From: Agreia sp. Leaf283 | GTDB lineage: Bacteria; Actinomycetota; Actinomycetes; Actinomycetales; Microbacteriaceae | DNA: 64,000 nucleotides | Assembly (NCBI RefSeq): GCF_001422485.1 | Contig: NZ_LMNF01000001.1 | Coordinates: 1,314,250-1,378,249 of the forward strand | Direction: 5' to 3' | Shown here: piece by piece, positions 1 through 64,000 of the stretch | Position numbering within the stretch: position 1 is the stretch's first letter | Layout: each line of letters begins with the position of its first letter | Notes under the pieces: model-generated | Databases searched by the model: none | The model's input: the letters and a program-made list of their open reading frames with translations, nothing else | Told to the model about the DNA's origin: nothing | Position numbers and translations under genes: made by a program

Positions 1-339
1 GGCGACGCCCGATCCCCGCACGAGCAGCATGGCGTCGTGCTCTCCGGTCATCACCGTGAACGACTCGAGCTCGTCGAGCGTCGTGAGTCGGCTGCGGAAA
101 TCGGCCCACTGGCTCTGCCGCACCGTGACGAAGACCATGGCCGCCACGGCGAGGCCGACGGCGGCCGGATCGATGTCGGCGTGCACTCCCCGGATGACCC
201 CGTTGCGCACCAGGGATTCATAGCGCGTGTAGGCATTCGAACGCGAGATGCCGAGCTGCTCCGAGAGCGTGGCGATCGAAATACGCCCGTTGTCTCTCAG
301 GATCTCCAGCATGCGCACATGCGTCTCATCAAGATCCAT
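1..339 (-). CDS. Lrp/AsnC family transcriptional regulator, C-terminus outside the window
   Basis: The reverse strand stays open from an ATG at 339 to the window edge (113 codons). It begins MDLDETHVRMLEILRDNGR, the usual opening of AsnC/Lrp proteins, followed by an N-terminal winged helix-turn-helix (ISIATLSEQLGISRSNAYTR, about residues 18-37) and the start of the ligand-binding RAM domain (about residue 60 on, with VTVRQSQW and VMTGEHDAM). These regulators sense amino acids or related small molecules. The gene is divergent from a complete peptide-type ABC transporter with a 237-bp shared upstream region, so control of that operon is a reasonable inference. The effector cannot be told from the sequence. 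Confidence 0.88.
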   Translation of the reverse strand, partial: MDLDETHVRMLEILRDNGRISIATLSEQLGISRSNAYTRYESLVRNGVIRGVHADIDPAAVGLAVAAMVFVTVRQSQWADFRSRLTTLDELESFTVMTGEHDAMLLVRGSGVA

Positions 340-450
340 GTTCGACCCCCTGTTTTGTCCGTCTCCGCGGCTGCAGAGTCTCTTGTTTGGAGATTTTATG
401 TCGAAAAGGCGGTTGCTGTCATCACTTTGTCTCTATCTGATGCGGTCAGA

Positions 451-480
451 TTGACACTTGATCTGTGCGAGAAGTAATTT
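451..480 (+). promoter_or_regulatory. Candidate sigma-70-type promoter of the peptide ABC operon
   Basis: TTGACA at 451-456 is a perfect -35 hexamer, followed after 18 bp by TAATTT (475-480) as a possible -10. It lies about 100 bp before the binding-protein start, in an AT-rich part of the divergent gap, which is unusual for this DNA. Lrp-type proteins could bind here, but no clear palindrome was seen. Confidence 0.45.
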
Positions 481-576
481 CAAGACAACATTCCACATTC
501 GGTTCGTTCAGAATTCACCGCCTCATCGCACCGAACCCGCCCTGCACCCTTCCTCACCCGATAGGAGACCACCCTC

Positions 577-2151
577 GTGTTGTCACCATTCCGCCGCATC
601 GCAGGCATCGTCGGCATCGCCGTCGTCGCGACGCTCGGCATCACAGCCTGCAGCGCAGGCTCGAGCGACTCCGCATCCTCCGGCGGCAAGTCCGTCGTCG
701 TCGACTCCTCGTTCGACCTGAAGACCGCCGACCCGAACCGCGAGTACGAGACCACGGGCTCGATCGTGGCCAAGGCGCTCTACGAGACCCTCCTCACCTT
801 CAAGGGTGACGACGTGACGAAGCCGATCGACGGGCTCGCCAGCTACGAGATGAACGCCGACAACACGGTGCTCACCCTCACCATGGCCGACGGCCACGTC
901 TTCTCCGACGGAACCCCGGTGACCGTCGACGACGCCGTCTTCTCGCTGCAGCGCGTGCAGGGCATCAAGGGCAACCCGTCGTTCCTGCTCGATGGCGTGA
1001 CCGTCGAGAAGACGAGTGACACCACGCTGACGCTCACCTCGGCCGAGCCCAACCCCGCCCTTCCTTACATCCTTCCGAACCCGGCCCTCAGCGTCGTGAA
1101 CAAGAAGGTCGTCGAAGAGAACGGTGGAACGGCGACCGACGCCGACGGTGCCGAGTCCTACCTGAACGGCGCGTCCGCCGGCTCCGGCCCGTACATGCTC
1201 GAGTCGTTCGATGTGGCCTCGCAGGTGGTCTTGACCAAGAACCCGAAGTACACCGGTGACGCCCCCGCCTACGACCGCGTGGTCCTGCGCAACGTGCAGG
1301 GCCCGACGCAGAAGCTCAACATCCAGGCCGGTGAGTCGCAGGTCGCCCTCGACCTGAACCCCGACCAGGTCGCCGAGCTCGACGGATCCGATGTCACGGT
1401 TCTCTCGAGCCCGTCGCGCTACATGATCTTCCTGCTCCTCAACCAGGACCCGTCGGTCTCTGCGATCACCAGCAACCCCGACTTCCTCAAGGCGGTCAAG
1501 GCCGGGATCGACTACGACAAGATCGTCGACCTCGCCGGTGAGGGCTCCGTGCAGCCCGGCGGATTCATCCCGTCGCTCTTCGTCGGCGCGATCGACGCAT
1601 CCGACGGCAACCAGTACGACGCCGCCGCCGCGAAGTCGGCTCTGACCGCATCCGGCTACGCCGGTGAGGATGTCACGCTCAACTTCCCGAACGACATCAC
1701 GGTCCAGGGTCTGTCGCTGCAGAGCGTCGCCGAGTCGGTGCAGGCCCAGCTCAAGGAGGTCGGCATCAACATCGTGCTGGCTCCGGCCCCTGTCGCGACC
1801 GAGCTCGACGCGTACCGCGATGGCAAGGAGACCGTCGGTCTCTGGTACTGGGGCCCCGACTTCCCCGACCCGTCGAACTACCTCGCGTTCACGCCGGGCG
1901 AGCTCGTCGGCCTTCGCGCCGGCTGGGCTGCCGGAGCGGACCAGACGGTGACCGACCTGGCCACCGCCGCCAAGGCTGCGGTCTCGACCGACGAGCGCCA
2001 GAGCGCCTACGCGGCCCTGCAGGAGGCACAGAATGCGAGCGGCCCGTTCGTTCCCCTGCTGCAGCCCGCGCAGAACGTGGTCACCTCGCCCAGCATCACG
2101 GGCGTGAGCCTGAACCCGGTCTGGACGATCGACCTTGCCGGAATCAAATAG
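577..2151 (+). CDS. ABC transporter substrate-binding lipoprotein, peptide/opine type (SBP family 5)
   Basis: This 524-residue protein captures a small peptide, opine or related solute outside the membrane and passes it to the two permeases encoded next. It starts with GTG at 577, preceded by a TAGGAGA ribosome site at 562-568. A lipoprotein signal ends in the lipobox I-T-A-C with the lipidated cysteine at residue 25. The mature part has family-5 features: an early segment DPNREYETTGSI, a P-I-D-G-L-A-S-Y-E turn, and a late YWGPDFPDPSNYLAF segment as in Dpp/Opp/Nik-type proteins. It is the first gene of a five-gene operon with permease and ATPase genes in canonical order. The substrate is not predictable; the length is normal for the family. 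Confidence 0.93.
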   Translation: MLSPFRRIAGIVGIAVVATLGITACSAGSSDSASSGGKSVVVDSSFDLKTADPNREYETTGSIVAKALYETLLTFKGDDVTKPIDGLASYEMNADNTVLTLTMADGHVFSDGTPVTVDDAVFSLQRVQGIKGNPSFLLDGVTVEKTSDTTLTLTSAEPNPALPYILPNPALSVVNKKVVEENGGTATDADGAESYLNGASAGSGPYMLESFDVASQVVLTKNPKYTGDAPAYDRVVLRNVQGPTQKLNIQAGESQVALDLNPDQVAELDGSDVTVLSSPSRYMIFLLLNQDPSVSAITSNPDFLKAVKAGIDYDKIVDLAGEGSVQPGGFIPSLFVGAIDASDGNQYDAAAAKSALTASGYAGEDVTLNFPNDITVQGLSLQSVAESVQAQLKEVGINIVLAPAPVATELDAYRDGKETVGLWYWGPDFPDPSNYLAFTPGELVGLRAGWAAGADQTVTDLATAAKAAVSTDERQSAYAALQEAQNASGPFVPLLQPAQNVVTSPSITGVSLNPVWTIDLAGIK

Positions 2152-2161
2152 CATCGACGCC

Positions 2162-3217
2162 GTGAAGACGGAACGACGCAGCGCGCCGGCGGGCATCCCC
2201 CCGCTGGCGCGCTACCTCGCCATCCGGCTGGGGGTGACGGCCTTGCTCATGCTGGGCGTCACCCTCGTCACCTTCATCCTCACCAACCTGGTGCCGGCCG
2301 ACCCCGTGCAGGCCGCACTCGGCGAGCAGGCGGCGGCGAACCCCGAGATCGTGGCGCAGTTCCGCGAGAACGCCGGGCTCGACAAGCCGTTGCCGGTGCA
2401 GTACTTCACCTACCTCGGCCACCTCTTCCAGGGCGACCTCGGCACGTCGACGCAGACGCGCACCTCGGTCGCCACCGAGTTGGGCAAGGCCTTCCCTGCC
2501 ACCATCGAGCTCGCGGTCGGCGCCATCCTGATCTCCGCCATCATCGGAATCGGCCTGGGGCTCTGGGCCGCGCTGCGCCGACGCACCTTCATCGACCAGA
2601 TCATCCGCGTGGTCAGCCTGATCGGGCTGAGCGTTCCCGCATTCTGGATGGCCCTGCTCGTGTACTTCATCTTCTTCTTCCAGCTGCGTCTGTTCCCGGG
2701 GTCGGGGCGACTCGATCCCACGGCTGTCGCGCCCCCGCATGTGACCGGCCTCTACACGGTCGACTCGCTGCTGGCCGGGCAGTGGGCGACGTTCGGCGAC
2801 GCGGTCTATCACCTCGTGCTGCCGGCATCCGTTCTCGCCCTCTACACGATCGGCCTGCTCACGCGGTTCTCGCGCTCGGCCATCCTCGAGGTGCTCGACG
2901 CCGACTACGTGCGCGGGGCCCGGGCCAAGGGGCTCACCGGTCGCACCGTGGTGCTCAAGTACGTGCTGCGCGGTGCCCTCGTTCCGATCATCACCGTGCT
3001 CGGCATCGCGTTCGGCTCGCTGCTCAGCGGCACCGTTCTCGTCGAGAAGGTCTACTCCTGGCACGGCCTCGGCGAATACGCCTTCTCGTCGGCCACCAAG
3101 CTCGACCTGCCCGCCATCATGGGCGTGGGCCTCGTCGTGGGCATCGTCTACATCGGCCTGAACTTCATCGTCGACATCGCATACGGCTTCATCGATCCGA
3201 GGGTGAGGGCCGCATGA
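2162..3217 (+). CDS. ABC transporter permease, DppB type
   Basis: First inner-membrane subunit of the peptide-type importer (351 residues from GTG 2162). About six membrane helices are visible, beginning with YLAIRLGVTALLMLGVTLV near residue 20. The cytoplasmic EAA loop that contacts the ATPase is DADYVRGARAKGLTGRTVV, about residues 250-270. A TTG at 2135, inside the preceding gene, would add nine residues; GTG 2162 is preferred because the family's conserved N-terminus starts just after it, though neither start has a strong ribosome site. The stop overlaps the next start as ATGA, so translation is probably coupled. Confidence 0.92.
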   Translation: MKTERRSAPAGIPPLARYLAIRLGVTALLMLGVTLVTFILTNLVPADPVQAALGEQAAANPEIVAQFRENAGLDKPLPVQYFTYLGHLFQGDLGTSTQTRTSVATELGKAFPATIELAVGAILISAIIGIGLGLWAALRRRTFIDQIIRVVSLIGLSVPAFWMALLVYFIFFFQLRLFPGSGRLDPTAVAPPHVTGLYTVDSLLAGQWATFGDAVYHLVLPASVLALYTIGLLTRFSRSAILEVLDADYVRGARAKGLTGRTVVLKYVLRGALVPIITVLGIAFGSLLSGTVLVEKVYSWHGLGEYAFSSATKLDLPAIMGVGLVVGIVYIGLNFIVDIAYGFIDPRVRAA

Positions 3218-4122
3218 GCCAGACCACAGCGCCCGCTTCGCGGCCCCAGCCGGATGTTCTCGCCGTGGCCGCCCGACGCCGGCTGCGGTTCCCGGCGGCC
3301 CTGCGCAATCCGTTGGCCGTGACCGGCACGGCGATCATCGTCGTCTGGCTGCTGCTGGCGCTCCTTGCGCCGATGATCAGCCCCGCCGGGCCCCTGGCTC
3401 AGGACTTCGAGCGCCTGCAGCCGCCGAGTGCGGCGCACTGGTTCGGCACCGACCAGCTCGGCCGGGATGTGCTCGCGCGCGTTCTCGACGGAGCACGCGT
3501 GTCGATCATCCTGCCCCTGCTGCTCGTCGTGTCGTCGCTGCTCGTCGGCACGATCGCCGGATCGGTGGCCGGCTACTTCGGCAAGGTCGCCGACGAGGTC
3601 ATCATGCGCATCGCCGACCTGGTCTTCGCGTTCCCCACGATCATCCTCGCCATGGTCATCGCCGCGTCGCTCGGCCCGAGCCTCACGAACGCCGTGATCG
3701 CGATGCTCATCGTGTCGTGGCCGGCATACGCGCGAGTCACCCGCTCGCTCGTGGTCGTGGCGTCGCGCTCGGAGTACGTGGTGGCCGGCCGCCTGCTCGG
3801 CAACAGCCCGTTCACCTCGCTGGGCAAAGACATCCTGCCGAACATCATCGCGCCGGTCGTCGTGCTGGCCACGCTCGACGTGGGCACGGCCATCCTGCTG
3901 CTCGCCGGCCTGTCGTTCCTCGGCCTCGGAGCCGTTCCGCCCACTCCCGACTGGGGCGCGATGGTCTCCGACGGCGTGCAGAACTTCTCGTCGTGGTGGA
4001 TCTCGGTGTTCCCCGGCCTCGCCATCCTCACCGTGGTGCTGGCCTTCAACTTCCTCGGCGACGCGCTGCGAGACACACTCGACCCGCGCACCGCCGACGC
4101 CGTGAAAGGCCGGGCCCTGTGA
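3214..4122 (+). CDS. ABC transporter permease, DppC type
   Basis: Second permease of the importer (302 residues), starting at the ATG that overlaps the previous stop. The N-terminal cytoplasmic stretch leads into helix 1 (LAVTGTAIIVVWLLLALLAP, about residues 32-51). A periplasmic segment HWFGTDQLGRDVLARVLDGA (about 79-98) is the signature of DppC/OppC/NikC permeases. The EAA loop is SEYVVAGRLLGNSPFTSLG. It works as a heterodimer with the preceding permease, with the two ATPases bound on the inside. The stop overlaps the next GTG start by four bases. Confidence 0.93.
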   Translation: MSQTTAPASRPQPDVLAVAARRRLRFPAALRNPLAVTGTAIIVVWLLLALLAPMISPAGPLAQDFERLQPPSAAHWFGTDQLGRDVLARVLDGARVSIILPLLLVVSSLLVGTIAGSVAGYFGKVADEVIMRIADLVFAFPTIILAMVIAASLGPSLTNAVIAMLIVSWPAYARVTRSLVVVASRSEYVVAGRLLGNSPFTSLGKDILPNIIAPVVVLATLDVGTAILLLAGLSFLGLGAVPPTPDWGAMVSDGVQNFSSWWISVFPGLAILTVVLAFNFLGDALRDTLDPRTADAVKGRAL

Positions 4123-4963
4123 ACCAGCCATCGGCATCCGGCGGTCTCAGCATTCGCAACCTGACGCTCTCGATCGGGCGCGGCGAGAAGGCCAAGCGTA
4201 TCCTGCGCGGCATCTCACTCGACGTGCCCGCGGGCCGCATCACCGGCCTCGCGGGGGAGTCGGGCTCGGGCAAGACGATGACGGGCATGACGGTTCTGGG
4301 CCTGCAGCCCGAACAGGCGACCGTCGGCGGCGTCATCGAGTTCGACGGCCGCAACCTGCTCGAGCTGCCGACGAAGAAGCTCAACACCCTGCGCGGAAAC
4401 GACATCGCGATGGTGTTCCAGGATCCGACCTCGAGCCTGCACCCGATGCTCTCGATCGGATCGCAGCTCACCGACCACCTGTGCCAGCACACGGGCATGT
4501 CGAAGCGCGAGGCCCTCGAGCGCGCCCGCGTCGTGCTCGAGCAGGTCAAGGTGCCCGACCCCGCCGGAGCGCTGAAGAAGTACCCGCACCAGTTCTCGGG
4601 CGGACAGCTGCAGCGCGTGGCCATCGCCTCGGCTATCATGTGCAGCCCCAGCGTGCTCATCGCCGACGAGCCCACGACGGCGCTCGACGTCACCGTGCAG
4701 GCGGGCATCCTGCGCCTGCTGCGCGAGCTGTGCGACGAACTCGGCCTCGCGATTCTGCTCGTGACCCACGACCTCGGCGTGATGAGCGCGTTGGCCGACA
4801 CCATCGCCGTGATGCGCGAGGGCGAGATCGTGGAGCACGGCGACCGGTTCCAGGTGATCACGGCACCGCGCGACCCCTACACGCGGGCGCTCATCGACGC
4901 GTTGCCGCACGACGGCTCGGGCCCGGGTGCGGCACCGAAGTCGGCCCCGACAGGAGATGCATC

Positions 4964-4967
<4 letters not shown>
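4119..4967 (+). CDS. ABC transporter ATP-binding protein, DppD type
   Basis: First ATPase of the importer (282 residues from GTG 4119, a GTGA overlap with the previous gene). Walker A is GESGSGKT, the Q-loop is VFQDPTSSLHP, the signature is FSGGQLQRVAIA, and Walker B is VLIADEPTTALD, followed by the switch histidine in LLVTHDLGVM. The protein is shorter than typical DppD (about 320-340 residues). It lacks the usual C-terminal cysteine-rich oligopeptide extension and ends in a Gly/Pro/Ala-rich tail. It should pair with the next ATPase, from which it overlaps by four bases. Confidence 0.92.
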
Positions 4968-5743
<776 letters not shown>

Positions 5744-5753
5744 CCCCCGCCCC

Positions 5754-5776
5754 CGTTCCCTGAGCCTGTTGAAGGG
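5754..5776 (-). repeat. Dispersed repeat family A, single copy
   Basis: On the reverse strand it reads CCCTTCAACAGGCTCAGGG plus AACG, one base different from the consensus CCCTTCGACAGGCTCAGGG. It stands 10 bp after the dppF-type stop codon. Other copies are at 8.8, 9.8-10.0, 12.6, 17.2, 57.0-57.1 and 57.7 kb. Confidence 0.85.
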
Positions 5777-5920
5777 AAAGCCCGACCCGCCGCGAGTCAC
5801 AGCGGAACTGACCGCGCCGCGAAGGTCACGGCGTCGAGGAGGCGGCTGCTCGAACGCATGAGAGCCGCGAAGGCCAGAAGCAGGCCGATGCTCACCACGA
5901 TCGGGCCAACGAACGGCCCT

Positions 5921-5981
5921 AATTCAGGAGGAGCGCGCACCCACGTGGATAGTGGCGCCGGCTGAGCTCTCCTCCTGAATT
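5921..5981. repeat. Palindromic repeat family B, copy 1 (61 bp)
   Basis: Perfect 13-bp arms AATTCAGGAGGAG (5921-5933) and CTCCTCCTGAATT (5969-5981) enclose 35 bp that carries GTGGATAGTGGCG at 5945-5957. A second copy at 18179-18239 has identical arms, identical total length and the same core at the same offset, while the rest of the interior differs. Confidence 0.9.
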
Positions 5982-6210
5982 GCGAACGTCACTCGGGAAG
6001 AGAGGTTCTACCTCGGGCCGAACAGCGCGTCGGATACGAGGATCAGCACAACGATGACGACGACGACGCCTTCCTCACCTCCGTCGCCGACCGTCTGGGC
6101 GTGATCATCTGTGACGGCGGCTGTTCGCCGACGCGCTCGGCGAGAACTCCTGCGTTGGGCGCCCGGGCTGCGAGGCGATTTGTTGGGCGAGTCAGCAATA
6201 TCTGTTGCGT

Positions 6211-6222
6211 CGAAGCGCTTCG
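6211..6222. promoter_or_regulatory. LacI-family operator 1 (CGAAGCGCTTCG)
   Basis: A perfect 12-bp palindrome around the AAGCGCTT core, 79 bp upstream of the LacI-type gene. The same core recurs at 6256-6263 and 7362-7369, matching the pattern expected of one regulator controlling its own gene and the adjacent importer. Confidence 0.75.
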
Positions 6223-6252
6223 CGTCGTACTCTGCTGAGAGCGCGTTCACAA

Positions 6253-6265
6253 TCGAAGCGCTTAA
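6253..6265. promoter_or_regulatory. LacI-family operator 2 (TCGAAGCGCTTAA)
   Basis: It shares the AAGCGCTT core (6256-6263) with asymmetric flanks and lies 35 bp before the LacI-type start, a typical place for autorepression. Its centre is 43 bp from that of operator 1, close to four helical turns. Confidence 0.72.
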
Positions 6266-6300
6266 ACAGACCGCACCACCCCAGACACCGGAGTCTTCTG

Positions 6301-7326
6301 ATGGCGACAATCACCGACGTGGCACAGGCCGCGGGCGTGTCGATCTCCACGGTGTCATACGCGCTCTCCGGCAAGCGGTCCATCGCAGCCTCCACGCGCC
6401 AGCGCATCATGCGGGCCATCGACGAGCTCGAGTACGAACCCAACGCCGGCGCCCGGATGCTTGCGGGCGCTCGCACGAACATCCTCGCCCTGAGCGCGCC
6501 GCTCGGCCCCGACGGCCACCTGCCGACCCACATGCGCTTCGTGACCAGCGTCGTCGAGGCGGCACGGGCGCACGACTACGACGTGCTGCTGCTCGCCACC
6601 GACGACGAGGTCTCCGGCATCCGCCGCGCCGCCTCGCGATCGCTGATCGACGGTGTCGTCATCATGGGCGTCGCCACGGTCGACGAGCGCGTGCCCCTGG
6701 TTCGGCGTCTCGGCCTTCCGTCGGCATTCATCGGGGTGCCCCCCGGCATCGACGACATGTCGTGCATCGACCTCGACTTCGATCGGGCGGGACGGGATGC
6801 CGTAGCCATGCTGGCCGACGCCGGGCATGCGGCGATCGGCGTGATCGGGCATCCGCACAGCTACGTAGACCGCGACACCAACTTCATCCGCCGGTTCACG
6901 CACGGCTTCGACGAGGAGTGCCGGGCGCGCGGTGTGCGCACGGCGACGCAGTGGCCGGAGATCGGGCGTTCGGGAGGGCAGCAGGCCTACGACCTGCTGC
7001 GCGAACAGCTCCCCGACATGACCGCCCTGGTCTTCCACTGCAACGAGCCCATCGTCGAAGGGGCGCTGCGTCGTATCAGCGAACTCGGGCTGTCGATTCC
7101 GGGCGACCTCTCGGTGCTCGCCGCGTGTGCGAGCTACGCCGCCGACGAGCTCGAGACGCCGCTGAGCGCCATTCCCCTTCCCCTCGATGAGATGTGCCAC
7201 TCGGCCGTCGAGAACGCCTTGGCCCTGGTCGACGCGCTCGGCCACCCGAAGGTCACGCTCATCGCCCCGACCTATCTCGACCGCGGCTCCATCGCCGCCC
7301 CGAAGCCCGCCGCCCACCCGGCCTGA
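6301..7326 (+). CDS. LacI family transcriptional regulator (first sugar operon)
   Basis: A 341-residue repressor. The N-terminal LacI helix-turn-helix is ATITDVAQAAGVSISTVSYA (residues 2-21), with the hinge region LEYEPNAGARMLA near residue 45-58, followed by a periplasmic-binding-protein-like sugar-sensing domain (NILALSAPLG to about residue 335). ATG 6301 is chosen because the family's conserved N-terminus begins there; an upstream in-frame start would run through operator 2. Operators with AAGCGCTT cores lie before this gene and before the next one, so it probably represses itself and the importer/GH31 operon until a xyloside-type inducer binds. The inducer is inferred from context only. 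Confidence 0.92.
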   Translation: MATITDVAQAAGVSISTVSYALSGKRSIAASTRQRIMRAIDELEYEPNAGARMLAGARTNILALSAPLGPDGHLPTHMRFVTSVVEAARAHDYDVLLLATDDEVSGIRRAASRSLIDGVVIMGVATVDERVPLVRRLGLPSAFIGVPPGIDDMSCIDLDFDRAGRDAVAMLADAGHAAIGVIGHPHSYVDRDTNFIRRFTHGFDEECRARGVRTATQWPEIGRSGGQQAYDLLREQLPDMTALVFHCNEPIVEGALRRISELGLSIPGDLSVLAACASYAADELETPLSAIPLPLDEMCHSAVENALALVDALGHPKVTLIAPTYLDRGSIAAPKPAAHPA

Positions 7327-7357
7327 CACTCGACCCGAAAGGAGTTCCGCGCGCATT

Positions 7358-7373
7358 GTCGAAGCGCTTCGAC
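7358..7373. promoter_or_regulatory. LacI-family operator 3 (GTCGAAGCGCTTCGAC)
   Basis: A perfect 16-bp palindrome, 80 bp before the binding-protein start and 31 bp after the LacI-type stop. It is the strongest of the three sites and probably controls the importer operon independently of the regulator gene. Confidence 0.82.
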
Positions 7374-7452
7374 GATCGTCGATACGCCACTCGAAACCCA
7401 CAGCACCATCGCCGGCCCGGCCGGCAACTCATCCCTACAAGGAGGTAGACAC

Positions 7453-8748
7453 ATGAAAATGAAACGCACACTCACGATGCTCACGACCGTGATCGCCGCG
7501 GGAGCCCTGCTCTCGGGCTGCTCGGCCGGAGCGTCAGAAGAGGACGCCAACACGCTGAAGCTATGGCACTTCGAGGGCGAGGACAGCGCGATGGGCATCG
7601 CATGGGACGAGGCCATCAAGACGTTCGAGAAGGAGACCGGCGCGAAGGTGGAGTTCGAGGCGAAGAGCTTCGAACAGATCCGCTCGACGGCCAGCCAGGT
7701 GCTCAACTCGAACGAAGCCCCCGACATTCTCGAATACAACAAGGGAAACGCCACGGCGGGTCTGCTGGCCAGCCAGGGACTGCTCACCCCGATCGATGAT
7801 GCCGTCGAGGAGTACGGGTGGGCCGACAAGCTCGCCCCGTCACTGCAGACGACCGCGCGCTACGACGACAAGGGCGTCATGGGCTCGGGCTCCTGGTACG
7901 GGATCCCGAACTACGGCGAGTTCGTCGAGGTCTACTACAACAAGGACATGTTCGCGAAGTACGGCATCGCCGTGCCCACGACCTACGACGAGTTCGAGGC
8001 CGCCCTGCAGACGTTCGTCGACAACGGCGTGACACCACTGGCCGAGGCCGGCGCCGAGTACCCCATCGGACAGCTCTGGTATCAGCTCGCACTCTCCAAG
8101 GGCGACCGAGACTTCGTCGACGACTACCAGCTCTACAAGAACCCGGTCGACTGGCAGGGTCCAGAGCTCAGCTACGCCAGCGAGAAGCTCGCAGAGTACG
8201 TCGACAAGGGCTACATCTCGAAGGATGTCACGGGCATCAAGGCCGAGGACATGGGCGTCTCGTTCATGTCGGGCCAGTATCCGATCATGGTGTCGGGCTC
8301 GTGGTGGTACGGACGCGTCATCAACGAGGCCACCGGCTTCGACTGGGGAACTTTCCTCTTCCCCGGATCGGAGATGGCTCCCGGCTCCAGTGGAAACCTG
8401 TGGGTGGTTCCCGAGAACGCTGCCAATAAGGATCTGGCGTACAAGTTCATCGACATCACCATGCGTCCGGAGATCCAGGCCCTCATCGGCAACAACGGTG
8501 GCGTGCCCGTCGCGGCGAACACAGAGGACATCACCGACCCGAAGAGCCAGGAGCTGATCGCCAACTTCAACACGCTCACCGAGCGTGACGGGCTGGCGTT
8601 CTACCCCGACTGGCCCACCTCGACGTTCTACGACCAGATCGTGGCGGCGACGCAGGAGCTGCTCAACGGCTCGACCACCCCGGAGGAGATGAACACCACG
8701 CTCGGCGACGAGTACGAATCCGGCGTGGCGGACATCACAGGCGAATAG
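7453..8748 (+). CDS. Carbohydrate ABC transporter substrate-binding lipoprotein (SBP family 1)
   Basis: This 431-residue binding protein starts at ATG 7453 behind a strong AAGGAGG site (7440-7446). The signal peptide ends in the lipobox L-S-G-C with the lipidated cysteine at residue 23. The mature chain begins LKLWHFEGED and contains FVEVYYNKDMFAKYGIAVP, the standard signature of CUT1 sugar-binding proteins. It delivers a sugar to the two permeases downstream. The following alpha-xylosidase suggests an alpha-xyloside such as isoprimeverose or a xyloglucan fragment; this is inference. A long hairpin between this gene and the permeases may keep its mRNA level higher than theirs. Confidence 0.93.
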   Translation: MKMKRTLTMLTTVIAAGALLSGCSAGASEEDANTLKLWHFEGEDSAMGIAWDEAIKTFEKETGAKVEFEAKSFEQIRSTASQVLNSNEAPDILEYNKGNATAGLLASQGLLTPIDDAVEEYGWADKLAPSLQTTARYDDKGVMGSGSWYGIPNYGEFVEVYYNKDMFAKYGIAVPTTYDEFEAALQTFVDNGVTPLAEAGAEYPIGQLWYQLALSKGDRDFVDDYQLYKNPVDWQGPELSYASEKLAEYVDKGYISKDVTGIKAEDMGVSFMSGQYPIMVSGSWWYGRVINEATGFDWGTFLFPGSEMAPGSSGNLWVVPENAANKDLAYKFIDITMRPEIQALIGNNGGVPVAANTEDITDPKSQELIANFNTLTERDGLAFYPDWPTSTFYDQIVAATQELLNGSTTPEEMNTTLGDEYESGVADITGE

Positions 8749-8765
8749 TCCTCTCGTCCCCTCGC

Positions 8766-8813
8766 CCTTCGACGGGCTCGGGGAACGAACCCGTTCCCCG
8801 AGTCCGCCGAAGG
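8766..8813. repeat. Repeat family A, inverted pair forming a 22-bp stem
   Basis: Two family A copies face each other: 8766-8787 and 8792-8813, matching at 20 of 22 positions, with a four-base AACC loop. In mRNA this is a very stable hairpin between the binding-protein stop (8748) and the first permease (8856). There is no T tract, so it is more likely an mRNA-processing or stabilising barrier than a classic terminator. Confidence 0.88.
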
Positions 8814-8855
8814 CCCCCCACTTCACTCCCTCAGACCGCACGAAAGGGACACCCC

Positions 8856-9821
8856 ATGGCAACGCTGCCACCCGCCCCCGTCATCGCACGGAGTCGCCGA
8901 GCACCGGAGATGAGCCTGCTCCCCGGAGTGCGAAAACGAGGCTTCTGGCTCTACCTGATCCCCGGCCTCGTGCTGTTCACGATCATCATCCTCGTTCCCC
9001 TCATCTGGAACATCTACCTCAGCTTCACGTCGTACCGCGGCATCCGCCCGCCAGAATTCATCGGTCTCGACAACTGGGCCAAACTCATGGGCGACGACAA
9101 GTTCTGGGTCTCGTTCCAGAACAGCGTCGCCATGATCGTCGCGATGGTCGTAGTGCCGACCCTCGCCGGCCTGGTGCTTGCCGCCCTCCTCTTCGACCTC
9201 GTCGGCAAGAAGTTCGGCGGCAGGCTCGCGAGCTTCCTCCGCGCCACCTACTACCTGCCCCAGATTCTGCCCGTGGCCATCGCCGCGATCGTGATCGGCT
9301 GGATCCTGCGGCCCGAGAACGGGGCGCTCAACACGGTTCTGGAGACGATCGGCCTGGGATCCCTGCAGCACAACTGGCTGGGCAGTCCCGATACGGCCCT
9401 GGCCAGCGTGATGGTCGTGATGGTCTGGGTGCAGATCGGCTACCCGGTCGTGATCTTCATGGCCGCGCTCCAGCGCGTCGACCCGGAACTCTACGAGGCC
9501 GCCGAGCTCGACGGTGCCAACTGGTTCCAGCGCTTCACGTCGATCACCGTCAGCATCATCCGCCCCGAGATCTACGTGGTGGTGCTCACTGCGACGATCG
9601 CGGCCCTCAAGGTGTTCGGCCCGATCTACGCCCTCACCCGCGGCGGCCCGGGCAACTCCACGATCGTGCCCAGCTACTACTCGTACAGCGAGTTCTTCCA
9701 GAGCCAGCAGGTGGGCTACGGAGCGACGATCGCCACCGCGCTGACCGTCGTCGTCGTCGCGATCACGATCATCTTCATCCTCGCCCAGAACCGCGCAGAA
9801 CGTTTGGAGAACGAACGCTGA
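8856..9821 (+). CDS. Carbohydrate ABC transporter permease, MalF/UgpA type
   Basis: A 321-residue inner-membrane subunit starting at ATG 8856 with a GAAAGGG site. The first helix, YLIPGLVLFTIIILVPLIWN, follows a short basic N-terminus. The EAA loop is ELYEAAELDGANWFQRFTSI (about residues 210-229), as in CUT1 permeases. It pairs with the next permease, whose start overlaps this stop by one base. No ATPase is encoded in the operon, so a shared MsmK/UgpC-like ATPase elsewhere in the genome presumably drives transport. Confidence 0.93.
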   Translation: MATLPPAPVIARSRRAPEMSLLPGVRKRGFWLYLIPGLVLFTIIILVPLIWNIYLSFTSYRGIRPPEFIGLDNWAKLMGDDKFWVSFQNSVAMIVAMVVVPTLAGLVLAALLFDLVGKKFGGRLASFLRATYYLPQILPVAIAAIVIGWILRPENGALNTVLETIGLGSLQHNWLGSPDTALASVMVVMVWVQIGYPVVIFMAALQRVDPELYEAAELDGANWFQRFTSITVSIIRPEIYVVVLTATIAALKVFGPIYALTRGGPGNSTIVPSYYSYSEFFQSQQVGYGATIATALTVVVVAITIIFILAQNRAERLENER

Positions 9822-10816
9822 TGACCTCGACAATGCAACGCCCTTCGACGGGCTCAGGGAACGACGGCTCAGGGAACGACGGCTCAGGGAACGACGGTTC
9901 AGGGAACGACGGCTCGGGAAGCGGACGCTCGGGCAACGACCGCCCTTCGACGGGCTCAGGGAACGCGAGGCTCAAGCCGCACCGGCAGAAGCCGCGCCGC
10001 ACCGTCGGCGACTGGATCCTGCTGATCGCCGTGATCGTGGTCGCCGTGCTGGTCGCGGTGCCGTTCCTCATCATTCTGGTGAACTCGTTCAAGTCGCCCT
10101 CGGACTATGCCAACGGCGGGCCGCTCAGCCTCCCGACCAACATCTACCTCGACGGAATCGCGAGCTTCTGGCAGCGGGTCAACTTTCCCGAGAAGCTCTG
10201 GAACAGCTTCTTCATCAGCGGAACCGTGGCCGTCTTCGCCGTGATCGTCTCGGTCTTCAACGCCTACGCCATCGGCATCGGCCGGGTGAAGGGCCGTGTC
10301 TGGGTTCTGGTGCTCTTCATGATCGCCAACACGCTGCCGCAGGAGGCGATGCTCTACCCGCTGTACTTCATGTTCAAGCAGGTCGGCCTCTACGACAACG
10401 TGTGGAGCGTCATCATCATCTTCACCGTCGTGCAGAGCGCGTTCGGCACCTATCTGCTGTCGGCGGTCTTCGGAACGTTCCCGAAGGAGATCATCGAGGC
10501 AGCCTCGCTCGACGGCGCCAACCGCTGGCAGATCCTGCGACGCGTCGTCGTGCCCATCAGCCGTCCGACACTCTCGGTGCTGCTGATCTTCTTCTTCATC
10601 TGGACCTGGAACGAGTTCCTCATCCCTCTCACCTTCCTGGTGTCGAACGCGAACCAGACGGTTCCGGTCGCGATCACGGCCCTGCAGGGCGACAGGCTGA
10701 TGGATGTGACGACCACGAGTGCGTCGGCCCTGCTCGGTCTGATTCCCACCCTCATCTTCTTCCTCATCTTCCAACGCACGTTGACCCGCGGAATCACCGC
10801 CGGTTCGACCAAGTAA
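9821..10816 (+). CDS. Carbohydrate ABC transporter permease, MalG/UgpE type, with repeat-derived N-terminus
   Basis: The second permease (331 residues). The conserved part starts near residue 60 (TVGDWILLIAVIVVAVLVAV) and carries the EAA loop EIIEAASLDGANRWQILRRV. The first ~50 residues are unusual: RPSTGSGN at both ends enclose several tandem NDGSG units, encoded by two family A repeats and 15-bp tandem repeats at 9841-9965. Typical MalG-type permeases have only a short cytoplasmic N-terminus. The single-base overlap with the preceding stop (TGATG) supports ATG 9821, so the repeats are probably translated as a flexible cytoplasmic tail. Confidence 0.9.
   Translation: MTSTMQRPSTGSGNDGSGNDGSGNDGSGNDGSGSGRSGNDRPSTGSGNARLKPHRQKPRRTVGDWILLIAVIVVAVLVAVPFLIILVNSFKSPSDYANGGPLSLPTNIYLDGIASFWQRVNFPEKLWNSFFISGTVAVFAVIVSVFNAYAIGIGRVKGRVWVLVLFMIANTLPQEAMLYPLYFMFKQVGLYDNVWSVIIIFTVVQSAFGTYLLSAVFGTFPKEIIEAASLDGANRWQILRRVVVPISRPTLSVLLIFFFIWTWNEFLIPLTFLVSNANQTVPVAITALQGDRLMDVTTTSASALLGLIPTLIFFLIFQRTLTRGITAGSTK
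9841..9965 (+). repeat. Two family A repeats flanking 15-bp tandem repeats, inside a permease gene
   Basis: Full family A copies are at 9841-9863 and 9943-9965. Between them the 15-bp unit GACGGCTCAGGGAAC is repeated about four times with small changes (9863-9922), then degenerates. The unit is the 3' half of the family A sequence, so the array looks like slippage or duplication from one inserted copy. The total length keeps the reading frame. Confidence 0.88.
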
Positions 10817-10845
10817 CAACACGCAGTGCACATTAAGGGGCATAT

Positions 10846-13146
10846 ATGAAGTTCACCGACGGTTTCTGGCAGCTGCGCCCCGGCGTCACCCCCCTCTACG
10901 CGCAGGAGGCGTATGACATCTGGCCGGAGGGCGAGAACGGCATCGTCGTGACCGCGCCGACGATGGTCATCGAGAAGCGGGGCGACGTGCTGAACCGTCC
11001 CGTGCTCACCGTGGCGCTGTCGTCGCCGCTGCCGAACATCATCGGGGTGAAGGTCTCGCACTTCTCCGGAGGTCGCGACGAGCTGGGCTTCGACCTGCTC
11101 GGGGCGCAAGACGGGCACGGCGTCGTCGAGGTCTCCGACGAGCGGGGCGTGCTCACCTCGGGTGACCTGAGTGTCACGGTGCAGAAGGGCGCGCCCTACG
11201 GGCTCAGCTTCTCCGCGGGTGGGCGGGTGCTCACGACAGCGGGTCCGAAGTCGACCGCGCACATGCAGGTGCGACCGGATGCGCAGCTCGACGGCGCCCC
11301 GGTCGGCAATGCGCGTGGCGGCACGGCCCGCGCCTTCGCCCCGAACTACACGGTTCAGCAGCTGTCGCTGGGCGTGGGCGAATTGGTCTACGGGCTCGGC
11401 GAGCGCTTCGGTCCGCTCGTGAAGAACGGGCAGACGGTCGACGTGTGGAACGCCGACGGTGGCACGTCGAGCGAGCAGGCCTACAAGAACGTGCCGTTCT
11501 ACCTCACGAACCGCGGCTACGGCGTACTCGTCAACAACCCCGGCCACGTCTCCTTCGAGATCGGCTCCGAGTCGGTCGAGCGCGTGCAGTTCTCGGTCGC
11601 AGGCGAGGGCCTCGAGTACTTCGTCATCCACGGCGAGACGCCCGCCGAGATCCTCGAGCGGTACACCGCCCTGACCGGCCGCCCGGCCCACGTGCCCGCG
11701 TGGTCGTTCGGCCTGTGGCTGTCCACATCGTTCACCACCTCGTACGACGAGGAGACGGTCTCGTCGTTCATCGACGAGATGGCCGCGCGCGAACTGCCCG
11801 TGAGCGTCTTCCACTTCGACTGCTTCTGGATGCGCGAGTTCAACTGGTGCGACTTCGAGTGGGACCCGAGAGTGTTCCCCGATCCTGAGGGCATGCTGTC
11901 GCGCCTGCACGACAAGGACCTGCACATCTGCGTGTGGATCAACCCGTACATCGCGCAGCGCTCTCCCCTGTTCGCCGAGGCGAAGGAGGCGGGCTTCCTC
12001 GTGAAGCGCCCCGACGGCTCGGTCTGGCAGTGGGACCTGTGGCAGGCGGGCATGGGGCTCGTCGACTTCACCAACCCCGGCGCGACGGAGTGGTTCAAGG
12101 ACAAGCTGCGCGTGCTGCAACGCCAGGGAGTCGATGCCTTCAAGACCGACTTCGGCGAGCGCATCCCGTTGGAGGTCGACTACTTCGACGGCTCGAGCCC
12201 GGAGCGCATGCACAACTACTACGCGCAGCTCTACAACAAGGCCGTGTTCGAGGTGCTCGAAGAGGAGCGCGGCGTCGGCGACGCCGTGCTGTTCGCGCGG
12301 TCGGCGACGGTCGGCGGGCAGAGCCTTCCCGTGCACTGGGGCGGGGACTCCACGTCGACCTACGAGTCGATGGCCGAGACGCTGCGCGGCGGGCTGTCGC
12401 TGGCGTTCAGCGGCTTCGGCTTCTGGAGCCACGACATCGGAGGCTTCGAGGGCACGCCCGACGCGGGGGTCTTCAAGCGCTGGACCGCCTTCGGCCTGCT
12501 GTCGAGCCACAGTCGCTTCCACGGCTCGAACTCGCACCGCGTGCCGTGGGCATTCGACCCGTCGACAGGCTCAGGGCAGACCGAAGCAGAAGACAGCGCA
12601 ACGAACGTCACCCGCTTCTTCACAAACCTCAAGCTCCAGCTGATGCCGTACCTCTATGCCGCCGGGCTCGAGGCCACGCGGCGGGGAACGCCGATCCTGC
12701 GCCCGATGGCGCTCGAGTTCCCCGACGACAGGGGTGCCGCACACCTCGACACCCAGTACATGCTCGGGCGTGACCTGCTGGTGGCGCCGGTCTTCTCCGA
12801 GTCGGGCGAGGTCGAGTTCTACCTGCCGGCCGGGCGCTGGACGAACTACTTCACGGGAGAGGTCGTCGCCGGCGGCGGCTGGCGCACCGAGCAGCACGGC
12901 TTCCTGTCGCTGCCGCTGTATGTGCGCGAGGGGGCCGTGCTCCCGGTCGGCGCGCGATCCGATCGACCCGACTACGACTACCTCGACGGCCTCGAGCTGC
13001 GGGTGTACCCCGGGCCGGACGGCGAGACCTCGGTCACGGTGACCGCTCCGGATGGCCGCGCCGCCACGTTCACGGTGACGCGCTCCGGCGGCACCGCCAC
13101 CGTGGCATCCGAGTCGGGGGTGGTCGTCACGACCACCGTCGTCTGA
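10846..13146 (+). CDS. yicI: Alpha-xylosidase, glycoside hydrolase family 31 (YicI-like)
   Basis: This 766-residue cytoplasmic enzyme should release alpha-linked xylose from imported oligosaccharides. The GH31 nucleophile is in KTDFGE (Asp435) and the acid/base in HWGGDSTST (Asp501). Their 66-residue spacing equals that of E. coli YicI (Asp416 and Asp482 from the literature). The N-terminal beta-sandwich (to about 270), the barrel (KEAGFLVKRPDGSVWQWDLW, WSHDIGGFEG) and the C-terminal beta domains all look complete. A family A repeat is read in frame as PSTGSGQ near residue 572, in the loop between RVPWAF and the VTRFF helix, making that loop about a dozen residues longer than in YicI. The start is ATG 10846 after an AAGGGG site. 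Confidence 0.93.
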   Translation: MKFTDGFWQLRPGVTPLYAQEAYDIWPEGENGIVVTAPTMVIEKRGDVLNRPVLTVALSSPLPNIIGVKVSHFSGGRDELGFDLLGAQDGHGVVEVSDERGVLTSGDLSVTVQKGAPYGLSFSAGGRVLTTAGPKSTAHMQVRPDAQLDGAPVGNARGGTARAFAPNYTVQQLSLGVGELVYGLGERFGPLVKNGQTVDVWNADGGTSSEQAYKNVPFYLTNRGYGVLVNNPGHVSFEIGSESVERVQFSVAGEGLEYFVIHGETPAEILERYTALTGRPAHVPAWSFGLWLSTSFTTSYDEETVSSFIDEMAARELPVSVFHFDCFWMREFNWCDFEWDPRVFPDPEGMLSRLHDKDLHICVWINPYIAQRSPLFAEAKEAGFLVKRPDGSVWQWDLWQAGMGLVDFTNPGATEWFKDKLRVLQRQGVDAFKTDFGERIPLEVDYFDGSSPERMHNYYAQLYNKAVFEVLEEERGVGDAVLFARSATVGGQSLPVHWGGDSTSTYESMAETLRGGLSLAFSGFGFWSHDIGGFEGTPDAGVFKRWTAFGLLSSHSRFHGSNSHRVPWAFDPSTGSGQTEAEDSATNVTRFFTNLKLQLMPYLYAAGLEATRRGTPILRPMALEFPDDRGAAHLDTQYMLGRDLLVAPVFSESGEVEFYLPAGRWTNYFTGEVVAGGGWRTEQHGFLSLPLYVREGAVLPVGARSDRPDYDYLDGLELRVYPGPDGETSVTVTAPDGRAATFTVTRSGGTATVASESGVVVTTTVV
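12559..12579 (+). repeat. Repeat family A, in-frame copy in the GH31 gene
   Basis: The stretch GTCGACAGGCTCAGGGCAG matches the family A core with small changes. It encodes PSTGSGQ in a surface-loop position of the alpha-xylosidase. Confidence 0.8.
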
Positions 13147-13156
13147 CGCGCGCGAA

Positions 13157-13215
13157 CGCGGGTGTTCGCGCGCACCGCGGTGGCGAAACCACCGCGCCGC
13201 GCGCGAACACCCGCG
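13157..13215. repeat. Palindromic repeat family C, copy 1 (nested hairpin)
   Basis: Outer arms of 17 bp are perfect (13157-13173 and 13199-13215, reading CGCGGGTGTTCGCGCGC and its complement). Inside is a second perfect 8-bp stem CGCGGTGG/CCACCGCG around a five-base loop. It lies between the convergent GH31 and symporter genes and may end transcription from both sides. A related copy is at 21429-21495. Confidence 0.9.
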
Positions 13216-13230
13216 CAGGGCGCGCCCGAC

Positions 13231-14655
13231 TCAGCGGCGCGGCGCCGCCTTCGTGGGCTCGACTCCCGTGAGGGCGTGCAGGGAGGCGGTCGACGGAACC
13301 GCCGGGTCGGCGTCCGCCGCCGCCACCTCGGCCGGGGCGTCCGACGCGTGCGCATCCGGGTTCATGCTCGACTCCTGGAACGGGTCGTTGCCGCCCAGAA
13401 CGTTGCGCACCTGACCCTTGTCGACCTCGCCGGTCCACGTTCCGACGAGGAGCGTCGCCACAGCGTTGCCGGTGAAGTTCGTCACGGCGCGGGCCTCCGA
13501 CATGAAGCGGTCGATTCCCACGATCACGCCCACGCCGTCGACCAGGTCGGGACGGAACGACTGCAGCCCGCCGGCGAGCGTCGCAAGCCCGGCGCCGGTG
13601 ACCCCGGCGGCCCCCTTCGAGGCGATCATCATGAACAGCAGCAGGCCGATCTGCTCGCCGATTGTCATCGGGGTTCCCATGGCGCTGGCGATGAACAGCG
13701 ACGCCATCGTCAGGTAGATGGCCGTGCCGTCGAGGTTGAACGAGTAGCCGGTGGGAACGGTGATGCCCACGACCGGCTTCGAGACGCCGAGGTGCTCCAT
13801 CTTCGCGATGAGGCGGGGAAGCGCGGCCTCCGACGACGAGGTTCCGACGATGAGCAGGTACTCGCGGGCCAGGTACTTCATCAGCGAGAAGATGTTCACG
13901 CCCGTGACGAGCTTGAGCAGCGTTCCGAGAACGACGATCACGAAGATCGCGCACGTCACGTAGAAGCCGATCATCAGGGTGGCGAGTGCAACGACGGCGC
14001 CCCAGCCCGTGGAGCCCACGACGCCCGCGATGGCGCCGAACGCGCCGAGCGGGGCGACCCACAGAACCATCGACAGGATGCGGAAGACCAGCGCCTGCAG
14101 AGACTTGATCGCTCCGAGGATGGGCGCGCCCTTGTCGCCCATCTTCTGCAGCGCGAAGCCCACGAGCAGCGCCACGAACAGGGTCTGCAGGATGCTGCCG
14201 TCGACGAGCGAGGAGAAGAGCGACACGGGGATGATGCCGAGGAAGAAGTCCTCCGTCGACTCGGCGACGATGTTGCTCGTGTCGTAGCTCGCAGCCGAGA
14301 TGTCGAGGCCCTCACCCGGATGCAGCAGGTTGCCCACCACGAGGCCGATCGCCAGGGCGAACGTCGACATCACGATGAAGTAGCCCAGCGCCAGGCCGCC
14401 GACCTTGCCCACGGTCGCGGCCTTCGCGATGGAGCCGACGCCGATCACGATCGTGCAGAAGATGATCGGCGCGATCATCATCTTGATCAGGCCGACGAAC
14501 GCGGTGCCGATCGGGGCCAGCGTCTTGGCGAACTCGGGAACGACGAGCCCGACGATGACGCCGGCCACCACGGCGATGATCACCGCGATGTAGAGATAGT
14601 GGTTCTTGTCGAGCTTCTTGCGGGTCTTGCGGCCCGATGCCGATGTGGTGCTCAT
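13231..14655 (-). CDS. Dicarboxylate/amino acid:cation symporter (DAACS family, DctA/GltP-like)
   Basis: A 474-residue inner-membrane carrier starting at ATG 14655, whose conserved chain begins at KNHYLYIAVIIAVVAGVIVG. DAACS signatures are present: IKMMIAPIIFCTIVIGVGSI early, the hairpin serine cluster VGTSSSEAALPRLIAKMEHLG, and PTGYSFNLDGTAIY in the seventh helix region. It imports C4-dicarboxylates or acidic amino acids with protons or sodium. The divergent neighbour is a CitA/DcuS-like two-component system, which favours dicarboxylates such as malate, succinate or fumarate. An in-frame ATG at 14685 would add ten residues. Confidence 0.92.
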   Translation of the reverse strand: MSTTSASGRKTRKKLDKNHYLYIAVIIAVVAGVIVGLVVPEFAKTLAPIGTAFVGLIKMMIAPIIFCTIVIGVGSIAKAATVGKVGGLALGYFIVMSTFALAIGLVVGNLLHPGEGLDISAASYDTSNIVAESTEDFFLGIIPVSLFSSLVDGSILQTLFVALLVGFALQKMGDKGAPILGAIKSLQALVFRILSMVLWVAPLGAFGAIAGVVGSTGWGAVVALATLMIGFYVTCAIFVIVVLGTLLKLVTGVNIFSLMKYLAREYLLIVGTSSSEAALPRLIAKMEHLGVSKPVVGITVPTGYSFNLDGTAIYLTMASLFIASAMGTPMTIGEQIGLLLFMMIASKGAAGVTGAGLATLAGGLQSFRPDLVDGVGVIVGIDRFMSEARAVTNFTGNAVATLLVGTWTGEVDKGQVRNVLGGNDPFQESSMNPDAHASDAPAEVAAADADPAVPSTASLHALTGVEPTKAAPRR

Positions 14656-14846
14656 GGAATGCCTGCCTTCGTGAGGGGCCGCCACAACACCGTGGCGACT
14701 CTGCCTGAACTACTGAGGTCATCCTGCGCGCGACCACGACGCAGGAGGCGGTTGTGTTCATACTGTTCGCGATCCGGTCGACGGAAGGGCCCGGCGACGC
14801 GTAGCGTAGGGCGGCAGAGGCGCGACGGAGCGCGAAGGAGCTGCAG

Positions 14847-16478
14847 ATGAACGGTCGACGACGACGGGTCAGCATCGCCGCTCGGCTGTTCGCCGTGCAG
14901 GCCGTGTTCGTGATCGTGGCCGTCGGCCTCGCCGTCGCGCTGCTGGCTCTGGATGCCCGTGGCCGGTCCACCGAGGACGCGTCGACGCGCAGCATGGTCA
15001 CCGCCCAGGCCGTCGCCCACAACCCGTTCGTGATCGACGCCGTGCAGCAGCCGGATCCCTCCGCCGTGCTGCAGCCCTATGCCGTGACCCTGATGGACGA
15101 CACCGACGTCGACTTCATCACCGTGATGGCCCCGGATCGCACGCGGTACACGCACCGCGATTCCGAGCAGATCGGCAAGAAGTTCCTGGGCACGATCGCC
15201 CCCGCGCTCGCGGGTGAGAGCTTCACCGAGACGTACACCGGCACCCTCGGGCCGTCGGTACGCGCGGTCGCACCGATCATCGGGGCCGACGGAAGTGTCG
15301 TGGCCCTCGTCTCGGCCGGCATCACGCTGAGCCAGGTCGACGCCGCATTCTGGCCCCGGGTGCACCTGCTGCTGGTAGCCGGCGCCGCGATGATCGCGGT
15401 GGGCGCGCTCGTGTCGTGGCTGTTCAGCCGCTACCTGCGCCGGGTCACGGCGGGCCGCGGAGCAGAGGAGCTCGGCCAGGTGTTCGCCTACTACGAGTCG
15501 GTGCTGCACTCCGTGCGCGAGGGCCTGGTGCTCGTCGACGCCCGAGGGGTGCTCGTGCTCTACAACGACCACGCGGCCGATCTGCTCGGCCTCACCCCGG
15601 GCGGCCCCGAGCGGCCGGTCGACGAGCTCGACATCCCGGCGTCGCTCAAGTCCCTGCTGTTGAGCGAGGGCGAGGCGCGCGACGAGGTCTTCGTGACTCG
15701 CGACCACGTGCTCGTCGTGAACCATCAGCCGGCCCTGCCGCCCGAGACCCAGGGCGGCTCGGGCCGCATCCGGTCTCTCGGAACCGTCACCACGCTGCGC
15801 GACCGCACCGAACTGCTGCGGGTCACCGGCGAGCTCGAGTCGATGCGCACGATGAGCGATGCGCTGCGCTCGCAGACCCACGAGTTCGCCAATCGCCTGC
15901 ACACCATCGCGTCGCTGCTCGAGCTGGGCAGAAGCGACGAGGCGCTGCGCTTCGCCGCCGACGAGCTCAACCTCAGCCAGCGGCTCGCCGACCGCGTGCT
16001 GGTCTCGATCGACGAACCCGTGATCGCCGCCCTGATGCTCGGCAAGGCGGCCCAGGCGCGCGAGCGCGGGGTGGCGCTCAACCTCGAGACGCACCTCGAG
16101 CCGGGCACGCAGGGCTTCGAACCGGCTGACGTCGTGACGATCCTCGGCAATCTCGTCGACAACGCGCTCGACGCGGCCGCATCCGGAACCGCCCCCGGCA
16201 CCGAGCCGTGGGTCGAGGTCTACCTCGGCCTGGGCGACGGCGAGGACGACCTCGTGGTGCAGGTCTCGGACTCGGGCCCGGGTATCGACTACGAGGCGCG
16301 CGAGCGGGTGTTCGGGCGCGGGTTCTCGACGAAAGAATCGGATGCCTTCGGCCGGGGCCTCGGGCTGGCCCTCGTTCGGCAGACGGTCGCCCGGCTCGGC
16401 GGGGTCATCGAGCTGAGCGAGCACGTGGGCGCCGTGTTCACGGTGACTCTGCCGATGCCCGCGCGGGTCGAGTCGTGA
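14847..16478 (+). CDS. CitA/DcuS-type sensor histidine kinase
   Basis: A 543-residue membrane kinase starting at ATG 14847 with a GAAGGAG site. Two helices (about residues 15-36 and 172-193) bracket an extracellular PAS-like domain with the dicarboxylate/citrate-binding pattern RTRYTHRD...IGKKFLGT (residues 98-115). A cytoplasmic PAS domain follows (about 215-320). The phosphorylated histidine is His345 in SQTHEFANRLHTI, the form found in CitA/DcuS kinases. The ATPase part shows NLVDNALDAA (N box), DSGPGI (G1) and GRGLGLALV (G2). It should report external organic acids to the response regulator encoded 13 bp downstream. Confidence 0.94.
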   Translation: MNGRRRRVSIAARLFAVQAVFVIVAVGLAVALLALDARGRSTEDASTRSMVTAQAVAHNPFVIDAVQQPDPSAVLQPYAVTLMDDTDVDFITVMAPDRTRYTHRDSEQIGKKFLGTIAPALAGESFTETYTGTLGPSVRAVAPIIGADGSVVALVSAGITLSQVDAAFWPRVHLLLVAGAAMIAVGALVSWLFSRYLRRVTAGRGAEELGQVFAYYESVLHSVREGLVLVDARGVLVLYNDHAADLLGLTPGGPERPVDELDIPASLKSLLLSEGEARDEVFVTRDHVLVVNHQPALPPETQGGSGRIRSLGTVTTLRDRTELLRVTGELESMRTMSDALRSQTHEFANRLHTIASLLELGRSDEALRFAADELNLSQRLADRVLVSIDEPVIAALMLGKAAQARERGVALNLETHLEPGTQGFEPADVVTILGNLVDNALDAAASGTAPGTEPWVEVYLGLGDGEDDLVVQVSDSGPGIDYEARERVFGRGFSTKESDAFGRGLGLALVRQTVARLGGVIELSEHVGAVFTVTLPMPARVES

Positions 16479-16491
16479 GGGGGTTCGGGCC

Positions 16492-17184
16492 ATGATCAGG
16501 GTGCTGATCGTCGAGGACGAGGTGCTGACGGCCGAGGCGCACGCCCTCTATGTGGGCAGGCTCGACGGCTTCGAGGTCGGCGGAATCGCGCACACCGGTG
16601 CCGAGGCGGTGCGGCTGCTCAAGGCGTCGCTGGGCGAGACAGCCGAGCGCATCGACCTCATTCTGCTCGACATGAACCTGCCCGACATCGACGGGCTGGA
16701 GCTGTGCCGGCGCATCCGCGCGGGCGGGGTCGACGTCGATGTGATCGCCATCACGGCGGTGCGCAGTGCCGAGGTGGTGCGGGCGTCGATCGCGGCGGGC
16801 ATCGTGCAGTACCTCATCAAGCCGTTCACGTTCGGGGTGTTCACCGACAAGCTCACGAGCTACCGCGATTTCCGCAGCCTGTTCGCGCAGTCGCCGACCG
16901 TGGCGAGCCAGAGGGATGTCGACGGTGCGTTCGCGGCGCTGCGCACGTCGAACGACCCCGGCCTCGGAAAGGGGCTGAGCCCGGAGACGCTCAGTGCCGT
17001 GTCGACCCTGCTGCTCGAGTCGAGCGGGGGAGTGTCGGCGCGGGAGCTGGCCGAGGAGATCCGTGCGTCGCGGGTGACGGCACGGCGGTACCTGGAGTAC
17101 TTGGCCGACTCGGGTCGCGCCGACAGGGCGCCGCGTTACGGCACGCCGGGCCGCCCCGAGGTGGAGTACCGCTGGCGCGCGTGA
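16492..17184 (+). CDS. CitB/DcuR-type response regulator
   Basis: A 230-residue regulator. The receiver domain begins IRVLIVEDE, with acidic residues at 8-10, the phosphoacceptor Asp60 in LLDMNLPDIDG, and the conserved lysine in YLIKPFTFG. The C-terminal winged helix-turn-helix contains ARELAEEIRASRVTARRYLE, as in DpiA/CitB and DcuR. Together with the kinase just upstream it probably activates the divergent dicarboxylate symporter gene. Confidence 0.94.
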   Translation: MIRVLIVEDEVLTAEAHALYVGRLDGFEVGGIAHTGAEAVRLLKASLGETAERIDLILLDMNLPDIDGLELCRRIRAGGVDVDVIAITAVRSAEVVRASIAAGIVQYLIKPFTFGVFTDKLTSYRDFRSLFAQSPTVASQRDVDGAFAALRTSNDPGLGKGLSPETLSAVSTLLLESSGGVSARELAEEIRASRVTARRYLEYLADSGRADRAPRYGTPGRPEVEYRWRA

Positions 17185-17203
17185 CCGCCCTGCGCCGGTC
17201 GCT

Positions 17204-17226
17204 CGTTCCCTGAGCCTGTCGAAGGG
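17204..17226 (-). repeat. Repeat family A, single copy
   Basis: On the reverse strand this is a perfect copy of the consensus core TTCGACAGGCTCAGGGAA. It lies 20 bp after the response-regulator stop, directly abutting the 46-bp direct repeat. Confidence 0.87.
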
Positions 17227-17229
17227 CGG

Positions 17230-17275
17230 CCTATTCGACCAGCTACTCCCGGATGGTCGTCACGACGTCGACGAT
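17230..17275 (-). repeat. 46-bp exact direct repeat, displaced copy of a gene 3' end
   Basis: Identical to 17532-17577. The second copy contains the last codons of the reverse-strand gene ending at 17545 (reading IVDVVTTIRE then stop) plus 13 bp beyond. This copy therefore repeats the C-terminal coding end without a gene attached, 302 bp away, as after a tandem duplication followed by loss or insertion between the copies. Confidence 0.92.
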
Positions 17276-17437
17276 GCGGCGGCTTCGTGGCCTACTCGAC
17301 AGCGCAATGGGCGGAGATGGGCACATCCGACCCGAATACTGCGTTGGTGTGGCGTATCTCCGCCCATTCGCCAGGTTGGGCGGAGACGTCGAGCTGCCGG
17401 CTGCCTCTGCGTCCCGGTATGCGCCGGTCGCGTAACA

Positions 17438-17501
17438 CACTGAAGTGCGGAAGGTGGCCGCTTCGCCGACGGTTGATGCGGCCACTTTCCGCACCTCAGT
17501 G
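17438..17501. repeat. Inverted repeat, 24-bp arms around a 16-bp loop
   Basis: Arms at 17438-17461 and 17478-17501 match at 22 of 24 positions (left arm CACTGAAGTGCGGAAGGTGG followed by CCGC). No second copy was found in this window. It could be another REP-like unit or a terminator for the converging genes. Confidence 0.85.
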
Positions 17502-17531
17502 ACACGGTGGCCTCGATACGGACGCAGGCGA

Positions 17532-17577
17532 CCTATTCGACCAGCTACTCCCGGATGGTCGTCACGACGTCGACGAT
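17532..17577 (-). repeat. 46-bp exact direct repeat, copy at the gene 3' end
   Basis: The partner of 17230-17275. Positions 17545-17577 are the last eleven codons of the reverse-strand hypothetical gene, and 17532-17544 is its immediate downstream sequence. Confidence 0.92.
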
Positions 17578-18147
17578 CGAGGGGGCGGGCGGGGCCGATC
17601 CGAATCCGAAGGTCACCGGCGGATCGAGCGGGGTCATCGCGCCCAGGCTTTCACCCGAACGGGTCGCCACGACGTCGTCGAGATCCCGGATGAGCGTCAC
17701 CCCGTAGAACTCCCGCCTCCCGTTGCCCGCCGTGCCGGCCGTGTGCACTCCCGCCACGAGGCGGCTCGCGACGGGATCGATCACCCGGAGCCACGCCGGA
17801 TGCGTCGCGACCAGCGACGGCACCACGCGCAGCAGCCGGCCGAGCGTCGAGAGGCCGCCCACGCGCATCCGCACCGACAGGTCGCCCGCGGTCACCGCGA
17901 TGCCGCCGTCGACGCGCCTCGTCGTTATGGGCACCACCCTCACCTCGTCGAACGAGTACGTCGACGACACGAATTCGGCGATCTCGTCGCTCGGAGCGAG
18001 CAGCGTGCGGTGGCCGTCGACATCTTGCAGCATCACGTCGGTGAAGGCGCCGAGCGGCGACTCGGCCCAGATGCCCACGACGATTCGAGTGCCCGACGCC
18101 GTGCCGAAGCCGGCTATGCGACCAGTGAAGCGGTGTTCGGTGACCAT
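17545..18147 (-). CDS. Conserved hypothetical protein of unknown function
   Basis: A 200-residue soluble protein from ATG 18147 (MVTEHRFTGRIAGFGTASG). An ATG at 18177 would add ten residues; neither has a clear ribosome site. It contains short beta-rich stretches (RIVVGIWAESPLGAFTDVML, RTLLAPSDEIAEFVSSTY) and a middle part with RVDGGIAVTAGDLSVRMRVG. I recall similar proteins only as unnamed actinobacterial conserved genes, and I see no catalytic motif. Its 3' end is duplicated at 17230-17275, and a family B palindrome sits just upstream of its start. Confidence 0.75.
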   Translation of the reverse strand: MVTEHRFTGRIAGFGTASGTRIVVGIWAESPLGAFTDVMLQDVDGHRTLLAPSDEIAEFVSSTYSFDEVRVVPITTRRVDGGIAVTAGDLSVRMRVGGLSTLGRLLRVVPSLVATHPAWLRVIDPVASRLVAGVHTAGTAGNGRREFYGVTLIRDLDDVVATRSGESLGAMTPLDPPVTFGFGSAPPAPSIVDVVTTIRE

Positions 18148-18178
18148 CGGGCCAGCATAGGCGTCGAGGCTCGTCATC

Positions 18179-18239
18179 AATTCAGGAGGAGAGCTTAGCC
18201 GTGTGGATAGTGGCGTCGGCGATGCGCTCCTCCTGAATT
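18179..18239. repeat. Palindromic repeat family B, copy 2 (61 bp)
   Basis: Arms AATTCAGGAGGAG (18179-18191) and CTCCTCCTGAATT (18227-18239) are identical to copy 1. The core GTGGATAGTGGCG is at 18203-18215, the same offset. It lies between the GntR stop (18242) and the hypothetical gene start, both on the reverse strand. Confidence 0.9.
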
Positions 18240-18241
18240 GG

Positions 18242-18928
18242 TCACGCATGAGTCTGTGCTGGCAGCAGCTGCGCCCGGCGCCAGTCGTTCGTGGCGACGG
18301 CGTCTTGCAGTCGCTCGTGGGTTCCGCGGATGTGCTCGGCGATCAATGTCGTGGCGAGCTCGGCGTCGCGCCCGCGCACGGCGTGCAGGATGCGCCGGTG
18401 CTCGTCGCGCGCGTAGCTGCGGGCCTCGGGCGAGCGGGCTTCGAGCCAGCGGGTTCTCTCGAGGCGGCGCAGGGAGGCGGCGACCGCCGTGCCGAAGAAC
18501 GGATTGCCGGCGAGCTCCGCGAGGCGGGCGTGGAAGTCGCCTCCCGCCTGCACGCTGTCACCGGCGGCGCTCGAATCTGCGGCGTCGTTCAGCTCGTCTG
18601 CCAGCTCATCGAGCTGCTCGTCGGATGCCCTCCGCACGGCCAGTCGGGCCGCCGCGGTCTCGATCGCCTCGCGGTATTCGGCGAGCTGCGCGATCTCGTC
18701 GAGGTCGATCGGCGCCACCGCGTAGCTGCGGCCGTCGCGGCGCACGAGACCCTCGGCCTCGAGACGAACGAGCGCGGCGCGCACGGGGGTTCTGGATGCC
18801 TGGAATCGCGACTCGAGGCCGCGTTCGGCCAGGCTCTGGCCGGGCAGCAGCTCGAGGGTCAGGATCGCGGTGCGCAGTCGTTCGTACAACTGCGCCGTCT
18901 GGGATGAGCGCTCGACGTCGTCGGCCAT
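18242..18928 (-). CDS. GntR family transcriptional regulator (FadR/FCD type)
   Basis: A 228-residue regulator. The winged helix-turn-helix covers about residues 10-75 (LRTAILTLELLPGQSLAERG, then ASRTPVRAALVRLEAEGLV). The FCD effector domain follows, with the helical pattern YREAIETAAARLAV and metal-ligand-type residues in DFHARLAELAGNPFF and DEHRRILHAV. ATG 18928 follows an AAGGAG site 11 bp upstream. It is divergent from an MFS transporter, and a perfect inverted repeat lies between them. FCD regulators usually respond to organic or sugar acids, so the transporter may carry such a compound. Confidence 0.92.
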   Translation of the reverse strand: MADDVERSSQTAQLYERLRTAILTLELLPGQSLAERGLESRFQASRTPVRAALVRLEAEGLVRRDGRSYAVAPIDLDEIAQLAEYREAIETAAARLAVRRASDEQLDELADELNDAADSSAAGDSVQAGGDFHARLAELAGNPFFGTAVAASLRRLERTRWLEARSPEARSYARDEHRRILHAVRGRDAELATTLIAEHIRGTHERLQDAVATNDWRRAQLLPAQTHA

Positions 18929-18980
18929 GGGTGTCCCTGCTCCTTGCCTGATTCTTCAGCGCGGTTGCGGCATTCAGCAA

Positions 18981-19005
18981 TTGGTATACCGTAATGGTAT
19001 ACCAA
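18981..19005. promoter_or_regulatory. GntR/FCD operator (TTGGTATACC-N5-GGTATACCAA)
   Basis: Perfect 10-bp arms around GTAAT, centred between the divergent GntR (18928) and MFS (19044) genes. Each arm also contains the smaller palindrome GGTATACC. FCD-type regulators typically bind GGTATACC-like sites, so this is very likely the autoregulatory operator of the adjacent GntR protein. Confidence 0.85.
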
Positions 19006-19043
19006 TGTGCCTCCTCCCGGAGGTCGGACGAAGGAACGGCCCC

Positions 19044-20330
19044 ATGACCTCCACGGAGACAGCATCCGACCGCGCGACCGTGCGCATCCCCGCCCGCGCC
19101 TGGATCAACCTCGGCCTCGGGCTGGGGGCGCAGTCCGCGGGAACGGTCTTCATCAACACGCCCGCGTTCCTCATCCTGCTGCTGCACACGCAGCGCGGAC
19201 TCACCCTGGCCGAGGCGGGGCTGCTGGCGTCGGCGCCGACGGTCGGCATGGTGCTGACCCTGTTCGCCTGGGGCGCGCTCGTCGACCGCATCGGGGAGCG
19301 CGGGGTGATCGCCGTCGGTCTCGCGCTCACCTCGGCGGCGGCGTTCCTCGCCATGACGGTCGACGGATACGTCGCGATCGGTGTCTTCCTGCTTCTCGGA
19401 GGCATGGCCTCTGCCAGCACGAACTCGGCAAGCGGCTCGCTCGTGGTGCGCTGGTTCCCGAGCTCGCGGCGCGGGCTGGCCATGGGCATCCGGCAGATGG
19501 CCGTGCCGCTCGGAGTGACGATCGCCGCCGTCTCCGTGCCCGTGGCGGCCGAGGCCGGGGGAGTGCCGCTCGCCCTGCTCGTTCCCGGCGTGATTGCGGG
19601 CGTGTTCGCCGTGGCCTGCGGGGTCGGCATCCGCAATGCGCCCGCGGTGCAGGTGCGAGCGGCGGACGCGCCCGCGGCATCCGGCTCGCTCGGGGTAAGC
19701 GACGCGCCCACGGCGCCCGGTGTGCCGGCTGTCTCTACGGCGCGACCCGCCAATCCCTACCGGGGAAGCGCGTTCCTGTGGCGCATCCACGTGGTGTCGG
19801 TTCTGCTCGTCGTGCCGCAGTTCACCGTGTCGACGTTCGGGCTGGTGTGGCTGGTCACCGAGCTCGGCTGGACGCCGCTCGCCGCCGGAGTTCTCGTGGG
19901 AGCCGCGCAGTTCGTGGGCGCGATCGGGCGCATCCTCGTGGGGGTGTGGAGCGACAGGCTCGGCAGCCGCGTGCGCCCGCTGCGCTGGGTCGCCATGTCG
20001 GCGGGCGCCGTGATGCTGCTGCTCGCCCTCTCGGATGCCGCGGCGTGGGGTGCCGCCGCCGTCGTCTTCGTGATCGCCACGGTCGTGGTCGTCGCAGACA
20101 ACGGGCTGGCCTTCACCTCGGTGGCCGAGACCGCGGGGCCGGCCTGGAGCGGCCGCGCCCTCGGCGTGCAGAACACCGGACAGTACGTGGCCGCCTCGAT
20201 CGTGGGCCCCGCTGTCGGAGCGCTGATCGGGCTCGTCGGCTATCCGCTCGCCTTCGTGGTGGTCGCCCTGTTCCCGGTGGCCGCGATCCCTCTCGTGCCG
20301 CGCATGCGCGAGGAGCGCGACCGGCTCTGA
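19044..20330 (+). CDS. MFS transporter
   Basis: A 428-residue carrier with about twelve membrane helices, starting at ATG 19044 after a GAAGGA site. The N-half contains the MFS loop-2 type motif WGALVDRIGERGVIAVGLAL and a loop WFPSSRRGLAMGIRQMAVPL typical of CynX/NarK-like or oxalate:formate-like carriers. A Pro/Ala-rich linker (about residues 205-240) separates the halves. GntR control through the shared operator is likely. The substrate is unknown; an organic acid is a fair guess from the FCD regulator. Confidence 0.9.
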   Translation: MTSTETASDRATVRIPARAWINLGLGLGAQSAGTVFINTPAFLILLLHTQRGLTLAEAGLLASAPTVGMVLTLFAWGALVDRIGERGVIAVGLALTSAAAFLAMTVDGYVAIGVFLLLGGMASASTNSASGSLVVRWFPSSRRGLAMGIRQMAVPLGVTIAAVSVPVAAEAGGVPLALLVPGVIAGVFAVACGVGIRNAPAVQVRAADAPAASGSLGVSDAPTAPGVPAVSTARPANPYRGSAFLWRIHVVSVLLVVPQFTVSTFGLVWLVTELGWTPLAAGVLVGAAQFVGAIGRILVGVWSDRLGSRVRPLRWVAMSAGAVMLLLALSDAAAWGAAAVVFVIATVVVVADNGLAFTSVAETAGPAWSGRALGVQNTGQYVAASIVGPAVGALIGLVGYPLAFVVVALFPVAAIPLVPRMREERDRL

Positions 20331-20348
20331 GCTGCCTGGTGCCCGTGA

Positions 20349-20396
20349 CGACGGATGTTGCCGGTGGCCTGGGCACATCCGTCGCCAAGGGCAACG
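20349..20396. repeat. Palindromic repeat family D, copy 1
   Basis: Arms CGACGGATGTTGCC (20349-20362) and GGCACATCCGTCG (20372-20384) pair with one bulge. It fills the gap between the convergent MFS and DMT genes. Related copies are at 37138-37197 and, in opposite orientation, 52119-52178. Confidence 0.85.
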
Positions 20397-20397
20397 T

Positions 20398-21366
20398 TTA
20401 CGCGCTCTCGCGTGCCCGAGCGGGCGATCGGTGGGGCCAGCGGAGTCTGCGCTGCGCCAGCAGGATGCCGAGGAACACGAGCACGGCGCCCAGCGGCTCG
20501 TTCCACGAGAGGGTCTCGCCGAGAACCAGGATGCCCAGGGCGACTCCCACGATCGGCGTCAGGTAAGTGACGGTGGATGTCACGGTCGGGCCCCAGGTGA
20601 GCAGCACGTTGATGTTCCAGAGGTAGGCGAAGCCGGTGCCCACGACTCCGAGGACGAGCAGGCTGGCGACGATCGCGGGTGTGAGCTGCACGGCGCCGAT
20701 CGCGACGACGGGCGTGAGCAGCAGCATGATGGCACCGCCGAGGCCGATCTGCATAAAGGCCGTCGTGACGCCGCTGACGCCCCGACCGGTGATGAAGCGG
20801 CGCAGGTAGCTGAAGGTGAATCCGTAGCAGACGGCAGAGCCGAGGCAGGCGAGCTGGCCCGCGAGCTCGGTGACGGGCGAGCCGGCCGCGGCGGCCGAGG
20901 GCACGAAGCGCCAGGGGCCGATGATCACGATGACTCCGACGATTCCCACAGCGACGCCGACAATCTGCGCGCGGGACAGCTTCTCGACGCGGAACACCAG
21001 AGTGGCCATGAGGGCGGTGGTGATCGGGGTGACGGCGTTGTAGATGCTCGCGAGCCCGCTCGACACGTATTGCTCGGCCCAGGCGAAGAGCAGATAGGGC
21101 AGAACCGACCCGGAGATGGCCACGACGACGAAGTGCGCCCACACCTTCGGCGAGCGGGGGAGTGCGCTGCGGGTGATGAGCATCACCACGCCGAGGGCGA
21201 GACCGCCGAGCACCAGGCGGCTCCAGGCGACCTGGCCGAACGAGGTGCCCTCGAGGGCCACCTTCATAAAGAGGAAGCTGGCACCCCACACGATTCCCAT
21301 CGAAGCGAACTGGATGGCCGCCGAGACGTTCGTGGTGCCCTCGGCGGTGCGGTGCGTGGTGCTCAT
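20398..21366 (-). CDS. DMT superfamily transporter with two EamA domains
   Basis: A 322-residue membrane protein with ten predicted helices in two EamA repeats (about residues 15-150 and 165-305). Typical landmarks are GIVWGASFLFMKVALEGTSF at the start, YLLFAWAEQYVSSGLASIYN in the first repeat, and WNINVLLTWGPTVTSTVTYL plus GVALGILVLGETLSWNEPLG in the second. Such proteins usually export amino acids or other metabolites. Nothing nearby defines the substrate. Confidence 0.9.
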   Translation of the reverse strand: MSTTHRTAEGTTNVSAAIQFASMGIVWGASFLFMKVALEGTSFGQVAWSRLVLGGLALGVVMLITRSALPRSPKVWAHFVVVAISGSVLPYLLFAWAEQYVSSGLASIYNAVTPITTALMATLVFRVEKLSRAQIVGVAVGIVGVIVIIGPWRFVPSAAAAGSPVTELAGQLACLGSAVCYGFTFSYLRRFITGRGVSGVTTAFMQIGLGGAIMLLLTPVVAIGAVQLTPAIVASLLVLGVVGTGFAYLWNINVLLTWGPTVTSTVTYLTPIVGVALGILVLGETLSWNEPLGAVLVFLGILLAQRRLRWPHRSPARARESA

Positions 21367-21428
21367 GGGTTCACGGTATCGGTAGCGGCGGACTGGCTCT
21401 AGCGGGATTCCGACGTCACAGTGCCAGT

Positions 21429-21495
21429 CGAGCGCAGGTGTTCACGCCATGCGCGGTGGCTGAACCACCGCGTTCGACGCGAACACCCGCGCTCG
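21429..21495. repeat. Palindromic repeat family C, copy 2 (nested hairpin)
   Basis: The outer arms pair at 17 of 20 positions (21429-21448 with 21476-21495). The inner stem CGCGGTGG/CCACCGCG (21452-21459 and 21465-21472) is identical to copy 1 at 13157-13215, again with a five-base loop. It lies upstream of the DMT gene and downstream of the flotillin gene. Confidence 0.87.
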
Positions 21496-21519
21496 ATGGA
21501 GGGTGCTAGCTGGAAGGTG

Positions 21520-22977
21520 CTAGATGACGGGCGACTCGGTGTCGGCCTCTGTGGCGGGCGCCGCCGTGGTGCGCGCGCCGGTGCTGCCCGCGCCCTGAGT
21601 CGACTTGGCGACCATGCCGCCGCCGAGCCCTGCGAGCAGTGCGCTGAGGTCGAGGCCCGTGGCCTGCTTGATGACCTCGGGCAGCTCGGTCATGTTCTGC
21701 GCGACAGACTTCGTGAGCGCACTCGCACCGTCGGTCGAGATGATCGAGATGTTGTCGACGTTCGACAGCGGCTCGGCCATGCGACGCGCGACCTCGGGCA
21801 GTGCGTCGATGGCGCGCGAGGCGAGGGCTTCGCGGCTGAGCAGGTTCTGCGCCTCGGCGAGAGCCTTGACCGCGGCGGCCTCGGCCTCACCCCGTGCCCG
21901 TGTGGCGGCGGCGTTGGCGTTTCCGAGGGCGGTGATCGACTCGGCCTCGTTGACGGCTGCGGTGCGGGCGGCCTCTGCCGTCTGCTGACGACGGTAGACC
22001 TCGACATCGACGGCGGCCTTCTCGGTGTCGCGATCGGCCTGGGCCTTCTGCACCGCGGCGTAGGCAGCCGCCTCGGCGGGCTGGCGCACCTCGATGTTGA
22101 GTCGCTGCTCGGCGACCTTGGCCTGCTCGACCACGGCCTCGCGCTCTTTGCCGGCCACGAAGGTGGCCTGCTCGGCGCGTGCGAGTTCACCGGCGGCATC
22201 CGCCTCGGCATTGGCTCGCTCGGTGTCTGCCTTGATCGAGGCGACTCGGATGTCGAGCTCGCGCTGGCGCTCTGCCGTGAGCTGCTCGTTCTCGATGCGC
22301 GACAGGGCCGCGGCGCGCACGGTCTCGGCCTCGCGCACTTCGGCGATCTGGCGGGCCTGGGCGGCCTCTGCGCGACCGCGGTCGGCGAGGTACGTCGAGC
22401 CGGGGGTCTCGATCTCGCGGATGTTCAGGGTCTCGATCTGCAGGCCCAGCTCGGCGAGCTCGCCCTTGGTCTCGGTCACGGCATCCTGCGCGAGCTGCGC
22501 GAAGTTCTTGACCAGCTCGTCGACGGCCCGGCCGCCGATGAGTCCACGCAGCGAACCTTCGAGCGACTGCTGCACGATCTCGGGAAGCTTCGCCTGCTGC
22601 AGCAGGTAGCGCTGGGCGGCACGGCGAACGCCGTCTTCGCTGCCGGTGACCTTGAAGTTGACCGTGGCCTTCACCGAGGTGCGGATGAAGTTGCTGTCTA
22701 TTGCGGTGACGTCGACCGAGGTCTGGTACTGCTCGAGCGAGAGCTTGAAGCCCTCTTGGAAGATGGGCCAGATGAACGTGCGGCCGCCGATGATGACCTT
22801 CTGCGGCGACGTGATGCCCTCTGCGGCGCCCTTGGCTGCGCCGCGGCCGACGACGATGAGCGCCTGGTTCGGCGGAACGCGGCGGATGCGGCTGGCGATG
22901 AAGCCGAGCAACGCCACGATGATGACGATGACGACGACCACCGAGACGATGGACGTGTTGCTGCTGATGAAGTCCAT
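21520..22977 (-). CDS. Flotillin-like SPFH/band-7 membrane protein
   Basis: A 485-residue protein with one N-terminal helix (about residues 9-29, SIVSVVVVIVIIVALLGFIA), an SPFH domain (about 40-220, with IVQQSLEGSLRGLIGG) and a long Ala/Glu-rich coiled coil (about 220-400, with repeats such as ARGEAEAAAVKALAEAQNLL). The tail is glycine-rich (LLAGLGGGM). Flotillins oligomerise on the inner membrane and organise lipid microdomains. The start ATG 22977 has a GAGAGGAAG site. An NfeD-like gene precedes it in the same operon, the usual bacterial pairing. Confidence 0.92.
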   Translation of the reverse strand: MDFISSNTSIVSVVVVIVIIVALLGFIASRIRRVPPNQALIVVGRGAAKGAAEGITSPQKVIIGGRTFIWPIFQEGFKLSLEQYQTSVDVTAIDSNFIRTSVKATVNFKVTGSEDGVRRAAQRYLLQQAKLPEIVQQSLEGSLRGLIGGRAVDELVKNFAQLAQDAVTETKGELAELGLQIETLNIREIETPGSTYLADRGRAEAAQARQIAEVREAETVRAAALSRIENEQLTAERQRELDIRVASIKADTERANAEADAAGELARAEQATFVAGKEREAVVEQAKVAEQRLNIEVRQPAEAAAYAAVQKAQADRDTEKAAVDVEVYRRQQTAEAARTAAVNEAESITALGNANAAATRARGEAEAAAVKALAEAQNLLSREALASRAIDALPEVARRMAEPLSNVDNISIISTDGASALTKSVAQNMTELPEVIKQATGLDLSALLAGLGGGMVAKSTQGAGSTGARTTAAPATEADTESPVI

Positions 22978-23011
22978 GTACTGGGCTTCCTCTCTGTAGG
23001 GGACTATGGCT

Positions 23012-23500
23012 CTAGGAGGCGGGTGCGTCTTCGACGATCGCCTCGACCTTGACGCGGTAGCCGTCTTCTTCGACGACCCGGATGCGCGTCTGCGCCGCGA
23101 GGGTCGCGTCGCTGAAGGCGAGTCGCCGTTCGAGCTCGCGCACGTCGTCGAGGTTCACCTCTCCGCCGGCAGGGCCGGTGGTCACGGTAGTGACGCCGAC
23201 GAGGCCGACGGGCGAGTAGTGGCCGCCGCTCTCTTGTTTCGCGATGTGGCTGACGAAGAGCTGGATGGCCACGAGGGCGACGAGGGCGAGCGCCACGGCG
23301 ATGACGTAGGTGAGCCAGGTGGGCAGGTCGTTCGAGACGGTGATGATGCCCGCGACGCCGAAGATCGACAGGGCGGCGCCGATCGCTATGCCGGAGACGA
23401 GGCCGTCACCCGCCCCGATAAGGTCGAGCAGATCGCCGACGATGATGCTCGAGAGCAGCAGAAGAAGGCCGACCGCGCCGACGATGAGAAACGGGAGCAT
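23012..23500 (-). CDS. NfeD-like membrane protein, flotillin partner
   Basis: A 162-residue protein from ATG 23500, with a GAAAGG site. About three N-terminal helices (FLIVGAVGLLLLLSSIIVGD, SGIAIGAALSIFGVAGIITV and TYVIAVALALVALVAIQLFV) are followed by a C-terminal soluble domain of about 75 residues (VGLVGVTTVTTGPAGGEVNL) resembling the NfeD OB fold. It lacks the N-terminal protease domain of long NfeD proteins, so it is the short form. It is 34 bp upstream of the flotillin gene on the same strand and probably co-transcribed. Confidence 0.85.
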   Translation of the reverse strand: MLPFLIVGAVGLLLLLSSIIVGDLLDLIGAGDGLVSGIAIGAALSIFGVAGIITVSNDLPTWLTYVIAVALALVALVAIQLFVSHIAKQESGGHYSPVGLVGVTTVTTGPAGGEVNLDDVRELERRLAFSDATLAAQTRIRVVEEDGYRVKVEAIVEDAPAS

Positions 23501-23593
23501 GCGGCACCTTTCGTGTCGTAGCTCTTCTAGCATGCCCTAACGAGGGGTGCCCTGTCAGGTCTTGCGCGCTGCGAGCGCGCCGACGACACGGTC

Positions 23594-23860
23594 TCAGTCG
23601 TAGACGCGCACGAGCGACCACTCGCGATCGGAGACCGACCAGACCACGTCGAAGACGAAGCTCACACCGAGCTCGTTGGTGGCCTGGAACCGCCAGCCGC
23701 GAACGATCGGGGGGTGCGTGACGCGCGACCACGCGAGGTCTTCGAGAGGGGTGGGCATGTCGCTGACGCGCCAACGCCGCCCGTTCCACACCATGCGGGA
23801 GGGCACGTCGTCGTCGACCCAGAGGGTGACCGCTTCGGCCGTGTACGAGATGCTCATCAT
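23594..23860 (-). CDS. Small DUF6504-like protein under a LexA-type box
   Basis: An 88-residue protein from ATG 23860 (or 23857). Visible features are the central MVWNGRRWRVSDM segment and the ending FDVVWSVSDREWSLVRVYD, a small aromatic-rich beta domain. It resembles the DUF6504 family, which as I recall sits beside imuB/dnaE2 mutasome genes in many actinobacteria; that identification is from memory. A palindrome matching the actinobacterial SOS box lies 12 bp upstream of the ATG, which independently supports a DNA-damage role. No mutasome gene is adjacent here. Confidence 0.75.
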   Translation of the reverse strand: MMSISYTAEAVTLWVDDDVPSRMVWNGRRWRVSDMPTPLEDLAWSRVTHPPIVRGWRFQATNELGVSFVFDVVWSVSDREWSLVRVYD

Positions 23861-23871
23861 GCTCCGATCAT

Positions 23872-23887
23872 TCGAATATATGTTCGA
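23872..23887. promoter_or_regulatory. LexA-type SOS box (TCGAAT-ATAT-GTTCGA)
   Basis: It differs from the symmetric actinobacterial SOS consensus TCGAAC-N4-GTTCGA at one position. It is 12 bp upstream of the reverse-strand small gene (23860) and 155 bp upstream of the forward-strand gene at 24042, so it could serve one or both. Confidence 0.75.
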
Positions 23888-24041
23888 TAGTGACGAGCAT
23901 AGGCGCGCGTTCGCGACACGCCAAAGATTCGAACGATCCGAATCGGGGACGTCTTTGTCAAGTCCCAGAATGTCGATTCGCGATCTTCCCTACAGTTGTC
24001 CGGTCTCGCTGTACGGAGGCGCGCGCACCAAGAGAAGAGCA

Positions 24042-24374
24042 ATGGGAAAACTGATTTACGCACGGTCCGAACTCGAGATCGACATCGCCGATCGGGCGCT
24101 CCTGCACCTGCAGCTCGTCATCGGAGCGAAGCTTCGTCGCGGCGAGAGCTTCTTCTTCTCGTGGAAGGAGGATGTCGCCGTCGGAAGCGGCCGCTCCAGC
24201 ATCTGGCTCACGCCCGCCCTCCCCCTCTACTTCCGCTTCCACGACTCGAAACTCGGCCCGGTCAACAGGGAGTGGATCGACCTGCTGGCAGCATCGTCGA
24301 ACAGTGGACAGGGCCTCGTCTACACGGAGGAGCCGGGCACGCCGCCCTCGTGGAACCCCCGCGGACACGTGTGA
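24042..24374 (+). CDS. Small DUF7882-like protein (not a DNA ligase)
   Basis: A 110-residue protein starting MGKLIYARSELEIDIADRA, with the hallmark stretch LHLQLVIGAKLRRGESFFFS and a later LGPVNREWIDLLAASSNSGQ. I recognise this as a family abundant in Microbacteriaceae, often with several copies per genome. It is sometimes labelled ATP-dependent DNA ligase in databases, but no nucleotidyltransferase motif (KxDG) is present and it is far too short. The fold appears small, beta-rich and soluble. The function is unknown. ATG 24042 is preferred over longer frames because the family starts at MGKL. Confidence 0.82.
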   Translation: MGKLIYARSELEIDIADRALLHLQLVIGAKLRRGESFFFSWKEDVAVGSGRSSIWLTPALPLYFRFHDSKLGPVNREWIDLLAASSNSGQGLVYTEEPGTPPSWNPRGHV

Positions 24375-24474
24375 GCGCATTGTGCCTCACGAGGCCCGTG
24401 TTGCCTAGACCTGTTGCGCCCGGCATCGACGACGTACTCTAGCGGCGGAGAACGAGCCACAGGAGGTGAGCCGG

Positions 24475-24648
24475 ATGGGTGCCACGAATGACGACGATGA
24501 CATCACGCCGCCGCCGCCCGCGCGACCTCGACGCTCCCTCAACTCGAAGGCCATTCCCTACGGAACCGAGGAGATGGGCACGTTCTTCTCGGACGAGGAG
24601 TGGGACTCCGGCTGGGAGATCAACCACACGGTGACCCCGCCCCTGTAG
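24475..24648 (+). CDS. Small acidic protein of unknown function (57 aa)
   Basis: It begins MGATNDDDDITPPPPARPRR. A perfect AGGAGG site at 24461-24466, eight bases before ATG 24475, marks this start; the in-frame GTG at 24466 overlaps that site and is unlikely. The chain is Asp/Pro-rich at the N-terminus, then SLNSKAIPYGTEEMGTFF and DEEWDSGWEINHTV. It has no membrane helix or cysteine. The strong ribosome site and clean stop suggest a real gene. It follows the DUF7882-like gene by 100 bp. Confidence 0.7.
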   Translation: MGATNDDDDITPPPPARPRRSLNSKAIPYGTEEMGTFFSDEEWDSGWEINHTVTPPL

Positions 24649-24684
24649 TCAGCGTCACACCGAACGGGCTCAGACCCGACGGCG

Positions 24685-25737
24685 TCAGAGCGAACGGGGA
24701 GGCGCCGTGCTCTGCCGTTCGATGAGCACGGTGGGAACGATCGTCGCTCCGCCCGACGGCCTCGAGCCGTCTATCTGGGCGAGGAGTTGCTCGATGCACA
24801 GTCGCCCCACGGCGCTGAAGTCCTGGTGCACCGTCGTCAACGGAGGCCAGAACGAGCTCGACTCCTCCATGTCGTCGAATCCCACGACGCTGATGTGCTC
24901 GGGAACGGCGAGGTCGTTCTCGTGGAACGCGCGCATGAGTCCGAGCGCCATCTGGTCGTTGGCGGCGAACACGGCCGTGACGTCGCGGTTCTTCACCAGG
25001 GCGAGGCCGTGCTGGTAGCCCGAGTTGGTCGACCAGTCGCCGACGAGAACGGGTGGGGCCTCGATGCCGGCCTCGGTGAGGGTGTGCAGCCACGAATCCC
25101 TGCGCCGGGCGGCGGAGTACGACGCCTCCGGCCCGGACACGTGCCACACCGTGCGATGACCGAGGTCGAGGAGCAGTCGGGTCGCGTCGCGCGCCCCGGC
25201 CGTCTGGTCGGTGTCGACGACGGCGTAGGTGTCGTCGGCGTCGGAGTCGACGATCACGACCGGCATGCCCGTGGGCAGTGAGATGTCGGCCCGGTCGAGG
25301 ATGTGCGACTCCGCGATCACGACCACGCCGTCGACGGCCTGTTCGCTCAGCCGGGTGAATGCTCCGAGCAGCTGACCCTGGGTCGGCAGGGCGATCGGGA
25401 TCAGGGTGATGGAGTAGCCGGCCTGCGTCGCGGCGGTCGCGATCGCGTCGAGCGTGCGCATGTTGCCGAACGTCGACAGCGTGAACATGATGACGCCGAT
25501 CGAATTGAACCGGCCGGTCTTCAGCGCGCGGGCGGCGCTGTTCGGCCGATAGCCGATCTGGCTCATCGCCGCGAGGACTCTCTCCTTCGTCGACGGCTCG
25601 ACGTTGTTCAGCCCGTTCGCGACTCTCGACACCGTCTGCGCAGAGACGCCTGCCACGGCGGCGACATCGGCCATCGAAGGCCCTCGTTGCGGGCGGGGAA
25701 GCTGGTCGGTGACATCGTCGTCTTCTCGAGCGCTCAC
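24685..25737 (-). CDS. LacI family transcriptional regulator (second sugar operon)
   Basis: A 350-residue repressor. GTG 25737, preceded by CGGAGA, gives a short leader before the helix-turn-helix SMADVAAVAGVSAQTVSRVA (about residues 20-39); the hinge follows at IGYRPNSAARALKTGRFN. The sensor domain runs from about residue 75 (SIGVIMFTLSTFGN) to the end, with FAANDQMALGLMRAF and VGFDDMEESSSFWPPLTTVH. Longer in-frame ATG starts at 25785 and 25812 would put codons close to or across the operators and are rejected. It is divergent from the arabino/galacto-oligosaccharide operon and probably represses it and itself. Confidence 0.92.
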   Translation of the reverse strand: MSAREDDDVTDQLPRPQRGPSMADVAAVAGVSAQTVSRVANGLNNVEPSTKERVLAAMSQIGYRPNSAARALKTGRFNSIGVIMFTLSTFGNMRTLDAIATAATQAGYSITLIPIALPTQGQLLGAFTRLSEQAVDGVVVIAESHILDRADISLPTGMPVVIVDSDADDTYAVVDTDQTAGARDATRLLLDLGHRTVWHVSGPEASYSAARRRDSWLHTLTEAGIEAPPVLVGDWSTNSGYQHGLALVKNRDVTAVFAANDQMALGLMRAFHENDLAVPEHISVVGFDDMEESSSFWPPLTTVHQDFSAVGRLCIEQLLAQIDGSRPSGGATIVPTVLIERQSTAPPRSL

Positions 25738-25786
25738 TGTTCTCCGATTGTCTGCACGCGACCGGATCGCACATCCGCGTGGCATT

Positions 25787-25800
25787 TGTTTACGTAAACA
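25787..25800. promoter_or_regulatory. LacI-family operator (TGTTTACGTAAACA), regulator-proximal
   Basis: A perfect 14-bp palindrome 50 bp upstream of the LacI-type start. An identical site lies 33 bp away, about three helical turns, an arrangement suited to cooperative binding or occlusion of both divergent promoters. Confidence 0.88.
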
Positions 25801-25819
25801 TGCTAGCGTCATCCCATCG

Positions 25820-25833
25820 TGTTTACGTAAACA
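25820..25833. promoter_or_regulatory. LacI-family operator (TGTTTACGTAAACA), operon-proximal
   Basis: The second identical palindrome, 63 bp upstream of the first permease start. Together the two sites point to a single regulator that represses in both directions. Confidence 0.88.
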
Positions 25834-25896
25834 TCCGCGCGGCGGATGTCAACGTCTCTCACGCAGAGACTCTCTCTAGAAGAATGAGAATGTGAA

Positions 25897-26832
25897 ATGA
25901 CGACGGTGTCACAGGATCCGACCGCTGCGGTCGAGCCCCGCCTGGGCAGGCGTGCCGCCCCGCACAAGGCGAAGCGGGACTGGACCGGCTGGAAGTTCAT
26001 CGGCCCGTTCATGCTGATCTTCGCCTTCGTGCTGATCGCCCCGGTGGTCTACTCGATCTATCTGAGCTTCTTCAAGGACCAGCTCGTCGGCGGCAACTCC
26101 TTCGTCGGACTCGCCAACTACATCCAGGTGCTGGGAGACCAGAAGTTCTGGGAGTCGCTCGGCCGGGTGTCCATCTTCCTCGTCGTGCAGGTTCCGATCA
26201 TGCTCCTGCTCGCACTGTTCGCGGCTCTCGCGATCGACAGTGCCCGTCTGCACTTCCCGGCGTTCTTCCGCATCGGCATCTTCCTGCCCTACGCCGTGCC
26301 GGCGGTGGTCGCGACGCTCATGTGGGGGTTCATGTACGGCGTGCGCTTCGGCCTCGTCGCCAACATCAACGACTTCTTCGGCATCTCGCTGCCCGACCCG
26401 CTCTCGAACGCGTGGGTTCTGGCCTCGATCGGCAACATCGTCACGTGGGAGTTCGTCGGCTACAACATGCTGCTGTTCTACGCGGCCCTCCGCGTCATCC
26501 CCACCGACCTCTACGAGGCGGCCGAGCTCGACGGGGCCAACCACTTCCGCGTCATCCGCAGCATCAAACTGCCGGCGCTGCGCCCCGCCATCGTGATCGG
26601 CACCATCTTCTCGATCATCGGCAGCTTCCAGCTGTTCAATGAGCCGAACATCCTGAAGCCCCTGGCGAAGAACACCATCGTCACGTCGTTCACGCCGAAC
26701 ATGTACGCCTACAACCTGTCGTTCTCAGGGCAGCAGTACAACTACGCGGCCACGATCGCCATCGTCATGGGCGTCGCCACCGCGGTGATCGCCCTCATCG
26801 TGCAAAATCGCGGCTCGCGAAAGGAGGTCTGA
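25897..26832 (+). CDS. Carbohydrate ABC transporter permease, MalF/LacF type
   Basis: A 311-residue subunit. After a basic N-terminus, helix 1 is FIGPFMLIFAFVLIAPVVYS (about residues 31-50). The EAA loop DLYEAAELDGANHFRVIRSI is near residue 205. First gene of the second sugar operon. ATG 25897 lacks a good Shine-Dalgarno sequence but is the only start that fits the family. It forms a heterodimer with the next permease; as in the first sugar operon, no ATPase gene is present. Confidence 0.92.
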   Translation: MTTVSQDPTAAVEPRLGRRAAPHKAKRDWTGWKFIGPFMLIFAFVLIAPVVYSIYLSFFKDQLVGGNSFVGLANYIQVLGDQKFWESLGRVSIFLVVQVPIMLLLALFAALAIDSARLHFPAFFRIGIFLPYAVPAVVATLMWGFMYGVRFGLVANINDFFGISLPDPLSNAWVLASIGNIVTWEFVGYNMLLFYAALRVIPTDLYEAAELDGANHFRVIRSIKLPALRPAIVIGTIFSIIGSFQLFNEPNILKPLAKNTIVTSFTPNMYAYNLSFSGQQYNYAATIAIVMGVATAVIALIVQNRGSRKEV

Positions 26833-26833
26833 G

Positions 26834-27784
26834 ATGACCCAGGCCACAATTCCCGTCCCGTCCACGACGGCCCCGACCCGCAGCGCCCGGTCGTCGTCGC
26901 GAGCGACGAGGCACACGCGCTCCCTCGGGGGCCGAGGCGTGCACCAGCGCCGATCGATCCTGCTCACGATCGTGATGTCCGTGATGGTGGTCTACGCCCT
27001 CTTCCCGCTGTTCTGGCTGTTCGTCAGCTCCACGAAGACCCAGTCCGAGCTGCTCAGCTCGTTCGGCCTCTGGTTCAGCGGCGACTTCTCGCTCTTCGAC
27101 AACATCGCCCAGACGCTCAGCTACGGCAACGGCGAATTCGTGCGCTGGTTCGGCAACACGCTGCTGTACGTGGTGGTCGGCGCCGGCGGTGCGACGCTTC
27201 TCGCGGCACTCGGCGGCTACGGCCTGGCCAAATTCAACTTCCCCGGAAAGAAGGGCGTCTTCGCCGTCGTGCTGGGCGCGGTCGCCATCCCGGGCACGGC
27301 CCTCGCGGTGCCCACCTTCCTGATGTTCAGCCAGCTGGGCCTGACCAACACGCCCTGGTCGATCATCCTGCCGTCGCTGATCAGCCCGTTCGGCCTCTAC
27401 CTGATCTGGACCTACGCGCTCGACGCCGTGCCGACCGAGGTGCTCGAGGCCGCGCGCATGGACGGCGCCGGCGAGATGCGCACCTTCTTCACCATCTCGC
27501 TGCGTCTACTGACGCCCGGCATCGTCACGGTGCTGCTGTTCACCGTCGTCGCGACGTGGAACAACTACTTCCTGCCCCTGATCATGCTGTCGGAGCCGAC
27601 CTGGTACCCCCTCACGGTGGGGCTGAACCAGTGGAACGCGCAGTCGCAGACCGTCGGCGGCGACGCGATCTACAACCTGGTCGTCACCGGTTCGCTGCTC
27701 ACGATCGTTCCGATCATCGTCGCGTTCCTGTTCCTGCAGAAGTACTGGCAGTCAGGCCTCTCCGCAGGAAGCGTCAAGGCCTGA
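26834..27784 (+). CDS. Carbohydrate ABC transporter permease, MalG/LacG type
   Basis: A 316-residue subunit starting one base after the previous stop, with AAGGAGG inside the preceding gene. Helix 1 is SILLTIVMSVMVVYALFPLF (about residues 39-58). The EAA loop is EVLEAARMDGAGEMRTFFTI. The last part (VTGSLLTIVPIIVAFLFLQK) and the short tail are typical. The basic, Ser/Thr/Arg-rich N-terminal 35 residues are slightly long for the family but do not carry the family A repeat seen in the other operon's permease. Confidence 0.92.
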   Translation: MTQATIPVPSTTAPTRSARSSSRATRHTRSLGGRGVHQRRSILLTIVMSVMVVYALFPLFWLFVSSTKTQSELLSSFGLWFSGDFSLFDNIAQTLSYGNGEFVRWFGNTLLYVVVGAGGATLLAALGGYGLAKFNFPGKKGVFAVVLGAVAIPGTALAVPTFLMFSQLGLTNTPWSIILPSLISPFGLYLIWTYALDAVPTEVLEAARMDGAGEMRTFFTISLRLLTPGIVTVLLFTVVATWNNYFLPLIMLSEPTWYPLTVGLNQWNAQSQTVGGDAIYNLVVTGSLLTIVPIIVAFLFLQKYWQSGLSAGSVKA

Positions 27785-27864
27785 TCGGCCGGCGCCCCCG
27801 CCACCCGAACCCATCCTCCATCGCACCACCAGTTCAACACCACAAGGAAGTGAAAGGCATACAC

Positions 27865-29217
27865 ATGAAGATTCGCAGCAACAAGGGCCTCCGCAGAGGC
27901 GCGGCGGCACTCACCGGGGCTCTGGCCCTGGGACTCGCCCTCTCCGCCTGCTCCTCCGCCGGCGGCGGCGCCGAGACGGGCAACGCAGACGATATCGCCA
28001 AGGCGCTCGACACCGAGACCACGCTCACGGTGTGGGCCTGGGCCCCCGCCGTCGAGCAGATCGCCAAGGACTTCGAGAAGGAGCACCCGAAGGTCACCGT
28101 CAACGTCGTGAACGCCGGTACCGGCAACGACCAGTACGTGAAGCTGCAGAACGCGATCAAGGCCGGATCGGGCGCGCCCGACGTCGCCCAGATCGAGTAC
28201 TACGCCCTGCCGCAGTTCGCGCTCAGCGACTCGCTCGTCGACCTGAAGGACTTCGGCTTCGACTCCTTCGCCGACGAGTACACCGACAGCACCTGGAACT
28301 CGGTCAGCCTCGACGGCGGCGTCTACGCCCTCCCGCAGGACTCCGGCCCCATGGCGCTGTTCTACAACAAGGCCGTCTTCGACCAGTACGGCATCGCCGT
28401 GCCCACCACGTGGGACGAGTACGTCGCCGCAGCGAAGCAGCTGCACGCCGCGGACCCCACGAAGTACATCACCAACGACACGGGTGACGCCGGCTTCACC
28501 ACCAGCATGATCTGGCAGGCGGGCGGCGAGCCGTACAAGACCGAGAACTCCACCGACGTCTCGATCAACCTGCAGGACGAGGGCTCGAAGAAGTTCGCCG
28601 ACACGTGGAGCCAGCTCGTCGAGGGCGACCTCGTCTCGCCGATCTCGTCGTGGAGCGACGAGTGGTACAAGGGCCTCGCCGACGGCAGCATCGCCACACT
28701 GACCATCGGTGCCTGGATGCCGGGCAACCTGGAATCCGGCGTCGCGGACGCGGCCGGAGACTGGCGCGTCGCGCCCATGCCGACGTGGGAGCCCGGAGCG
28801 GCCGCCAGCGCCGAGAACGGCGGCGGCGGTGACGCGATCATGAAGCAGAGCAAGAACAAGCTGGCCGCGGCCGGATTCCTGCAGTACATGAACGAGGGCG
28901 AAGGAACCCAGACGTCGATCGCGGCCGGCGGATTCCCGTCGACCGTCGCCGACCTCAACAGCGATGAGTTCCTGAACTACGAGAGCCCCTACTTCGGTGG
29001 ACAGAAGATCAACCAGGTTCTGGTGCAGTCGTCGAAGGACGTCGTGAAGGGATGGCAGTACCTGCCCTTCCAGGTGTACTCGAACAGCATCTTCAACGAC
29101 ACCGTGGGCAAGGCCTACTCGAGCAAGTCCGACCTCAACTCCGGTCTCGAGGCGTGGCAGAAGGCCACGGCCGACTACGGAAACGAGCAGGGCTTCACCG
29201 TCAAGGCGGGCAGCTAG
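27865..29217 (+). CDS. Carbohydrate ABC transporter substrate-binding lipoprotein (SBP family 1)
   Basis: A 450-residue binding protein from ATG 27865. The signal peptide ends in L-S-A-C with the lipidated cysteine at residue 29. The mature part starts LTVWAWAPAVEQIAKDFEKE, and SGPMALFYNKAVFDQYGIAV is the usual CUT1 signature. In this operon the binding protein follows the permeases, opposite to the first sugar operon. A strong hairpin 15 bp after its stop separates it from the glycosidase genes. An arabinose- and galactose-containing oligosaccharide is inferred as ligand from the downstream enzymes. Confidence 0.93.
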   Translation: MKIRSNKGLRRGAAALTGALALGLALSACSSAGGGAETGNADDIAKALDTETTLTVWAWAPAVEQIAKDFEKEHPKVTVNVVNAGTGNDQYVKLQNAIKAGSGAPDVAQIEYYALPQFALSDSLVDLKDFGFDSFADEYTDSTWNSVSLDGGVYALPQDSGPMALFYNKAVFDQYGIAVPTTWDEYVAAAKQLHAADPTKYITNDTGDAGFTTSMIWQAGGEPYKTENSTDVSINLQDEGSKKFADTWSQLVEGDLVSPISSWSDEWYKGLADGSIATLTIGAWMPGNLESGVADAAGDWRVAPMPTWEPGAAASAENGGGGDAIMKQSKNKLAAAGFLQYMNEGEGTQTSIAAGGFPSTVADLNSDEFLNYESPYFGGQKINQVLVQSSKDVVKGWQYLPFQVYSNSIFNDTVGKAYSSKSDLNSGLEAWQKATADYGNEQGFTVKAGS

Positions 29218-29231
29218 CCTCCTGCATCCGT

Positions 29232-29263
29232 ACGGCCCCCGTCAGCCAGCTGGCGGGGGCCGT
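29232..29263 (+). terminator. Intra-operon hairpin between binding protein and glycosidases
   Basis: Arms ACGGCCCCCGTCAGC (29232-29246) and GCTGGCGGGGGCCGT (29249-29263) pair over 15 positions with one G-T wobble. The following bases (CTTC) are not a T tract. It probably causes partial termination or protects the upstream mRNA, giving more binding protein than enzyme. Confidence 0.75.
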
Positions 29264-29292
29264 CTTCACGCACACCTGAAAGAGAATCCTTC

Positions 29293-30858
29293 GTGGCCCA
29301 CGCCCGCCTCACCGTCACCCCGTCCGACATCATCGCCCCGGTGTCGCCGCGCCTGTTCGGCTCCTTCGTCGAGCACATGGGCCGCGCCGTCTACACGGGC
29401 ATCTACGAGCCGGGCCACGCCACGGCCGATGAGCGGGGATTCCGTCGCGACGTGCTCGAACTGGTGCAGGAGCTCGGGGCCACCGTCATCCGGTACCCCG
29501 GCGGCAACTTCGTGTCGGGCTTCCGCTGGGAGGACAGCGTCGGGCCGGTGGCCGAGCGCCCCACCCGCCTCGAGGTCGCCTGGCACAGCATCGAGACCAA
29601 CGAGGTGGGCCTGCACGAGTTCGCCGACTGGGCCGAGACGGCCGGCGTCGAGGTCATGAACGCGGTCAACCTGGGCACGCGCGGAATCGAAGACGCCGCC
29701 TCGCTGCTCGAATACAGCAATCACCCCGAGAACACCGCCCTCTCCGAGCAGCGCCGAGCCAACGGCCGCGACGAGCCCTTCGGCATCACCCTGTGGTGCC
29801 TCGGCAACGAGATGGACGGCCCCTGGCAGATCGGTCACAAGACGGCGGATGAATACGGCCGGCTCGCCGCCGAGACCGGCAGGGTCATGAAATGGATCGA
29901 TCCCGGCATCGAGCTCGTGGCCGCCGGAAGCTCCAACGCCGACATGCCCACCTTCGGCACGTGGGAGAAGACGGTGCTCGAGCACGGCATCGACGTGTTC
30001 GACCACATCTCGCTGCACGCCTACTACGAGGAGACGAACGGTGACGTCGACAGCTTCCTCGCCTCCGGGGTCGGCCTCGACCGCTACATCCGCCGCGTCG
30101 CCGACATCATCCGCGAGACCCTCGACGCCCACGGCTCCGACCGCACGATCGGCATCAGCGTCGACGAGTGGAACGTCTGGAACCAGACGCGTTTCAACGA
30201 GATCGACAAGCCGCCGCTCTTCGCCGGCGGGTGGAACGAGCACCCGCGCATCATCGAAGACGAGTACACCGTGACCGACGCGGTCGTCGTGGGGTCGCTG
30301 CTGATGTCGCTTCTCCGCAACTCCGATGTGGTGAGCATGGCGAACCTCGCCCAGCTGGTGAACGTCATCGCCCCGATCCGCTCCGAGCCCGATGGCCCCG
30401 CGTGGCGGCAGACCACATTCCACCCCTTCGCCCTGACGGCGCGCTTCGCCCAGGGCTCCGTCGTGCGCTCCACGGTCGAGGCCGACGAGCAGAGCACGGC
30501 CGGCTACGGGGCCGTGCCGCTGCTCGACGCCGTCGCCCTGGCCGACGGCGACGAGACGACGCTCCTCCTGGTGAACCGCTCCACGACCGAGGCCCTCGAG
30601 GTCGCGGTCGATGTCGAGGGCGCACCCGTCGCATCCGTTCTGCACCAGCGCACGCTCGGCGTGCCCGACGGCGGCAGCCGGCACTCGAGCAACAGCCAGA
30701 GCGAACCGGATGCCGTGCTGCCGCTCGACCTCGGAATCGTCACGGTCGACGACGGCGCCGCGAGGGCCGTGCTGCCGGCCCTGTCGTGGTCGATCGTGCG
30801 CCTGGCGACTCCCCGAACCACCTCGACCATCACGACACCTGGGACCGACAATGTCTGA
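29293..30858 (+). CDS. abfA: Alpha-L-arabinofuranosidase, glycoside hydrolase family 51
   Basis: A 521-residue cytoplasmic enzyme that removes alpha-L-arabinofuranose from arabino-oligosaccharides. It starts at GTG 29293 (GAAAGAG site). The family opening PRLFGSFVEHMGRAVYTGIY is clear. The acid/base is Glu173 in WCLGNEMDGPWQ and the nucleophile Glu292 in SVDEWNVW, two residues lower than Glu175 and Glu294 known for the Geobacillus enzyme. The C-terminal beta domain (about residues 400-515) is present. There is no signal peptide, which fits hydrolysis after import. The stop overlaps the next start by eight bases. Confidence 0.95.
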   Translation: MAHARLTVTPSDIIAPVSPRLFGSFVEHMGRAVYTGIYEPGHATADERGFRRDVLELVQELGATVIRYPGGNFVSGFRWEDSVGPVAERPTRLEVAWHSIETNEVGLHEFADWAETAGVEVMNAVNLGTRGIEDAASLLEYSNHPENTALSEQRRANGRDEPFGITLWCLGNEMDGPWQIGHKTADEYGRLAAETGRVMKWIDPGIELVAAGSSNADMPTFGTWEKTVLEHGIDVFDHISLHAYYEETNGDVDSFLASGVGLDRYIRRVADIIRETLDAHGSDRTIGISVDEWNVWNQTRFNEIDKPPLFAGGWNEHPRIIEDEYTVTDAVVVGSLLMSLLRNSDVVSMANLAQLVNVIAPIRSEPDGPAWRQTTFHPFALTARFAQGSVVRSTVEADEQSTAGYGAVPLLDAVALADGDETTLLLVNRSTTEALEVAVDVEGAPVASVLHQRTLGVPDGGSRHSSNSQSEPDAVLPLDLGIVTVDDGAARAVLPALSWSIVRLATPRTTSTITTPGTDNV

Positions 30859-32623
30859 CTTCCGCATCGGCGACACCGATTTCCTGCTCGACGGGCAGCC
30901 CTTCCGCATCCTCTCGGGGGCCCTGCACTATTTCCGGGTGCACCCCGATCACTGGGCCGATCGCATCCACAAGGCGAAGCTCATGGGGCTCAACACCATC
31001 GAGACCTACGTGGCGTGGAACGAGCATTCGCCCGAGCCCGGCCGCTTCGACACCGAGGGCGGCCTCGATCTCGGACGCTTCCTCGACCTGGTGGCCGCGG
31101 AGGGCATGTACGCCATCGTGCGACCCGGGCCGTTCATCTGCGCCGAGTGGGACAACGGAGGGTTCCCCGGCTGGCTGTTCAGCGATCCGGCCGTGGGGGT
31201 GCGCCGCAACGAGCCGGTGTACATGCGCGCCGTCGCCGACTACTTCGCCGCACTGCTGCCGATCGTCGCGTCGCGCCAGATCGACAGGGGTGGTCCCGTG
31301 ATCCTGATGCAGATCGAGAACGAGTACGGGGCGTACGGCTCCGACAAGGACTATCTGCGCGCGCTGATCGAGCTCACCCGTGCGGGCGGCATCACGGTCG
31401 ACTTCACCACCATCGACCAGCCCACCGACCAGATGCTCGACGACGGCAGCCTGCCCGAACTGCACAAGACGGGCTCGTTCGGATCGCGGGCCGCCGAACG
31501 GCTCGCCACCCTGAGAGCGCACCAGAAGACCGGCCCGCTCATGTGCGCCGAGTTCTGGGACGGCTGGTTCGACCACTGGGGCGCACACCACCACGTGACC
31601 GACGCGGCGGAGTCGGCGCGGGAGCTCGACGCGCTCCTGGCCGCCGGCGCCTCGGTGAACATCTACATGTTCCACGGCGGCACGAACTTCGGCTTCACGA
31701 ACGGCGCCAACGACAAGGGCGTCTATCAGCCGACCGTCACGTCGTACGACTACGACGCCCCGCTCACGGAGTCGGGCGACCCCGGTCCCAAGTACTGGGC
31801 GTTCCGCGACGTCATCGCGCGCTACGCCCCGGTTCCAGACGAGACGCCGGCCGAGGCCGTGCCCGCGCCCGAGATCGAGGTCGCGCTCGGCGAGCGCGCG
31901 GCGCTGTCGGATGCCCTGGGCGCGTTGGGCGAGGCCGTCACGGTCGGCGGTCTTCCGACCATGGACCAGCAGGGCCAGTTCCGGGGCTTCGCGTTCTACC
32001 GCAGCCGGATCGAGGCGGGCGGCCCACGCGTGCTGACGGTCGACGAGGTGAGGGACAGGGCGCAGGTCTTCGTCGGCGCCGCCGCCGTGGGAGTGCTGCA
32101 GCGCGACCACCACGACACCGCCCTCGGTCTCCCCGCCGTGTTCGAAGGAGGCGCGACGCTCGACATCCTCGTGGAGGACCAGGGGCGCGTGAACTACGGC
32201 CCGCGCATCGGCGAGCACAAGGGCCTGATCGGCGGGGTTCGCCTCGACGGGGTCGAGCACGACGACTGGGCCGTCACCGAGCTGGACTTCACCGGGGTCA
32301 CCTCGGGGCAGGCATCCGGCGTCTACTCGGCAGTGCCCGCCGAGCGGGCGGTCGCCGGTCCGTCCTTCCTGCGGGGGCGGTTCGAGGCCGAGGCGGGCCG
32401 CGACCTGTTCCTCAGCACGGAAGGCTGGGGCAAGGGCCAGGCCTGGGTCAACGGGTTCAACCTCGGACGGTACTGGAGCCGCGGCCCGGCCACCACGCTG
32501 TACGTGCCCGGTCCCCTTGTCATCGACGGCGCCAACGAGCTGGTGCTGTTCGAGCTGCACGGAGCGCAGAAGGCGGTCGTGCGCTTCGTGTCGGGCCCGT
32601 CGCTGGGGCACACCGACTTCTGA
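30851..32623 (+). CDS. Beta-galactosidase, glycoside hydrolase family 35
   Basis: A 590-residue enzyme starting at ATG 30851, inside the end of the arabinofuranosidase gene. The GH35 signature IVRPGPFICAEWDNGGFPGW is at about residues 93-112. The acid/base is Glu158 in QIENEYGAYG and the nucleophile Glu234 in CAEFWDGWFDHWG. C-terminal jelly-roll domains include GWGKGQAWVNGFNLGRYW near the end. It has no signal peptide, so it probably trims terminal beta-galactose from imported oligosaccharides. As the last gene of the operon it completes an arabinose-plus-galactose release pathway. Confidence 0.95.
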   Translation: MSDFRIGDTDFLLDGQPFRILSGALHYFRVHPDHWADRIHKAKLMGLNTIETYVAWNEHSPEPGRFDTEGGLDLGRFLDLVAAEGMYAIVRPGPFICAEWDNGGFPGWLFSDPAVGVRRNEPVYMRAVADYFAALLPIVASRQIDRGGPVILMQIENEYGAYGSDKDYLRALIELTRAGGITVDFTTIDQPTDQMLDDGSLPELHKTGSFGSRAAERLATLRAHQKTGPLMCAEFWDGWFDHWGAHHHVTDAAESARELDALLAAGASVNIYMFHGGTNFGFTNGANDKGVYQPTVTSYDYDAPLTESGDPGPKYWAFRDVIARYAPVPDETPAEAVPAPEIEVALGERAALSDALGALGEAVTVGGLPTMDQQGQFRGFAFYRSRIEAGGPRVLTVDEVRDRAQVFVGAAAVGVLQRDHHDTALGLPAVFEGGATLDILVEDQGRVNYGPRIGEHKGLIGGVRLDGVEHDDWAVTELDFTGVTSGQASGVYSAVPAERAVAGPSFLRGRFEAEAGRDLFLSTEGWGKGQAWVNGFNLGRYWSRGPATTLYVPGPLVIDGANELVLFELHGAQKAVVRFVSGPSLGHTDF

Positions 32624-32627
32624 AGTC

Positions 32628-33029
32628 TCAGTCCGACGTCGCCCGCAGGCCGCTCGAGGAGAGCAGGTCGTCGACGTCGACCCTGATCACGACGCGTTGG
32701 GGGTTGACCCGCGGCTGGCGGTAACGGACCGCATACCGGGCCACGGCATCCGCAACCGCATCGGGCTCGCGCTCGATGCGTGCGGGACCCGACAGGGTGA
32801 GCCAGCGGATTCCGTCGACCTGGCTGACGGTGGCGTGCCCGGCGCGCTCGATGTTGCGCACCTTCTGCGTGCCGTCGCCCGTGATGATGCGCAGCACACC
32901 GTCGGCGAACGTGAAGCCCACGGGCACCGAGTGGATGCGGCCGCTCGGCGAGATGGTCGACAGGATCGCGAGGTGCCGCTCGGTCACGAACTGCTGGCCC
33001 TCGTCGGTCAAGGCTGCTGAATTGCTCAT
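32628..33029 (-). CDS. PPOX-class, probably F420-dependent, oxidoreductase-like protein
   Basis: A 133-residue split-beta-barrel protein. It has the family pattern HLAILSTISPSGRIHSVPVG near the N-terminus, then VRNIERAGHATVSQVDG and WLTLSGPARIEREPDAV, resembling mycobacterial Rv1155-type F420/FMN-binding proteins. The physiological substrate is unknown. It converges on the beta-galactosidase gene with only four bases between stops, and its start is close to the divergent acetolactate decarboxylase start. Confidence 0.85.
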   Translation of the reverse strand: MSNSAALTDEGQQFVTERHLAILSTISPSGRIHSVPVGFTFADGVLRIITGDGTQKVRNIERAGHATVSQVDGIRWLTLSGPARIEREPDAVADAVARYAVRYRQPRVNPQRVVIRVDVDDLLSSSGLRATSD

Positions 33030-33069
33030 GATCGACAGGCTACGGCAGGTGCTGACGCATACTGGACGG

Positions 33070-33801
33070 GTGGACAGCCGACGCCGAACCGTCTTTCAGA
33101 CCAGCCTCATGAGCGCCCTCCTCGATGGCGTCTACGACGGCGATCTGACCGTGGCGGAGCTGCTCGAGCACGGCGACTTCGGACTCGGAACGTTCAACGC
33201 TCTCGACGGCGAGATGCTCGTTCTCGACGGCGTGTGCCACCGGCTGCGCGCAGACGGGACGGCGGAGCGTGCATCCCTCGACGACCGCACGCCGTTCGCC
33301 GTGGTGACGCCGTTCGAACCGACAGTCGGATTCGACGTGACGTCACGCATGTCGCGCGCCGACGTGGTGGCGCAGATCATCGCGCGCGAGGACTCGCAGA
33401 ACTACCTGTTCGCCGTGCGGGTGCGCGGGCGCTTCGAGTCGGTCACGACGCGCACGGTGAGGAAGCAGCAGAAGCCGTATCCGCCGATGCGCGAGGCGGT
33501 TAAGGACGAGGCCATCGTGACCTTCGAGGGGGTCGACGGCACCGTCGCGGGCTTCCGCACACCCCTGTACGAACGCGGCATCGGCGTTCCCGGCGGGCAC
33601 GTGCACTTCATCGACGACGAGTTCACGGCGGGCGGGCACGTGCTCGACTTCGTGCTCGAGCACGGGCGCGTCGACATCTGCAAGGGCACCGACCTGCAGC
33701 TGCGCCTGCCGCTCAACGAGAGCTTCGGAGAGGCCGACCTCGACCCGGCAGACCTGGACGACCAGGTGCGCAACGCGGAGAACAGCAGGCCGTCACACTA
33801 G
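33070..33801 (+). CDS. budA: Alpha-acetolactate decarboxylase
   Basis: It converts 2-acetolactate to acetoin, diverting pyruvate to a neutral product. The 243-residue chain from GTG 33070 starts MDSRRRTVFQTSLMSALLDG, the standard N-terminus; an in-frame ATG at 33028 would add 14 residues and overlap the divergent gene start. Zinc ligands His177, His179 and His190 are in GGHVHFIDDEFTAGGHVLDF, and the AlsD motif FGLGTFNALDGEMLVLDG is intact. No acetolactate synthase or butanediol dehydrogenase is nearby, so it acts with synthases encoded elsewhere. Confidence 0.94.
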   Translation: MDSRRRTVFQTSLMSALLDGVYDGDLTVAELLEHGDFGLGTFNALDGEMLVLDGVCHRLRADGTAERASLDDRTPFAVVTPFEPTVGFDVTSRMSRADVVAQIIAREDSQNYLFAVRVRGRFESVTTRTVRKQQKPYPPMREAVKDEAIVTFEGVDGTVAGFRTPLYERGIGVPGGHVHFIDDEFTAGGHVLDFVLEHGRVDICKGTDLQLRLPLNESFGEADLDPADLDDQVRNAENSRPSH

Positions 33802-33802
33802 G

Positions 33803-34471
33803 TCAGGGCCCGCCCCGCCAGTGGTCGATGCGGTGCTTGTCGGGGGTGAAGCCGTGGTCGACGCCCCAGAGCACCGCCTGCGTGCGGCTGGATGCCCCGA
33901 TCTTGCGGTAGATGCTGCGGATGTAGCTCTTCACCGTGTTGGGGCTGAGGTAGGTGAGCTGCGCGACCTCGGCGTTGCTCTTGCCCTGGGTGATGAGCGC
34001 GAGGATCTCGGACTCGCGGTCGGTGATGCCCTCGTTCCGCCCGGGCCAGTCGAGGCCGGATGCCGGGCTCGCGCGACGGGGAGGGTCGCTGATCACCATC
34101 TCGCCGGCATGGATGCGCTCGAGCGACGCCACGAGCTCGCGGGCGGGAAGCGTCTTCGACAGGTACCCGTGCACACCCTGCTGCTGCGCGCCTTCGACGA
34201 GATCGGGGTGGAAGTTCCAGGTGTACATCACGACCTTGCCCGCCCGGGGGCTCGCGACGAGGGCACTGATCTCGTCGTGGTCGGACTCGGGCTGGGCGAA
34301 CGAGTCGTACATGACGATGTCGACAGTGTCGCTGAGCTCTGTCGTGGCGTCGATCTCGGCGACGACCACGCGGTCGGAGTAGGAGTCGAACATGTGGGCG
34401 AGCCCGACCAGCACCACGTCGTAGTCGTCGACGAGGGCGACGGTGAGGGGTCGCGTGCTCGTGGCTGCCAT
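33803..34471 (-). CDS. Orphan NarL/LuxR-type response regulator
   Basis: A 222-residue regulator with receiver domain (VALVDDYDVVLVGLAHMFDS, probable phosphoacceptor Asp56 in IVMYDSF, lysine in GYLSKTLPA) and a C-terminal LuxR helix-turn-helix (ITDRESEILALITQGKSNAE, then LSPNTVKSYIRSIYRKIGAS). No sensor kinase gene is adjacent. A perfect 18-bp palindrome lies 12 bp upstream of its start and is a good candidate for its own binding site; the divergent gene encodes a stress-type membrane protein. The stop is one base from the convergent budA stop. Confidence 0.9.
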   Translation of the reverse strand: MAATSTRPLTVALVDDYDVVLVGLAHMFDSYSDRVVVAEIDATTELSDTVDIVMYDSFAQPESDHDEISALVASPRAGKVVMYTWNFHPDLVEGAQQQGVHGYLSKTLPARELVASLERIHAGEMVISDPPRRASPASGLDWPGRNEGITDRESEILALITQGKSNAEVAQLTYLSPNTVKSYIRSIYRKIGASSRTQAVLWGVDHGFTPDKHRIDHWRGGP

Positions 34472-34482
34472 GGGGTAGAACT

Positions 34483-34500
34483 TACACCCCTAGGGGTGTA
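34483..34500. promoter_or_regulatory. 18-bp perfect palindrome, likely LuxR-type operator
   Basis: TACACCCCTAGGGGTGTA is exactly self-complementary. It is 12 bp upstream of the response-regulator start and 100 bp upstream of the divergent GlsB-type gene. Confidence 0.7.
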
Positions 34501-34599
34501 TTTCCCAGCCTGCGAAGGTGATTGATTGGGTACACCGTTCGACACCCGGACGGCGAAACCGTGCATTCACAACGCACTTCACCTGAAGAGGTCATCATC

Positions 34600-34878
34600 A
34601 TGCTCGGACTCATCATCAGCATCCTCGTCGTCGGCATCATCGCCGGCGCCATCGCCCGCCTCGTCGTGCCCGGCAAGCAGAACCTGTCGATCGGCATGAC
34701 CATCGTGCTGGGCGTCGTCGGCTCCTTCGTCGGCGGATTCCTCGGCTTCCTGATCTTCGGCGCCGACGCCCAGGAGGGCTTCTTCCAGCCCGCCGGCATC
34801 ATCGGATCGATCATCGGCGCGATCATCGTGCTCATCATCTGGATCCAGGTGCGCGGCCGCAGCACTGCCCGCCGCTAG
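34600..34878 (+). CDS. GlsB/YeaQ/YmgE family membrane protein (transglycosylase-associated)
   Basis: A 92-residue protein with three helices, glycine-rich as usual for the family: LGLIISILVVGIIAGAIARL, MTIVLGVVGSFVGGFLGFLI and IIGSIIGAIIVLIIWIQVRG. The basic tail RGRSTARR is typical. These proteins are often induced by general or envelope stress; the exact role is not established. ATG 34600 follows a GAAGAG site. The divergent LuxR-type regulator and the palindrome between them suggest linked control. Confidence 0.88.
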   Translation: MLGLIISILVVGIIAGAIARLVVPGKQNLSIGMTIVLGVVGSFVGGFLGFLIFGADAQEGFFQPAGIIGSIIGAIIVLIIWIQVRGRSTARR

Positions 34879-34894
34879 CAAGTGCTTCATGACG

Positions 34895-34933
34895 ACAGAA
34901 GCCCGTCTGACCTCTGGTCGGACGGGCTTCTGT
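34895..34933. terminator. Strong bidirectional rho-independent-type terminator
   Basis: Arms ACAGAAGCCCGTC (34895-34907) and GACGGGCTTCTGT (34921-34933) are perfect and continue inward with a wobble to a small loop. GTTGTGTGTG follows. It lies between the GlsB-type gene and the oppositely oriented tRNA gene, so it can end both transcripts. Confidence 0.88.
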
Positions 34934-34943
34934 TGTGTGTGAG

Positions 34944-35014
34944 AGCGGATGACGGGAATCGAACCCGCGCTATCAGCTTGGGAAGCTGAAGTTCTACCAT
35001 TGAACTACATCCGC
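34944..35014 (-). tRNA. tRNA-Gly (anticodon CCC)
   Basis: Read on the reverse strand, the acceptor stem GCGGATG/CATCCGC closes a 71-nt cloverleaf with the D region AGTTCAATGGTAGAACT, the anticodon stem TCAGC/GCTGA around loop TTCCCAA, and the T loop GGGTTCGATTCCC. The anticodon is CCC, reading GGG. The discriminator base is U, as in other bacterial glycine tRNAs. CCA is not encoded. Confidence 0.96.
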
Positions 35015-35079
35015 GTGGCCTGCATTCGTGCCGCAGGCATCCATAGCCTAACCGACGATCGGCGCGGAGTCGCGATGCG

Positions 35080-36456
35080 TCAGAGGCTCGCGAGTTCGAC
35101 CACGATGTCGTCGACGGCCTTGTCGTGCCAGCCGCGCAGCTGCTTCGACGAGTCCCAGAAGACGGATGCGTAGGGCAGCCAGGCGGTCACGATGCTGCCG
35201 ATCGTGAAGGCGGCGAGGATCAGCCCGCGCAGCAGCGCCCGCCCGAAGCCGATCGGTCCGGGCGACGAGAATCCGACCACCTCGATGCGCATGATCCGCT
35301 TGCCGGGGGAGGCGCCGCGCGTTCCGACGAGCCAGGCGACGACGAGGAACCAGCCGAGGCTCACCGCGACCACGCCCACGAGGGCCAGAGCGACGACGAG
35401 CGTGCCCGCGTCGGGACGAGGTGTCGCCGATGCGTACGCCGCTGCCGGCCACACGAAGAGCAGCGCGGCCGCGGTCACGATGAGGGTGGTGATGGCCCGA
35501 TCGATCAGGAAGGCCGCCGCGCGCTTTCCGAACGATGCCGGCGTGCGCGTCGTCGGCGTCGTCGGCAGGGGCCGCCATCCCGGATCACCCGGGGGCATCT
35601 CGGGCTGCCGCGCGACGGTGTGCTCCGGAGGAGTCTGGGGCGCGGCGATCTGCGGGGCCGTGGGCTGGGCCGCTGCTGCGCTCTCAGATCGTGCGGCGAC
35701 CGGATGCCCGGGGCCGGGTTCCCAGTCGAACACCGGCAGGGCCGCCGGTCGGGCGGGCGGCTGCGCCAGCGCCGGGGGCAGAGACGCGACGAGCCCCGCA
35801 TCGGCGGGAGCCACGGGAGCAGGCGCGACGAAGGGCGAGGCCTGCGGTGCAGCCGGTCGCTGCTCGGATCGAGTCGGCAGCGCGGGCTCCGACACCGGCG
35901 CCGGCGCGGGCCCCGCATCCGACAGCGAGAACTCGACCGCTCCGGCGCGCGACTCGTCGGCGAGTACCCCGAAGCGATCGGAGAGCTGGGCGTCGACGAC
36001 CTCGCCGAGCAGTTCGAGCAGGTCGACGATGCGCTCCTGCACCCCGGGGTCGGCGCTGGTCACGGCCTGCCGGCCCAGCGCATCCGGATCGACCCCGGCC
36101 ACGCCGCCGACACCAGCCATACGGCCGACACCAGCCACGCCGCGATCCTGGCCCGTCACGCGCATCGCCGACACCCAGAGCTCGTCGACCGTGCCCACCG
36201 TGAGCTCGTCGACGATCTCGCGCCCGATGCGCACGCGCGCGTCGTGGCCGAGCCGGTCGAGGAGCGCCGGCCACGACGAGCGCTGCGTCTCGTCGGCGAG
36301 CTCGGGGTGGCGGCCGCGGCGGATCTCTCCGAGCACCACGTTCTGCACGCTCGTGAGCAGGGCCGCCCAGAGGGGGTCGGCGTCGAGTCCGGCGAGCTCC
36401 GACGGAAGAGTCGAGGGGGCGGAGAGAGCCCGGGCGAACGGGTCGGAGGCGTCCAT
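35080..36456 (-). CDS. RDD family membrane protein with long Pro/Ala-rich linker
   Basis: A 458-residue protein in three parts. The soluble N-terminal part (1-180) contains a small Gly/Val repeat, VAGVGRMAGVGGVAGVDP. A disordered Ala/Pro-rich linker covers about 180-315. The C-terminal RDD domain has helices beginning FGKRAAAFLIDRAITTLIVT and the conserved TRGASPGKRIMRIEVV loop, and ends GWHDKAVDDIVVELASL. RDD proteins are poorly understood; some act in ion transport. The N-terminal helical part is not a domain I recognise. Confidence 0.85.
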   Translation of the reverse strand: MDASDPFARALSAPSTLPSELAGLDADPLWAALLTSVQNVVLGEIRRGRHPELADETQRSSWPALLDRLGHDARVRIGREIVDELTVGTVDELWVSAMRVTGQDRGVAGVGRMAGVGGVAGVDPDALGRQAVTSADPGVQERIVDLLELLGEVVDAQLSDRFGVLADESRAGAVEFSLSDAGPAPAPVSEPALPTRSEQRPAAPQASPFVAPAPVAPADAGLVASLPPALAQPPARPAALPVFDWEPGPGHPVAARSESAAAAQPTAPQIAAPQTPPEHTVARQPEMPPGDPGWRPLPTTPTTRTPASFGKRAAAFLIDRAITTLIVTAAALLFVWPAAAYASATPRPDAGTLVVALALVGVVAVSLGWFLVVAWLVGTRGASPGKRIMRIEVVGFSSPGPIGFGRALLRGLILAAFTIGSIVTAWLPYASVFWDSSKQLRGWHDKAVDDIVVELASL

Positions 36457-36531
36457 CCGACCACCCTAGTGCGAGGCCCGATCCGCCCTGCAGGACTACG
36501 CATGTGGCCAGGCCCGCCACTTGGCTAGGCT

Positions 36532-37125
36532 ATGGCCGTGCTGCTATCCGATCGTGACATCAAAGCCGAACTCGACGAGGGCCGCATCGGCCTCGATCCC
36601 TACCAGCCCGAGCTGATCCAGCCCTCGAGCATCGACGTGCGCCTCGACCGCTTCTTCAGGCTGTTCGACAACCACAAGTACCCCTTCATCGACCCCGCCG
36701 AGGATCAGCCCGAACTCACGCGGCTCATCGAGGCCAAGCCCGACGAGCCGTTCATCCTGCACCCGGGGGAGTTCGTGCTGGGGTCGACATTCGAGCTCGT
36801 CACCCTGCCCGACGACATCGCCGCGCGGCTCGAGGGCAAGAGCTCGCTGGGCCGACTCGGCCTGCTGACCCACTCCACCGCCGGATTCATCGACCCCGGC
36901 TTCTCCGGCCACGTCACCCTCGAGCTGTCGAACGTGGCGACGCTGCCGATCAAGCTCTGGCCGGGCATGAAGATCGGCCAGCTCTGCTTCTTCCGCCTGT
37001 CGAGCCCTGCCGAGAAGCCCTACGGTTCAACGGAGTACGGCTCCCGCTATCAGGGCCAGCGCGGCCCCACGGCCTCGCGCTCGCACCTCAACTTCCACAG
37101 AACAGACGTCTCCCAGGCCGACTGA
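36532..37125 (+). CDS. dcd: dCTP deaminase, bifunctional dUMP-forming type
   Basis: A 197-residue nucleotide-pool enzyme that in actinobacteria converts dCTP directly to dUMP, supplying thymidylate synthesis while avoiding dUTP build-up. Conserved motifs are EGKSSLGR (101-108), [13 protein letters not shown] (114-126) and the catalytic glutamate at about 131 in VTLELSNVA. The C-terminus [12 protein letters not shown] closes over the nucleotide. The sequence is very close to the mycobacterial bifunctional type as I remember it. The gene stands alone, convergent with the Mrp operon. Confidence 0.96.
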
Positions 37126-37137
37126 CCACTGGCGGGT

Positions 37138-37197
37138 GTTGCCCTGCGCGACGGATGTTACCGGTCGCCCGGGCACATCCGTCGCCCTCGGTAACAG
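37138..37197. repeat. Palindromic repeat family D, copy 2
   Basis: Inner arms CGACGGATGTTACC (37149-37162) and GGGCACATCCGTCG (37171-37184) and outer arms TGTTGCC/GGTAACA (37138-37144 and 37190-37196) give a two-part stem. It lies between the convergent dcd and mrpG genes. Confidence 0.86.
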
Positions 37198-37225
37198 ACA
37201 GGGCGGATGCGCGCGGGCGGGCCGG

Positions 37226-37612
37226 CTACTCCGGGCGGGCGGCCGGGTCCGTCGCCAGGTCCTGGCTGGCGCGGTCGACCACGTCGGCGAGTTCGTCGGT
37301 GAGCAGCAGCTCGCGGCGCAGGTGGCGTGTGCGGTAGGCGGCACGGCCGATCATGTGCACGGCGACCGGGGCCGTGAGCATCTGGAAGAGCATCACCAGG
37401 AACAGCGTGGAGACCGTGGCCCAGTTGCGCTGCTCGAGCGCGATGGCGAGCAGGATGAACGCCAGCCCCGCGATCTGCGGCTTCGTCGCCGCGTGCATGC
37501 GCGAGAGGGCGTCGGGAAAACGCAGGAGCCCGATGCCGGCCGCGAGGCTGAGCAGCGCGCCGATGAGCAGACAGACAGCGGAGGCGACCTCGAACCAGGC
37601 GTCGGCGGTCAT
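37226..37612 (-). CDS. mrpG: Mrp-type Na+/H+ antiporter subunit G
   Basis: A 128-residue small membrane subunit, the last gene of the operon. Three helices are visible, with the family motif GIGLLRFPDALSRMHAATKP at about residues 26-45. It is part of the multisubunit Mrp complex that exports Na+ in exchange for H+. The start overlaps the mrpF stop (ATGA). The charged C-terminal tail (RRELLLTDELADVVDRASQD) is cytoplasmic. Confidence 0.93.
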   Translation of the reverse strand: MTADAWFEVASAVCLLIGALLSLAAGIGLLRFPDALSRMHAATKPQIAGLAFILLAIALEQRNWATVSTLFLVMLFQMLTAPVAVHMIGRAAYRTRHLRRELLLTDELADVVDRASQDLATDPAARPE

Positions 37613-37944
37613 TTCTCGCCCCCTGCCAGCTCGTCGAGCGACGGATCGAGGGGAGAGGTGCCTCTATCTGCCTGCTTCGCCTCGGCCTCCTTCTGCTTCG
37701 TCGCGAACCTGGCCACGCTGACCGAGCCGACGAAGGCGAACATGGCGAGCACGAGGGCGACGGGAAGGGTGCGCGTGTGATGGTTGTAGACCATCTCCGC
37801 CCCCAGAACGCAGATGAGGGTCGAGAGCAGCATGTCTGCGGCCACCATGCGGTCGAGGATGGAGGGTCCGCGCCAGATGCGCACGACGGCGAAGAGCGCG
37901 GCGACCGCGAAGAGGGCTCCGGCCACGTAGACGACGATGTTCAT
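37609..37944 (-). CDS. mrpF: Mrp-type Na+/H+ antiporter subunit F
   Basis: A 111-residue subunit from ATG 37944. Three helices, with the conserved RIWRGPSILDRMVAADMLLS segment (about 23-42), match MrpF/PhaF. A 30-residue charged tail follows helix 3. The start overlaps the mrpE stop by four bases and the stop overlaps the mrpG start, showing tight coupling. Confidence 0.93.
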   Translation of the reverse strand: MNIVVYVAGALFAVAALFAVVRIWRGPSILDRMVAADMLLSTLICVLGAEMVYNHHTRTLPVALVLAMFAFVGSVSVARFATKQKEAEAKQADRGTSPLDPSLDELAGGEK

Positions 37945-38591
37945 TCCGGGTATCCCCCTTCTGGTGTGTACTGCTCGGCGGGAACGATCGGATGCCGCGA
38001 CTCCCAGGCGCTCTGCCGTCGCCCGGTGATGAGCGGAGGAAGCGACCGCTCGGCTCGCGACATGTTGACGCGGCGCACGTCGTCGCGCGATCCGATGGCG
38101 CGCACGATGCGCTCCTCGACCGCGACGACGCCAGCGCGAACCTGCTCGACGTCCTCCGGGGTCTCGGTTCCCAGCGCGTGCAGGTACAGGATGTCGTCCT
38201 GCCGGTCGGCCTCGACGATCAGCGAGCCGGGAACCAGCGATACGGCCAGGGCGGTGAGAGTGAGGCTGAGGTCGGACTTCGTCGACAGCTGCACGGCGAT
38301 GATGGAGCTCGTCGGCACGCGTCGCGGGTCGATCGCCATCCACGCCACCTGGAACGACGCTCGAACGAGATCGAAGACGAATCTCGCCAGGAACAGGAGC
38401 ACGCCGAGCGGGTTCACCCGGTCGGGCAGCTCGACGGGCGGCAGGTAGAAGACCCGGGTCACGAGCAGGGCGAGCACCAGTCCCGTGACGATGCTGAGCA
38501 CCGACACCTGGTCCCAGAGGAAGAGCCAGAGCACCACGAGCCAGACGAGCAGCGGCACCTGGCGCCAGATCGACCCCTTCATGCGGCTCAC
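37941..38591 (-). CDS. mrpE: Mrp-type Na+/H+ antiporter subunit E
   Basis: A 216-residue subunit. GTG 38591 overlaps the mrpD stop as GTGA; ATG 38582, three codons on, is an alternative. The helices LLVWLVVLWLFLWDQVSVLS and PLGVLLFLARFVFDLVRASF precede the conserved soluble part SLTLTALAVSLVPGSLIVEA and YLHALG. The C-terminal tail of about 70 residues is longer than in Bacillus MrpE. Confidence 0.91.
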   Translation of the reverse strand: MSRMKGSIWRQVPLLVWLVVLWLFLWDQVSVLSIVTGLVLALLVTRVFYLPPVELPDRVNPLGVLLFLARFVFDLVRASFQVAWMAIDPRRVPTSSIIAVQLSTKSDLSLTLTALAVSLVPGSLIVEADRQDDILYLHALGTETPEDVEQVRAGVVAVEERIVRAIGSRDDVRRVNMSRAERSLPPLITGRRQSAWESRHPIVPAEQYTPEGGYPE

Positions 38592-40165
38592 GAGACGCCT
38601 CCGTTGGGGAAGACGAGCGAGATGTAGTCTGCGGGCTGCTCGAGGTTCTGGGCCGCGCGGGTGGCCATGGAGTACAGGGGCCCGGCGAAGACGGTGAGGG
38701 CCAGACTCACGGTGACCATGGCCACGGTGGCACCGATCATGATGCGCGGCGACGCCTTGGTCTCCTGAACGTCGGCCGACTCGTCGGGCGCCTCTTCGAT
38801 GCGGTCGAGCGCCGGCGACTCCTCTTCGTGCGCCTCGCGCTTGGGGCGCCAGAACGCGAGGCTCCACGCGCGCATGAGCGCGTAGAGAGTGAGCAGCGAG
38901 GTGAGCGCTCCGGCGCCGATGAGCACCCAGATGAGCGGCGACGGCGTCTGCGCTCCGGCCTCGAACAGGCCCAGCTTGCCGATGAAGCCCGAGAACGGCG
39001 GGATGCCTCCGAGGTTGAGCGCGGGAACGAAGAACAGCACCGCGATCACGGGCGAGGCCTTGAGCAGTCCGCCGAGTCTGTTGAGCGCGGTGGTTCCGCC
39101 CTGTCGCTCGACGAGTCCCGTCGCGAGGAACAGCGTGGTCTGCACCGTGATGTGGTGGATCACGTAGTAGATCGTGGCGCCGAGACCGGCCACCGTTCCG
39201 ATCGCGATGCCGAAGATCATGTAACCGATGTGGCTGACCAGCGTGAACGACAGCATCCGCTTGATGTCGGATTGCGCGACGGCACCCAGGATGCCGATCA
39301 CCAGGGTGAGCAGCGCGACGACGAGCAGCACGGTCTGCAGGGTGTTGCCCGGGAACAGGATGGTCTCGGTGCGGATGATCGCGTAGACGCCGACCTTGGT
39401 GAGCAGGCCCGCGAACACCGCCGTGACCGGCGCCGGGGCCGTGGGGTAGGAGTCGGGCAGCCAGAACGAGAGGGGGAAGACGGCCGCCTTGATTCCGAAC
39501 GCCACCAGCAGCATGATCTGCAGCACGAGCTGGATGTCGGCGGGCAGCTCGCCGAGGCGCACCGACAGCTGGGCGATGTTCACGGTTCCAGTGGCGCCGT
39601 AGATCATGGCGATCGACGCCAGGAAGAGCATCGACGACACGAGGCTCACGATGATGTACGTGATGCCGGCCTTGATGCGCGCCTGGGTTCCGCCGAGGGT
39701 GAGCAGCACATAGCTCGCCACGAGCAGGATCTCGAAGCTTACATAGAGGTTGAACAGGTCGCCCGCGACGAAGGCGTTGAAGACCCCGGCAGCCAGGATC
39801 AGGTAGCTCGGGTGGTAGATCGACACGGGCGTCTCGCGGTCGCCGTCGGCCATGCCCTGGCCGACCGAGAACACGAGAACGCACAGCAGCACGATCGACG
39901 AGATCAGCAGCATCAGCGCCGAGAGCCTGTCGACCACCAGCACGATGCCGAAGGGCGCCGACCACCCGCCGACCGTCACGGCGTGGCCGCCGGTCTGGTC
40001 GGTGAGGTAGACGAGGGCGGCACTCGTGAGCACGACGAGCGACAGCACCGTGATGGAGAACGTGACCTGCAGTCGCGGACGGCGGCCCGCCACGAGGGCG
40101 CCCGCAGCACCGATGAGGGGCAGCAGCACGACGAGGGGGATGAGGGAGTTCATCAGCGCGGTCAC
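38588..40165 (-). CDS. mrpD: Mrp-type Na+/H+ antiporter subunit D
   Basis: A 525-residue, about 14-helix subunit related to the proton-pumping subunits of complex I. GTG 40165 overlaps the mrpC stop as GTGA. The core shows LVVDRLSALMLLISSIVLLC, FNLYVSFEILLVASYVLLTL (with the conserved helix-5 glutamate) and GIKAAVFPLSFWLPDSYPTA (with the conserved helix-7 lysine), then VAQSDIKRMLSFTLVSHIGY. A cytoplasmic Glu-rich insert (REAHEEESPALDRIEEAPDE) precedes the last helix. Confidence 0.94.
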   Translation of the reverse strand: MTALMNSLIPLVVLLPLIGAAGALVAGRRPRLQVTFSITVLSLVVLTSAALVYLTDQTGGHAVTVGGWSAPFGIVLVVDRLSALMLLISSIVLLCVLVFSVGQGMADGDRETPVSIYHPSYLILAAGVFNAFVAGDLFNLYVSFEILLVASYVLLTLGGTQARIKAGITYIIVSLVSSMLFLASIAMIYGATGTVNIAQLSVRLGELPADIQLVLQIMLLVAFGIKAAVFPLSFWLPDSYPTAPAPVTAVFAGLLTKVGVYAIIRTETILFPGNTLQTVLLVVALLTLVIGILGAVAQSDIKRMLSFTLVSHIGYMIFGIAIGTVAGLGATIYYVIHHITVQTTLFLATGLVERQGGTTALNRLGGLLKASPVIAVLFFVPALNLGGIPPFSGFIGKLGLFEAGAQTPSPLIWVLIGAGALTSLLTLYALMRAWSLAFWRPKREAHEEESPALDRIEEAPDESADVQETKASPRIMIGATVAMVTVSLALTVFAGPLYSMATRAAQNLEQPADYISLVFPNGGVS

Positions 40166-40605
40166 GATGTCTTCGCCTCCGCTCGGCCTTCGAATTCGGT
40201 GTCTTCGTCCGAGCCGTCTTCGGCCTCGGTGCTCTCCTCGTCGTCGATGGAGCTGCCGCCCACGGCCGCGTCGGCGGCGTCGGTCGTGACCACGTCGGCC
40301 CGGGCGATGCGCCACGAGCGGTAGATGAGGGCGAGCAGGAACGCCGAGACACCGAAGGTGATGACGATGGCGGTCAGGATGAGCGCCTCGGGCAGCGGAT
40401 CGTGCATCTCGGACGGCTCGACGCCGTCGGCCACGATCGGGGCGAGGCCGGCGGGCCCGGCGATGATCAGGATCAGGAGGTTCGTCGCGTTGCCGACCAG
40501 CAGGAAGCCGAGGAGCATGCGGGTCATGCTGCGGCCGAGCAGCAGGTAGACGCCGCCCGCGTACAGCACGGCCATCAGCAGGATCAGAACCAGGGAGGCG
40601 CTCAT
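40162..40605 (-). CDS. mrpC: Mrp-type Na+/H+ antiporter subunit C
   Basis: A 147-residue subunit homologous to NuoK. Three helices: LVLILLMAVLYAGGVYLLLG, MLLGFLLVGNATNLLILIIA and ALILTAIVITFGVSAFLLAL, with the PLPEALILTAIVI motif. The C-terminal 45 residues are strongly acidic (EESTEAEDGSDEDTEFEG), an addition not found in the short forms. The start overlaps the mrpA stop. Confidence 0.93.
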   Translation of the reverse strand: MSASLVLILLMAVLYAGGVYLLLGRSMTRMLLGFLLVGNATNLLILIIAGPAGLAPIVADGVEPSEMHDPLPEALILTAIVITFGVSAFLLALIYRSWRIARADVVTTDAADAAVGGSSIDDEESTEAEDGSDEDTEFEGRAEAKTS

Positions 40606-43600
40606 CGGGGGCTCCTCTCGGGGGACGTCGGTGTGTCGGATGCGGGCGCATCGGGTGCGCTGCTCAGCGAGTTCACCTCGTGGGCTCCGGGAAGGCCGTC
40701 GTCGTCACTGCTCTCGTCGTCGTGGTCCTCCTCCTGCTGCCGGTCGATCTCGGCTCCGAGGCTGCGCAGGATGTCGAGGGCGAGACCGACGACGACCAGG
40801 TAGACGCCGATGTCGAAGAGCGTCGAGGTGACGAACTCGATGTGCCCGACCACGGGGATCTCGGCCTCGAACCACGTGGAGGTGAGCGCGTCGACGCCGA
40901 AGAAGATGGGCACGAGGGCGGTGCCCCCGGCGAAGAGCACGCCGAAACCGAGCAGCTTTCCGGCGTCGATCGGCGCGGCCTCACCGAGTTCGAAGCGCCC
41001 CGCGGCGAGGTAGCGGGCGACGAAGGCGAGCCCTGCCACGAGCCCTCCGGCGAATCCGCCGCCGGGGAGGTTGTGGCCGGCGAAGAGCAGGTAGACCGAC
41101 ACGACGATGGCCGAGTGGAACAGCAGCCGCACGACGACCTCGAGGATGATCGATCGGTTCTCGGGGGCGAGCGTCTTTCCTGCCAGCAGCCAGGGAGTGC
41201 GCTGCCCGGACCCCTCCTGCGAGGGTGCGGCCCCGTCGGGAGTGGCCCCGGCGCTCGCGGTCGCCTCGATCGGCGCCTCGGCCAGCCGGCCGCGACGGGC
41301 GAACCAGCGCGGCCGCTCTGTCTCGGGTCCGAGCCTCGGCATGTCGCCACTGCGGCGGGAGAGGAACACGAGGCTCGCGACACCGGTGGCGGCGACCACG
41401 AGCACGCTCATCTCGCCGAGGGTGTCCCACCCGCGGATGTCGACGAGCAGCACATTCACGACGTTGCGTCCGTGCCCGCCCTCGTAGGCGAGCTGGGGGA
41501 ACTGCAGCGAGATGGGCTCGGCGATGCGGGAGCCGAGGGCGACCACGGCCACGACCGACATCAGGATGCCGACGCCCACGCCGATGACGGCCCGCACGAC
41601 GCGGTGCCGCCGGCCGTGGTCCTGCCCGATGGCCGACGGCAGACGGCGCAGCACGAGAACGAAGGTCACGAGCGTGACGGTCTCGACGAGTGCCTGCGTC
41701 AGCGCCAGGTCGGCGGCGCCCTGCAGCGCGAAGAGCGCGGCCATGCCGTAGCCGGTCACGCCCACGAGCACCACGGCCATAAAGCGCTTCTGTGCCCGGG
41801 CGGCGGCGATGGTCGCGACGCCCATGACGATCGCGATGGGCAGCTGCGCCGGCGAATCCCAGATTCGGAATGAGCCGGGCAGCTCGCCGACGAGCACGAG
41901 CGCGGTGCCGACCGCCGCTATGAGCACGACGAGGATGGTCGCGACGTAGATCGGAAGCGATCCGGTCTGGGTCACCCGCGTGAGGCGCACGGCTCCGCGG
42001 TCGACGAGGTGCACGATGCGGCTGTAGCCGCGGGCCGAGTCGATCAGCGACGGCACGCGGCCCTGGATGGCGGACACCCGGGTGCGTGCGGCGAAGAGGG
42101 CGAGTCCGAGAACGAGGGTGACCGCCGAGATGCCGAGGGCCGGCTCGAGACCGTGCCACAGGGCCAGATGGGCCGCATCCGGGGCCTCTGACGACACGGA
42201 CGACGCCTCGCCGCTGAGCGGCGGAACGGTGTCGGCATACAGTCCGAAGAGCGGGTCGAGCAGCGGGGAGGCGATGCCGAGGCCGAGGCTCGTGAGGGCG
42301 AGGATCGCGGGCGAGATGAGGAAGTCGACGTGCTCGTGCACGAACTCGGCGGGCTCGACGCCGGGCTTCGACGCGAAGGCGCCCCACAGGAAGCGCGCGG
42401 TGTACGCAACGGTGAGAATCGAGCCGACGGAGACGCCGATGAGGGCGACGAGCCCGAGCGGAGCCCCGTGCTCGGCGTCTTCGAGCAGGGCCGTGAACGT
42501 GGCCTCTTTCGCCACGAAGCCGAGCAGGGGAGGCAGGCCCGCCATCGACGCGGCGGCGAGGGTGGCGACGATCGCCAGCAGGGGCGCCTGCCGACCGAGT
42601 CCGCTGATCTTGCGCAGGTCGCGGGTGCCGAGGCGGTTGTCGATGATGCCGACCACGAGGAACAGGGTGGCCTTGAAGAGGGCGTGGCCGGTGATGAGCG
42701 TGATGCCGGCGAGCGCGGCGTTGCGGGTGCCGTAGCCCACGACCACGGTGAGGAAGCCGAGCTGGCTGACGGTTCCATAGGCGAGCAGCAGCTTCAGGTC
42801 GTGCTGGCGCAGGGCCCGCCATCCGCCCACCAGCATGGTCAGAACGCCGACCGCCACGAGCAGCGGCCGCCACCCGGGGGTGTCTCCGAACGCGGGAACC
42901 AGCAGGGCGATCAGGAAGATGCCGGCCTTCACCATCGCCGCAGCGTGCAGGTAGGCGCTCACCGGGGTCGGCGCGGCCATGGCGGAGGGCAGCCAGAAAT
43001 GCAGGGGAACCTGGGCCGACTTCGACAGTGCTCCGACGAGCACGAGAATCACGGCGACCGTGACGAGACCGGATGCCTGCGGCGGGTCTGCGACGATCTG
43101 CGACACCCGCGTGGTGCCCGATTCGACGGCGAGGATGACGACGCCCACCAGCATGGCGAGGCCGCCCGCCGTGGTCACGAGCAGCGCCTGGAGCGCGGCG
43201 CCCCTGCTCTTGCGCTTCGCGGTGTACTGGCCGATGAGCAGGTAGGAGAAGACGGTGGTCGCCTCCCAGAACATGAAGAGCACGTAGATGTCGTCGCTGA
43301 CGACGAGGCCGAACATGGCTCCGGCGAAGGCGAGGAGCACGCCGCTGAAGCGGCCGAGCCCGTCTTCGCCGCGGCGGAAGTAGCGGGCGCAGTAGAGCAC
43401 GACGAGTGTTCCGACGCCTGTGACGATGAGCGCCATCGTGAGCGAGAGGGCGTCGAGGCGGAACGCGAACGCGAGGTCGAGCTGCGGCACCCACGGGTGG
43501 AGCTCGGTGGGAGTCTCGCCTCGGGTCACGGCGGGGACCTGGAAGAGCAGTCCGACGAAGACGGCCGCGGGAACGAGTGCGGCGAACACGAACATACGAG

Positions 43601-43670
43601 GGCCGAAGCGGGCCGTGAGCGTGGGAAGGACGAGCCCGGCGAGGGCGAAGCCGACGAGAGAGATGATCAT
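40602..43670 (-). CDS. mrpA: Mrp-type Na+/H+ antiporter, fused subunits A and B
   Basis: A 1022-residue protein and first gene of the operon. The NuoL-like part (about 1-500) has DIYVLFMFWEATTVFSYLLI with the conserved helix-5 glutamate and GALSKSAQVPLHFWLPSAMA with the helix-7 lysine. The MrpA C-terminal and MbhE-like parts run to about 770. The MrpB-like part (about 855-985) starts FHSAIVVSVYLLFAGHNLPG. A Pro/Ala-rich cytoplasmic linker (about 795-850) separates them. No separate mrpB gene exists, in keeping with the fusion. The protein should carry the main ion path and the docking site for other subunits. GAGGGAG precedes ATG 43670. Confidence 0.94.
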   Translation of the reverse strand: MIISLVGFALAGLVLPTLTARFGPRMFVFAALVPAAVFVGLLFQVPAVTRGETPTELHPWVPQLDLAFAFRLDALSLTMALIVTGVGTLVVLYCARYFRRGEDGLGRFSGVLLAFAGAMFGLVVSDDIYVLFMFWEATTVFSYLLIGQYTAKRKSRGAALQALLVTTAGGLAMLVGVVILAVESGTTRVSQIVADPPQASGLVTVAVILVLVGALSKSAQVPLHFWLPSAMAAPTPVSAYLHAAAMVKAGIFLIALLVPAFGDTPGWRPLLVAVGVLTMLVGGWRALRQHDLKLLLAYGTVSQLGFLTVVVGYGTRNAALAGITLITGHALFKATLFLVVGIIDNRLGTRDLRKISGLGRQAPLLAIVATLAAASMAGLPPLLGFVAKEATFTALLEDAEHGAPLGLVALIGVSVGSILTVAYTARFLWGAFASKPGVEPAEFVHEHVDFLISPAILALTSLGLGIASPLLDPLFGLYADTVPPLSGEASSVSSEAPDAAHLALWHGLEPALGISAVTLVLGLALFAARTRVSAIQGRVPSLIDSARGYSRIVHLVDRGAVRLTRVTQTGSLPIYVATILVVLIAAVGTALVLVGELPGSFRIWDSPAQLPIAIVMGVATIAAARAQKRFMAVVLVGVTGYGMAALFALQGAADLALTQALVETVTLVTFVLVLRRLPSAIGQDHGRRHRVVRAVIGVGVGILMSVVAVVALGSRIAEPISLQFPQLAYEGGHGRNVVNVLLVDIRGWDTLGEMSVLVVAATGVASLVFLSRRSGDMPRLGPETERPRWFARRGRLAEAPIEATASAGATPDGAAPSQEGSGQRTPWLLAGKTLAPENRSIILEVVVRLLFHSAIVVSVYLLFAGHNLPGGGFAGGLVAGLAFVARYLAAGRFELGEAAPIDAGKLLGFGVLFAGGTALVPIFFGVDALTSTWFEAEIPVVGHIEFVTSTLFDIGVYLVVVGLALDILRSLGAEIDRQQEEDHDDESSDDDGLPGAHEVNSLSSAPDAPASDTPTSPERSPR

Positions 43671-43762
43671 TTCGGCTCCCTCAGATAGTCAGCCGGGGAA
43701 CGGTTCGCGCCCGGTCGCAAGCGGCCGTGTGGAGCTTCAGTCTACCGGGACATGACAGGTGA

Positions 43763-43795
43763 ATGCCCCGAACGGCATAAGTCCGTCCGGGGCAT
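43763..43795 (-). terminator. Hairpin after the SDR gene
   Basis: Arms ATGCCCCG (43763-43770) and CGGGGCAT (43788-43795), with an inner ACGG/CCGT stem, lie 19 bp past the SDR stop and about 90 bp before mrpA. There is no T tract, so it is a probable but not certain terminator shielding the Mrp operon from read-through. Confidence 0.6.
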
Positions 43796-43813
43796 CGGCA
43801 GCACTCTCCGTGC

Positions 43814-44530
43814 TCAGGCCGTGGGCACCGCCGAGGCGAGCTGCGGGTACAGGGCCTGCAGCGGAGCGGAGAGGCCCGCCTTCACCTGAACGCTCGTCTC
43901 GTCTGCGAGCACCTCGAAATCGCCGGCCTCGAGGCCGTCGTAGGCGCGGGCGACGATGTCGGCCGGGTCGCTCTTGAACTCGGTGACCCCCTCGGTCATG
44001 GGAGTGTCCGCGTAGCCGAGGTGCAGGCCCACCACGTGCGTGCCCTGGGGTGCGAGCTCGAGGCGCAGCGAGTTCGTCGCCGACCAGAAGGCGGCCTTCG
44101 TCGCGCTGTACCCGCCTGCGACGCCGAGCCAGCTCAGCGCGGAGTGGACGTCGAGCAGGGCTCCGCCGCCGTTGCCGGCGAGCACGGGTGCGAATTCGCG
44201 CGCCATCGAGACCGCACCGAAGAAGTTGGTCTCGAACATTTGGCGCAGCGCCTCGGAGCCGCCCAGCATGGGCACGTCGCCGCCGACGCCGGCGTTGTTG
44301 ATCACGATGGTGGTGTCCGCTGCGATGGCGGCGGCCGCCCTCACCGAGGACTCGTCCGTCACGTCGAGCGCGATCGTCTGCACCCGTGCGTCGTTCCACT
44401 CGCGGGGCGTCCTGGCCGTGGCGTAGACCTTCGTGGCCCCGCGCTCGAGGGCCTGGGCCACGAACTCGCGTCCCAGTCCTCCGTTGGCTCCGGTGACGAG
44501 AACGACGGAGCCGCTGATTGCTGACGGCAT
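43814..44530 (-). CDS. Short-chain dehydrogenase/reductase (SDR family)
   Basis: A 238-residue classical SDR from ATG 44530 with an AGGAAG site. The nucleotide-binding motif is VTGANGGLGREF (about residues 11-22), the NNAG motif is INNAGVGGD, and the catalytic Tyr-Lys pair is in GYSATKAAFW with the serine in DVHSALSWLG. The oxidised substrate is unknown. The divergent HxlR-type regulator and the palindrome between them suggest induction by an electrophile or quinone-like compound, by analogy with other HxlR targets; this is inference. Confidence 0.91.
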   Translation of the reverse strand: MPSAISGSVVLVTGANGGLGREFVAQALERGATKVYATARTPREWNDARVQTIALDVTDESSVRAAAAIAADTTIVINNAGVGGDVPMLGGSEALRQMFETNFFGAVSMAREFAPVLAGNGGGALLDVHSALSWLGVAGGYSATKAAFWSATNSLRLELAPQGTHVVGLHLGYADTPMTEGVTEFKSDPADIVARAYDGLEAGDFEVLADETSVQVKAGLSAPLQALYPQLASAVPTA

Positions 44531-44546
44531 GGTGAACTTCTTCCTT

Positions 44547-44569
44547 CTAGGTTGTGATTCACAACCTAG
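44547..44569. promoter_or_regulatory. HxlR-type operator (CTAGGTTGTGA-T-TCACAACCTAG)
   Basis: Perfect 11-bp arms around a single T. It begins 16 bp upstream of the SDR start and ends 43 bp before the HxlR start, so one dimer could repress both divergent genes. Confidence 0.85.
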
Positions 44570-44612
44570 CACCCTGGGTTGCAAAATCAAACTCAGATGC
44601 TATCGTCGAGGA

Positions 44613-45083
44613 ATGGCGACAACGGTTCTGGGAAAAGACCCTCGGTGCCCCGTGGCTCGCAGCCTCGAGGTGCTCGGAGAGAAGTGGACGATCCTCGTCG
44701 TGCGGGAGGCCCTGGCGGGCGTCACGAGGTTCTCCGATTTCCAGCAGAGGCTCGGCGTGGCCAAAGACGTGCTCGCGGCCAGGCTGTCGACGCTTGTCGA
44801 GTTCGACGTGCTCGAGCGACACTCCTACCGCGCCGAAGGCGAGCGCGAGCGCTCGGAGTACCTGCTCACCGACGCGGGTCGCGACCTCGGGGTCGTGCTC
44901 GCGAGCTTCGCCCAGTGGGGCGACACGCACCGACCGACGGGGTTCGGCCCCGTCGTCGAGCATCGCGAACGCGCCACGAACGAGCTGCTGCACATCGCCT
45001 TTGTCACGAGCGACGGCCGCGAGGTTCCTCTCGATCGGGTCGAGAGCGTCAGCGGGCCAGGAGCGCTGCCTGCGGCGGGTTGA
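44613..45083 (+). CDS. HxlR family transcriptional regulator
   Basis: A 156-residue winged-helix regulator. The HxlR pattern is RCPVARSLEVLGEKWTILVV, with the characteristic CP near the N-terminus, then FSDFQQRLGVAKDVLAARLS as recognition region and YLLTDAGRDLGVVLASFAQW. ATG 44613 follows a CGAGGA site. The conserved cysteine (Cys12) could be redox-sensing, as in other HxlR proteins. It probably represses itself and the divergent SDR gene through the shared palindrome. Its 3' end overlaps the next, convergent gene by 35 bp. Confidence 0.92.
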   Translation: MATTVLGKDPRCPVARSLEVLGEKWTILVVREALAGVTRFSDFQQRLGVAKDVLAARLSTLVEFDVLERHSYRAEGERERSEYLLTDAGRDLGVVLASFAQWGDTHRPTGFGPVVEHRERATNELLHIAFVTSDGREVPLDRVESVSGPGALPAAG

Positions 45084-45315
45084 TCTCGGCCCACACGTCG
45101 TCGAGCGAGAGTCCGAGAACGCGCCCGATCGCTGCGATCGATTGGAACGACGGAGTGGCGACGCGGCCGGTCTCGATCTTGCGCAGCGTCTCAGGCGAGA
45201 CCCCTGCCTCGAGGGCCACGTCGAGCATGGAGCGCTCGCCTCGCGCGTGCCGTAACAGGGCACCGAGTCGCTGACCGCGCTCGAGCTCATCGGGGGTGAG
45301 GGGGAGTCGGACCAT
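45049..45315 (-). CDS. XRE family helix-turn-helix protein
   Basis: An 88-residue DNA-binding protein made almost only of the Cro/C1 domain: LGALLRHARGERSMLDVALE, then AGVSPETLRKIETGRVATPS and LSLDDVWAEI. It is divergent from a methionine-aminopeptidase-like gene with a 47-bp gap that contains small inverted repeats, a pairing that I recall as recurrent in actinobacteria. It probably regulates both. Confidence 0.9.
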   Translation of the reverse strand: MVRLPLTPDELERGQRLGALLRHARGERSMLDVALEAGVSPETLRKIETGRVATPSFQSIAAIGRVLGLSLDDVWAEINPPQAALLAR

Positions 45316-45328
45316 GCTCCCGATTCTA

Positions 45329-45352
45329 ATACCGTCATAACAGTACCGGTAT
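45329..45352. promoter_or_regulatory. Inverted repeat in the XRE/map divergent gap
   Basis: ATACCG (45329-45334) and CGGTAT (45347-45352) are inverted, and the right side also contains the 8-bp palindrome TACCGGTA. The site fits an XRE-type dimer and lies 11 bp from the forward start. Confidence 0.5.
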
Positions 45353-45362
45353 AGTTATCGGA

Positions 45363-46145
45363 ATGATCGAGATTCTGAATCACGCCCAGCTGGCCGGCGC
45401 GCGCGTTACTGGCGGCCTCGTCGCCGACATCCTGCAGTCTCTGAGGCTGCGCAGCACGGTGGGCACGAATCTGCTCGACATCGACCGATGGGCCAAGCAC
45501 CTGATCCTCGAAGCCGGCGCCGAATCGTGTTACGTCGACTACGCGCCCTCGTTCGGCACGGGACCGTTCGGCCACTACATCTGCACCGCGGTGAATGACG
45601 CCGTTCTGCACGGCATGCCGCACGACTACGCCCTGCAGGACGGAGACCTGCTGACGCTCGACCTCGCCGTGTCGCTGCGCGGCCTCGCTGCGGACTCCGC
45701 GATCAGTTTCATCGTGGGTCGATCGAGGCCACCGCAGAGCATTGCGATGATCGAAGCGACGGAGAGGGCGCTCGCCGCCGGAATCGCCGCCGCGGGCCCG
45801 GGCGCTCGAATCGGTGACGTCTCCCACGCCATCGGATCCGTCCTCACCGAGGCGGGCTATCCGATCAACGTCGAGTTCGGCGGCCACGGAATCGGGTCGA
45901 CGATGCACCAGGATCCGCACGTCTCGAACATCGGTCGACCGGGTCGGGGCTATCGTCTGCGGCCGGGCCTGCTGCTCGCGCTCGAGCCGTGGGTCATGGC
46001 CGACACCGACGAACTCGTGACGGACCCCGACGGGTGGACATTGCGCAGCGCGACCGGCGCCCGCACGGCGCACAGCGAGCACACGATCGCCATCACCGAC
46101 GACGGTGCCGAGATCCTCACCGTGCCGACGCGGTCGCCTCGCTGA
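45363..46145 (+). CDS. map: Type I methionine aminopeptidase paralogue
   Basis: A 260-residue metallopeptidase that removes N-terminal methionine. All five metal ligands are present: Asp100 (LTLDLAV), Asp111 (AADSAIS), His175 (GGHGIG), Glu208 (LALEPW) and Glu239 (HSEHTI), and the substrate histidine is in VLHGMP (His83). It has no N-terminal zinc-finger extension. The XRE regulator next door and the absence of secY/adk/infA neighbours suggest it is an accessory copy rather than the housekeeping enzyme. Its 3' end overlaps idi by 29 bp on the opposite strand. Confidence 0.92.
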   Translation: MIEILNHAQLAGARVTGGLVADILQSLRLRSTVGTNLLDIDRWAKHLILEAGAESCYVDYAPSFGTGPFGHYICTAVNDAVLHGMPHDYALQDGDLLTLDLAVSLRGLAADSAISFIVGRSRPPQSIAMIEATERALAAGIAAAGPGARIGDVSHAIGSVLTEAGYPINVEFGGHGIGSTMHQDPHVSNIGRPGRGYRLRPGLLLALEPWVMADTDELVTDPDGWTLRSATGARTAHSEHTIAITDDGAEILTVPTRSPR

Positions 46146-46653
46146 GCAGCGGCAGCTGCAGGGTCAGCCATGGGCTGAATGCCCACGGCGTGCTGTCGAC
46201 GGCCGAGCGCAGCGCATCGGGGTCGACCCAGTTCCACTCGGCGACCTCGTCGGGGTTGCCCGCGACCTCGTCGGTCGTCGTGGCCGTGAACACCGGGCAG
46301 ATCTCGTATTCGACGATTCCGGATGCGTCGGTCGCCCGGTAGCGGAAGTCCGGGAGAACCAGGGTCACCTCGTCGAGCGTGATTCCCAGCTCGCGCTGCG
46401 CGCGGCGCGCCACGGCGTCGGTCATCGCCTCGCCCGGAGCCGGATGACCGCAGAACGAGTTCGTCCACACCCCGGGCCAGGCGACCTTGCCGAGCGAGCG
46501 GCGGGTGACCAGGATGCGGCCCTGCGCGTCGTAGACGTGGCACGAGAAGGCCAGGTGCAGGGCCGTGTCGGCGGTGTGGACCGTGGCCTTGTCGGCCGTT
46601 CCGATCGGCAGTCCTTCGTCGGAAAGCAGAACCACCTGTTCATGAGAGGACAT
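46117..46653 (-). CDS. idi: Isopentenyl-diphosphate delta-isomerase, type I
   Basis: A 178-residue enzyme that interconverts isopentenyl and dimethylallyl diphosphate, feeding the carotenoid pathway. The catalytic cysteine is Cys68 in TNSFCGHP and the catalytic glutamate Glu117 in EYEICPV. Metal-binding histidines His26, His33 and His70 match the E. coli positions shifted by one. The Nudix-like part is complete. It is divergent from crtE with 139 bp between starts, an arrangement found in Microbacteriaceae C50 carotenoid clusters. Confidence 0.95.
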   Translation of the reverse strand: MSSHEQVVLLSDEGLPIGTADKATVHTADTALHLAFSCHVYDAQGRILVTRRSLGKVAWPGVWTNSFCGHPAPGEAMTDAVARRAQRELGITLDEVTLVLPDFRYRATDASGIVEYEICPVFTATTTDEVAGNPDEVAEWNWVDPDALRSAVDSTPWAFSPWLTLQLPLLSEATASAR

Positions 46654-46792
46654 GCACTTATTGTGTCAGAACGGGCGAATAGTCAGCCGACTGACTGATC
46701 GGGCCGGGATTCTTCGAGCAGGCAGCCCGCCATTGTGCAATCCCCACGACGAGGCGCGGTACTTAGACAGTCTCGTAAGTTAGCCTCGAACC
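46654..46792. promoter_or_regulatory. Divergent idi/crtE control region
   Basis: It contains AGTCAG-CCGA-CTGACT (46681-46696), a short inverted repeat, and ACTTA/TAAGT half-sites (46761-46765 and 46776-46780) just before the crtE start. In related bacteria a MarR-type CrtR represses such clusters, but no marR gene lies in this window, so the assignment is tentative. Confidence 0.4.
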
Positions 46793-47863
46793 GTGGATAC
46801 GCATGATCTCGTGGTGGTGACCCGCCGGCGGCAGCAGCACGTCGATGCGGTTCTCGACCGCTTCTTCGGGCTCGCGAAGGCGCGGGCGTCGGGCATCGGA
46901 CCTCGATATGTGACTCTCTGGGAGACGCTCGAGAAGAACTCCGCCGGCGGCAAACGCTTTCGTCCGGCCATGGTTCTCGCCGCTTACGAGGCCCTGGGAG
47001 GAACCGACTCGGAGACGGCCGCCTATGTCGGCGCGGCCTTCGAACTGCTGCATACCGCCCTGATCGTGCACGACGACGTGATCGATCGAGACTTCATCCG
47101 TCGTGGTGGCCCCAACGTGTCGGGCAGCTACCGCGACCTGGCGCAGACCGCGGGCATCCCCATTCCCACCGCAGAGCACCGCGGCCTCTCGGTCGCGGTG
47201 ATCGCGGGAGATCTCGCTCTCTTCAACGCCTTCCGCCTGCTCGATCGCAGCGGCGTCAGCGGAGAGCTGCGCGAGCGCCTCCACGAGATCCTCGACGAGG
47301 CCATGTTCGCATCGGCGGCCGGCGAGCTCCTCGACGTGGACTTCTCGCTGCACCCCGACCCGCCCTCGGTCGAGGACATCGTCGACATGGAGCGTCTGAA
47401 GACGGCCGTCTATTCCTTCGAGACCCCCCTCCAGGCCGGAGCGGTGCTTGCGGGCGCCGACGAGGCGGCGGTCGAGGCACTGGGGTCGTTCGGGCGCAAC
47501 CTCGGCATCGCCTACCAGATCGTCGACGACCTCCTCGGGGTCTTCGGCGACGAAGGAGACACCGGCAAGTCCACCCTCGGCGACCTGCGCGAGGGCAAGC
47601 GAACGGTGCTCATCGCCTACGCCGCGACGACCGAGCAGTGGCCGCAGATCGAGCCGTCGTTCGGCGATCCCGAGCTCGACGACGAAGGCGCCCAGCGCAT
47701 CCGCGGCCTGCTCGAAGAAAGCGGCGCCCGCCGCTACGCAGAGGCTCTGGCCCGCGACTTCGCCAACAGGGCCTGGGAGCAGCTGGCGTCGAGCGCGCTT
47801 CCCGATACGGTGCGCGCGGAGTTCCGCGCCTTCGTCGCCACGGTGCTGGAACGGGTCAAATGA
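46793..47863 (+). CDS. crtE: Geranylgeranyl diphosphate synthase
   Basis: A 356-residue trans-prenyltransferase that builds C20 GGPP from C5 units. The first aspartate-rich motif is HDDVIDRD (DDVID at residues 94-98). The second is IVDDLLGVFGD (from 245), where the usual last aspartate of DDxxD is Gly, a common variant in actinobacterial CrtE. The basic GGKRFRPAMVL segment binds substrate diphosphate. GTG 46793 opens the crt operon, and the stop overlaps crtB as ATGA. Confidence 0.95.
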   Translation: MDTHDLVVVTRRRQQHVDAVLDRFFGLAKARASGIGPRYVTLWETLEKNSAGGKRFRPAMVLAAYEALGGTDSETAAYVGAAFELLHTALIVHDDVIDRDFIRRGGPNVSGSYRDLAQTAGIPIPTAEHRGLSVAVIAGDLALFNAFRLLDRSGVSGELRERLHEILDEAMFASAAGELLDVDFSLHPDPPSVEDIVDMERLKTAVYSFETPLQAGAVLAGADEAAVEALGSFGRNLGIAYQIVDDLLGVFGDEGDTGKSTLGDLREGKRTVLIAYAATTEQWPQIEPSFGDPELDDEGAQRIRGLLEESGARRYAEALARDFANRAWEQLASSALPDTVRAEFRAFVATVLERVK

Positions 47864-48735
47864 CCCGGCCCGAATCGCTGTACGACCGTGTGGCCATGGA
47901 GGCCTCGGCCGTCGTCATCCGGAGATACTCGACCTCGTTCGGTCTTGCGTCGAAGCTGCTGTCTCCCACGGTGCGGCAGCACGTCGAGAACATCTATGCC
48001 CTCGTGCGGCTCGCCGACGAGGTCGTCGACGGGGTCGCCGCGGAGGCACGCCTCGATGCCGGCGCCATCCGAGCCCAGCTCGACGCGCTCGAGAGCGAGA
48101 CGAACGAGGCGATGCGCTGCGGCTTCAGTACCAACCTGGTGGTGCACGCGTTCGCGCTCACGGCCCGCGAGACCGGATTCGGCGAAGAGCTCTCGGCCCC
48201 GTTCTACGCGTCGATGCGCGCAGACCTGAGCCAGACCGAGCACACGCCGGAGTCATTCGACCTCTACGTCTACGGATCCGCCGAGGTCGTCGGCCTGATG
48301 TGCCTCAAGGCGTTCCTCGTCGGACACCGCTACTCCGACGAGGACGAGGCTCGGCTCGTCGACGGCGCGCGCCACCTCGGCGCGGCCTTTCAGAAGATCA
48401 ACTTCTTGCGCGACCTCGCGGCCGACTTCACGGCCCTCGGCCGCAGCTACTTTCCCGGTGTCGACGTCGACTCCTTCACCGAGGCGCAGAAGACCGTCAT
48501 CATCGACGACATCCAGAACGACCTCGACATCGCCTGCTCGACCCTGACGCTGCTGCCGAGCTCCTCCCGGCGCGCCGTGGTGCTCGCCCAGGGACTCTTC
48601 GCCGAGCTCACCCGCCGTCTACGCGAAACGCCGGCCTCCGTCCTGGTGACCACCCGCATCCGCGTGCCCAACCCCGTTAAGATGCGAATCGCGGCCCTCG
48701 CTGCCGCGGGTCGTCTACCGAAGGAGCACGAGTGA
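47860..48735 (+). CDS. crtB: Phytoene synthase
   Basis: A 291-residue enzyme joining two GGPP into C40 phytoene. The squalene/phytoene-synthase motifs are YSTSFGLASKLLSP, the first Asp-rich RLADEVVDG, and the second NFLRDLAADFTALGRSYFPG. The start ATG 47860 overlaps the crtE stop, and the stop overlaps the crtI GTG. The gene is of normal length. Confidence 0.95.
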   Translation: MTRPESLYDRVAMEASAVVIRRYSTSFGLASKLLSPTVRQHVENIYALVRLADEVVDGVAAEARLDAGAIRAQLDALESETNEAMRCGFSTNLVVHAFALTARETGFGEELSAPFYASMRADLSQTEHTPESFDLYVYGSAEVVGLMCLKAFLVGHRYSDEDEARLVDGARHLGAAFQKINFLRDLAADFTALGRSYFPGVDVDSFTEAQKTVIIDDIQNDLDIACSTLTLLPSSSRRAVVLAQGLFAELTRRLRETPASVLVTTRIRVPNPVKMRIAALAAAGRLPKEHE

Positions 48736-50564
48736 CAGCCAGCATCCCCACCGGTGACAGCACCGACTCGCAGGGCGAGGCCCGGCGGGCCATCGTCATC
48801 GGGGCCGGTATCAGCGGGCTGGCCAGCGCCGCGCTGCTGGCCCGCGAGGGCTACGAGGTGACCCTGCTCGAGAAGCGGGGCGCGGTCGGCGGCCGCGCGG
48901 GCGTGTGGAAGAAAGACGGTTTCACCTTCGACACGGGCCCCTCGTGGTACCTGATGCCCGAGGTCTTCGACCACTTCTACAAGCTCATGGGCACCTCGGC
49001 CGCAGAGCAGCTCGACCTCACCCGCCTCGACCCGGGCTACCGCGTGTTCTTCGAGGGAGAGGAGACGACGGTCGACATCCGCAGCGACCTCGAATCGAAC
49101 CTCGAGCTGTTCGAATCGATCGAGCCCGGCGCCGGCGTGAAGATGGCCGGCTACCTCGACTCCGCAGCCGAGACCTACGACCTCGCCAAGAAGTACTTCC
49201 TGTACTCCACGTTCCAAGACCTCAAGCCGCTCGCGGTCGGCCCCGTCGTCACGCGCACGCCCCGACTCGTGCGCCTGCTCACCGAGACGTTGGCCAGCTT
49301 CGCCGGTCGCACCGTGCGCGATCCGCGGCTGCAGCAGATCCTCGGCTACCCCGCCGTCTTCCTGGGTTCCTCACCGTATGCCGCTCCGAGCATGTACCAC
49401 CTCATGAGCCACCTCGACATGAACGACGGCGTGCTCTACCCCCAGGGCGGCTTCGGCCAGGTGATCGCCAGCATCGAGAACATCGCCCGAGACGCGGGCG
49501 TCGAGATCCGCACCGGCGCGACCGTAACTCGCATCGTGCTCGAACTCGATCCAGCGCTGAAGGCGCCGGAGCCCGAGAAGAGCGTCTACGACTACGAGAC
49601 CACCGAGTTCGACACGAACGTGATCGACCGCGACGAGCTGCGGCGCCTGCTCGCGGGCGAAGCGGATGCGCAGGGCTCCACTGCGGCTGCACCAACGACG
49701 GCTCCCGCGACGGCGACCGACGTCGTGGCCGGGCCACCGGCATCCGACCGCAGCCGTGTCGGCGGCGTGCACTACGTCGACGACGAGGGACGCGCCCACG
49801 AACTGGAGGCCGAGCTGGTCGTCGCCACCGCCGACCTGCGGCACGTCGAGACCACCATGCTGCTGCCCGAACTGCAGACCTACCCCGAGTCGTACTGGCA
49901 GAAGAAGACCGCCGGCCCCAGCGCCGTGCTGGTCTACCTGGGCGTCTCGGGCGAGCTGCCGCAGCTGGCGCACCACTCGCTGTTCTTCACGAAGGACTGG
50001 AAGGGCGACTTCGGCAAGATCTTCGGAGCGAGCCGCTTCGGGCGCTTCGGACCGAAGGGGGCCACGTCGGTTCCCGAGCCCGCGTCGATCTACGTCTGCC
50101 GCCCCAGCGCCACCGACGACACCGTCGCGCCCGACGGCCACGAGAACATCTTCGTCCTCGTTCCGATCCCGGCCGACCCCGGCATCGGCCACGGTGGCGA
50201 GAACGGCCTGGGGGATGCCCGGGTCGAGAGGATCGCCGACGCCGCGATCGCGCAGGTGGCCGAGTGGGCCGGCGTTCCCGACCTCGCCGACCGCATCGTG
50301 GTGCGGCGCACCGTCGGCCCCGCCGACTTCGTCGACGACCTCAACGCGTGGAAGGGCACCGCGCTGGGCCCGGCCCACACCCTGGGCCAGAGCGCGTTCT
50401 TCCGAGCGGGCAACGTGTCGAAGAAGGTCGACGGGCTCGTCTACGCCGGAGGATCCACGATCCCCGGCATCGGACTGCCCATGTGCCTGATCAGCGCGGA
50501 GCTCGTGATCAAGCGACTGCGCGGCGACACCAGCACGGGAGCACTGGCGGAGCCCGGCGACTGA
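48732..50564 (+). CDS. crtI: Phytoene desaturase with an extra internal segment
   Basis: A 610-residue FAD enzyme that converts phytoene to lycopene. The Rossmann motif is VIGAGISGLASAALLAREGY (about 22-41), followed by GGRAGVWKKDGFTFDTGPSW. The C-terminal FAD signature is GLVYAGGSTIPGIGLPMCLI near residue 575. Between IVLELDP and RVGGVHYVDDEGR (about residues 275-340) there is a low-complexity, Ala/Thr/Pro-rich insertion of about 60 residues that makes it longer than typical CrtI (about 490-550). The flanking motifs are intact, so activity is expected. GTG start in a GTGA overlap with crtB. Confidence 0.94.
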   Translation: MTASIPTGDSTDSQGEARRAIVIGAGISGLASAALLAREGYEVTLLEKRGAVGGRAGVWKKDGFTFDTGPSWYLMPEVFDHFYKLMGTSAAEQLDLTRLDPGYRVFFEGEETTVDIRSDLESNLELFESIEPGAGVKMAGYLDSAAETYDLAKKYFLYSTFQDLKPLAVGPVVTRTPRLVRLLTETLASFAGRTVRDPRLQQILGYPAVFLGSSPYAAPSMYHLMSHLDMNDGVLYPQGGFGQVIASIENIARDAGVEIRTGATVTRIVLELDPALKAPEPEKSVYDYETTEFDTNVIDRDELRRLLAGEADAQGSTAAAPTTAPATATDVVAGPPASDRSRVGGVHYVDDEGRAHELEAELVVATADLRHVETTMLLPELQTYPESYWQKKTAGPSAVLVYLGVSGELPQLAHHSLFFTKDWKGDFGKIFGASRFGRFGPKGATSVPEPASIYVCRPSATDDTVAPDGHENIFVLVPIPADPGIGHGGENGLGDARVERIADAAIAQVAEWAGVPDLADRIVVRRTVGPADFVDDLNAWKGTALGPAHTLGQSAFFRAGNVSKKVDGLVYAGGSTIPGIGLPMCLISAELVIKRLRGDTSTGALAEPGD

Positions 50565-50914
50565 TGGGTCTGCTGTACCTGCTCGCGCTCCTCGTCTCGA
50601 TCACGGGCATGGTGGTGCTCGACCGCCGATTCACGCTGTTCTTCTTCCGCGACGCGCGCCGGGCATCCATCGTTCTCGTCGCGGGTCTCGTGTTCTTCGT
50701 CGGCTGGGATCTGGCAGGCATCGGGCTCGGCATCTTCTTTCGCGGAGAGACCTCGTTCATGACAGGTCTGCAGCTGGCGCCCGAGCTGCCCGTCGAGGAG
50801 ATCTTCTTCCTCACCCTGCTCTGCTATCTCGCGATGAACCTGTTCGGGTTCCTGACGCGGGCATCCGTCGGTCGGGCCGGCCGCGTCGCCGGCCGCGAGG
50901 CGGTGCGCTCGTGA
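50564..50914 (+). CDS. crtYe: Heterodimeric C50 carotenoid cyclase subunit (CrtYe type)
   Basis: A 116-residue membrane protein with three helices (LLYLLALLVSITGMVVLDRR, ASIVLVAGLVFFVGWDLAGI and PVEEIFFLTLLCYLAMNLFG). The LPVEEIFFLTL motif is the signature of the lycopene-cyclase-domain proteins. It works with the next gene product to close rings on the C50 chain. ATG 50564 overlaps the crtI stop by one base. Confidence 0.92.
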   Translation: MGLLYLLALLVSITGMVVLDRRFTLFFFRDARRASIVLVAGLVFFVGWDLAGIGLGIFFRGETSFMTGLQLAPELPVEEIFFLTLLCYLAMNLFGFLTRASVGRAGRVAGREAVRS

Positions 50915-51249
50915 CCTACTGGACGCTCAATGCGATCTTCCTCGCGGTCGTCGCGCTGGTCGCCATCGTCGCGGCCGTGCGCATCCGGAGCACCCGGCCG
51001 TGGGTCGCGGTCGCCATCACCCTCGGCGTTCTGCTGGTGATGACCGCGGTCTTCGACAACGTGATGATCGGCATCGGGCTCGTCGGCTACGAGCCCTCCC
51101 TCATCTCGGGGGCCTTCATCGGCATCGCGCCGCTCGAGGACTTCGCCTACGCGATCGCCGCCGCCGTTCTGCTACCGTCGCTCTGGATGCTGCTGCCCGC
51201 GGGCTCGTGCGCATCCGGTGCCGCCGCACGCCCGGAGGAGCGCGCATGA
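50911..51249 (+). CDS. crtYf: Heterodimeric C50 carotenoid cyclase subunit (CrtYf type)
   Basis: A 112-residue partner of CrtYe with helices LNAIFLAVVALVAIVAAVRI and WVAVAITLGVLLVMTAVFDN and the diagnostic GIAPLEDFAYAIAAAVLLPS motif. It starts at GTG 50911 in a GTGA overlap and ends overlapping the crtEb start. Whether the rings are epsilon (decaprenoxanthin) or beta (C.p.450) cannot be read from the sequence; the gene order equals that of known decaprenoxanthin clusters. Confidence 0.92.
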   Translation: MTYWTLNAIFLAVVALVAIVAAVRIRSTRPWVAVAITLGVLLVMTAVFDNVMIGIGLVGYEPSLISGAFIGIAPLEDFAYAIAAAVLLPSLWMLLPAGSCASGAAARPEERA

Positions 51250-52106
51250 TCCGTCAGCTGCTGCTGTCGTCGCGGCCCCTCTCGTGGGTCAACACGGCGT
51301 TTCCGTTCGCCGCCGGATACCTGCTGGTCACGCGCGAGGTCGACCTCGTCTTCGTGCTGGGCACCCTGTACTTCCTGATTCCCTACAACCTCGCGATGTA
51401 CGGGATCAACGACGTGTTCGACTACGAGTCCGACATGCGGAATCCGCGCAAGGGCGGCGTCGAGGGCGCTGTGCTCGACAAGTCGCTGCACCGGCCGACC
51501 CTCTGGGCGGTGGTCATCACGAATGTGCCGTTCATCGTGTACCTCGTGCTGGTGGGATCGCCGCTGTCGTGGCTCGTGCTCGCCGTGAGCCTCTTCGCGG
51601 TGCTCGCCTACAGCGCTCCGAAGCTGCGGTTCAAGGAGCGCCCGTTCATCGACTCGCTCACCTCGAGCACGCACTTCGTGAGTCCGGCGGTCTACGGGCT
51701 GGTGCTTGCAGGGGCGACGTTCACGCCCGCGCTCTGGGCCGTGCTGGCCGCGTTCTTCCTGTGGGGCGTCGCCAGCCACGCGTTCGGTGCGGTGCAGGAC
51801 ATCGTCGCCGACAGGGAGGGCGGCATCGCGTCGATCGCCACCGTCATCGGCGGTGCCGCGACCGTGCGCTTCGCCTTCGTGGCCTACCTGCTCGGGGGAG
51901 TGCTGATGCTCTTCACCACGTGGCCGGGCCCGCTGGGAGGACTGCTGGTGCTGCCGTACGCGCTGAGCGTGCTGCCGTATTGGTCGATCGCCGACGCCGA
52001 CGCCGAGCGGGCCAACACGGGGTGGCGACGCTTCCTGCTGTTCAACTTCGTGTGCGGATTCGTGGTGACGATGCTGCTGATCTGGCTGTGGGTGCTCGTT
52101 CCCTAG
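51246..52106 (+). CDS. crtEb: Lycopene elongase (UbiA-type prenyltransferase)
   Basis: A 286-residue integral membrane enzyme that adds two C5 units to lycopene, giving the C50 precursor (flavuxanthin type). The first Asp-rich motif is GINDVFDYESDMRNPRKGG (NDxxDxxxD) and the second VQDIVADREGG. Eight or nine helices are predicted. It is the last gene of the crt operon; a family D palindrome follows 12 bp after its stop. Confidence 0.94.
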   Translation: MIRQLLLSSRPLSWVNTAFPFAAGYLLVTREVDLVFVLGTLYFLIPYNLAMYGINDVFDYESDMRNPRKGGVEGAVLDKSLHRPTLWAVVITNVPFIVYLVLVGSPLSWLVLAVSLFAVLAYSAPKLRFKERPFIDSLTSSTHFVSPAVYGLVLAGATFTPALWAVLAAFFLWGVASHAFGAVQDIVADREGGIASIATVIGGAATVRFAFVAYLLGGVLMLFTTWPGPLGGLLVLPYALSVLPYWSIADADAERANTGWRRFLLFNFVCGFVVTMLLIWLWVLVP

Positions 52107-52118
52107 CCTCGCCGCGAG

Positions 52119-52178
52119 TGTTGCTCGGGGCGACGAATGTGCCCGGGCGACCGGCAACATCCGTCGCCCCCGGCAACA
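52119..52178. repeat. Palindromic repeat family D, copy 3 (inverted orientation)
   Basis: The arms pair at 19 of 22 positions (52119-52140 with 52157-52178). On the reverse strand the sequence follows copy 2 (CGACGGATGTTGCCGGTCGC versus CGACGGATGTTACCGGTCGC). It lies between the convergent crtEb and MFS genes. Confidence 0.86.
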
Positions 52179-52207
52179 GGCGCGGGGCAGCGGATGCCGC
52201 GGGCAGG

Positions 52208-53656
52208 CTAGGGCGCGTCGGTGGCGGCCGCGCGCAGGTCGGGAAGCTTCACGAAGAGCATCAGCACCAGGCCCACCGCCACCACGAGCACGATGCCGAG
52301 GATGCCCCAGTACTGCGCACCCGCGAGGGCGATGAACAGCGCCCAGAGGCCGGGGGAGATGAAGCTCGCCGCGCGTCCCGTCGTAGCGTAGAGGCCGAAG
52401 ATCTCGCCCTCTCGCCCCGCGGGCGACACCCGTGCCAGCAGCGAGCGCGACGCGGTCTGGGCCGGGCCGACGAAGAGGCAGAGGGCGAGGCCGCCGATCC
52501 AGAACACGATCTTGCCCCCGTCGTGCAGGGCGAAGACGGCGGTGCCGGCCACCACGAGTCCGATCAGCGAGAACAGGATGACGGCCCGCGGACCGAAGCG
52601 GTCGTCGAAGCGCCCAGAGATGATCGTGCTGACTCCGGCCACGAGGTTGGCGGCGATTCCGAAGGCGACGACCTCGAGGAACTCGAACCCGAAGGTGCCG
52701 GAGGCGATGATGGCCCCGAACGCGAACACGCCCGCCAGGCCGTCGCGGTACACGGCACTGGCCACGAGGAACCAGAACGTGTGCCGGCTCTCGCGGAAGA
52801 GGCGCGCGATGTCTCTCACGAGAACCGCGTAGCTCGCGAAGAAGCCGACCTTGGGGCCGACCGAGGGCGCCGGGGGAAGCTCCGGAACGAACACGAAGAT
52901 GGGGATGGCGAAGATCACGGTCCAGATGGCACAGCCGACCGCGACGACGCGGAACGGCAGTCCGTTCTCCTGCGACAGCCCGAACCAGTCGGCGCTGTAG
53001 GCCACGACCACGATGACGAGCGCGACGATGCCGCCGATGTAGCCGAGGCCCCAGCCCAGGCCGCTGACCCGCCCGATCGTCTTCTTCGTCGACACCTGCA
53101 CGAGCATCGCGTTGTAGTTCACCCCGGCGAGTTCGCTGAAGACGCTTCCGATCGCCACGAGTGACGCCCCGAGAACGAAGTAGCTGGGCTGTCCCTGCAC
53201 GAAGAACAGACCGGCCATGCACAGCACGAGCAGCACCGTGTAGACGAGCAGGCCGCCCTTGCGGCTGCCCGTGCGGTCGGCGCGCTGGCCGAGCACCGGT
53301 GCGAGTACGAGGATGACCAGCCCGGCCAGGAAGATCGCGAAGCCGAACCCGCTGGCGAGTTCGGCGAGGCCGGCGACCTTCACCGGATCGTTCTTGGGCA
53401 GCGCGGCCACGTCGGCCGGCAGGAACACGTCGGTGGTGAGGTAGAGGGCGGTGAAGATGAAGGTGAGGATGACCGAATTGAAGGGCTGGGTGGCCCAGTC
53501 CCACAGCGCCCACGACCGAACCTGCCTCGCCGGAACGGGCTCCACCTGCAGGTCGAGTCCCACAGCCAGGGCCGCGCCGGTATTGGCGACAAGTGGCATC
53601 GCGGGCCGCGTCGAGGCGTCGTCTGGGCCGGCTGCGTCGCCGGGATTCTGAGTCAT
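52208..53656 (-). CDS. MFS transporter, UMF1/Atg22-like
   Basis: A 482-residue carrier from ATG 53656. The hallmark WALWDWATQPFNSVILTFIF (about residues 49-68) is typical of the Atg22-like (UMF1) group, as are GQRADRTGSRKGGLLVYTVL and GRVSGLGWGLGYIGGIVALV. Twelve helices are predicted; the N-terminus is long and polar. Yeast Atg22 exports amino acids from the vacuole, but bacterial members are uncharacterised. It is divergent from a ROK-type regulator 102 bp away, which may control it. Confidence 0.9.
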   Translation of the reverse strand: MTQNPGDAAGPDDASTRPAMPLVANTGAALAVGLDLQVEPVPARQVRSWALWDWATQPFNSVILTFIFTALYLTTDVFLPADVAALPKNDPVKVAGLAELASGFGFAIFLAGLVILVLAPVLGQRADRTGSRKGGLLVYTVLLVLCMAGLFFVQGQPSYFVLGASLVAIGSVFSELAGVNYNAMLVQVSTKKTIGRVSGLGWGLGYIGGIVALVIVVVAYSADWFGLSQENGLPFRVVAVGCAIWTVIFAIPIFVFVPELPPAPSVGPKVGFFASYAVLVRDIARLFRESRHTFWFLVASAVYRDGLAGVFAFGAIIASGTFGFEFLEVVAFGIAANLVAGVSTIISGRFDDRFGPRAVILFSLIGLVVAGTAVFALHDGGKIVFWIGGLALCLFVGPAQTASRSLLARVSPAGREGEIFGLYATTGRAASFISPGLWALFIALAGAQYWGILGIVLVVAVGLVLMLFVKLPDLRAAATDAP

Positions 53657-53758
53657 GTTCACACAGTAGCCGTGCGCCGAGACGAGGCAGCAGACAACGC
53701 GGGCACACGAGGTGAAATCGCCCATACTGCGGCGATCTTCCGGGCTAGGGTTAGACGC

Positions 53759-54970
53759 ATGAATCGGCACCCGGGGGGGCTCTTCGTGCGGGGGCGCGGA
53801 GGAGATACCGCAGATCTGCGAGAGCACAATCTCGCCCTGGTGCTGCGCTATCTGCGAGACCACGGCCCATCCTCCAGAGCCCAGATCGCCGACTCGTCGA
53901 GGCTCGGCCTGTCGACCTTGACGGGCATGATCGGTGAGCTGAAGGCCCTCGATCTCGTGACAGAGGGGCTCGCCGACACGCAGTCCCGTCTCGGACGCCC
54001 CACCCACGCCGTGTCGCTGTCGGGTGACGGCTGGGTCGTCGCGGGGCTCCGGGTGGATGTCGACGGCGTTCGTGCGAAGACGGCCACCGTCGGTGGTGAT
54101 CACCTCGGCAGCTACGCCGATCGCGCCGATCTGCGCGGCGGCGATCCCGCACAGGCGATCCGGATGCTCGCGGCCGCGATCGACTGGATCGTCGAGTCGG
54201 TGGAGCCCCCGCGAGTCCTGACGGCCGTGAGCATCGCTGTCGCGGGGCGTGTATCGCCCTGGGGCGACGTCGTCGTGCGGTCGGATGCCCTCGGCTGGGC
54301 CGACGTCGACCTCGCGAGCGGGGTGCGCGATGTGCTGGCCGCGCATGGCTGTGGCGGGGCCGTGGTCCAGGTCATGAGCGACAGTGCGACCGCCGCCCTC
54401 GGGCTCGTGCGCGGCGAACTGCGCGAGCGCATCGGCGAACGCACCCTGCTGTATTTCGGCGGGGAGCGCGCGGTCGCGGGCTGCGTTCTCGTCGCCGGCG
54501 AGCCGGCCATCCCCGGCGGCCTCGGTGAGGCCGACTTCGCGCGGATCCCCGTGGCGATCGAGGGCGGTGAGTCGCGTCGACTCGGAGACGCGGTCGCCCT
54601 GGCGGGGCTGCTGACGACGGCGGGCGTGCGATCCGACGCCGAGGCGGCCGACCTCGTCGACCGCTTTCCCCGCGAGGCCCTGTCGGCACTGCTCGCAGCC
54701 GTGGCCGAAGGAGACGAGGCGGCGGCGGCCGCGGTGACCGCCGCCATGGCCTCGTTGGCGCAGGCGATCGAGGCCGCCGCCGCGGTGGTCGGGGCCGAGG
54801 TGGTGGTGCTCGACGGCTACCTCGGTGTGCTCGGCACGCTCATCGCGCCGTCCGTCGACGCCCACGTCGAGGTGATCGCGCTTCCCTCGCATCCGTCGAG
54901 GGTCGTCGACGGAGCCGTCTTCGCGGCGCGAGACGCCCGGCTGTCGCACCCCTCGCGCATCCGGGACTGA
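53759..54970 (+). CDS. ROK family transcriptional regulator without the zinc motif
   Basis: A 403-residue regulator. The N-terminal winged helix contains LREHNLALVLRYLRDHGPSS and RAQIADSSRLGLSTLTGMIG (about residues 22-62). The ROK sugar-kinase-like domain follows (WVVAGLRVDVDGVRAKTATV, VSIAVAGRVSPWGDVVVRSD). The usual cysteine-rich CxCGxxGC zinc motif and the EIGH motif of active ROK proteins are not present, so kinase activity is unlikely. ATG 53759 fits the family; a longer frame starting at 53672 is possible. Confidence 0.85.
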   Translation: MNRHPGGLFVRGRGGDTADLREHNLALVLRYLRDHGPSSRAQIADSSRLGLSTLTGMIGELKALDLVTEGLADTQSRLGRPTHAVSLSGDGWVVAGLRVDVDGVRAKTATVGGDHLGSYADRADLRGGDPAQAIRMLAAAIDWIVESVEPPRVLTAVSIAVAGRVSPWGDVVVRSDALGWADVDLASGVRDVLAAHGCGGAVVQVMSDSATAALGLVRGELRERIGERTLLYFGGERAVAGCVLVAGEPAIPGGLGEADFARIPVAIEGGESRRLGDAVALAGLLTTAGVRSDAEAADLVDRFPREALSALLAAVAEGDEAAAAAVTAAMASLAQAIEAAAAVVGAEVVVLDGYLGVLGTLIAPSVDAHVEVIALPSHPSRVVDGAVFAARDARLSHPSRIRD

Positions 54971-54995
54971 CCCTATCGGCGAGCCGCTGTCCAAA

Positions 54996-55016
54996 GTTGA
55001 GTCGATCTAGCTCAAC
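54996..55016. promoter_or_regulatory. HAIR-like HspR operator 1 (GTTGAGT-N7-GCTCAAC)
   Basis: It matches the HspR-associated inverted repeat CTTGAGT-N7-ACTCAAG at 11 of 14 fixed positions, with correct 7-bp spacing (CGATCTA). It extends outward symmetrically as AAAG/CTTT. It is 63 bp upstream of operator 2. Confidence 0.82.
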
Positions 55017-55031
55017 TTTAGCTGTGAAGAC

Positions 55032-55037
55032 TTGACA
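55032..55037 (+). promoter_or_regulatory. Candidate -35 (TTGACA) of the dnaK operon
   Basis: A perfect -35 hexamer between the two HAIR elements. The -10 position, 17-18 bp downstream (around 55055-55061), is adjacent to or overlaps HAIR 2, so HspR binding would block RNA polymerase. Confidence 0.55.
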
Positions 55038-55058
55038 TGGATTTCGGTCGCTGGCAAG

Positions 55059-55079
55059 CTTGAGTCAACAAGGCTCAAC
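55059..55079. promoter_or_regulatory. HAIR-like HspR operator 2 (CTTGAGT-N7-GCTCAAC)
   Basis: The left half is a perfect match to the consensus CTTGAGT; the right half has two changes. Spacer CAACAAG. It is 72 bp upstream of the dnaK start and is the best HspR site in the window. The last gene of the operon encodes HspR. Confidence 0.88.
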
Positions 55080-55151
55080 CCTTGTGAGAACTTAGACATT
55101 CTTGATGTGAGAACGTCGGTCCCGCCAGCAAAACAAGGAGAAATCACTCAC

Positions 55152-57023
<1,872 letters not shown>

Positions 57024-57025
57024 CC

Positions 57026-57670
57026 ATGACGGATCAGAACTCGTTCCCTGAGCCTGTCGAAGGGGAGGAAGCGGCTTCGGCGGCGGGCCCCTCGACAGGC
57101 TCGGGGAGCGATTCTCCAGCCAGCGAACCGATTATCGAGGGAGAGTTCATCGAGGCCGAAGGCCCCGATGTCGAGACCTCGCTGAGCGACGCCGACCTGA
57201 GCTTCCTCGAAGACGCCTCCTCTGCGTCGTCGTCGACGGCCTCAGACGAGGTGCTCGCCGCAGAACGGCTCGCCGATCTGCAGCGGGTCACCGCGGAGTA
57301 CGCGAACTACCGCAAGCGCACCGAGGCGAACCGCGAGGTCGAGCGGGAGCGCACCGTCGGCGAGGTCGTCAAGGTTCTGCTTCCGGTGCTCGACGATCTC
57401 GACCGTGCTGAGAAGCACGGCGACCTCGGCGACGGGCCGTTCGCATCCATCGCGCAGAAGCTGCGCGGCGGCACCGAGCGTCTGGGTCTGAAGCCGTTCG
57501 GAGCCGCGGGCGATGTCTTCGACCCGCAGCTGCACGAGGCGATCTTCCAGCAGCCGTCGGCCGATGTCGAGGTCGAGACGGTCGCCGACGTCGTCGAGAC
57601 GGGCTACTACCTCGGCTCCACGCTTCTGCGTGCAGCCAAGGTCGTCGTCTCGACTCCGGTCAGCGCTTAA
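57026..57670 (+). CDS. grpE: Nucleotide exchange factor GrpE, with repeat-derived N-terminus
   Basis: A 214-residue DnaK cofactor that releases ADP. The coiled coil and beta-wing are normal: AAERLADLQRVTAEYANYRK, LLPVLDDLDRAEKHGDLGDG, FDPQLHEAIFQQPSADVEVE, and the ending GYYLGSTLLRAAKVVVSTPV. The first ~35 residues contain FPEPVEGEEAASAAGPSTGS, encoded by two oppositely oriented family A repeats (57042-57064 and 57088-57110). GrpE N-termini are naturally disordered, which explains how this is tolerated. The start is two bases after the dnaK stop. Confidence 0.95.
   Translation: MTDQNSFPEPVEGEEAASAAGPSTGSGSDSPASEPIIEGEFIEAEGPDVETSLSDADLSFLEDASSASSSTASDEVLAAERLADLQRVTAEYANYRKRTEANREVERERTVGEVVKVLLPVLDDLDRAEKHGDLGDGPFASIAQKLRGGTERLGLKPFGAAGDVFDPQLHEAIFQQPSADVEVETVADVVETGYYLGSTLLRAAKVVVSTPVSA
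57042..57110. repeat. Inverted pair of family A repeats inside grpE
   Basis: The reverse-oriented copy at 57042-57064 and the forward copy at 57088-57110 are separated by 23 bp and could fold into a long stem 16 bases into the grpE coding region, where it may affect translation. Both are translated. Confidence 0.87.
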
Positions 57671-57688
57671 CACACAACCTGGTAGAGC

Positions 57689-57737
57689 CCCTTCGACAGG
57701 CTCAGGGAACGACCCGTTCCCCGAGCCTGTCGCAGGG
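57689..57737. repeat. Repeat family A, inverted pair forming a 23-bp stem
   Basis: Copies 57689-57711 and 57715-57737 match at 21 of 23 positions, with a loop of three bases. It occupies most of the grpE-dnaJ gap (57671-57759), including up to 23 bp before the dnaJ start, so it may set the expression ratio of the two genes. Confidence 0.9.
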
Positions 57738-57759
57738 CTGAACACGAACAAGGACACGA

Positions 57760-58746
57760 ATGGCCAGCCAGGATTGGTTCGACAAGGACTTCTACAAGGT
57801 GCTCGGCGTCTCGAAGGACATCTCCGAGGCCGAGCTCAAGAAGACGTATCGCAAGCTCGCGCGTCAGTACCACCCCGACTCCAACCCCGGCGATCCCAAA
57901 GCCGAGGCCAAGTTCAAAGAGATCTCCGAGGCCAACTCGGTGCTGTCCGATCCTGAGCAGCGCAAGGAGTACGACCAGATCCGCGCCATGGGCTCAGGGG
58001 CCCGCTTCCAGGCTCCCGGCCAGCAGGGCGGCGGATTCGAAGACGTCTTCGGCGGCATGTTCGGCGGCGGCGGAGGCGGCCGCGGAGGCCAGCAGTACAC
58101 CTACACCCAGCCCGGTGCCGGCAGCCAGTACGACGACCTGCTCGGAGGCCTCTTCGGCGGATCGTCCGGTGGCTTCCGCGGTTACGGCGGACCGACGCGT
58201 GGCCGCGACGTCACGGCCCGCGCCACCATCGACTTCCTCACGGCCACAAAGGGCGACACGATCAAGCTGCAGACCGCAGACGGGCGCCCGATCACCGTGA
58301 AGATCCCAGCCGGCGTCTCCGACGGCCAGAAGATCAAATTGCGCGGCAAGGGTGAGGGCAGTCCAGACGGGGGCGAGCCAGGCGATATCGTCTTGACCGT
58401 GACTGTGCGCAAACACCCCGTATTCGAACGCGACGGGTTGAACCTGCGCGTGAACGTTCCCGTGACCTTCGTCGAGGCGACGCTCGGGGCGACGATCGAG
58501 GTTCCGACCCTCGGCGGCGATCCCGTCAAGCTCAAGGTCGCACCCGGCACCCCCTCCGGGCGCGTGCTGCGGGTGAAGGGACGCGGCGTCGAGACGTCGA
58601 AGGGCACCGGCGACCTGCTCGCCGTGGTGCAGGTCGCGGTTCCCGCGCACCTCAGCCCCGAGGCCCGCGAGGCGCTCGAGGCGTTCCACGCGGTCGAGCC
58701 GCAGGAGAACCCGCGCCTCGAGCTGCTCTCCAAGGCGCACGAGTAA
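57760..58746 (+). CDS. dnaJ: J-domain co-chaperone DnaJ without zinc fingers
   Basis: A 328-residue protein. The J domain is at 8-75, with the HPD motif in ARQYHPDSNPGDPKAE. A Gly/Phe-rich region follows (about 95-150, FEDVFGGMFGGGGGGRGGQQ), then two beta domains that bind clients (IKIPAGVSDGQKIKLRGKGE type, with VKIPAGVSDGQ). The four CxxCxGxG zinc repeats of classical DnaJ are absent, making it a CbpA-like/class II type. It should stimulate DnaK ATPase. ATG 57760 is 89 bp after grpE. Confidence 0.94.
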   Translation: MASQDWFDKDFYKVLGVSKDISEAELKKTYRKLARQYHPDSNPGDPKAEAKFKEISEANSVLSDPEQRKEYDQIRAMGSGARFQAPGQQGGGFEDVFGGMFGGGGGGRGGQQYTYTQPGAGSQYDDLLGGLFGGSSGGFRGYGGPTRGRDVTARATIDFLTATKGDTIKLQTADGRPITVKIPAGVSDGQKIKLRGKGEGSPDGGEPGDIVLTVTVRKHPVFERDGLNLRVNVPVTFVEATLGATIEVPTLGGDPVKLKVAPGTPSGRVLRVKGRGVETSKGTGDLLAVVQVAVPAHLSPEAREALEAFHAVEPQENPRLELLSKAHE

Positions 58747-58797
58747 CACTCGCCCCCTCGATCGACCCTCCGCACACGCCGTACAGAAAGGCAGGCC

Positions 58798-59208
58798 ATG
58801 GACGAGAACTCACCGATGTTCGCGATCGCCATGGCCGCCGAACTGGCCGGCATGCATCCGCAGACCCTGCGCCAGTACGACCGCATCGGGCTCGTGAGCC
58901 CCACCCGCACGGCGGGCAAGTCGCGTCGCTACTCGATGCGCAACGTGGTTCAGCTCCGCGAGGTCGCGCGTCTCTCGGCGGAGGGCGTGAGTCTCGAGGG
59001 CATCGCCCGCATCCTGACCCTCGAGAACCAGGTGAGCGCCCTCACCGGCCGAGTCCGCGAGCTCGAGAGCGCCCTCGCCGACGAACTGCTCAACCGGCCC
59101 AACCGCCGGGTCTTCGCCGCCGACGTGCAGGGCGATGTGGTGTCGCTCAAGCACGGAACGCGCACGGCGCGCCGCACAGAAGTCGTGATCTGGCGCCCCA
59201 CCGACTAG
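58798..59208 (+). CDS. hspR: Heat-shock repressor HspR (MerR-like)
   Basis: A 136-residue regulator. The MerR-type helix-turn-helix is FAIAMAAELAGMHPQTLRQY, followed by DRIGLVSPTRTAGKSRRYSM and a dimerising coiled coil (LENQVSALTGRVRELESALA). It binds HAIR sequences, and two such elements precede dnaK at the head of the same operon, giving the classic feedback loop. Its stop is only 13 bp from the stop of the convergent glpX-like gene. Confidence 0.95.
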   Translation: MDENSPMFAIAMAAELAGMHPQTLRQYDRIGLVSPTRTAGKSRRYSMRNVVQLREVARLSAEGVSLEGIARILTLENQVSALTGRVRELESALADELLNRPNRRVFAADVQGDVVSLKHGTRTARRTEVVIWRPTD

Positions 59209-59221
59209 CTGACCGATCTGC

Positions 59222-60100
59222 TCAGGTGACCGGGGTCGACACGAAGAGAACTCGGTCGCTCGCCACCAGCTCGTCGAGGGTGAAGACGCGGTCGAGGTCG
59301 TGGCCCGCAGCGACGGCCGCGGTCCGTTGAGACTCCGACTGCGGATCCAGGCGGCCCTGCATGAACCCGCCGAGCGAGCGCACCGCGCACGCCGCGATGA
59401 TCCCCTCGGGAGTGCCGCCCGTTCCCATCACGGCGTCGATGCCCGAGCCCGGGGTGGCGGCCGCGATCGCGATCGACACGTCGCCCTCTCCCACCAGGTG
59501 CACGCGCACGCCGAGCGCGCGCAGTTCGGCGACGACGGATGCGTGCCGCGGCTTGTCGAGAACGCCCACGACGAGCTCATCGATCGGCTTTCGGAGAGCG
59601 TCGGCGAGCAGCGTCGCGTTCTGCGTCGGCGACGCGAGCACGTCGAGCACCCCGGCCCCCGCCGCGCCCGCGATGAGTTTCTGCATGTAGAACACGTCGC
59701 GCGGGTCGAACATGCTGCCGCGCGGTGCGAGCGCGATCACGGCCACCGCTCCCGGAAGGTTCTCCGCCGCGAGCCGCGTTCCGTCGAGCGGGTCGACCGC
59801 CACATCGCACGTCGGGCCCGCGCCCGTGCCGAGCCGCTCGCCGTTCGCGAGCATCGGGGCCTCGTCCTTCTCGCCCTCGCCGATCACGACCGTGCCGTCG
59901 AACGGGGCCCGGCCCAGGGCATCCCGCATCGCCGCGACGGCAAGCTCGTCGGCGCCGTTCTTGTCGCCCGAGCCCACGAGGGGCAGGCACGCGGATGCCG
60001 CGGCCTCGGTCGCGCGAACGATGGCGGTCACGAGATCGTCGGGATAGTTGTGGGCCCCCACGACGGTAGTGGGGGCGAGGGGCGGCGTCGGCAGGGGCAT
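59222..60100 (-). CDS. glpX: Class II fructose-1,6-bisphosphatase-like protein with short C-terminus
   Basis: A 292-residue GlpX-family protein from ATG 60100. Active-site stretches are visible: LVGSGDKNGADELAVAAMRD, VVIGEGEKDEAPMLANGERL, and CDVAVDPLDGTRLAAENLPG. GTGGTPEGIIAACAVRSLGG is the conserved C-lobe loop. It ends DRVLFVSTPVT exactly where normal GlpX continues with ATGIT-type sequence and about 40-60 more residues. No continuation exists in another frame because hspR ends 13 bp away. It may be a paralogue with altered activity or a truncated copy. Confidence 0.88.
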   Translation of the reverse strand: MPLPTPPLAPTTVVGAHNYPDDLVTAIVRATEAAASACLPLVGSGDKNGADELAVAAMRDALGRAPFDGTVVIGEGEKDEAPMLANGERLGTGAGPTCDVAVDPLDGTRLAAENLPGAVAVIALAPRGSMFDPRDVFYMQKLIAGAAGAGVLDVLASPTQNATLLADALRKPIDELVVGVLDKPRHASVVAELRALGVRVHLVGEGDVSIAIAAATPGSGIDAVMGTGGTPEGIIAACAVRSLGGFMQGRLDPQSESQRTAAVAAGHDLDRVFTLDELVASDRVLFVSTPVT

Positions 60101-60126
60101 GACTGAAAAGGGTAGCGTTGTCGCCC

Positions 60127-60588
60127 GTGAGCACTGCATCGATCGAGATCCGAGACACGGCATTCGACCACCCCGATTCCGAGGCGTTGCGAGCCGCGCA
60201 GCGCATCGAGATAGACGCGCGCTACGGCGGCGACACCGAGCCGGGAACCAAGCCGTCGGCATCCGATGTGCCCGTCTTCGTCGTCGCCTACGACGAGGCC
60301 GGAAGAGCCCTGGGGTGCGGCGGCCTGCGACAGCTCGACGATGTCAGCGCCGAGATCAAGCGCATGTTCGTGACGCCGGATGCGCGCGGCACGGGTGTGT
60401 CGGTCGCGGTGCTGCGCGCGCTCGAGGAGCGGGCTCGCAGCCGCGGCTGGAGCACGCTTCGGCTCGAGACGGGAACGGCGCAGCCCGATGCCGTGCGCTT
60501 CTACGAACGCGAGGGGTACACGCTCATTCCGAACTTCGGCGCCTACGCGGGAGCCGCGGAGTCGCTCTGCTACGAGCGCCGCCTCTAG
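60127..60588 (+). CDS. GNAT family N-acetyltransferase
   Basis: A 153-residue acyltransferase from GTG 60127 (TTG 60118 is an alternative). The acetyl-CoA region is IKRMFVTPDARGTGVSVAVL (about 78-97), and the C-terminal part reads RLETGTAQPDAVRFYEREGY. It resembles GNAT enzymes that acetylate small amines, but the substrate is unknown. In the usual Q/RxxGxG/A motif the sequence is R-G-T-G-V-S. It is divergent from the glpX-like gene with 26 bp between starts. Confidence 0.88.
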   Translation: MSTASIEIRDTAFDHPDSEALRAAQRIEIDARYGGDTEPGTKPSASDVPVFVVAYDEAGRALGCGGLRQLDDVSAEIKRMFVTPDARGTGVSVAVLRALEERARSRGWSTLRLETGTAQPDAVRFYEREGYTLIPNFGAYAGAAESLCYERRL

Positions 60589-60608
60589 ACCGTCAGGCCG
60601 TCAGGCGC

Positions 60609-61955
60609 TCAGGCGCTCAGGCCAGCCCGGCGCTGCTCGCGCTCGCGTGCCCTGCGCTCGAAGCGGGGCTCCGCGCCGGCCGCCCGGGCCCCGAGCGACA
60701 CGAGTTCGCGCACGGCCCAGCCGAGCAGCACCACGAGCAGAACGTTGCGGGCGGTGAGCAGCAGCGCCACCCCGGGATCTCCCGCGATGAGCGGCATGTA
60801 GAGGATCGGGAACACGAACGTGGTGAGCACCGAGATGGCCACCATGAGCAGCGCGGGTGTTCTCCAGGCGCGCCATCCGTGTGTGATTCCCACGGCGATG
60901 ATCGGCGCCAGCCAGAGCATGTACTGCGGTGAGCCCACCTTGTTGAACACGACCACCGTGGTGGCGAGCGCCAGGGACGCGACGAGAAGCAGCCGCTGGG
61001 TCTGCGCGCCACGGTGCTTGGCCCACACGACGAGGGCGAGCACGCCGACGACGGCCAGCGCCATGGCCGGCGTCATCAGCGAGATGGCGATGTGGTCGTA
61101 GGGGCCGACGACCTCACGGGTGGCGATCTCCGTGTTGTTGATGATGTGGCTTCCCGGCCTGTTCAGGATCGCGAGCCAGAGCCACGGCGTTGTCACGGGA
61201 GCCTCGAGCTGAAGGCCGCGCGCGGTCTGCATCTGGGCGAAGCCGAGGAGGTAGTGCAGGCCGCCGAAGGCCCACACGATGGCGGCGACCCCCACCGAGA
61301 ACAGGGCTCCGGTCGCGATCGCGATGCGGCGGCGCGGAAACGCCCCGATGATGGCCAGGAAGATCGCGGCCGGCCACACCTTGATCCACGTGGCGAGGGC
61401 AAGAAGAACGGATGCGACGATCGGCCGGCGCGCGATCAGAACGAGGGCGATGATCACCAGGGGAGCGGTGATGCCCTCGAGGCGCAGCAACGCCACCGGG
61501 CTCAGAAGAGTGAGGATTCCGAGCCACCACCACGAGGCCAGCACGCCGCGGCGGGAGCGCCCGCGGTTGGAGAGCACCACGATCGACGCCGCGTTCAGCG
61601 AGGCGATGAGCACGAACCAGAGCAGCTGGTAGAGCTGGGGGCCCGCGATGTTCGAGATGGCGATCGGCAGGATCGCCCCGATCGGGTAGACCCACTCGAA
61701 GTGGATGCCCGGCCATTGACCGAAGCTCTCGGCGGCGATGGCCCAGCGGCGGTAGAGGGGCAGGTCGCCCTCGACGGTACCGGCGACGATGTTGGGCAGC
61801 AGGCCGAGCAGGTAGACGACGTGGATTCCGAGGAAGCCCCAGAGCAGGTTGCGTGGCTTCTCGAAGACCTCGGGCTCCGGCAGTGCGGGTCGGATGAATC
61901 GGTCGTAGATGCCCTGCGGCGCTAGGCCTTGGATCGCTGTATCGGTTGTCGCCAC
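60609..61955 (-). CDS. Polytopic GT87/PimE-like putative glycosyltransferase
   Basis: A 448-residue protein with about ten helices from GTG 61955, fitting the GT-C fold. Helices begin NLLWGFLGIHVVYLLGLLPN. Extracytoplasmic loop 1 holds EGDLPLYRRWAIAAESFGQW and HFEWVYPIGA. Later segments include ALATWIKVWPAAIFLAIIGA and NKVGSPQYMLWLAPIIAVGI, which I associate with polyprenyl-phosphate-mannose-dependent transferases (GT87/DUF2029). The C-terminus is basic (ERRAREREQRR). A catalytic Asp or Glu in the first loop is likely but not assignable here. Confidence 0.82.
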   Translation of the reverse strand: MATTDTAIQGLAPQGIYDRFIRPALPEPEVFEKPRNLLWGFLGIHVVYLLGLLPNIVAGTVEGDLPLYRRWAIAAESFGQWPGIHFEWVYPIGAILPIAISNIAGPQLYQLLWFVLIASLNAASIVVLSNRGRSRRGVLASWWWLGILTLLSPVALLRLEGITAPLVIIALVLIARRPIVASVLLALATWIKVWPAAIFLAIIGAFPRRRIAIATGALFSVGVAAIVWAFGGLHYLLGFAQMQTARGLQLEAPVTTPWLWLAILNRPGSHIINNTEIATREVVGPYDHIAISLMTPAMALAVVGVLALVVWAKHRGAQTQRLLLVASLALATTVVVFNKVGSPQYMLWLAPIIAVGITHGWRAWRTPALLMVAISVLTTFVFPILYMPLIAGDPGVALLLTARNVLLVVLLGWAVRELVSLGARAAGAEPRFERRAREREQRRAGLSA

Positions 61956-62081
61956 TCTTGTGACCGTAGTGTCGAATGCCTGCGAGCGAGCAGGGATTCA
62001 CCTTGCCGTTACCTGACCGTCGCTCGGCAGACACCGGAATCTCGACGACTGTCGCGTGAGGCGCACGATGTGATTCACGAC

Positions 62082-62915
62082 TCACGCTGCCGGTCTGACC
62101 GCCTGGATCGTGTAGCTCAGCGGGGCCACTCCCGCGAGGGCATCGAGGGCGAACTCGCCATCGGGTCGCAGCAGCATCTGGCCCGGGAGTGCTCGCCACG
62201 GCACGCTGTCGTGTTCGACGAGCATCGTGAGCCTCAGGCCGGCGTCGAGGAGCGCTGTGACGATCTCGCCGATGCCGTGATTCCACTCGTAGGTCGTGGT
62301 CGCGGTGATCGGCTGATCCGTCTCGACGTAGCTGGCCTCGTCGTTCCACTCGAGTGGAGCCTTCTGCTCGAAGTAGGGAAAGCGCAGGTGCAGGTCGTCT
62401 GTCAGCCGCTCCTCCATCGTCCACAGGATGGGGTGGCCCTCGCGGATGAAGAGCCGGCCGCCCGGTTTCAGCAGGCCCGCGACGACCTCCGCCCACCGCT
62501 GCACACTGGGCAGCCAGCAGAGGGCGCCGATGCCGGTGTAGACGAGGTCGAAGCTCTGCGGCTCGAGCACCGACAGCGCGGAGTAGACGTCTGCCTCGAC
62601 GAAGTCGACGTCGTCGCCCGTCTCCGCCACGAGTCGGCGTGCCTCGTCGAGCGCGACGGGCGAGAAGTCGAGCCCCGTGACACGGGCGCCGAGTCGGGCG
62701 AGCGAGAGCGTGTCCGTGCCGATGTGACACTGCAGGTGCACCGTGCGCAGCCCCTCGACGGAGCCCAGTCGGTCGAGGTCGAACCTCACGACGTCGGAGA
62801 TGAGCCGCCGATCGTCGATGTAGCGCTGCACCTGGTAGCCCACTCCGCTGCGGGTGGCGTGCGCAGACGCCCGATCATTCCAGTTGTCGCGGTTCGCGTT
62901 GAGATAGTCGGTCAT
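62082..62915 (-). CDS. SAM-dependent methyltransferase, class I
   Basis: A 277-residue enzyme starting MTDYLNANRDNWNDRASAHA. The cofactor-binding motif I is atypical (HLQCHIGTDTLSLARLGARV, residues 60-79) but characteristic of a conserved actinobacterial group; motif II is VTGLDFSPVAL and motif IV VYTGIGALCWLPSVQRWAEV. The product-side loop IREGHPILWTM is conserved too. The acceptor is unknown. It is 63 bp from the divergent RsmC-like gene counted between starts and hairpin-free. Confidence 0.88.
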   Translation of the reverse strand: MTDYLNANRDNWNDRASAHATRSGVGYQVQRYIDDRRLISDVVRFDLDRLGSVEGLRTVHLQCHIGTDTLSLARLGARVTGLDFSPVALDEARRLVAETGDDVDFVEADVYSALSVLEPQSFDLVYTGIGALCWLPSVQRWAEVVAGLLKPGGRLFIREGHPILWTMEERLTDDLHLRFPYFEQKAPLEWNDEASYVETDQPITATTTYEWNHGIGEIVTALLDAGLRLTMLVEHDSVPWRALPGQMLLRPDGEFALDALAGVAPLSYTIQAVRPAA

Positions 62916-62991
62916 CGTCGGCCTCTTCCTGCCGCCGTCCGGCGAGCCCGCCAGAATATCAGTCCGGGCGCATCCCTGTCAGGATGGGGGG

Positions 62992-64000
62992 ATGCCCGAT
63001 TTCTCGTTCGACGACCTCCGCCGCTTTCCCGACGTCGAGGCTCCCAACCTGTTCGCGGTCGACGCCAGCGACAGGCTGATCCTCGATGAGGCGGCGGATG
63101 CGCTTGCCGCGGCCGCTCCCGGGGAGGTCGCCGTGCTGGGCGATCGCTACGGGGCGCTGACGCTCGGCGCGGCCGGGCTGCACGGGGCCACGCGCATCCG
63201 GGTTCAGCAGGATGCGTTGACGGGCGAGCGGGCCCTGGCCCGCAATGCCGACCGCACGGGGCTCGCCGACTCGTACGAGTCGATGCCGTTCGACGCCTCG
63301 CTCGTCGAGGGGGCGACCGTCGTGCTCATGCAGCTGCCGCGAACGCTCGCCGCGCTCGAGCAGGCGGCGGCGCTCATCGCCCGGCATGCGCATCCGTCGG
63401 TCGTGGTGTTCGCAGGCGGACGCATCAAGCACCTCTCGACCAGCATGAACGACGTGCTTACGACTCACTTCTCCGAGCTGCGGGTGAGCCTGGCGCGGCA
63501 GAAGTCGCGCGTGCTCGTGGCCTCCCAGCCCCGGGCCGGCGCCCACGCCGATTCCGACGCCGCCGCGATGCGCACGGAGTTCCACGACGACGTGCAGCTC
63601 TGGGTCGCGGCGCAGGGCACCGCCTTCGCGGGCACGAAGCTCGACATCGGCACGCGCTTCCTGCTGTCGTTCATTCCGCAGATGGCGGCGCACCCCGACG
63701 TGGCCATCGACCTCGGATGCGGCACGGGCGTTCTCGCCGCAGAGATCGCCCGGGCCCGGCCCGAGGCGCGGGTGATCGCGAGCGACCAGTCGTCGTCGGC
63801 CGTCGCATCCGCCCGCGAGACGATGCGGCTCAACGGGCTCGAGGCCCGGGTCGAGGTCGTTCGCGACGATGCGCTGCGCTCGCAGCCGGATGCGTCGGCC
63901 GGGCTCATCCTGTGCAACCCGCCGTTCCACGTGGGCGCGGCCGTGCACGCGGACGCCGCCCTCGGGCTGTTCCGCGATGCGGCGCGTGTGCTCGAGTCGG
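62992..64000 (+). CDS. RsmC/RlmG-like rRNA guanine-N2 methyltransferase, 3' end outside the window
   Basis: 336 codons are visible from ATG 62992. The N-terminal half (1-190) is the degenerate substrate-binding methyltransferase-like domain typical of RsmC/RlmG. The active C-terminal domain has AIDLGCGTGVLAAEIARARP as SAM motif I and LILCNPPFHVG with the catalytic NPPF. FAGTKLDIGTRFLLSFIP is the usual bridge. It methylates guanine N2 in 16S (G1207) or 23S (G1835) rRNA; which one cannot be told. The chain remains open at the window edge, probably lacking 40-60 residues. Confidence 0.92.
   Translation, partial: MPDFSFDDLRRFPDVEAPNLFAVDASDRLILDEAADALAAAAPGEVAVLGDRYGALTLGAAGLHGATRIRVQQDALTGERALARNADRTGLADSYESMPFDASLVEGATVVLMQLPRTLAALEQAAALIARHAHPSVVVFAGGRIKHLSTSMNDVLTTHFSELRVSLARQKSRVLVASQPRAGAHADSDAAAMRTEFHDDVQLWVAAQGTAFAGTKLDIGTRFLLSFIPQMAAHPDVAIDLGCGTGVLAAEIARARPEARVIASDQSSSAVASARETMRLNGLEARVEVVRDDALRSQPDASAGLILCNPPFHVGAAVHADAALGLFRDAARVLES

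Follow-up and report, generated by a model that had tools for sequence, protein, structure and literature searches.

The 64,000-nucleotide stretch of Agreia sp. Leaf283 DNA analysed here (the window) contains two similar palindromes, which raises the question of what kind of element they represent and what maintains it. A sequence-only reading had described perfect 13-bp arms, a common length of 61 bp and the sequence GTGGATAGTGGCG at equal offset, all of which, positions included, was borne out for both copies (Table 1). Our preferred reading, to which we assign a probability of roughly 0.4, is that the palindromes form a REP/BIME-like family at gene 3' ends, the Agreia form of which would be a dyad for a putative sequence-specific factor; its transcription and function are likewise putative.

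Table 1. Features of the two palindromes and of the genes next to them
Feature	Position	Strand	Basis
Copy 1, full near-palindrome, 75 bp, CG...CG, core oriented +	5914..5988	+	family model
Left 13-bp arm, copy 1	5921..5933	+	sequence
Right 13-bp arm, copy 1	5969..5981	-	sequence
Core GTGGATAGTGGCG, copy 1	5945..5957	+	sequence
Copy 2, full near-palindrome, 75 bp	18172..18246	+	family model, orthologues
Left 13-bp arm, copy 2	18179..18191	+	sequence
Right 13-bp arm, copy 2	18227..18239	-	sequence
Core GTGGATAGTGGCG, copy 2	18203..18215	+	sequence
Likely ABC-transporter ATPase gene flanking copy 1	end at 5743	+	name by eye
LacI-like regulator gene, downstream of copy 1	6301..7326	+	name by eye
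Function-unassigned gene, start 24 bp past the 75-bp unit of copy 2	17545..18147	-	
GntR-like regulator gene, stop end overlapping outer 5 bp of copy 2	18242..18928	-	by eye

The two palindromes and their neighbours

Conservation extends beyond the 61 bp, the full unit being a palindrome of 75 bp. The window contains four exact arms, all of them inside copy 1 or copy 2. The sequence-only reading also had a reverse-strand frame starting immediately beyond each copy. Such frames do adjoin both copies on the right (6008-6310 and 18242-18928), but in their reading direction they end there, and the former, a mechanical ORF of 100 aa, is probably no gene; the description fits copy 2 only, and on its left, where the start of the minus-strand gene was picked by comparison with relatives. 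Searched against Rfam, the whole window yielded a single match above the gathering threshold, a tRNA, and six family loci yielded none over threshold.

A conserved family in the genus

When the 3.98-Mb genome of the strain (G000) was searched for the arm pattern, 20 exact arms were found, compared to none for a reversed control pattern. Every one of them opens or closes a 61-bp element, the partner arm having at most two mismatches. With a 14-copy model, which was applied to 150 of 5199 first-look candidates, 19 copies were detected in G000; for the weakest, E was 2e-14 on the strand that matched better and 5e-6 on the opposite one, and the next match scored 0.08. Model R2, which derives from Agreia and includes base pairs, gave E=2e-16 for copy 1 and E=2e-20 for copy 2. 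The 61-bp span is exact in 63 of the 64 copies extracted (a set excluding two model-found copies, G006 copy 94890 and G004 copy 127573), the remaining one being 60 bp. A replichore polarity of the asymmetric core was considered and rejected, as the best-match strands of the 19 G000 copies (14 plus, 4 minus, 1 symmetric) do not switch consistently.

The family extends to related genomes: it was detected in six of the eight genomes of the genus, several copies being at orthologous places, and was not detected in G002 and G007. Copy 2 has orthologous copies in G001, G003, G004, G005 and G006. Between orthologous copies the arms change far less than the variable interior (19/576 versus 103/528 differences in 24 pairs with verified flanks, each scored in whichever orientation gave fewer differences), which supports selection, the first part of the earlier claim of selection on structure. 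For all 26 pairs tried the values are 22/624 and 116/572; the two pairs left out are doubtful (1063027/L064, and G006 106489/G003 1180045, about 1 kb apart by shared flanks). Among the 24, 698690/L077 was paired through a flank of 49 bp; possible further pairs, e.g. L057 of G003 and the 60-bp copy of G005, each against G000, were left unused. Arm conservation is inflated because the patterns and models used to find copies demand arms; in G004, all 13 copies found with a tolerant model also carry exact 10-bp inner arms.

That the outer halves are kept almost letter for letter suggests, as far as sequence comparison goes, that the palindromes are a working site. The core reads CGCCAYAG in G006 as opposed to GTGGATAG in G000 in all five orthologous pairs compared, two of which involve near-identical G006 neighbours, and such a switch is not easily squared with the simple upkeep of a binding site.

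Gene ends and RNA hairpins

A stop codon lies at most 30 bp away in 26 of 38 copies. Sides facing a gene 3' end number 24/38 in G000 and 25/38 in G006, versus a fraction of 0.426 by random placement, and a 3'-facing gene is present at all ten loci examined from other genera. The junctions of the 38 copies are convergent in 15 cases, tandem in 19 and divergent in 4, compared to 13, 34 and 23, respectively, of 70 control junctions in G000 (Fisher P = 0.02 for convergent and 0.01 for divergent, uncorrected). This preference could stem from avoidance of promoters. Where a neighbouring gene faces the element with its 5' end, the median distance to its start is 69-79 nt. Neither this distance nor the prevalence of 3'-end flanks suits the ribosome site that the sequence-only reading imagined being exposed or hidden in a transcript, and since the AGGAGG is moreover base-paired in each of the four folds predicted for copies 1 and 2, that candidate was rejected.

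Placement after stop codons would agree with plain 3'-end RNA hairpins, i.e. bidirectional terminators or stabilisers of mRNA 3' ends that need no dedicated protein and resemble each other in letters through shared ancestry, a reading that we consider rather unlikely. The hairpins predicted are strong, with z-scores of -3.2 to -10.4 in the five Agreia folds run, and the arms are predicted to fold from either strand. In a 62-row Agreia alignment the covariation score was reached by 9 of 500 shuffles (of the 64 extracted copies, alignment A4 omits the 60-bp one and one with seven arm mismatches). Both the either-strand hairpin, which would allow for a role as RNA, and this score count against reading the element as a protein dyad. 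The Agreia copies have no T-tract, ending in ...CCTGAATT followed by mixed sequence, and hence do not show the GC hairpin plus T-tract of a terminator. This is weak counter-evidence, since canonical terminators with stem and T-tract are rare at sampled gene ends in both genera (3/82 in G000, 0/23 in G006 and 3/77 in G274). Also against plain hairpins, letters are conserved beyond the needs of pairing, length is nearly constant, the unpaired core is conserved, and the copies are confined to one chromosome region. In addition, pairing in the Agreia interior is level with that of halves shuffled among copies, so that the selection on structure claimed earlier is not seen there.

The same layout, CAGG...CCTG over 53 bp, recurs in six other genera. 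An exact 53-bp span was found in 10 of 20 one-per-genome loci outside the genus, five from genus g64 and five from other genera. In g64 the span is 53 bp in 17 and 54 bp in 4 of 21 copies (alignment A6 omits one of the 22 copies of A5, L188, which is close to L174). The g64 copies have T-tracts on both sides, and their stem covariation was reached by 0 of 500 shuffles, the rows having been picked with a structure-aware model. Judged by covarying stem and flanking T-tracts, they look like bidirectional intrinsic terminators, in line with the hairpin reading. Model R3, made solely from g64 copies, matches both window copies (copy 1, E=4e-12 on the minus and 7e-12 on the plus strand; copy 2, E=1e-15). 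As the g64 copies had been selected with R2, this is no independent discovery, and the g64 covariation leans towards pairing.

Signs of mobility

A further possibility, close to the small mobile unit of the sequence-only reading, is that of REP/ERIC-like non-autonomous mobile repeats, spread by a putative transposase and now decaying; we regard it as improbable. The copies are multiple and intergenic and come in lineage-specific sequence versions, as such repeats might. Two G006 copies 1028 bp apart differ at a single position, a relative has another repeat or palindrome at two of the copy positions, and two loci show an offset of about 0.9-1 kb, measured against common flanks, between the copies of two species; these observations could also be read as traces of movement. 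In contrast, no target-site duplication of at least 3 bp is evident among 64 sites: cross-border k-mers of at least 4 match in at most 2 and 3-mers in at most 4 of them (boundary offsets 0-15). CG flanks both outer edges in 37 of the 64 sites, indistinguishable from the palindrome itself, so that a 2-bp duplication could hide there. No clean empty site was seen in six orthologous copy-less regions, several of which are too diverged to judge; the 698690 comparison was not counted because a G004 copy lies about 0.9 kb away. Many copies are orthologous between species, with constrained arms. Plasmid and phage records searched with copy 2 gave no match at E 0.01. Viral carriage was rejected, as the ORFs of the one viral contig matching the pattern look unrelated by eye.

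Distribution along the chromosome

The 19 copies detected in G000 all lie within 750 kb of one contig, which is 19% of the genome. Likewise, all 19 detected in G006 fall in the span from -591 to +639 kb around dnaA, i.e. in the origin half, and the largest copy-free arc there covers 64% of the chromosome, which was matched in 0 of 100000 simulations. Flank matches place 6/7 copies of G003, 4/4 of G001 and 3/3 of G005 in the syntenic region, in a comparison mainly of stretches taken around copies; the seventh G003 copy could not be placed by flanks, yet is 68 kb from dnaA. A control repeat of the strain's own genome is found on at least three contigs among the matches listed. The origin was set by dnaA searches, GC skew being too noisy in G000 and G274. 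Confinement to one origin-side region is the unusual feature of this palindrome family.

These figures would suit DNA sites of an origin-domain organiser, with a logic like that of nucleoid-occlusion or macrodomain sites and absent from the terminus half, to which we give the lowest probability of all readings weighed here. In g64 the origin-half bias is only mild (9/13, 9/12 and 13/22 copies), and two of the three genomes have copies opposite dnaA. Furthermore, 11.5% of random reference points in G006 fit as well as dnaA, the syntenic placements come mainly from stretches around copies, and the family was not found in two of the eight genus genomes. Origin-side DNA may also be more syntenic, so that old features survive there. 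A related version, in which the 75-bp palindromes would be sites of a putative actinobacterial protein marking the origin-side half in nucleoid occlusion or domain organisation, and would have been recruited in Agreia from older bidirectional 3'-end terminators, is very improbable.

Proposed role

In the dyad reading that we prefer, gene-3'-end palindromes of Microbacteriaceae would rest on the 53-bp CAGG...CCTG dyad. The Agreia form, with T-tract and per-copy covariation missing, would be defined by what is held between copies, namely half-site letters, span and 13-bp core. A putative sequence-specific factor, probably dimeric, may bind both half-sites, which at 53 bp would be spaced by about five helical turns, and would act in the origin-side domain, at 3' and convergent gene junctions. 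Once bound, it might block read-through or anchor DNA, and this might also account for the confinement. If a bound factor explains both confinement and letter upkeep, the sites would offer a way to study how actinobacteria organise chromosome domains. More modestly, one palindrome layout resembles a terminator with a covarying stem in one genus but a letter-conserved dyad in another, and these contrasting forms make a change from terminator to binding site testable.

Comparison with known systems

Literature searches, judged by titles and abstract openings, returned no published account of this palindrome family. ERIC elements of enterobacteria are single long imperfect intergenic palindromes of about 127 bp at modest copy number, reported to be mobile with a TA target. 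The Agreia element is likewise one long imperfect intergenic palindrome at modest copy number, but a footprint of TA-target mobility was not seen at its copies. Noc and SlmA sites and matS are sequence-specific and limited to one part of the chromosome, as is the Agreia family; they measure about 13-20 bp, however, whereas the Agreia element is 75 bp and its factor only putative. Corynebacterium glutamicum is described in PMC3566199 as being without recognisable Min and nucleoid occlusion.

Inverted uptake sequences can form bidirectional intrinsic terminators, according to PMC2267715, with an inverted conserved word after gene ends. The palindromes resemble these in such a word, and the g64 form also in its T-tracts on both sides, which the Agreia form lacks. 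Unlike DNA uptake sequences, of which many single copies occur genome-wide, all 20 exact arms in G000 sit in palindromic elements.

In the sample surveyed in PMC6006769, Actinobacteridae had only IS200-type TnpA of subclass 1.1. REP/BIME units, as given in PMC3733652, measure 20-40 bp, compared to 53-75 bp for the Agreia units with their 61-bp arm span. The Agreia family further differs in its low copy number (19), its near-constant span with an internal core, its origin-side confinement and the absence of a constant GTAG/CGTC tag; CGTC is found in the left outer part of 9 of the 18 G006 copies listed, and the tag is inconstant in G000 and g64. PMC3733652 also describes REP/BIME of the GTAG and CGTC families as intergenic palindromes downstream of genes, preferentially at convergent and tandem junctions and touching stop codons, and in each of these respects the Agreia palindromes are alike.

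The element and its copies in the genome

Both palindromes described in the sequence-only reading are exact as it stated them, and alignment of 14 own-genome copies shows that conservation runs beyond their 61 bp as far as a flanking CG on each side, which gives a near-palindrome of 75 bp. Using a sequence-only model, 19 copies were identified in the 3.98-Mb genome (G000). On its better strand the weakest of them scores E=2e-14; the next match, which is not a copy, has E=0.08. All 19 fall within the 582-1332 kb interval of contig C1, and this model finds none on the contigs carrying dnaA (C4) and a dif-like site (C2). The control repeat CCTTCGACAGGCTCAGGGAAC occurs on C1, C2 and C3 among the matches listed, so that repeats in general are not confined in this way; with 197 + 199 own-genome matches (up to one mismatch) versus 4 in the relative G006, it is a lineage-specific expansion. 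Terminators of the canonical type, a hairpin plus T-tract, show no enrichment in window positions 5000-24000 (3, versus a shuffle mean of 5.9, sd 2.4).

Palindromic features of the window (R2, search model from Agreia copies with base pairs included)
Feature	Positions	Remarks
Element, copy 1	5914-5988	
Element, copy 2	18172-18246	
Palindrome of CCTTCGACAGGCTCAGGGAAC type	8766-8813	
Palindrome of CCTTCGACAGGCTCAGGGAAC type	57041-57111	
Palindrome of CCTTCGACAGGCTCAGGGAAC type	57689-57737	
Palindrome GTGCGGAAGGTGGCCGC...GCGGCCACTTTCCGCAC	17431-17506	Between convergent ORFs; R2 E=5.5e-5; probably a separate 3'-end palindrome family
Inverted repeat with common words GACGGATGT/ACATCCGTC or ACATCCGC	20340-20393	Possibly the other palindrome family of the sequence-only reading
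Inverted repeat, same words	37137-37196	As preceding
Inverted repeat, same words	25771-25849	As preceding

Distribution in the genus and on the chromosome

At E<=1e-5 the model detects the family in six of the eight genus genomes, with 19 copies each in G000 and G006, 13 in G004, seven in G003, three in G005, and four plus one partial match in G001; no copy was detected in G002 and G007. Named matches to the arm pattern are Agreia sp. PsM10, Agreia sp. Leaf210, Agreia bicolorata and Subtercola boreus.

In G006 the chromosome forms a single contig of 3.37 Mb, on which dnaA is found at 1 kb and the dif-like site at 1439 kb. Measured from dnaA, the copies are spread over +93 to +639 kb on one side and -591 to -169 kb on the other. 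None of 100000 simulations reached an empty arc as large as the observed maximum, 64% of the chromosome, and 11.5% of random reference points match dnaA in smallness of mean distance; clustering is therefore secure, and centring on the origin less so. By synteny, the placeable G000 copies fall in the same region. An organiser of the origin domain would account for such placement, and we consider it very unlikely. A region traversed by G000 contig C1 corresponds in synteny to the DNA on either side of the G006 origin, while the origin region itself is missing from C1 and lies on C4, which may reflect a rearrangement or an assembly artefact.

Inheritance and possible change of place

Of 26 presumed orthologous pairs compared, a flank recheck kept 24. 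In these, 19/576 arm positions differ versus 103/528 in the variable interior, a contrast that is an upper estimate because the pairs are non-independent and the searches favour intact arms; the outer part differs at 97/384 positions and the core at 36/312. The ten G000-G004 pairs among them differ at 2/240 arm and 28/220 interior positions. The low interior difference in the 11 G000-G004 pairs first used (0.13 versus 0.36 over all copy pairs) indicates copies inherited in place; for the five G000-G006 pairs (0.30 versus 0.35) it is not significant (P 0.13).

That the copies are relics of a mobile repeat seems distinctly unlikely. No target-site duplication of at least 3 bp is evident in 64 sites, albeit a 2-bp duplication could be hidden by the CG found at both outer edges in 37 of them, which belongs to the palindrome. 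Six orthologous regions without a copy yielded no clean empty site, several being too diverged to judge; they hold other sequence, which in two of them is a different repeat or palindrome. At two loci, the positions of the copies in two species are offset by about 0.9-1 kb when shared flanks are taken as reference, which a strictly inherited site leaves unexplained. Near 15042-15163 of locus L162 (G004), a different palindrome, GCAACTCAGGAAA...TTTTCCTGAGTTGC, occupies the place of G000 copy 752621. Two G006 copies (C1 2872376 and 2873404, locus L096), 1028 bp apart, show one difference over 77 bp, and a G000 pair with the same spacing is diverged, which suggests local homogenisation.

Gene context

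Genes were called with a purpose-written hexamer caller trained on G000. In G000 and G006 together, the neighbouring gene has its 3' end towards the copy on 49 of the 76 flanks (control 0.426, binomial P 1e-4). A stop codon lies at most 30 bp away in 26 of 38 copies (control 0.421, P 9e-4) or within 16 bp in 13/19 G000 and 7/19 G006 copies (control 0.338; P 0.01 together). The 38 copies occupy 15 convergent, 19 tandem and 4 divergent junctions, compared to 13, 34 and 23, respectively, among 70 control junctions of G000.

Relatives outside the genus, and pairing versus letters

With 12 candidates scored per genome, matches at E<=1e-4 were obtained in 26 of 398 Microbacteriaceae genomes, which represent 14 of 85 genera. 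Twenty loci outside the genus were listed, one per genome. In ten of them the span from CAGG to CCTG equals the 53 bp of Agreia exactly (five from genus g64, one each from five other genera), and each of these ten is flanked by a gene that faces it with its 3' end; in three more the span is 54 or 55 bp, and the remaining seven, with longer spans or lacking these words, may be unrelated palindromes. Three single-contig g64 genomes carry 13, 12 and 22 copies, mildly biased to the origin half (9/13, 9/12 and 13/22; pooled uniform-placement P 6e-4, near neighbours merged), and the largest empty arc is unusual in one of them only (G070, P 3e-4, versus 0.48 and 0.77). A model from g64 copies only, themselves chosen with the Agreia-derived R2, recovers both window elements.

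In g64 the stem is bordered on its outer sides by A- and T-tracts and shows compensatory changes reached by 0/500 shuffles, as bidirectional terminators would be expected to. For the Agreia copies, plain RNA hairpins are rather unlikely. Covariation over the whole alignment (62 rows) is marginal, reached by 9/500 shuffles, and the interior has no excess pairing (0.684 versus 0.670 with right halves redealt among copies, P 0.15). The core GTGGATAGTGGCG is incapable of self-pairing, and GTGGATAG is exact in 17/19 G000, 9/12 G004, 5/7 G003, 3/3 G005 and 1/4 G001 copies; it is in none of 18 in G006, where the core is palindromic. We propose, with a probability of roughly 0.4, that the Agreia dyad would be recognised by a putative sequence-specific factor, the most likely reading. 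As judged from sequence, these observations are consistent with one family of palindromes at gene 3' ends, which resembles bidirectional terminators in one genus and in the origin-side region of Agreia is maintained as a dyad with conserved letters and a nearly constant span.
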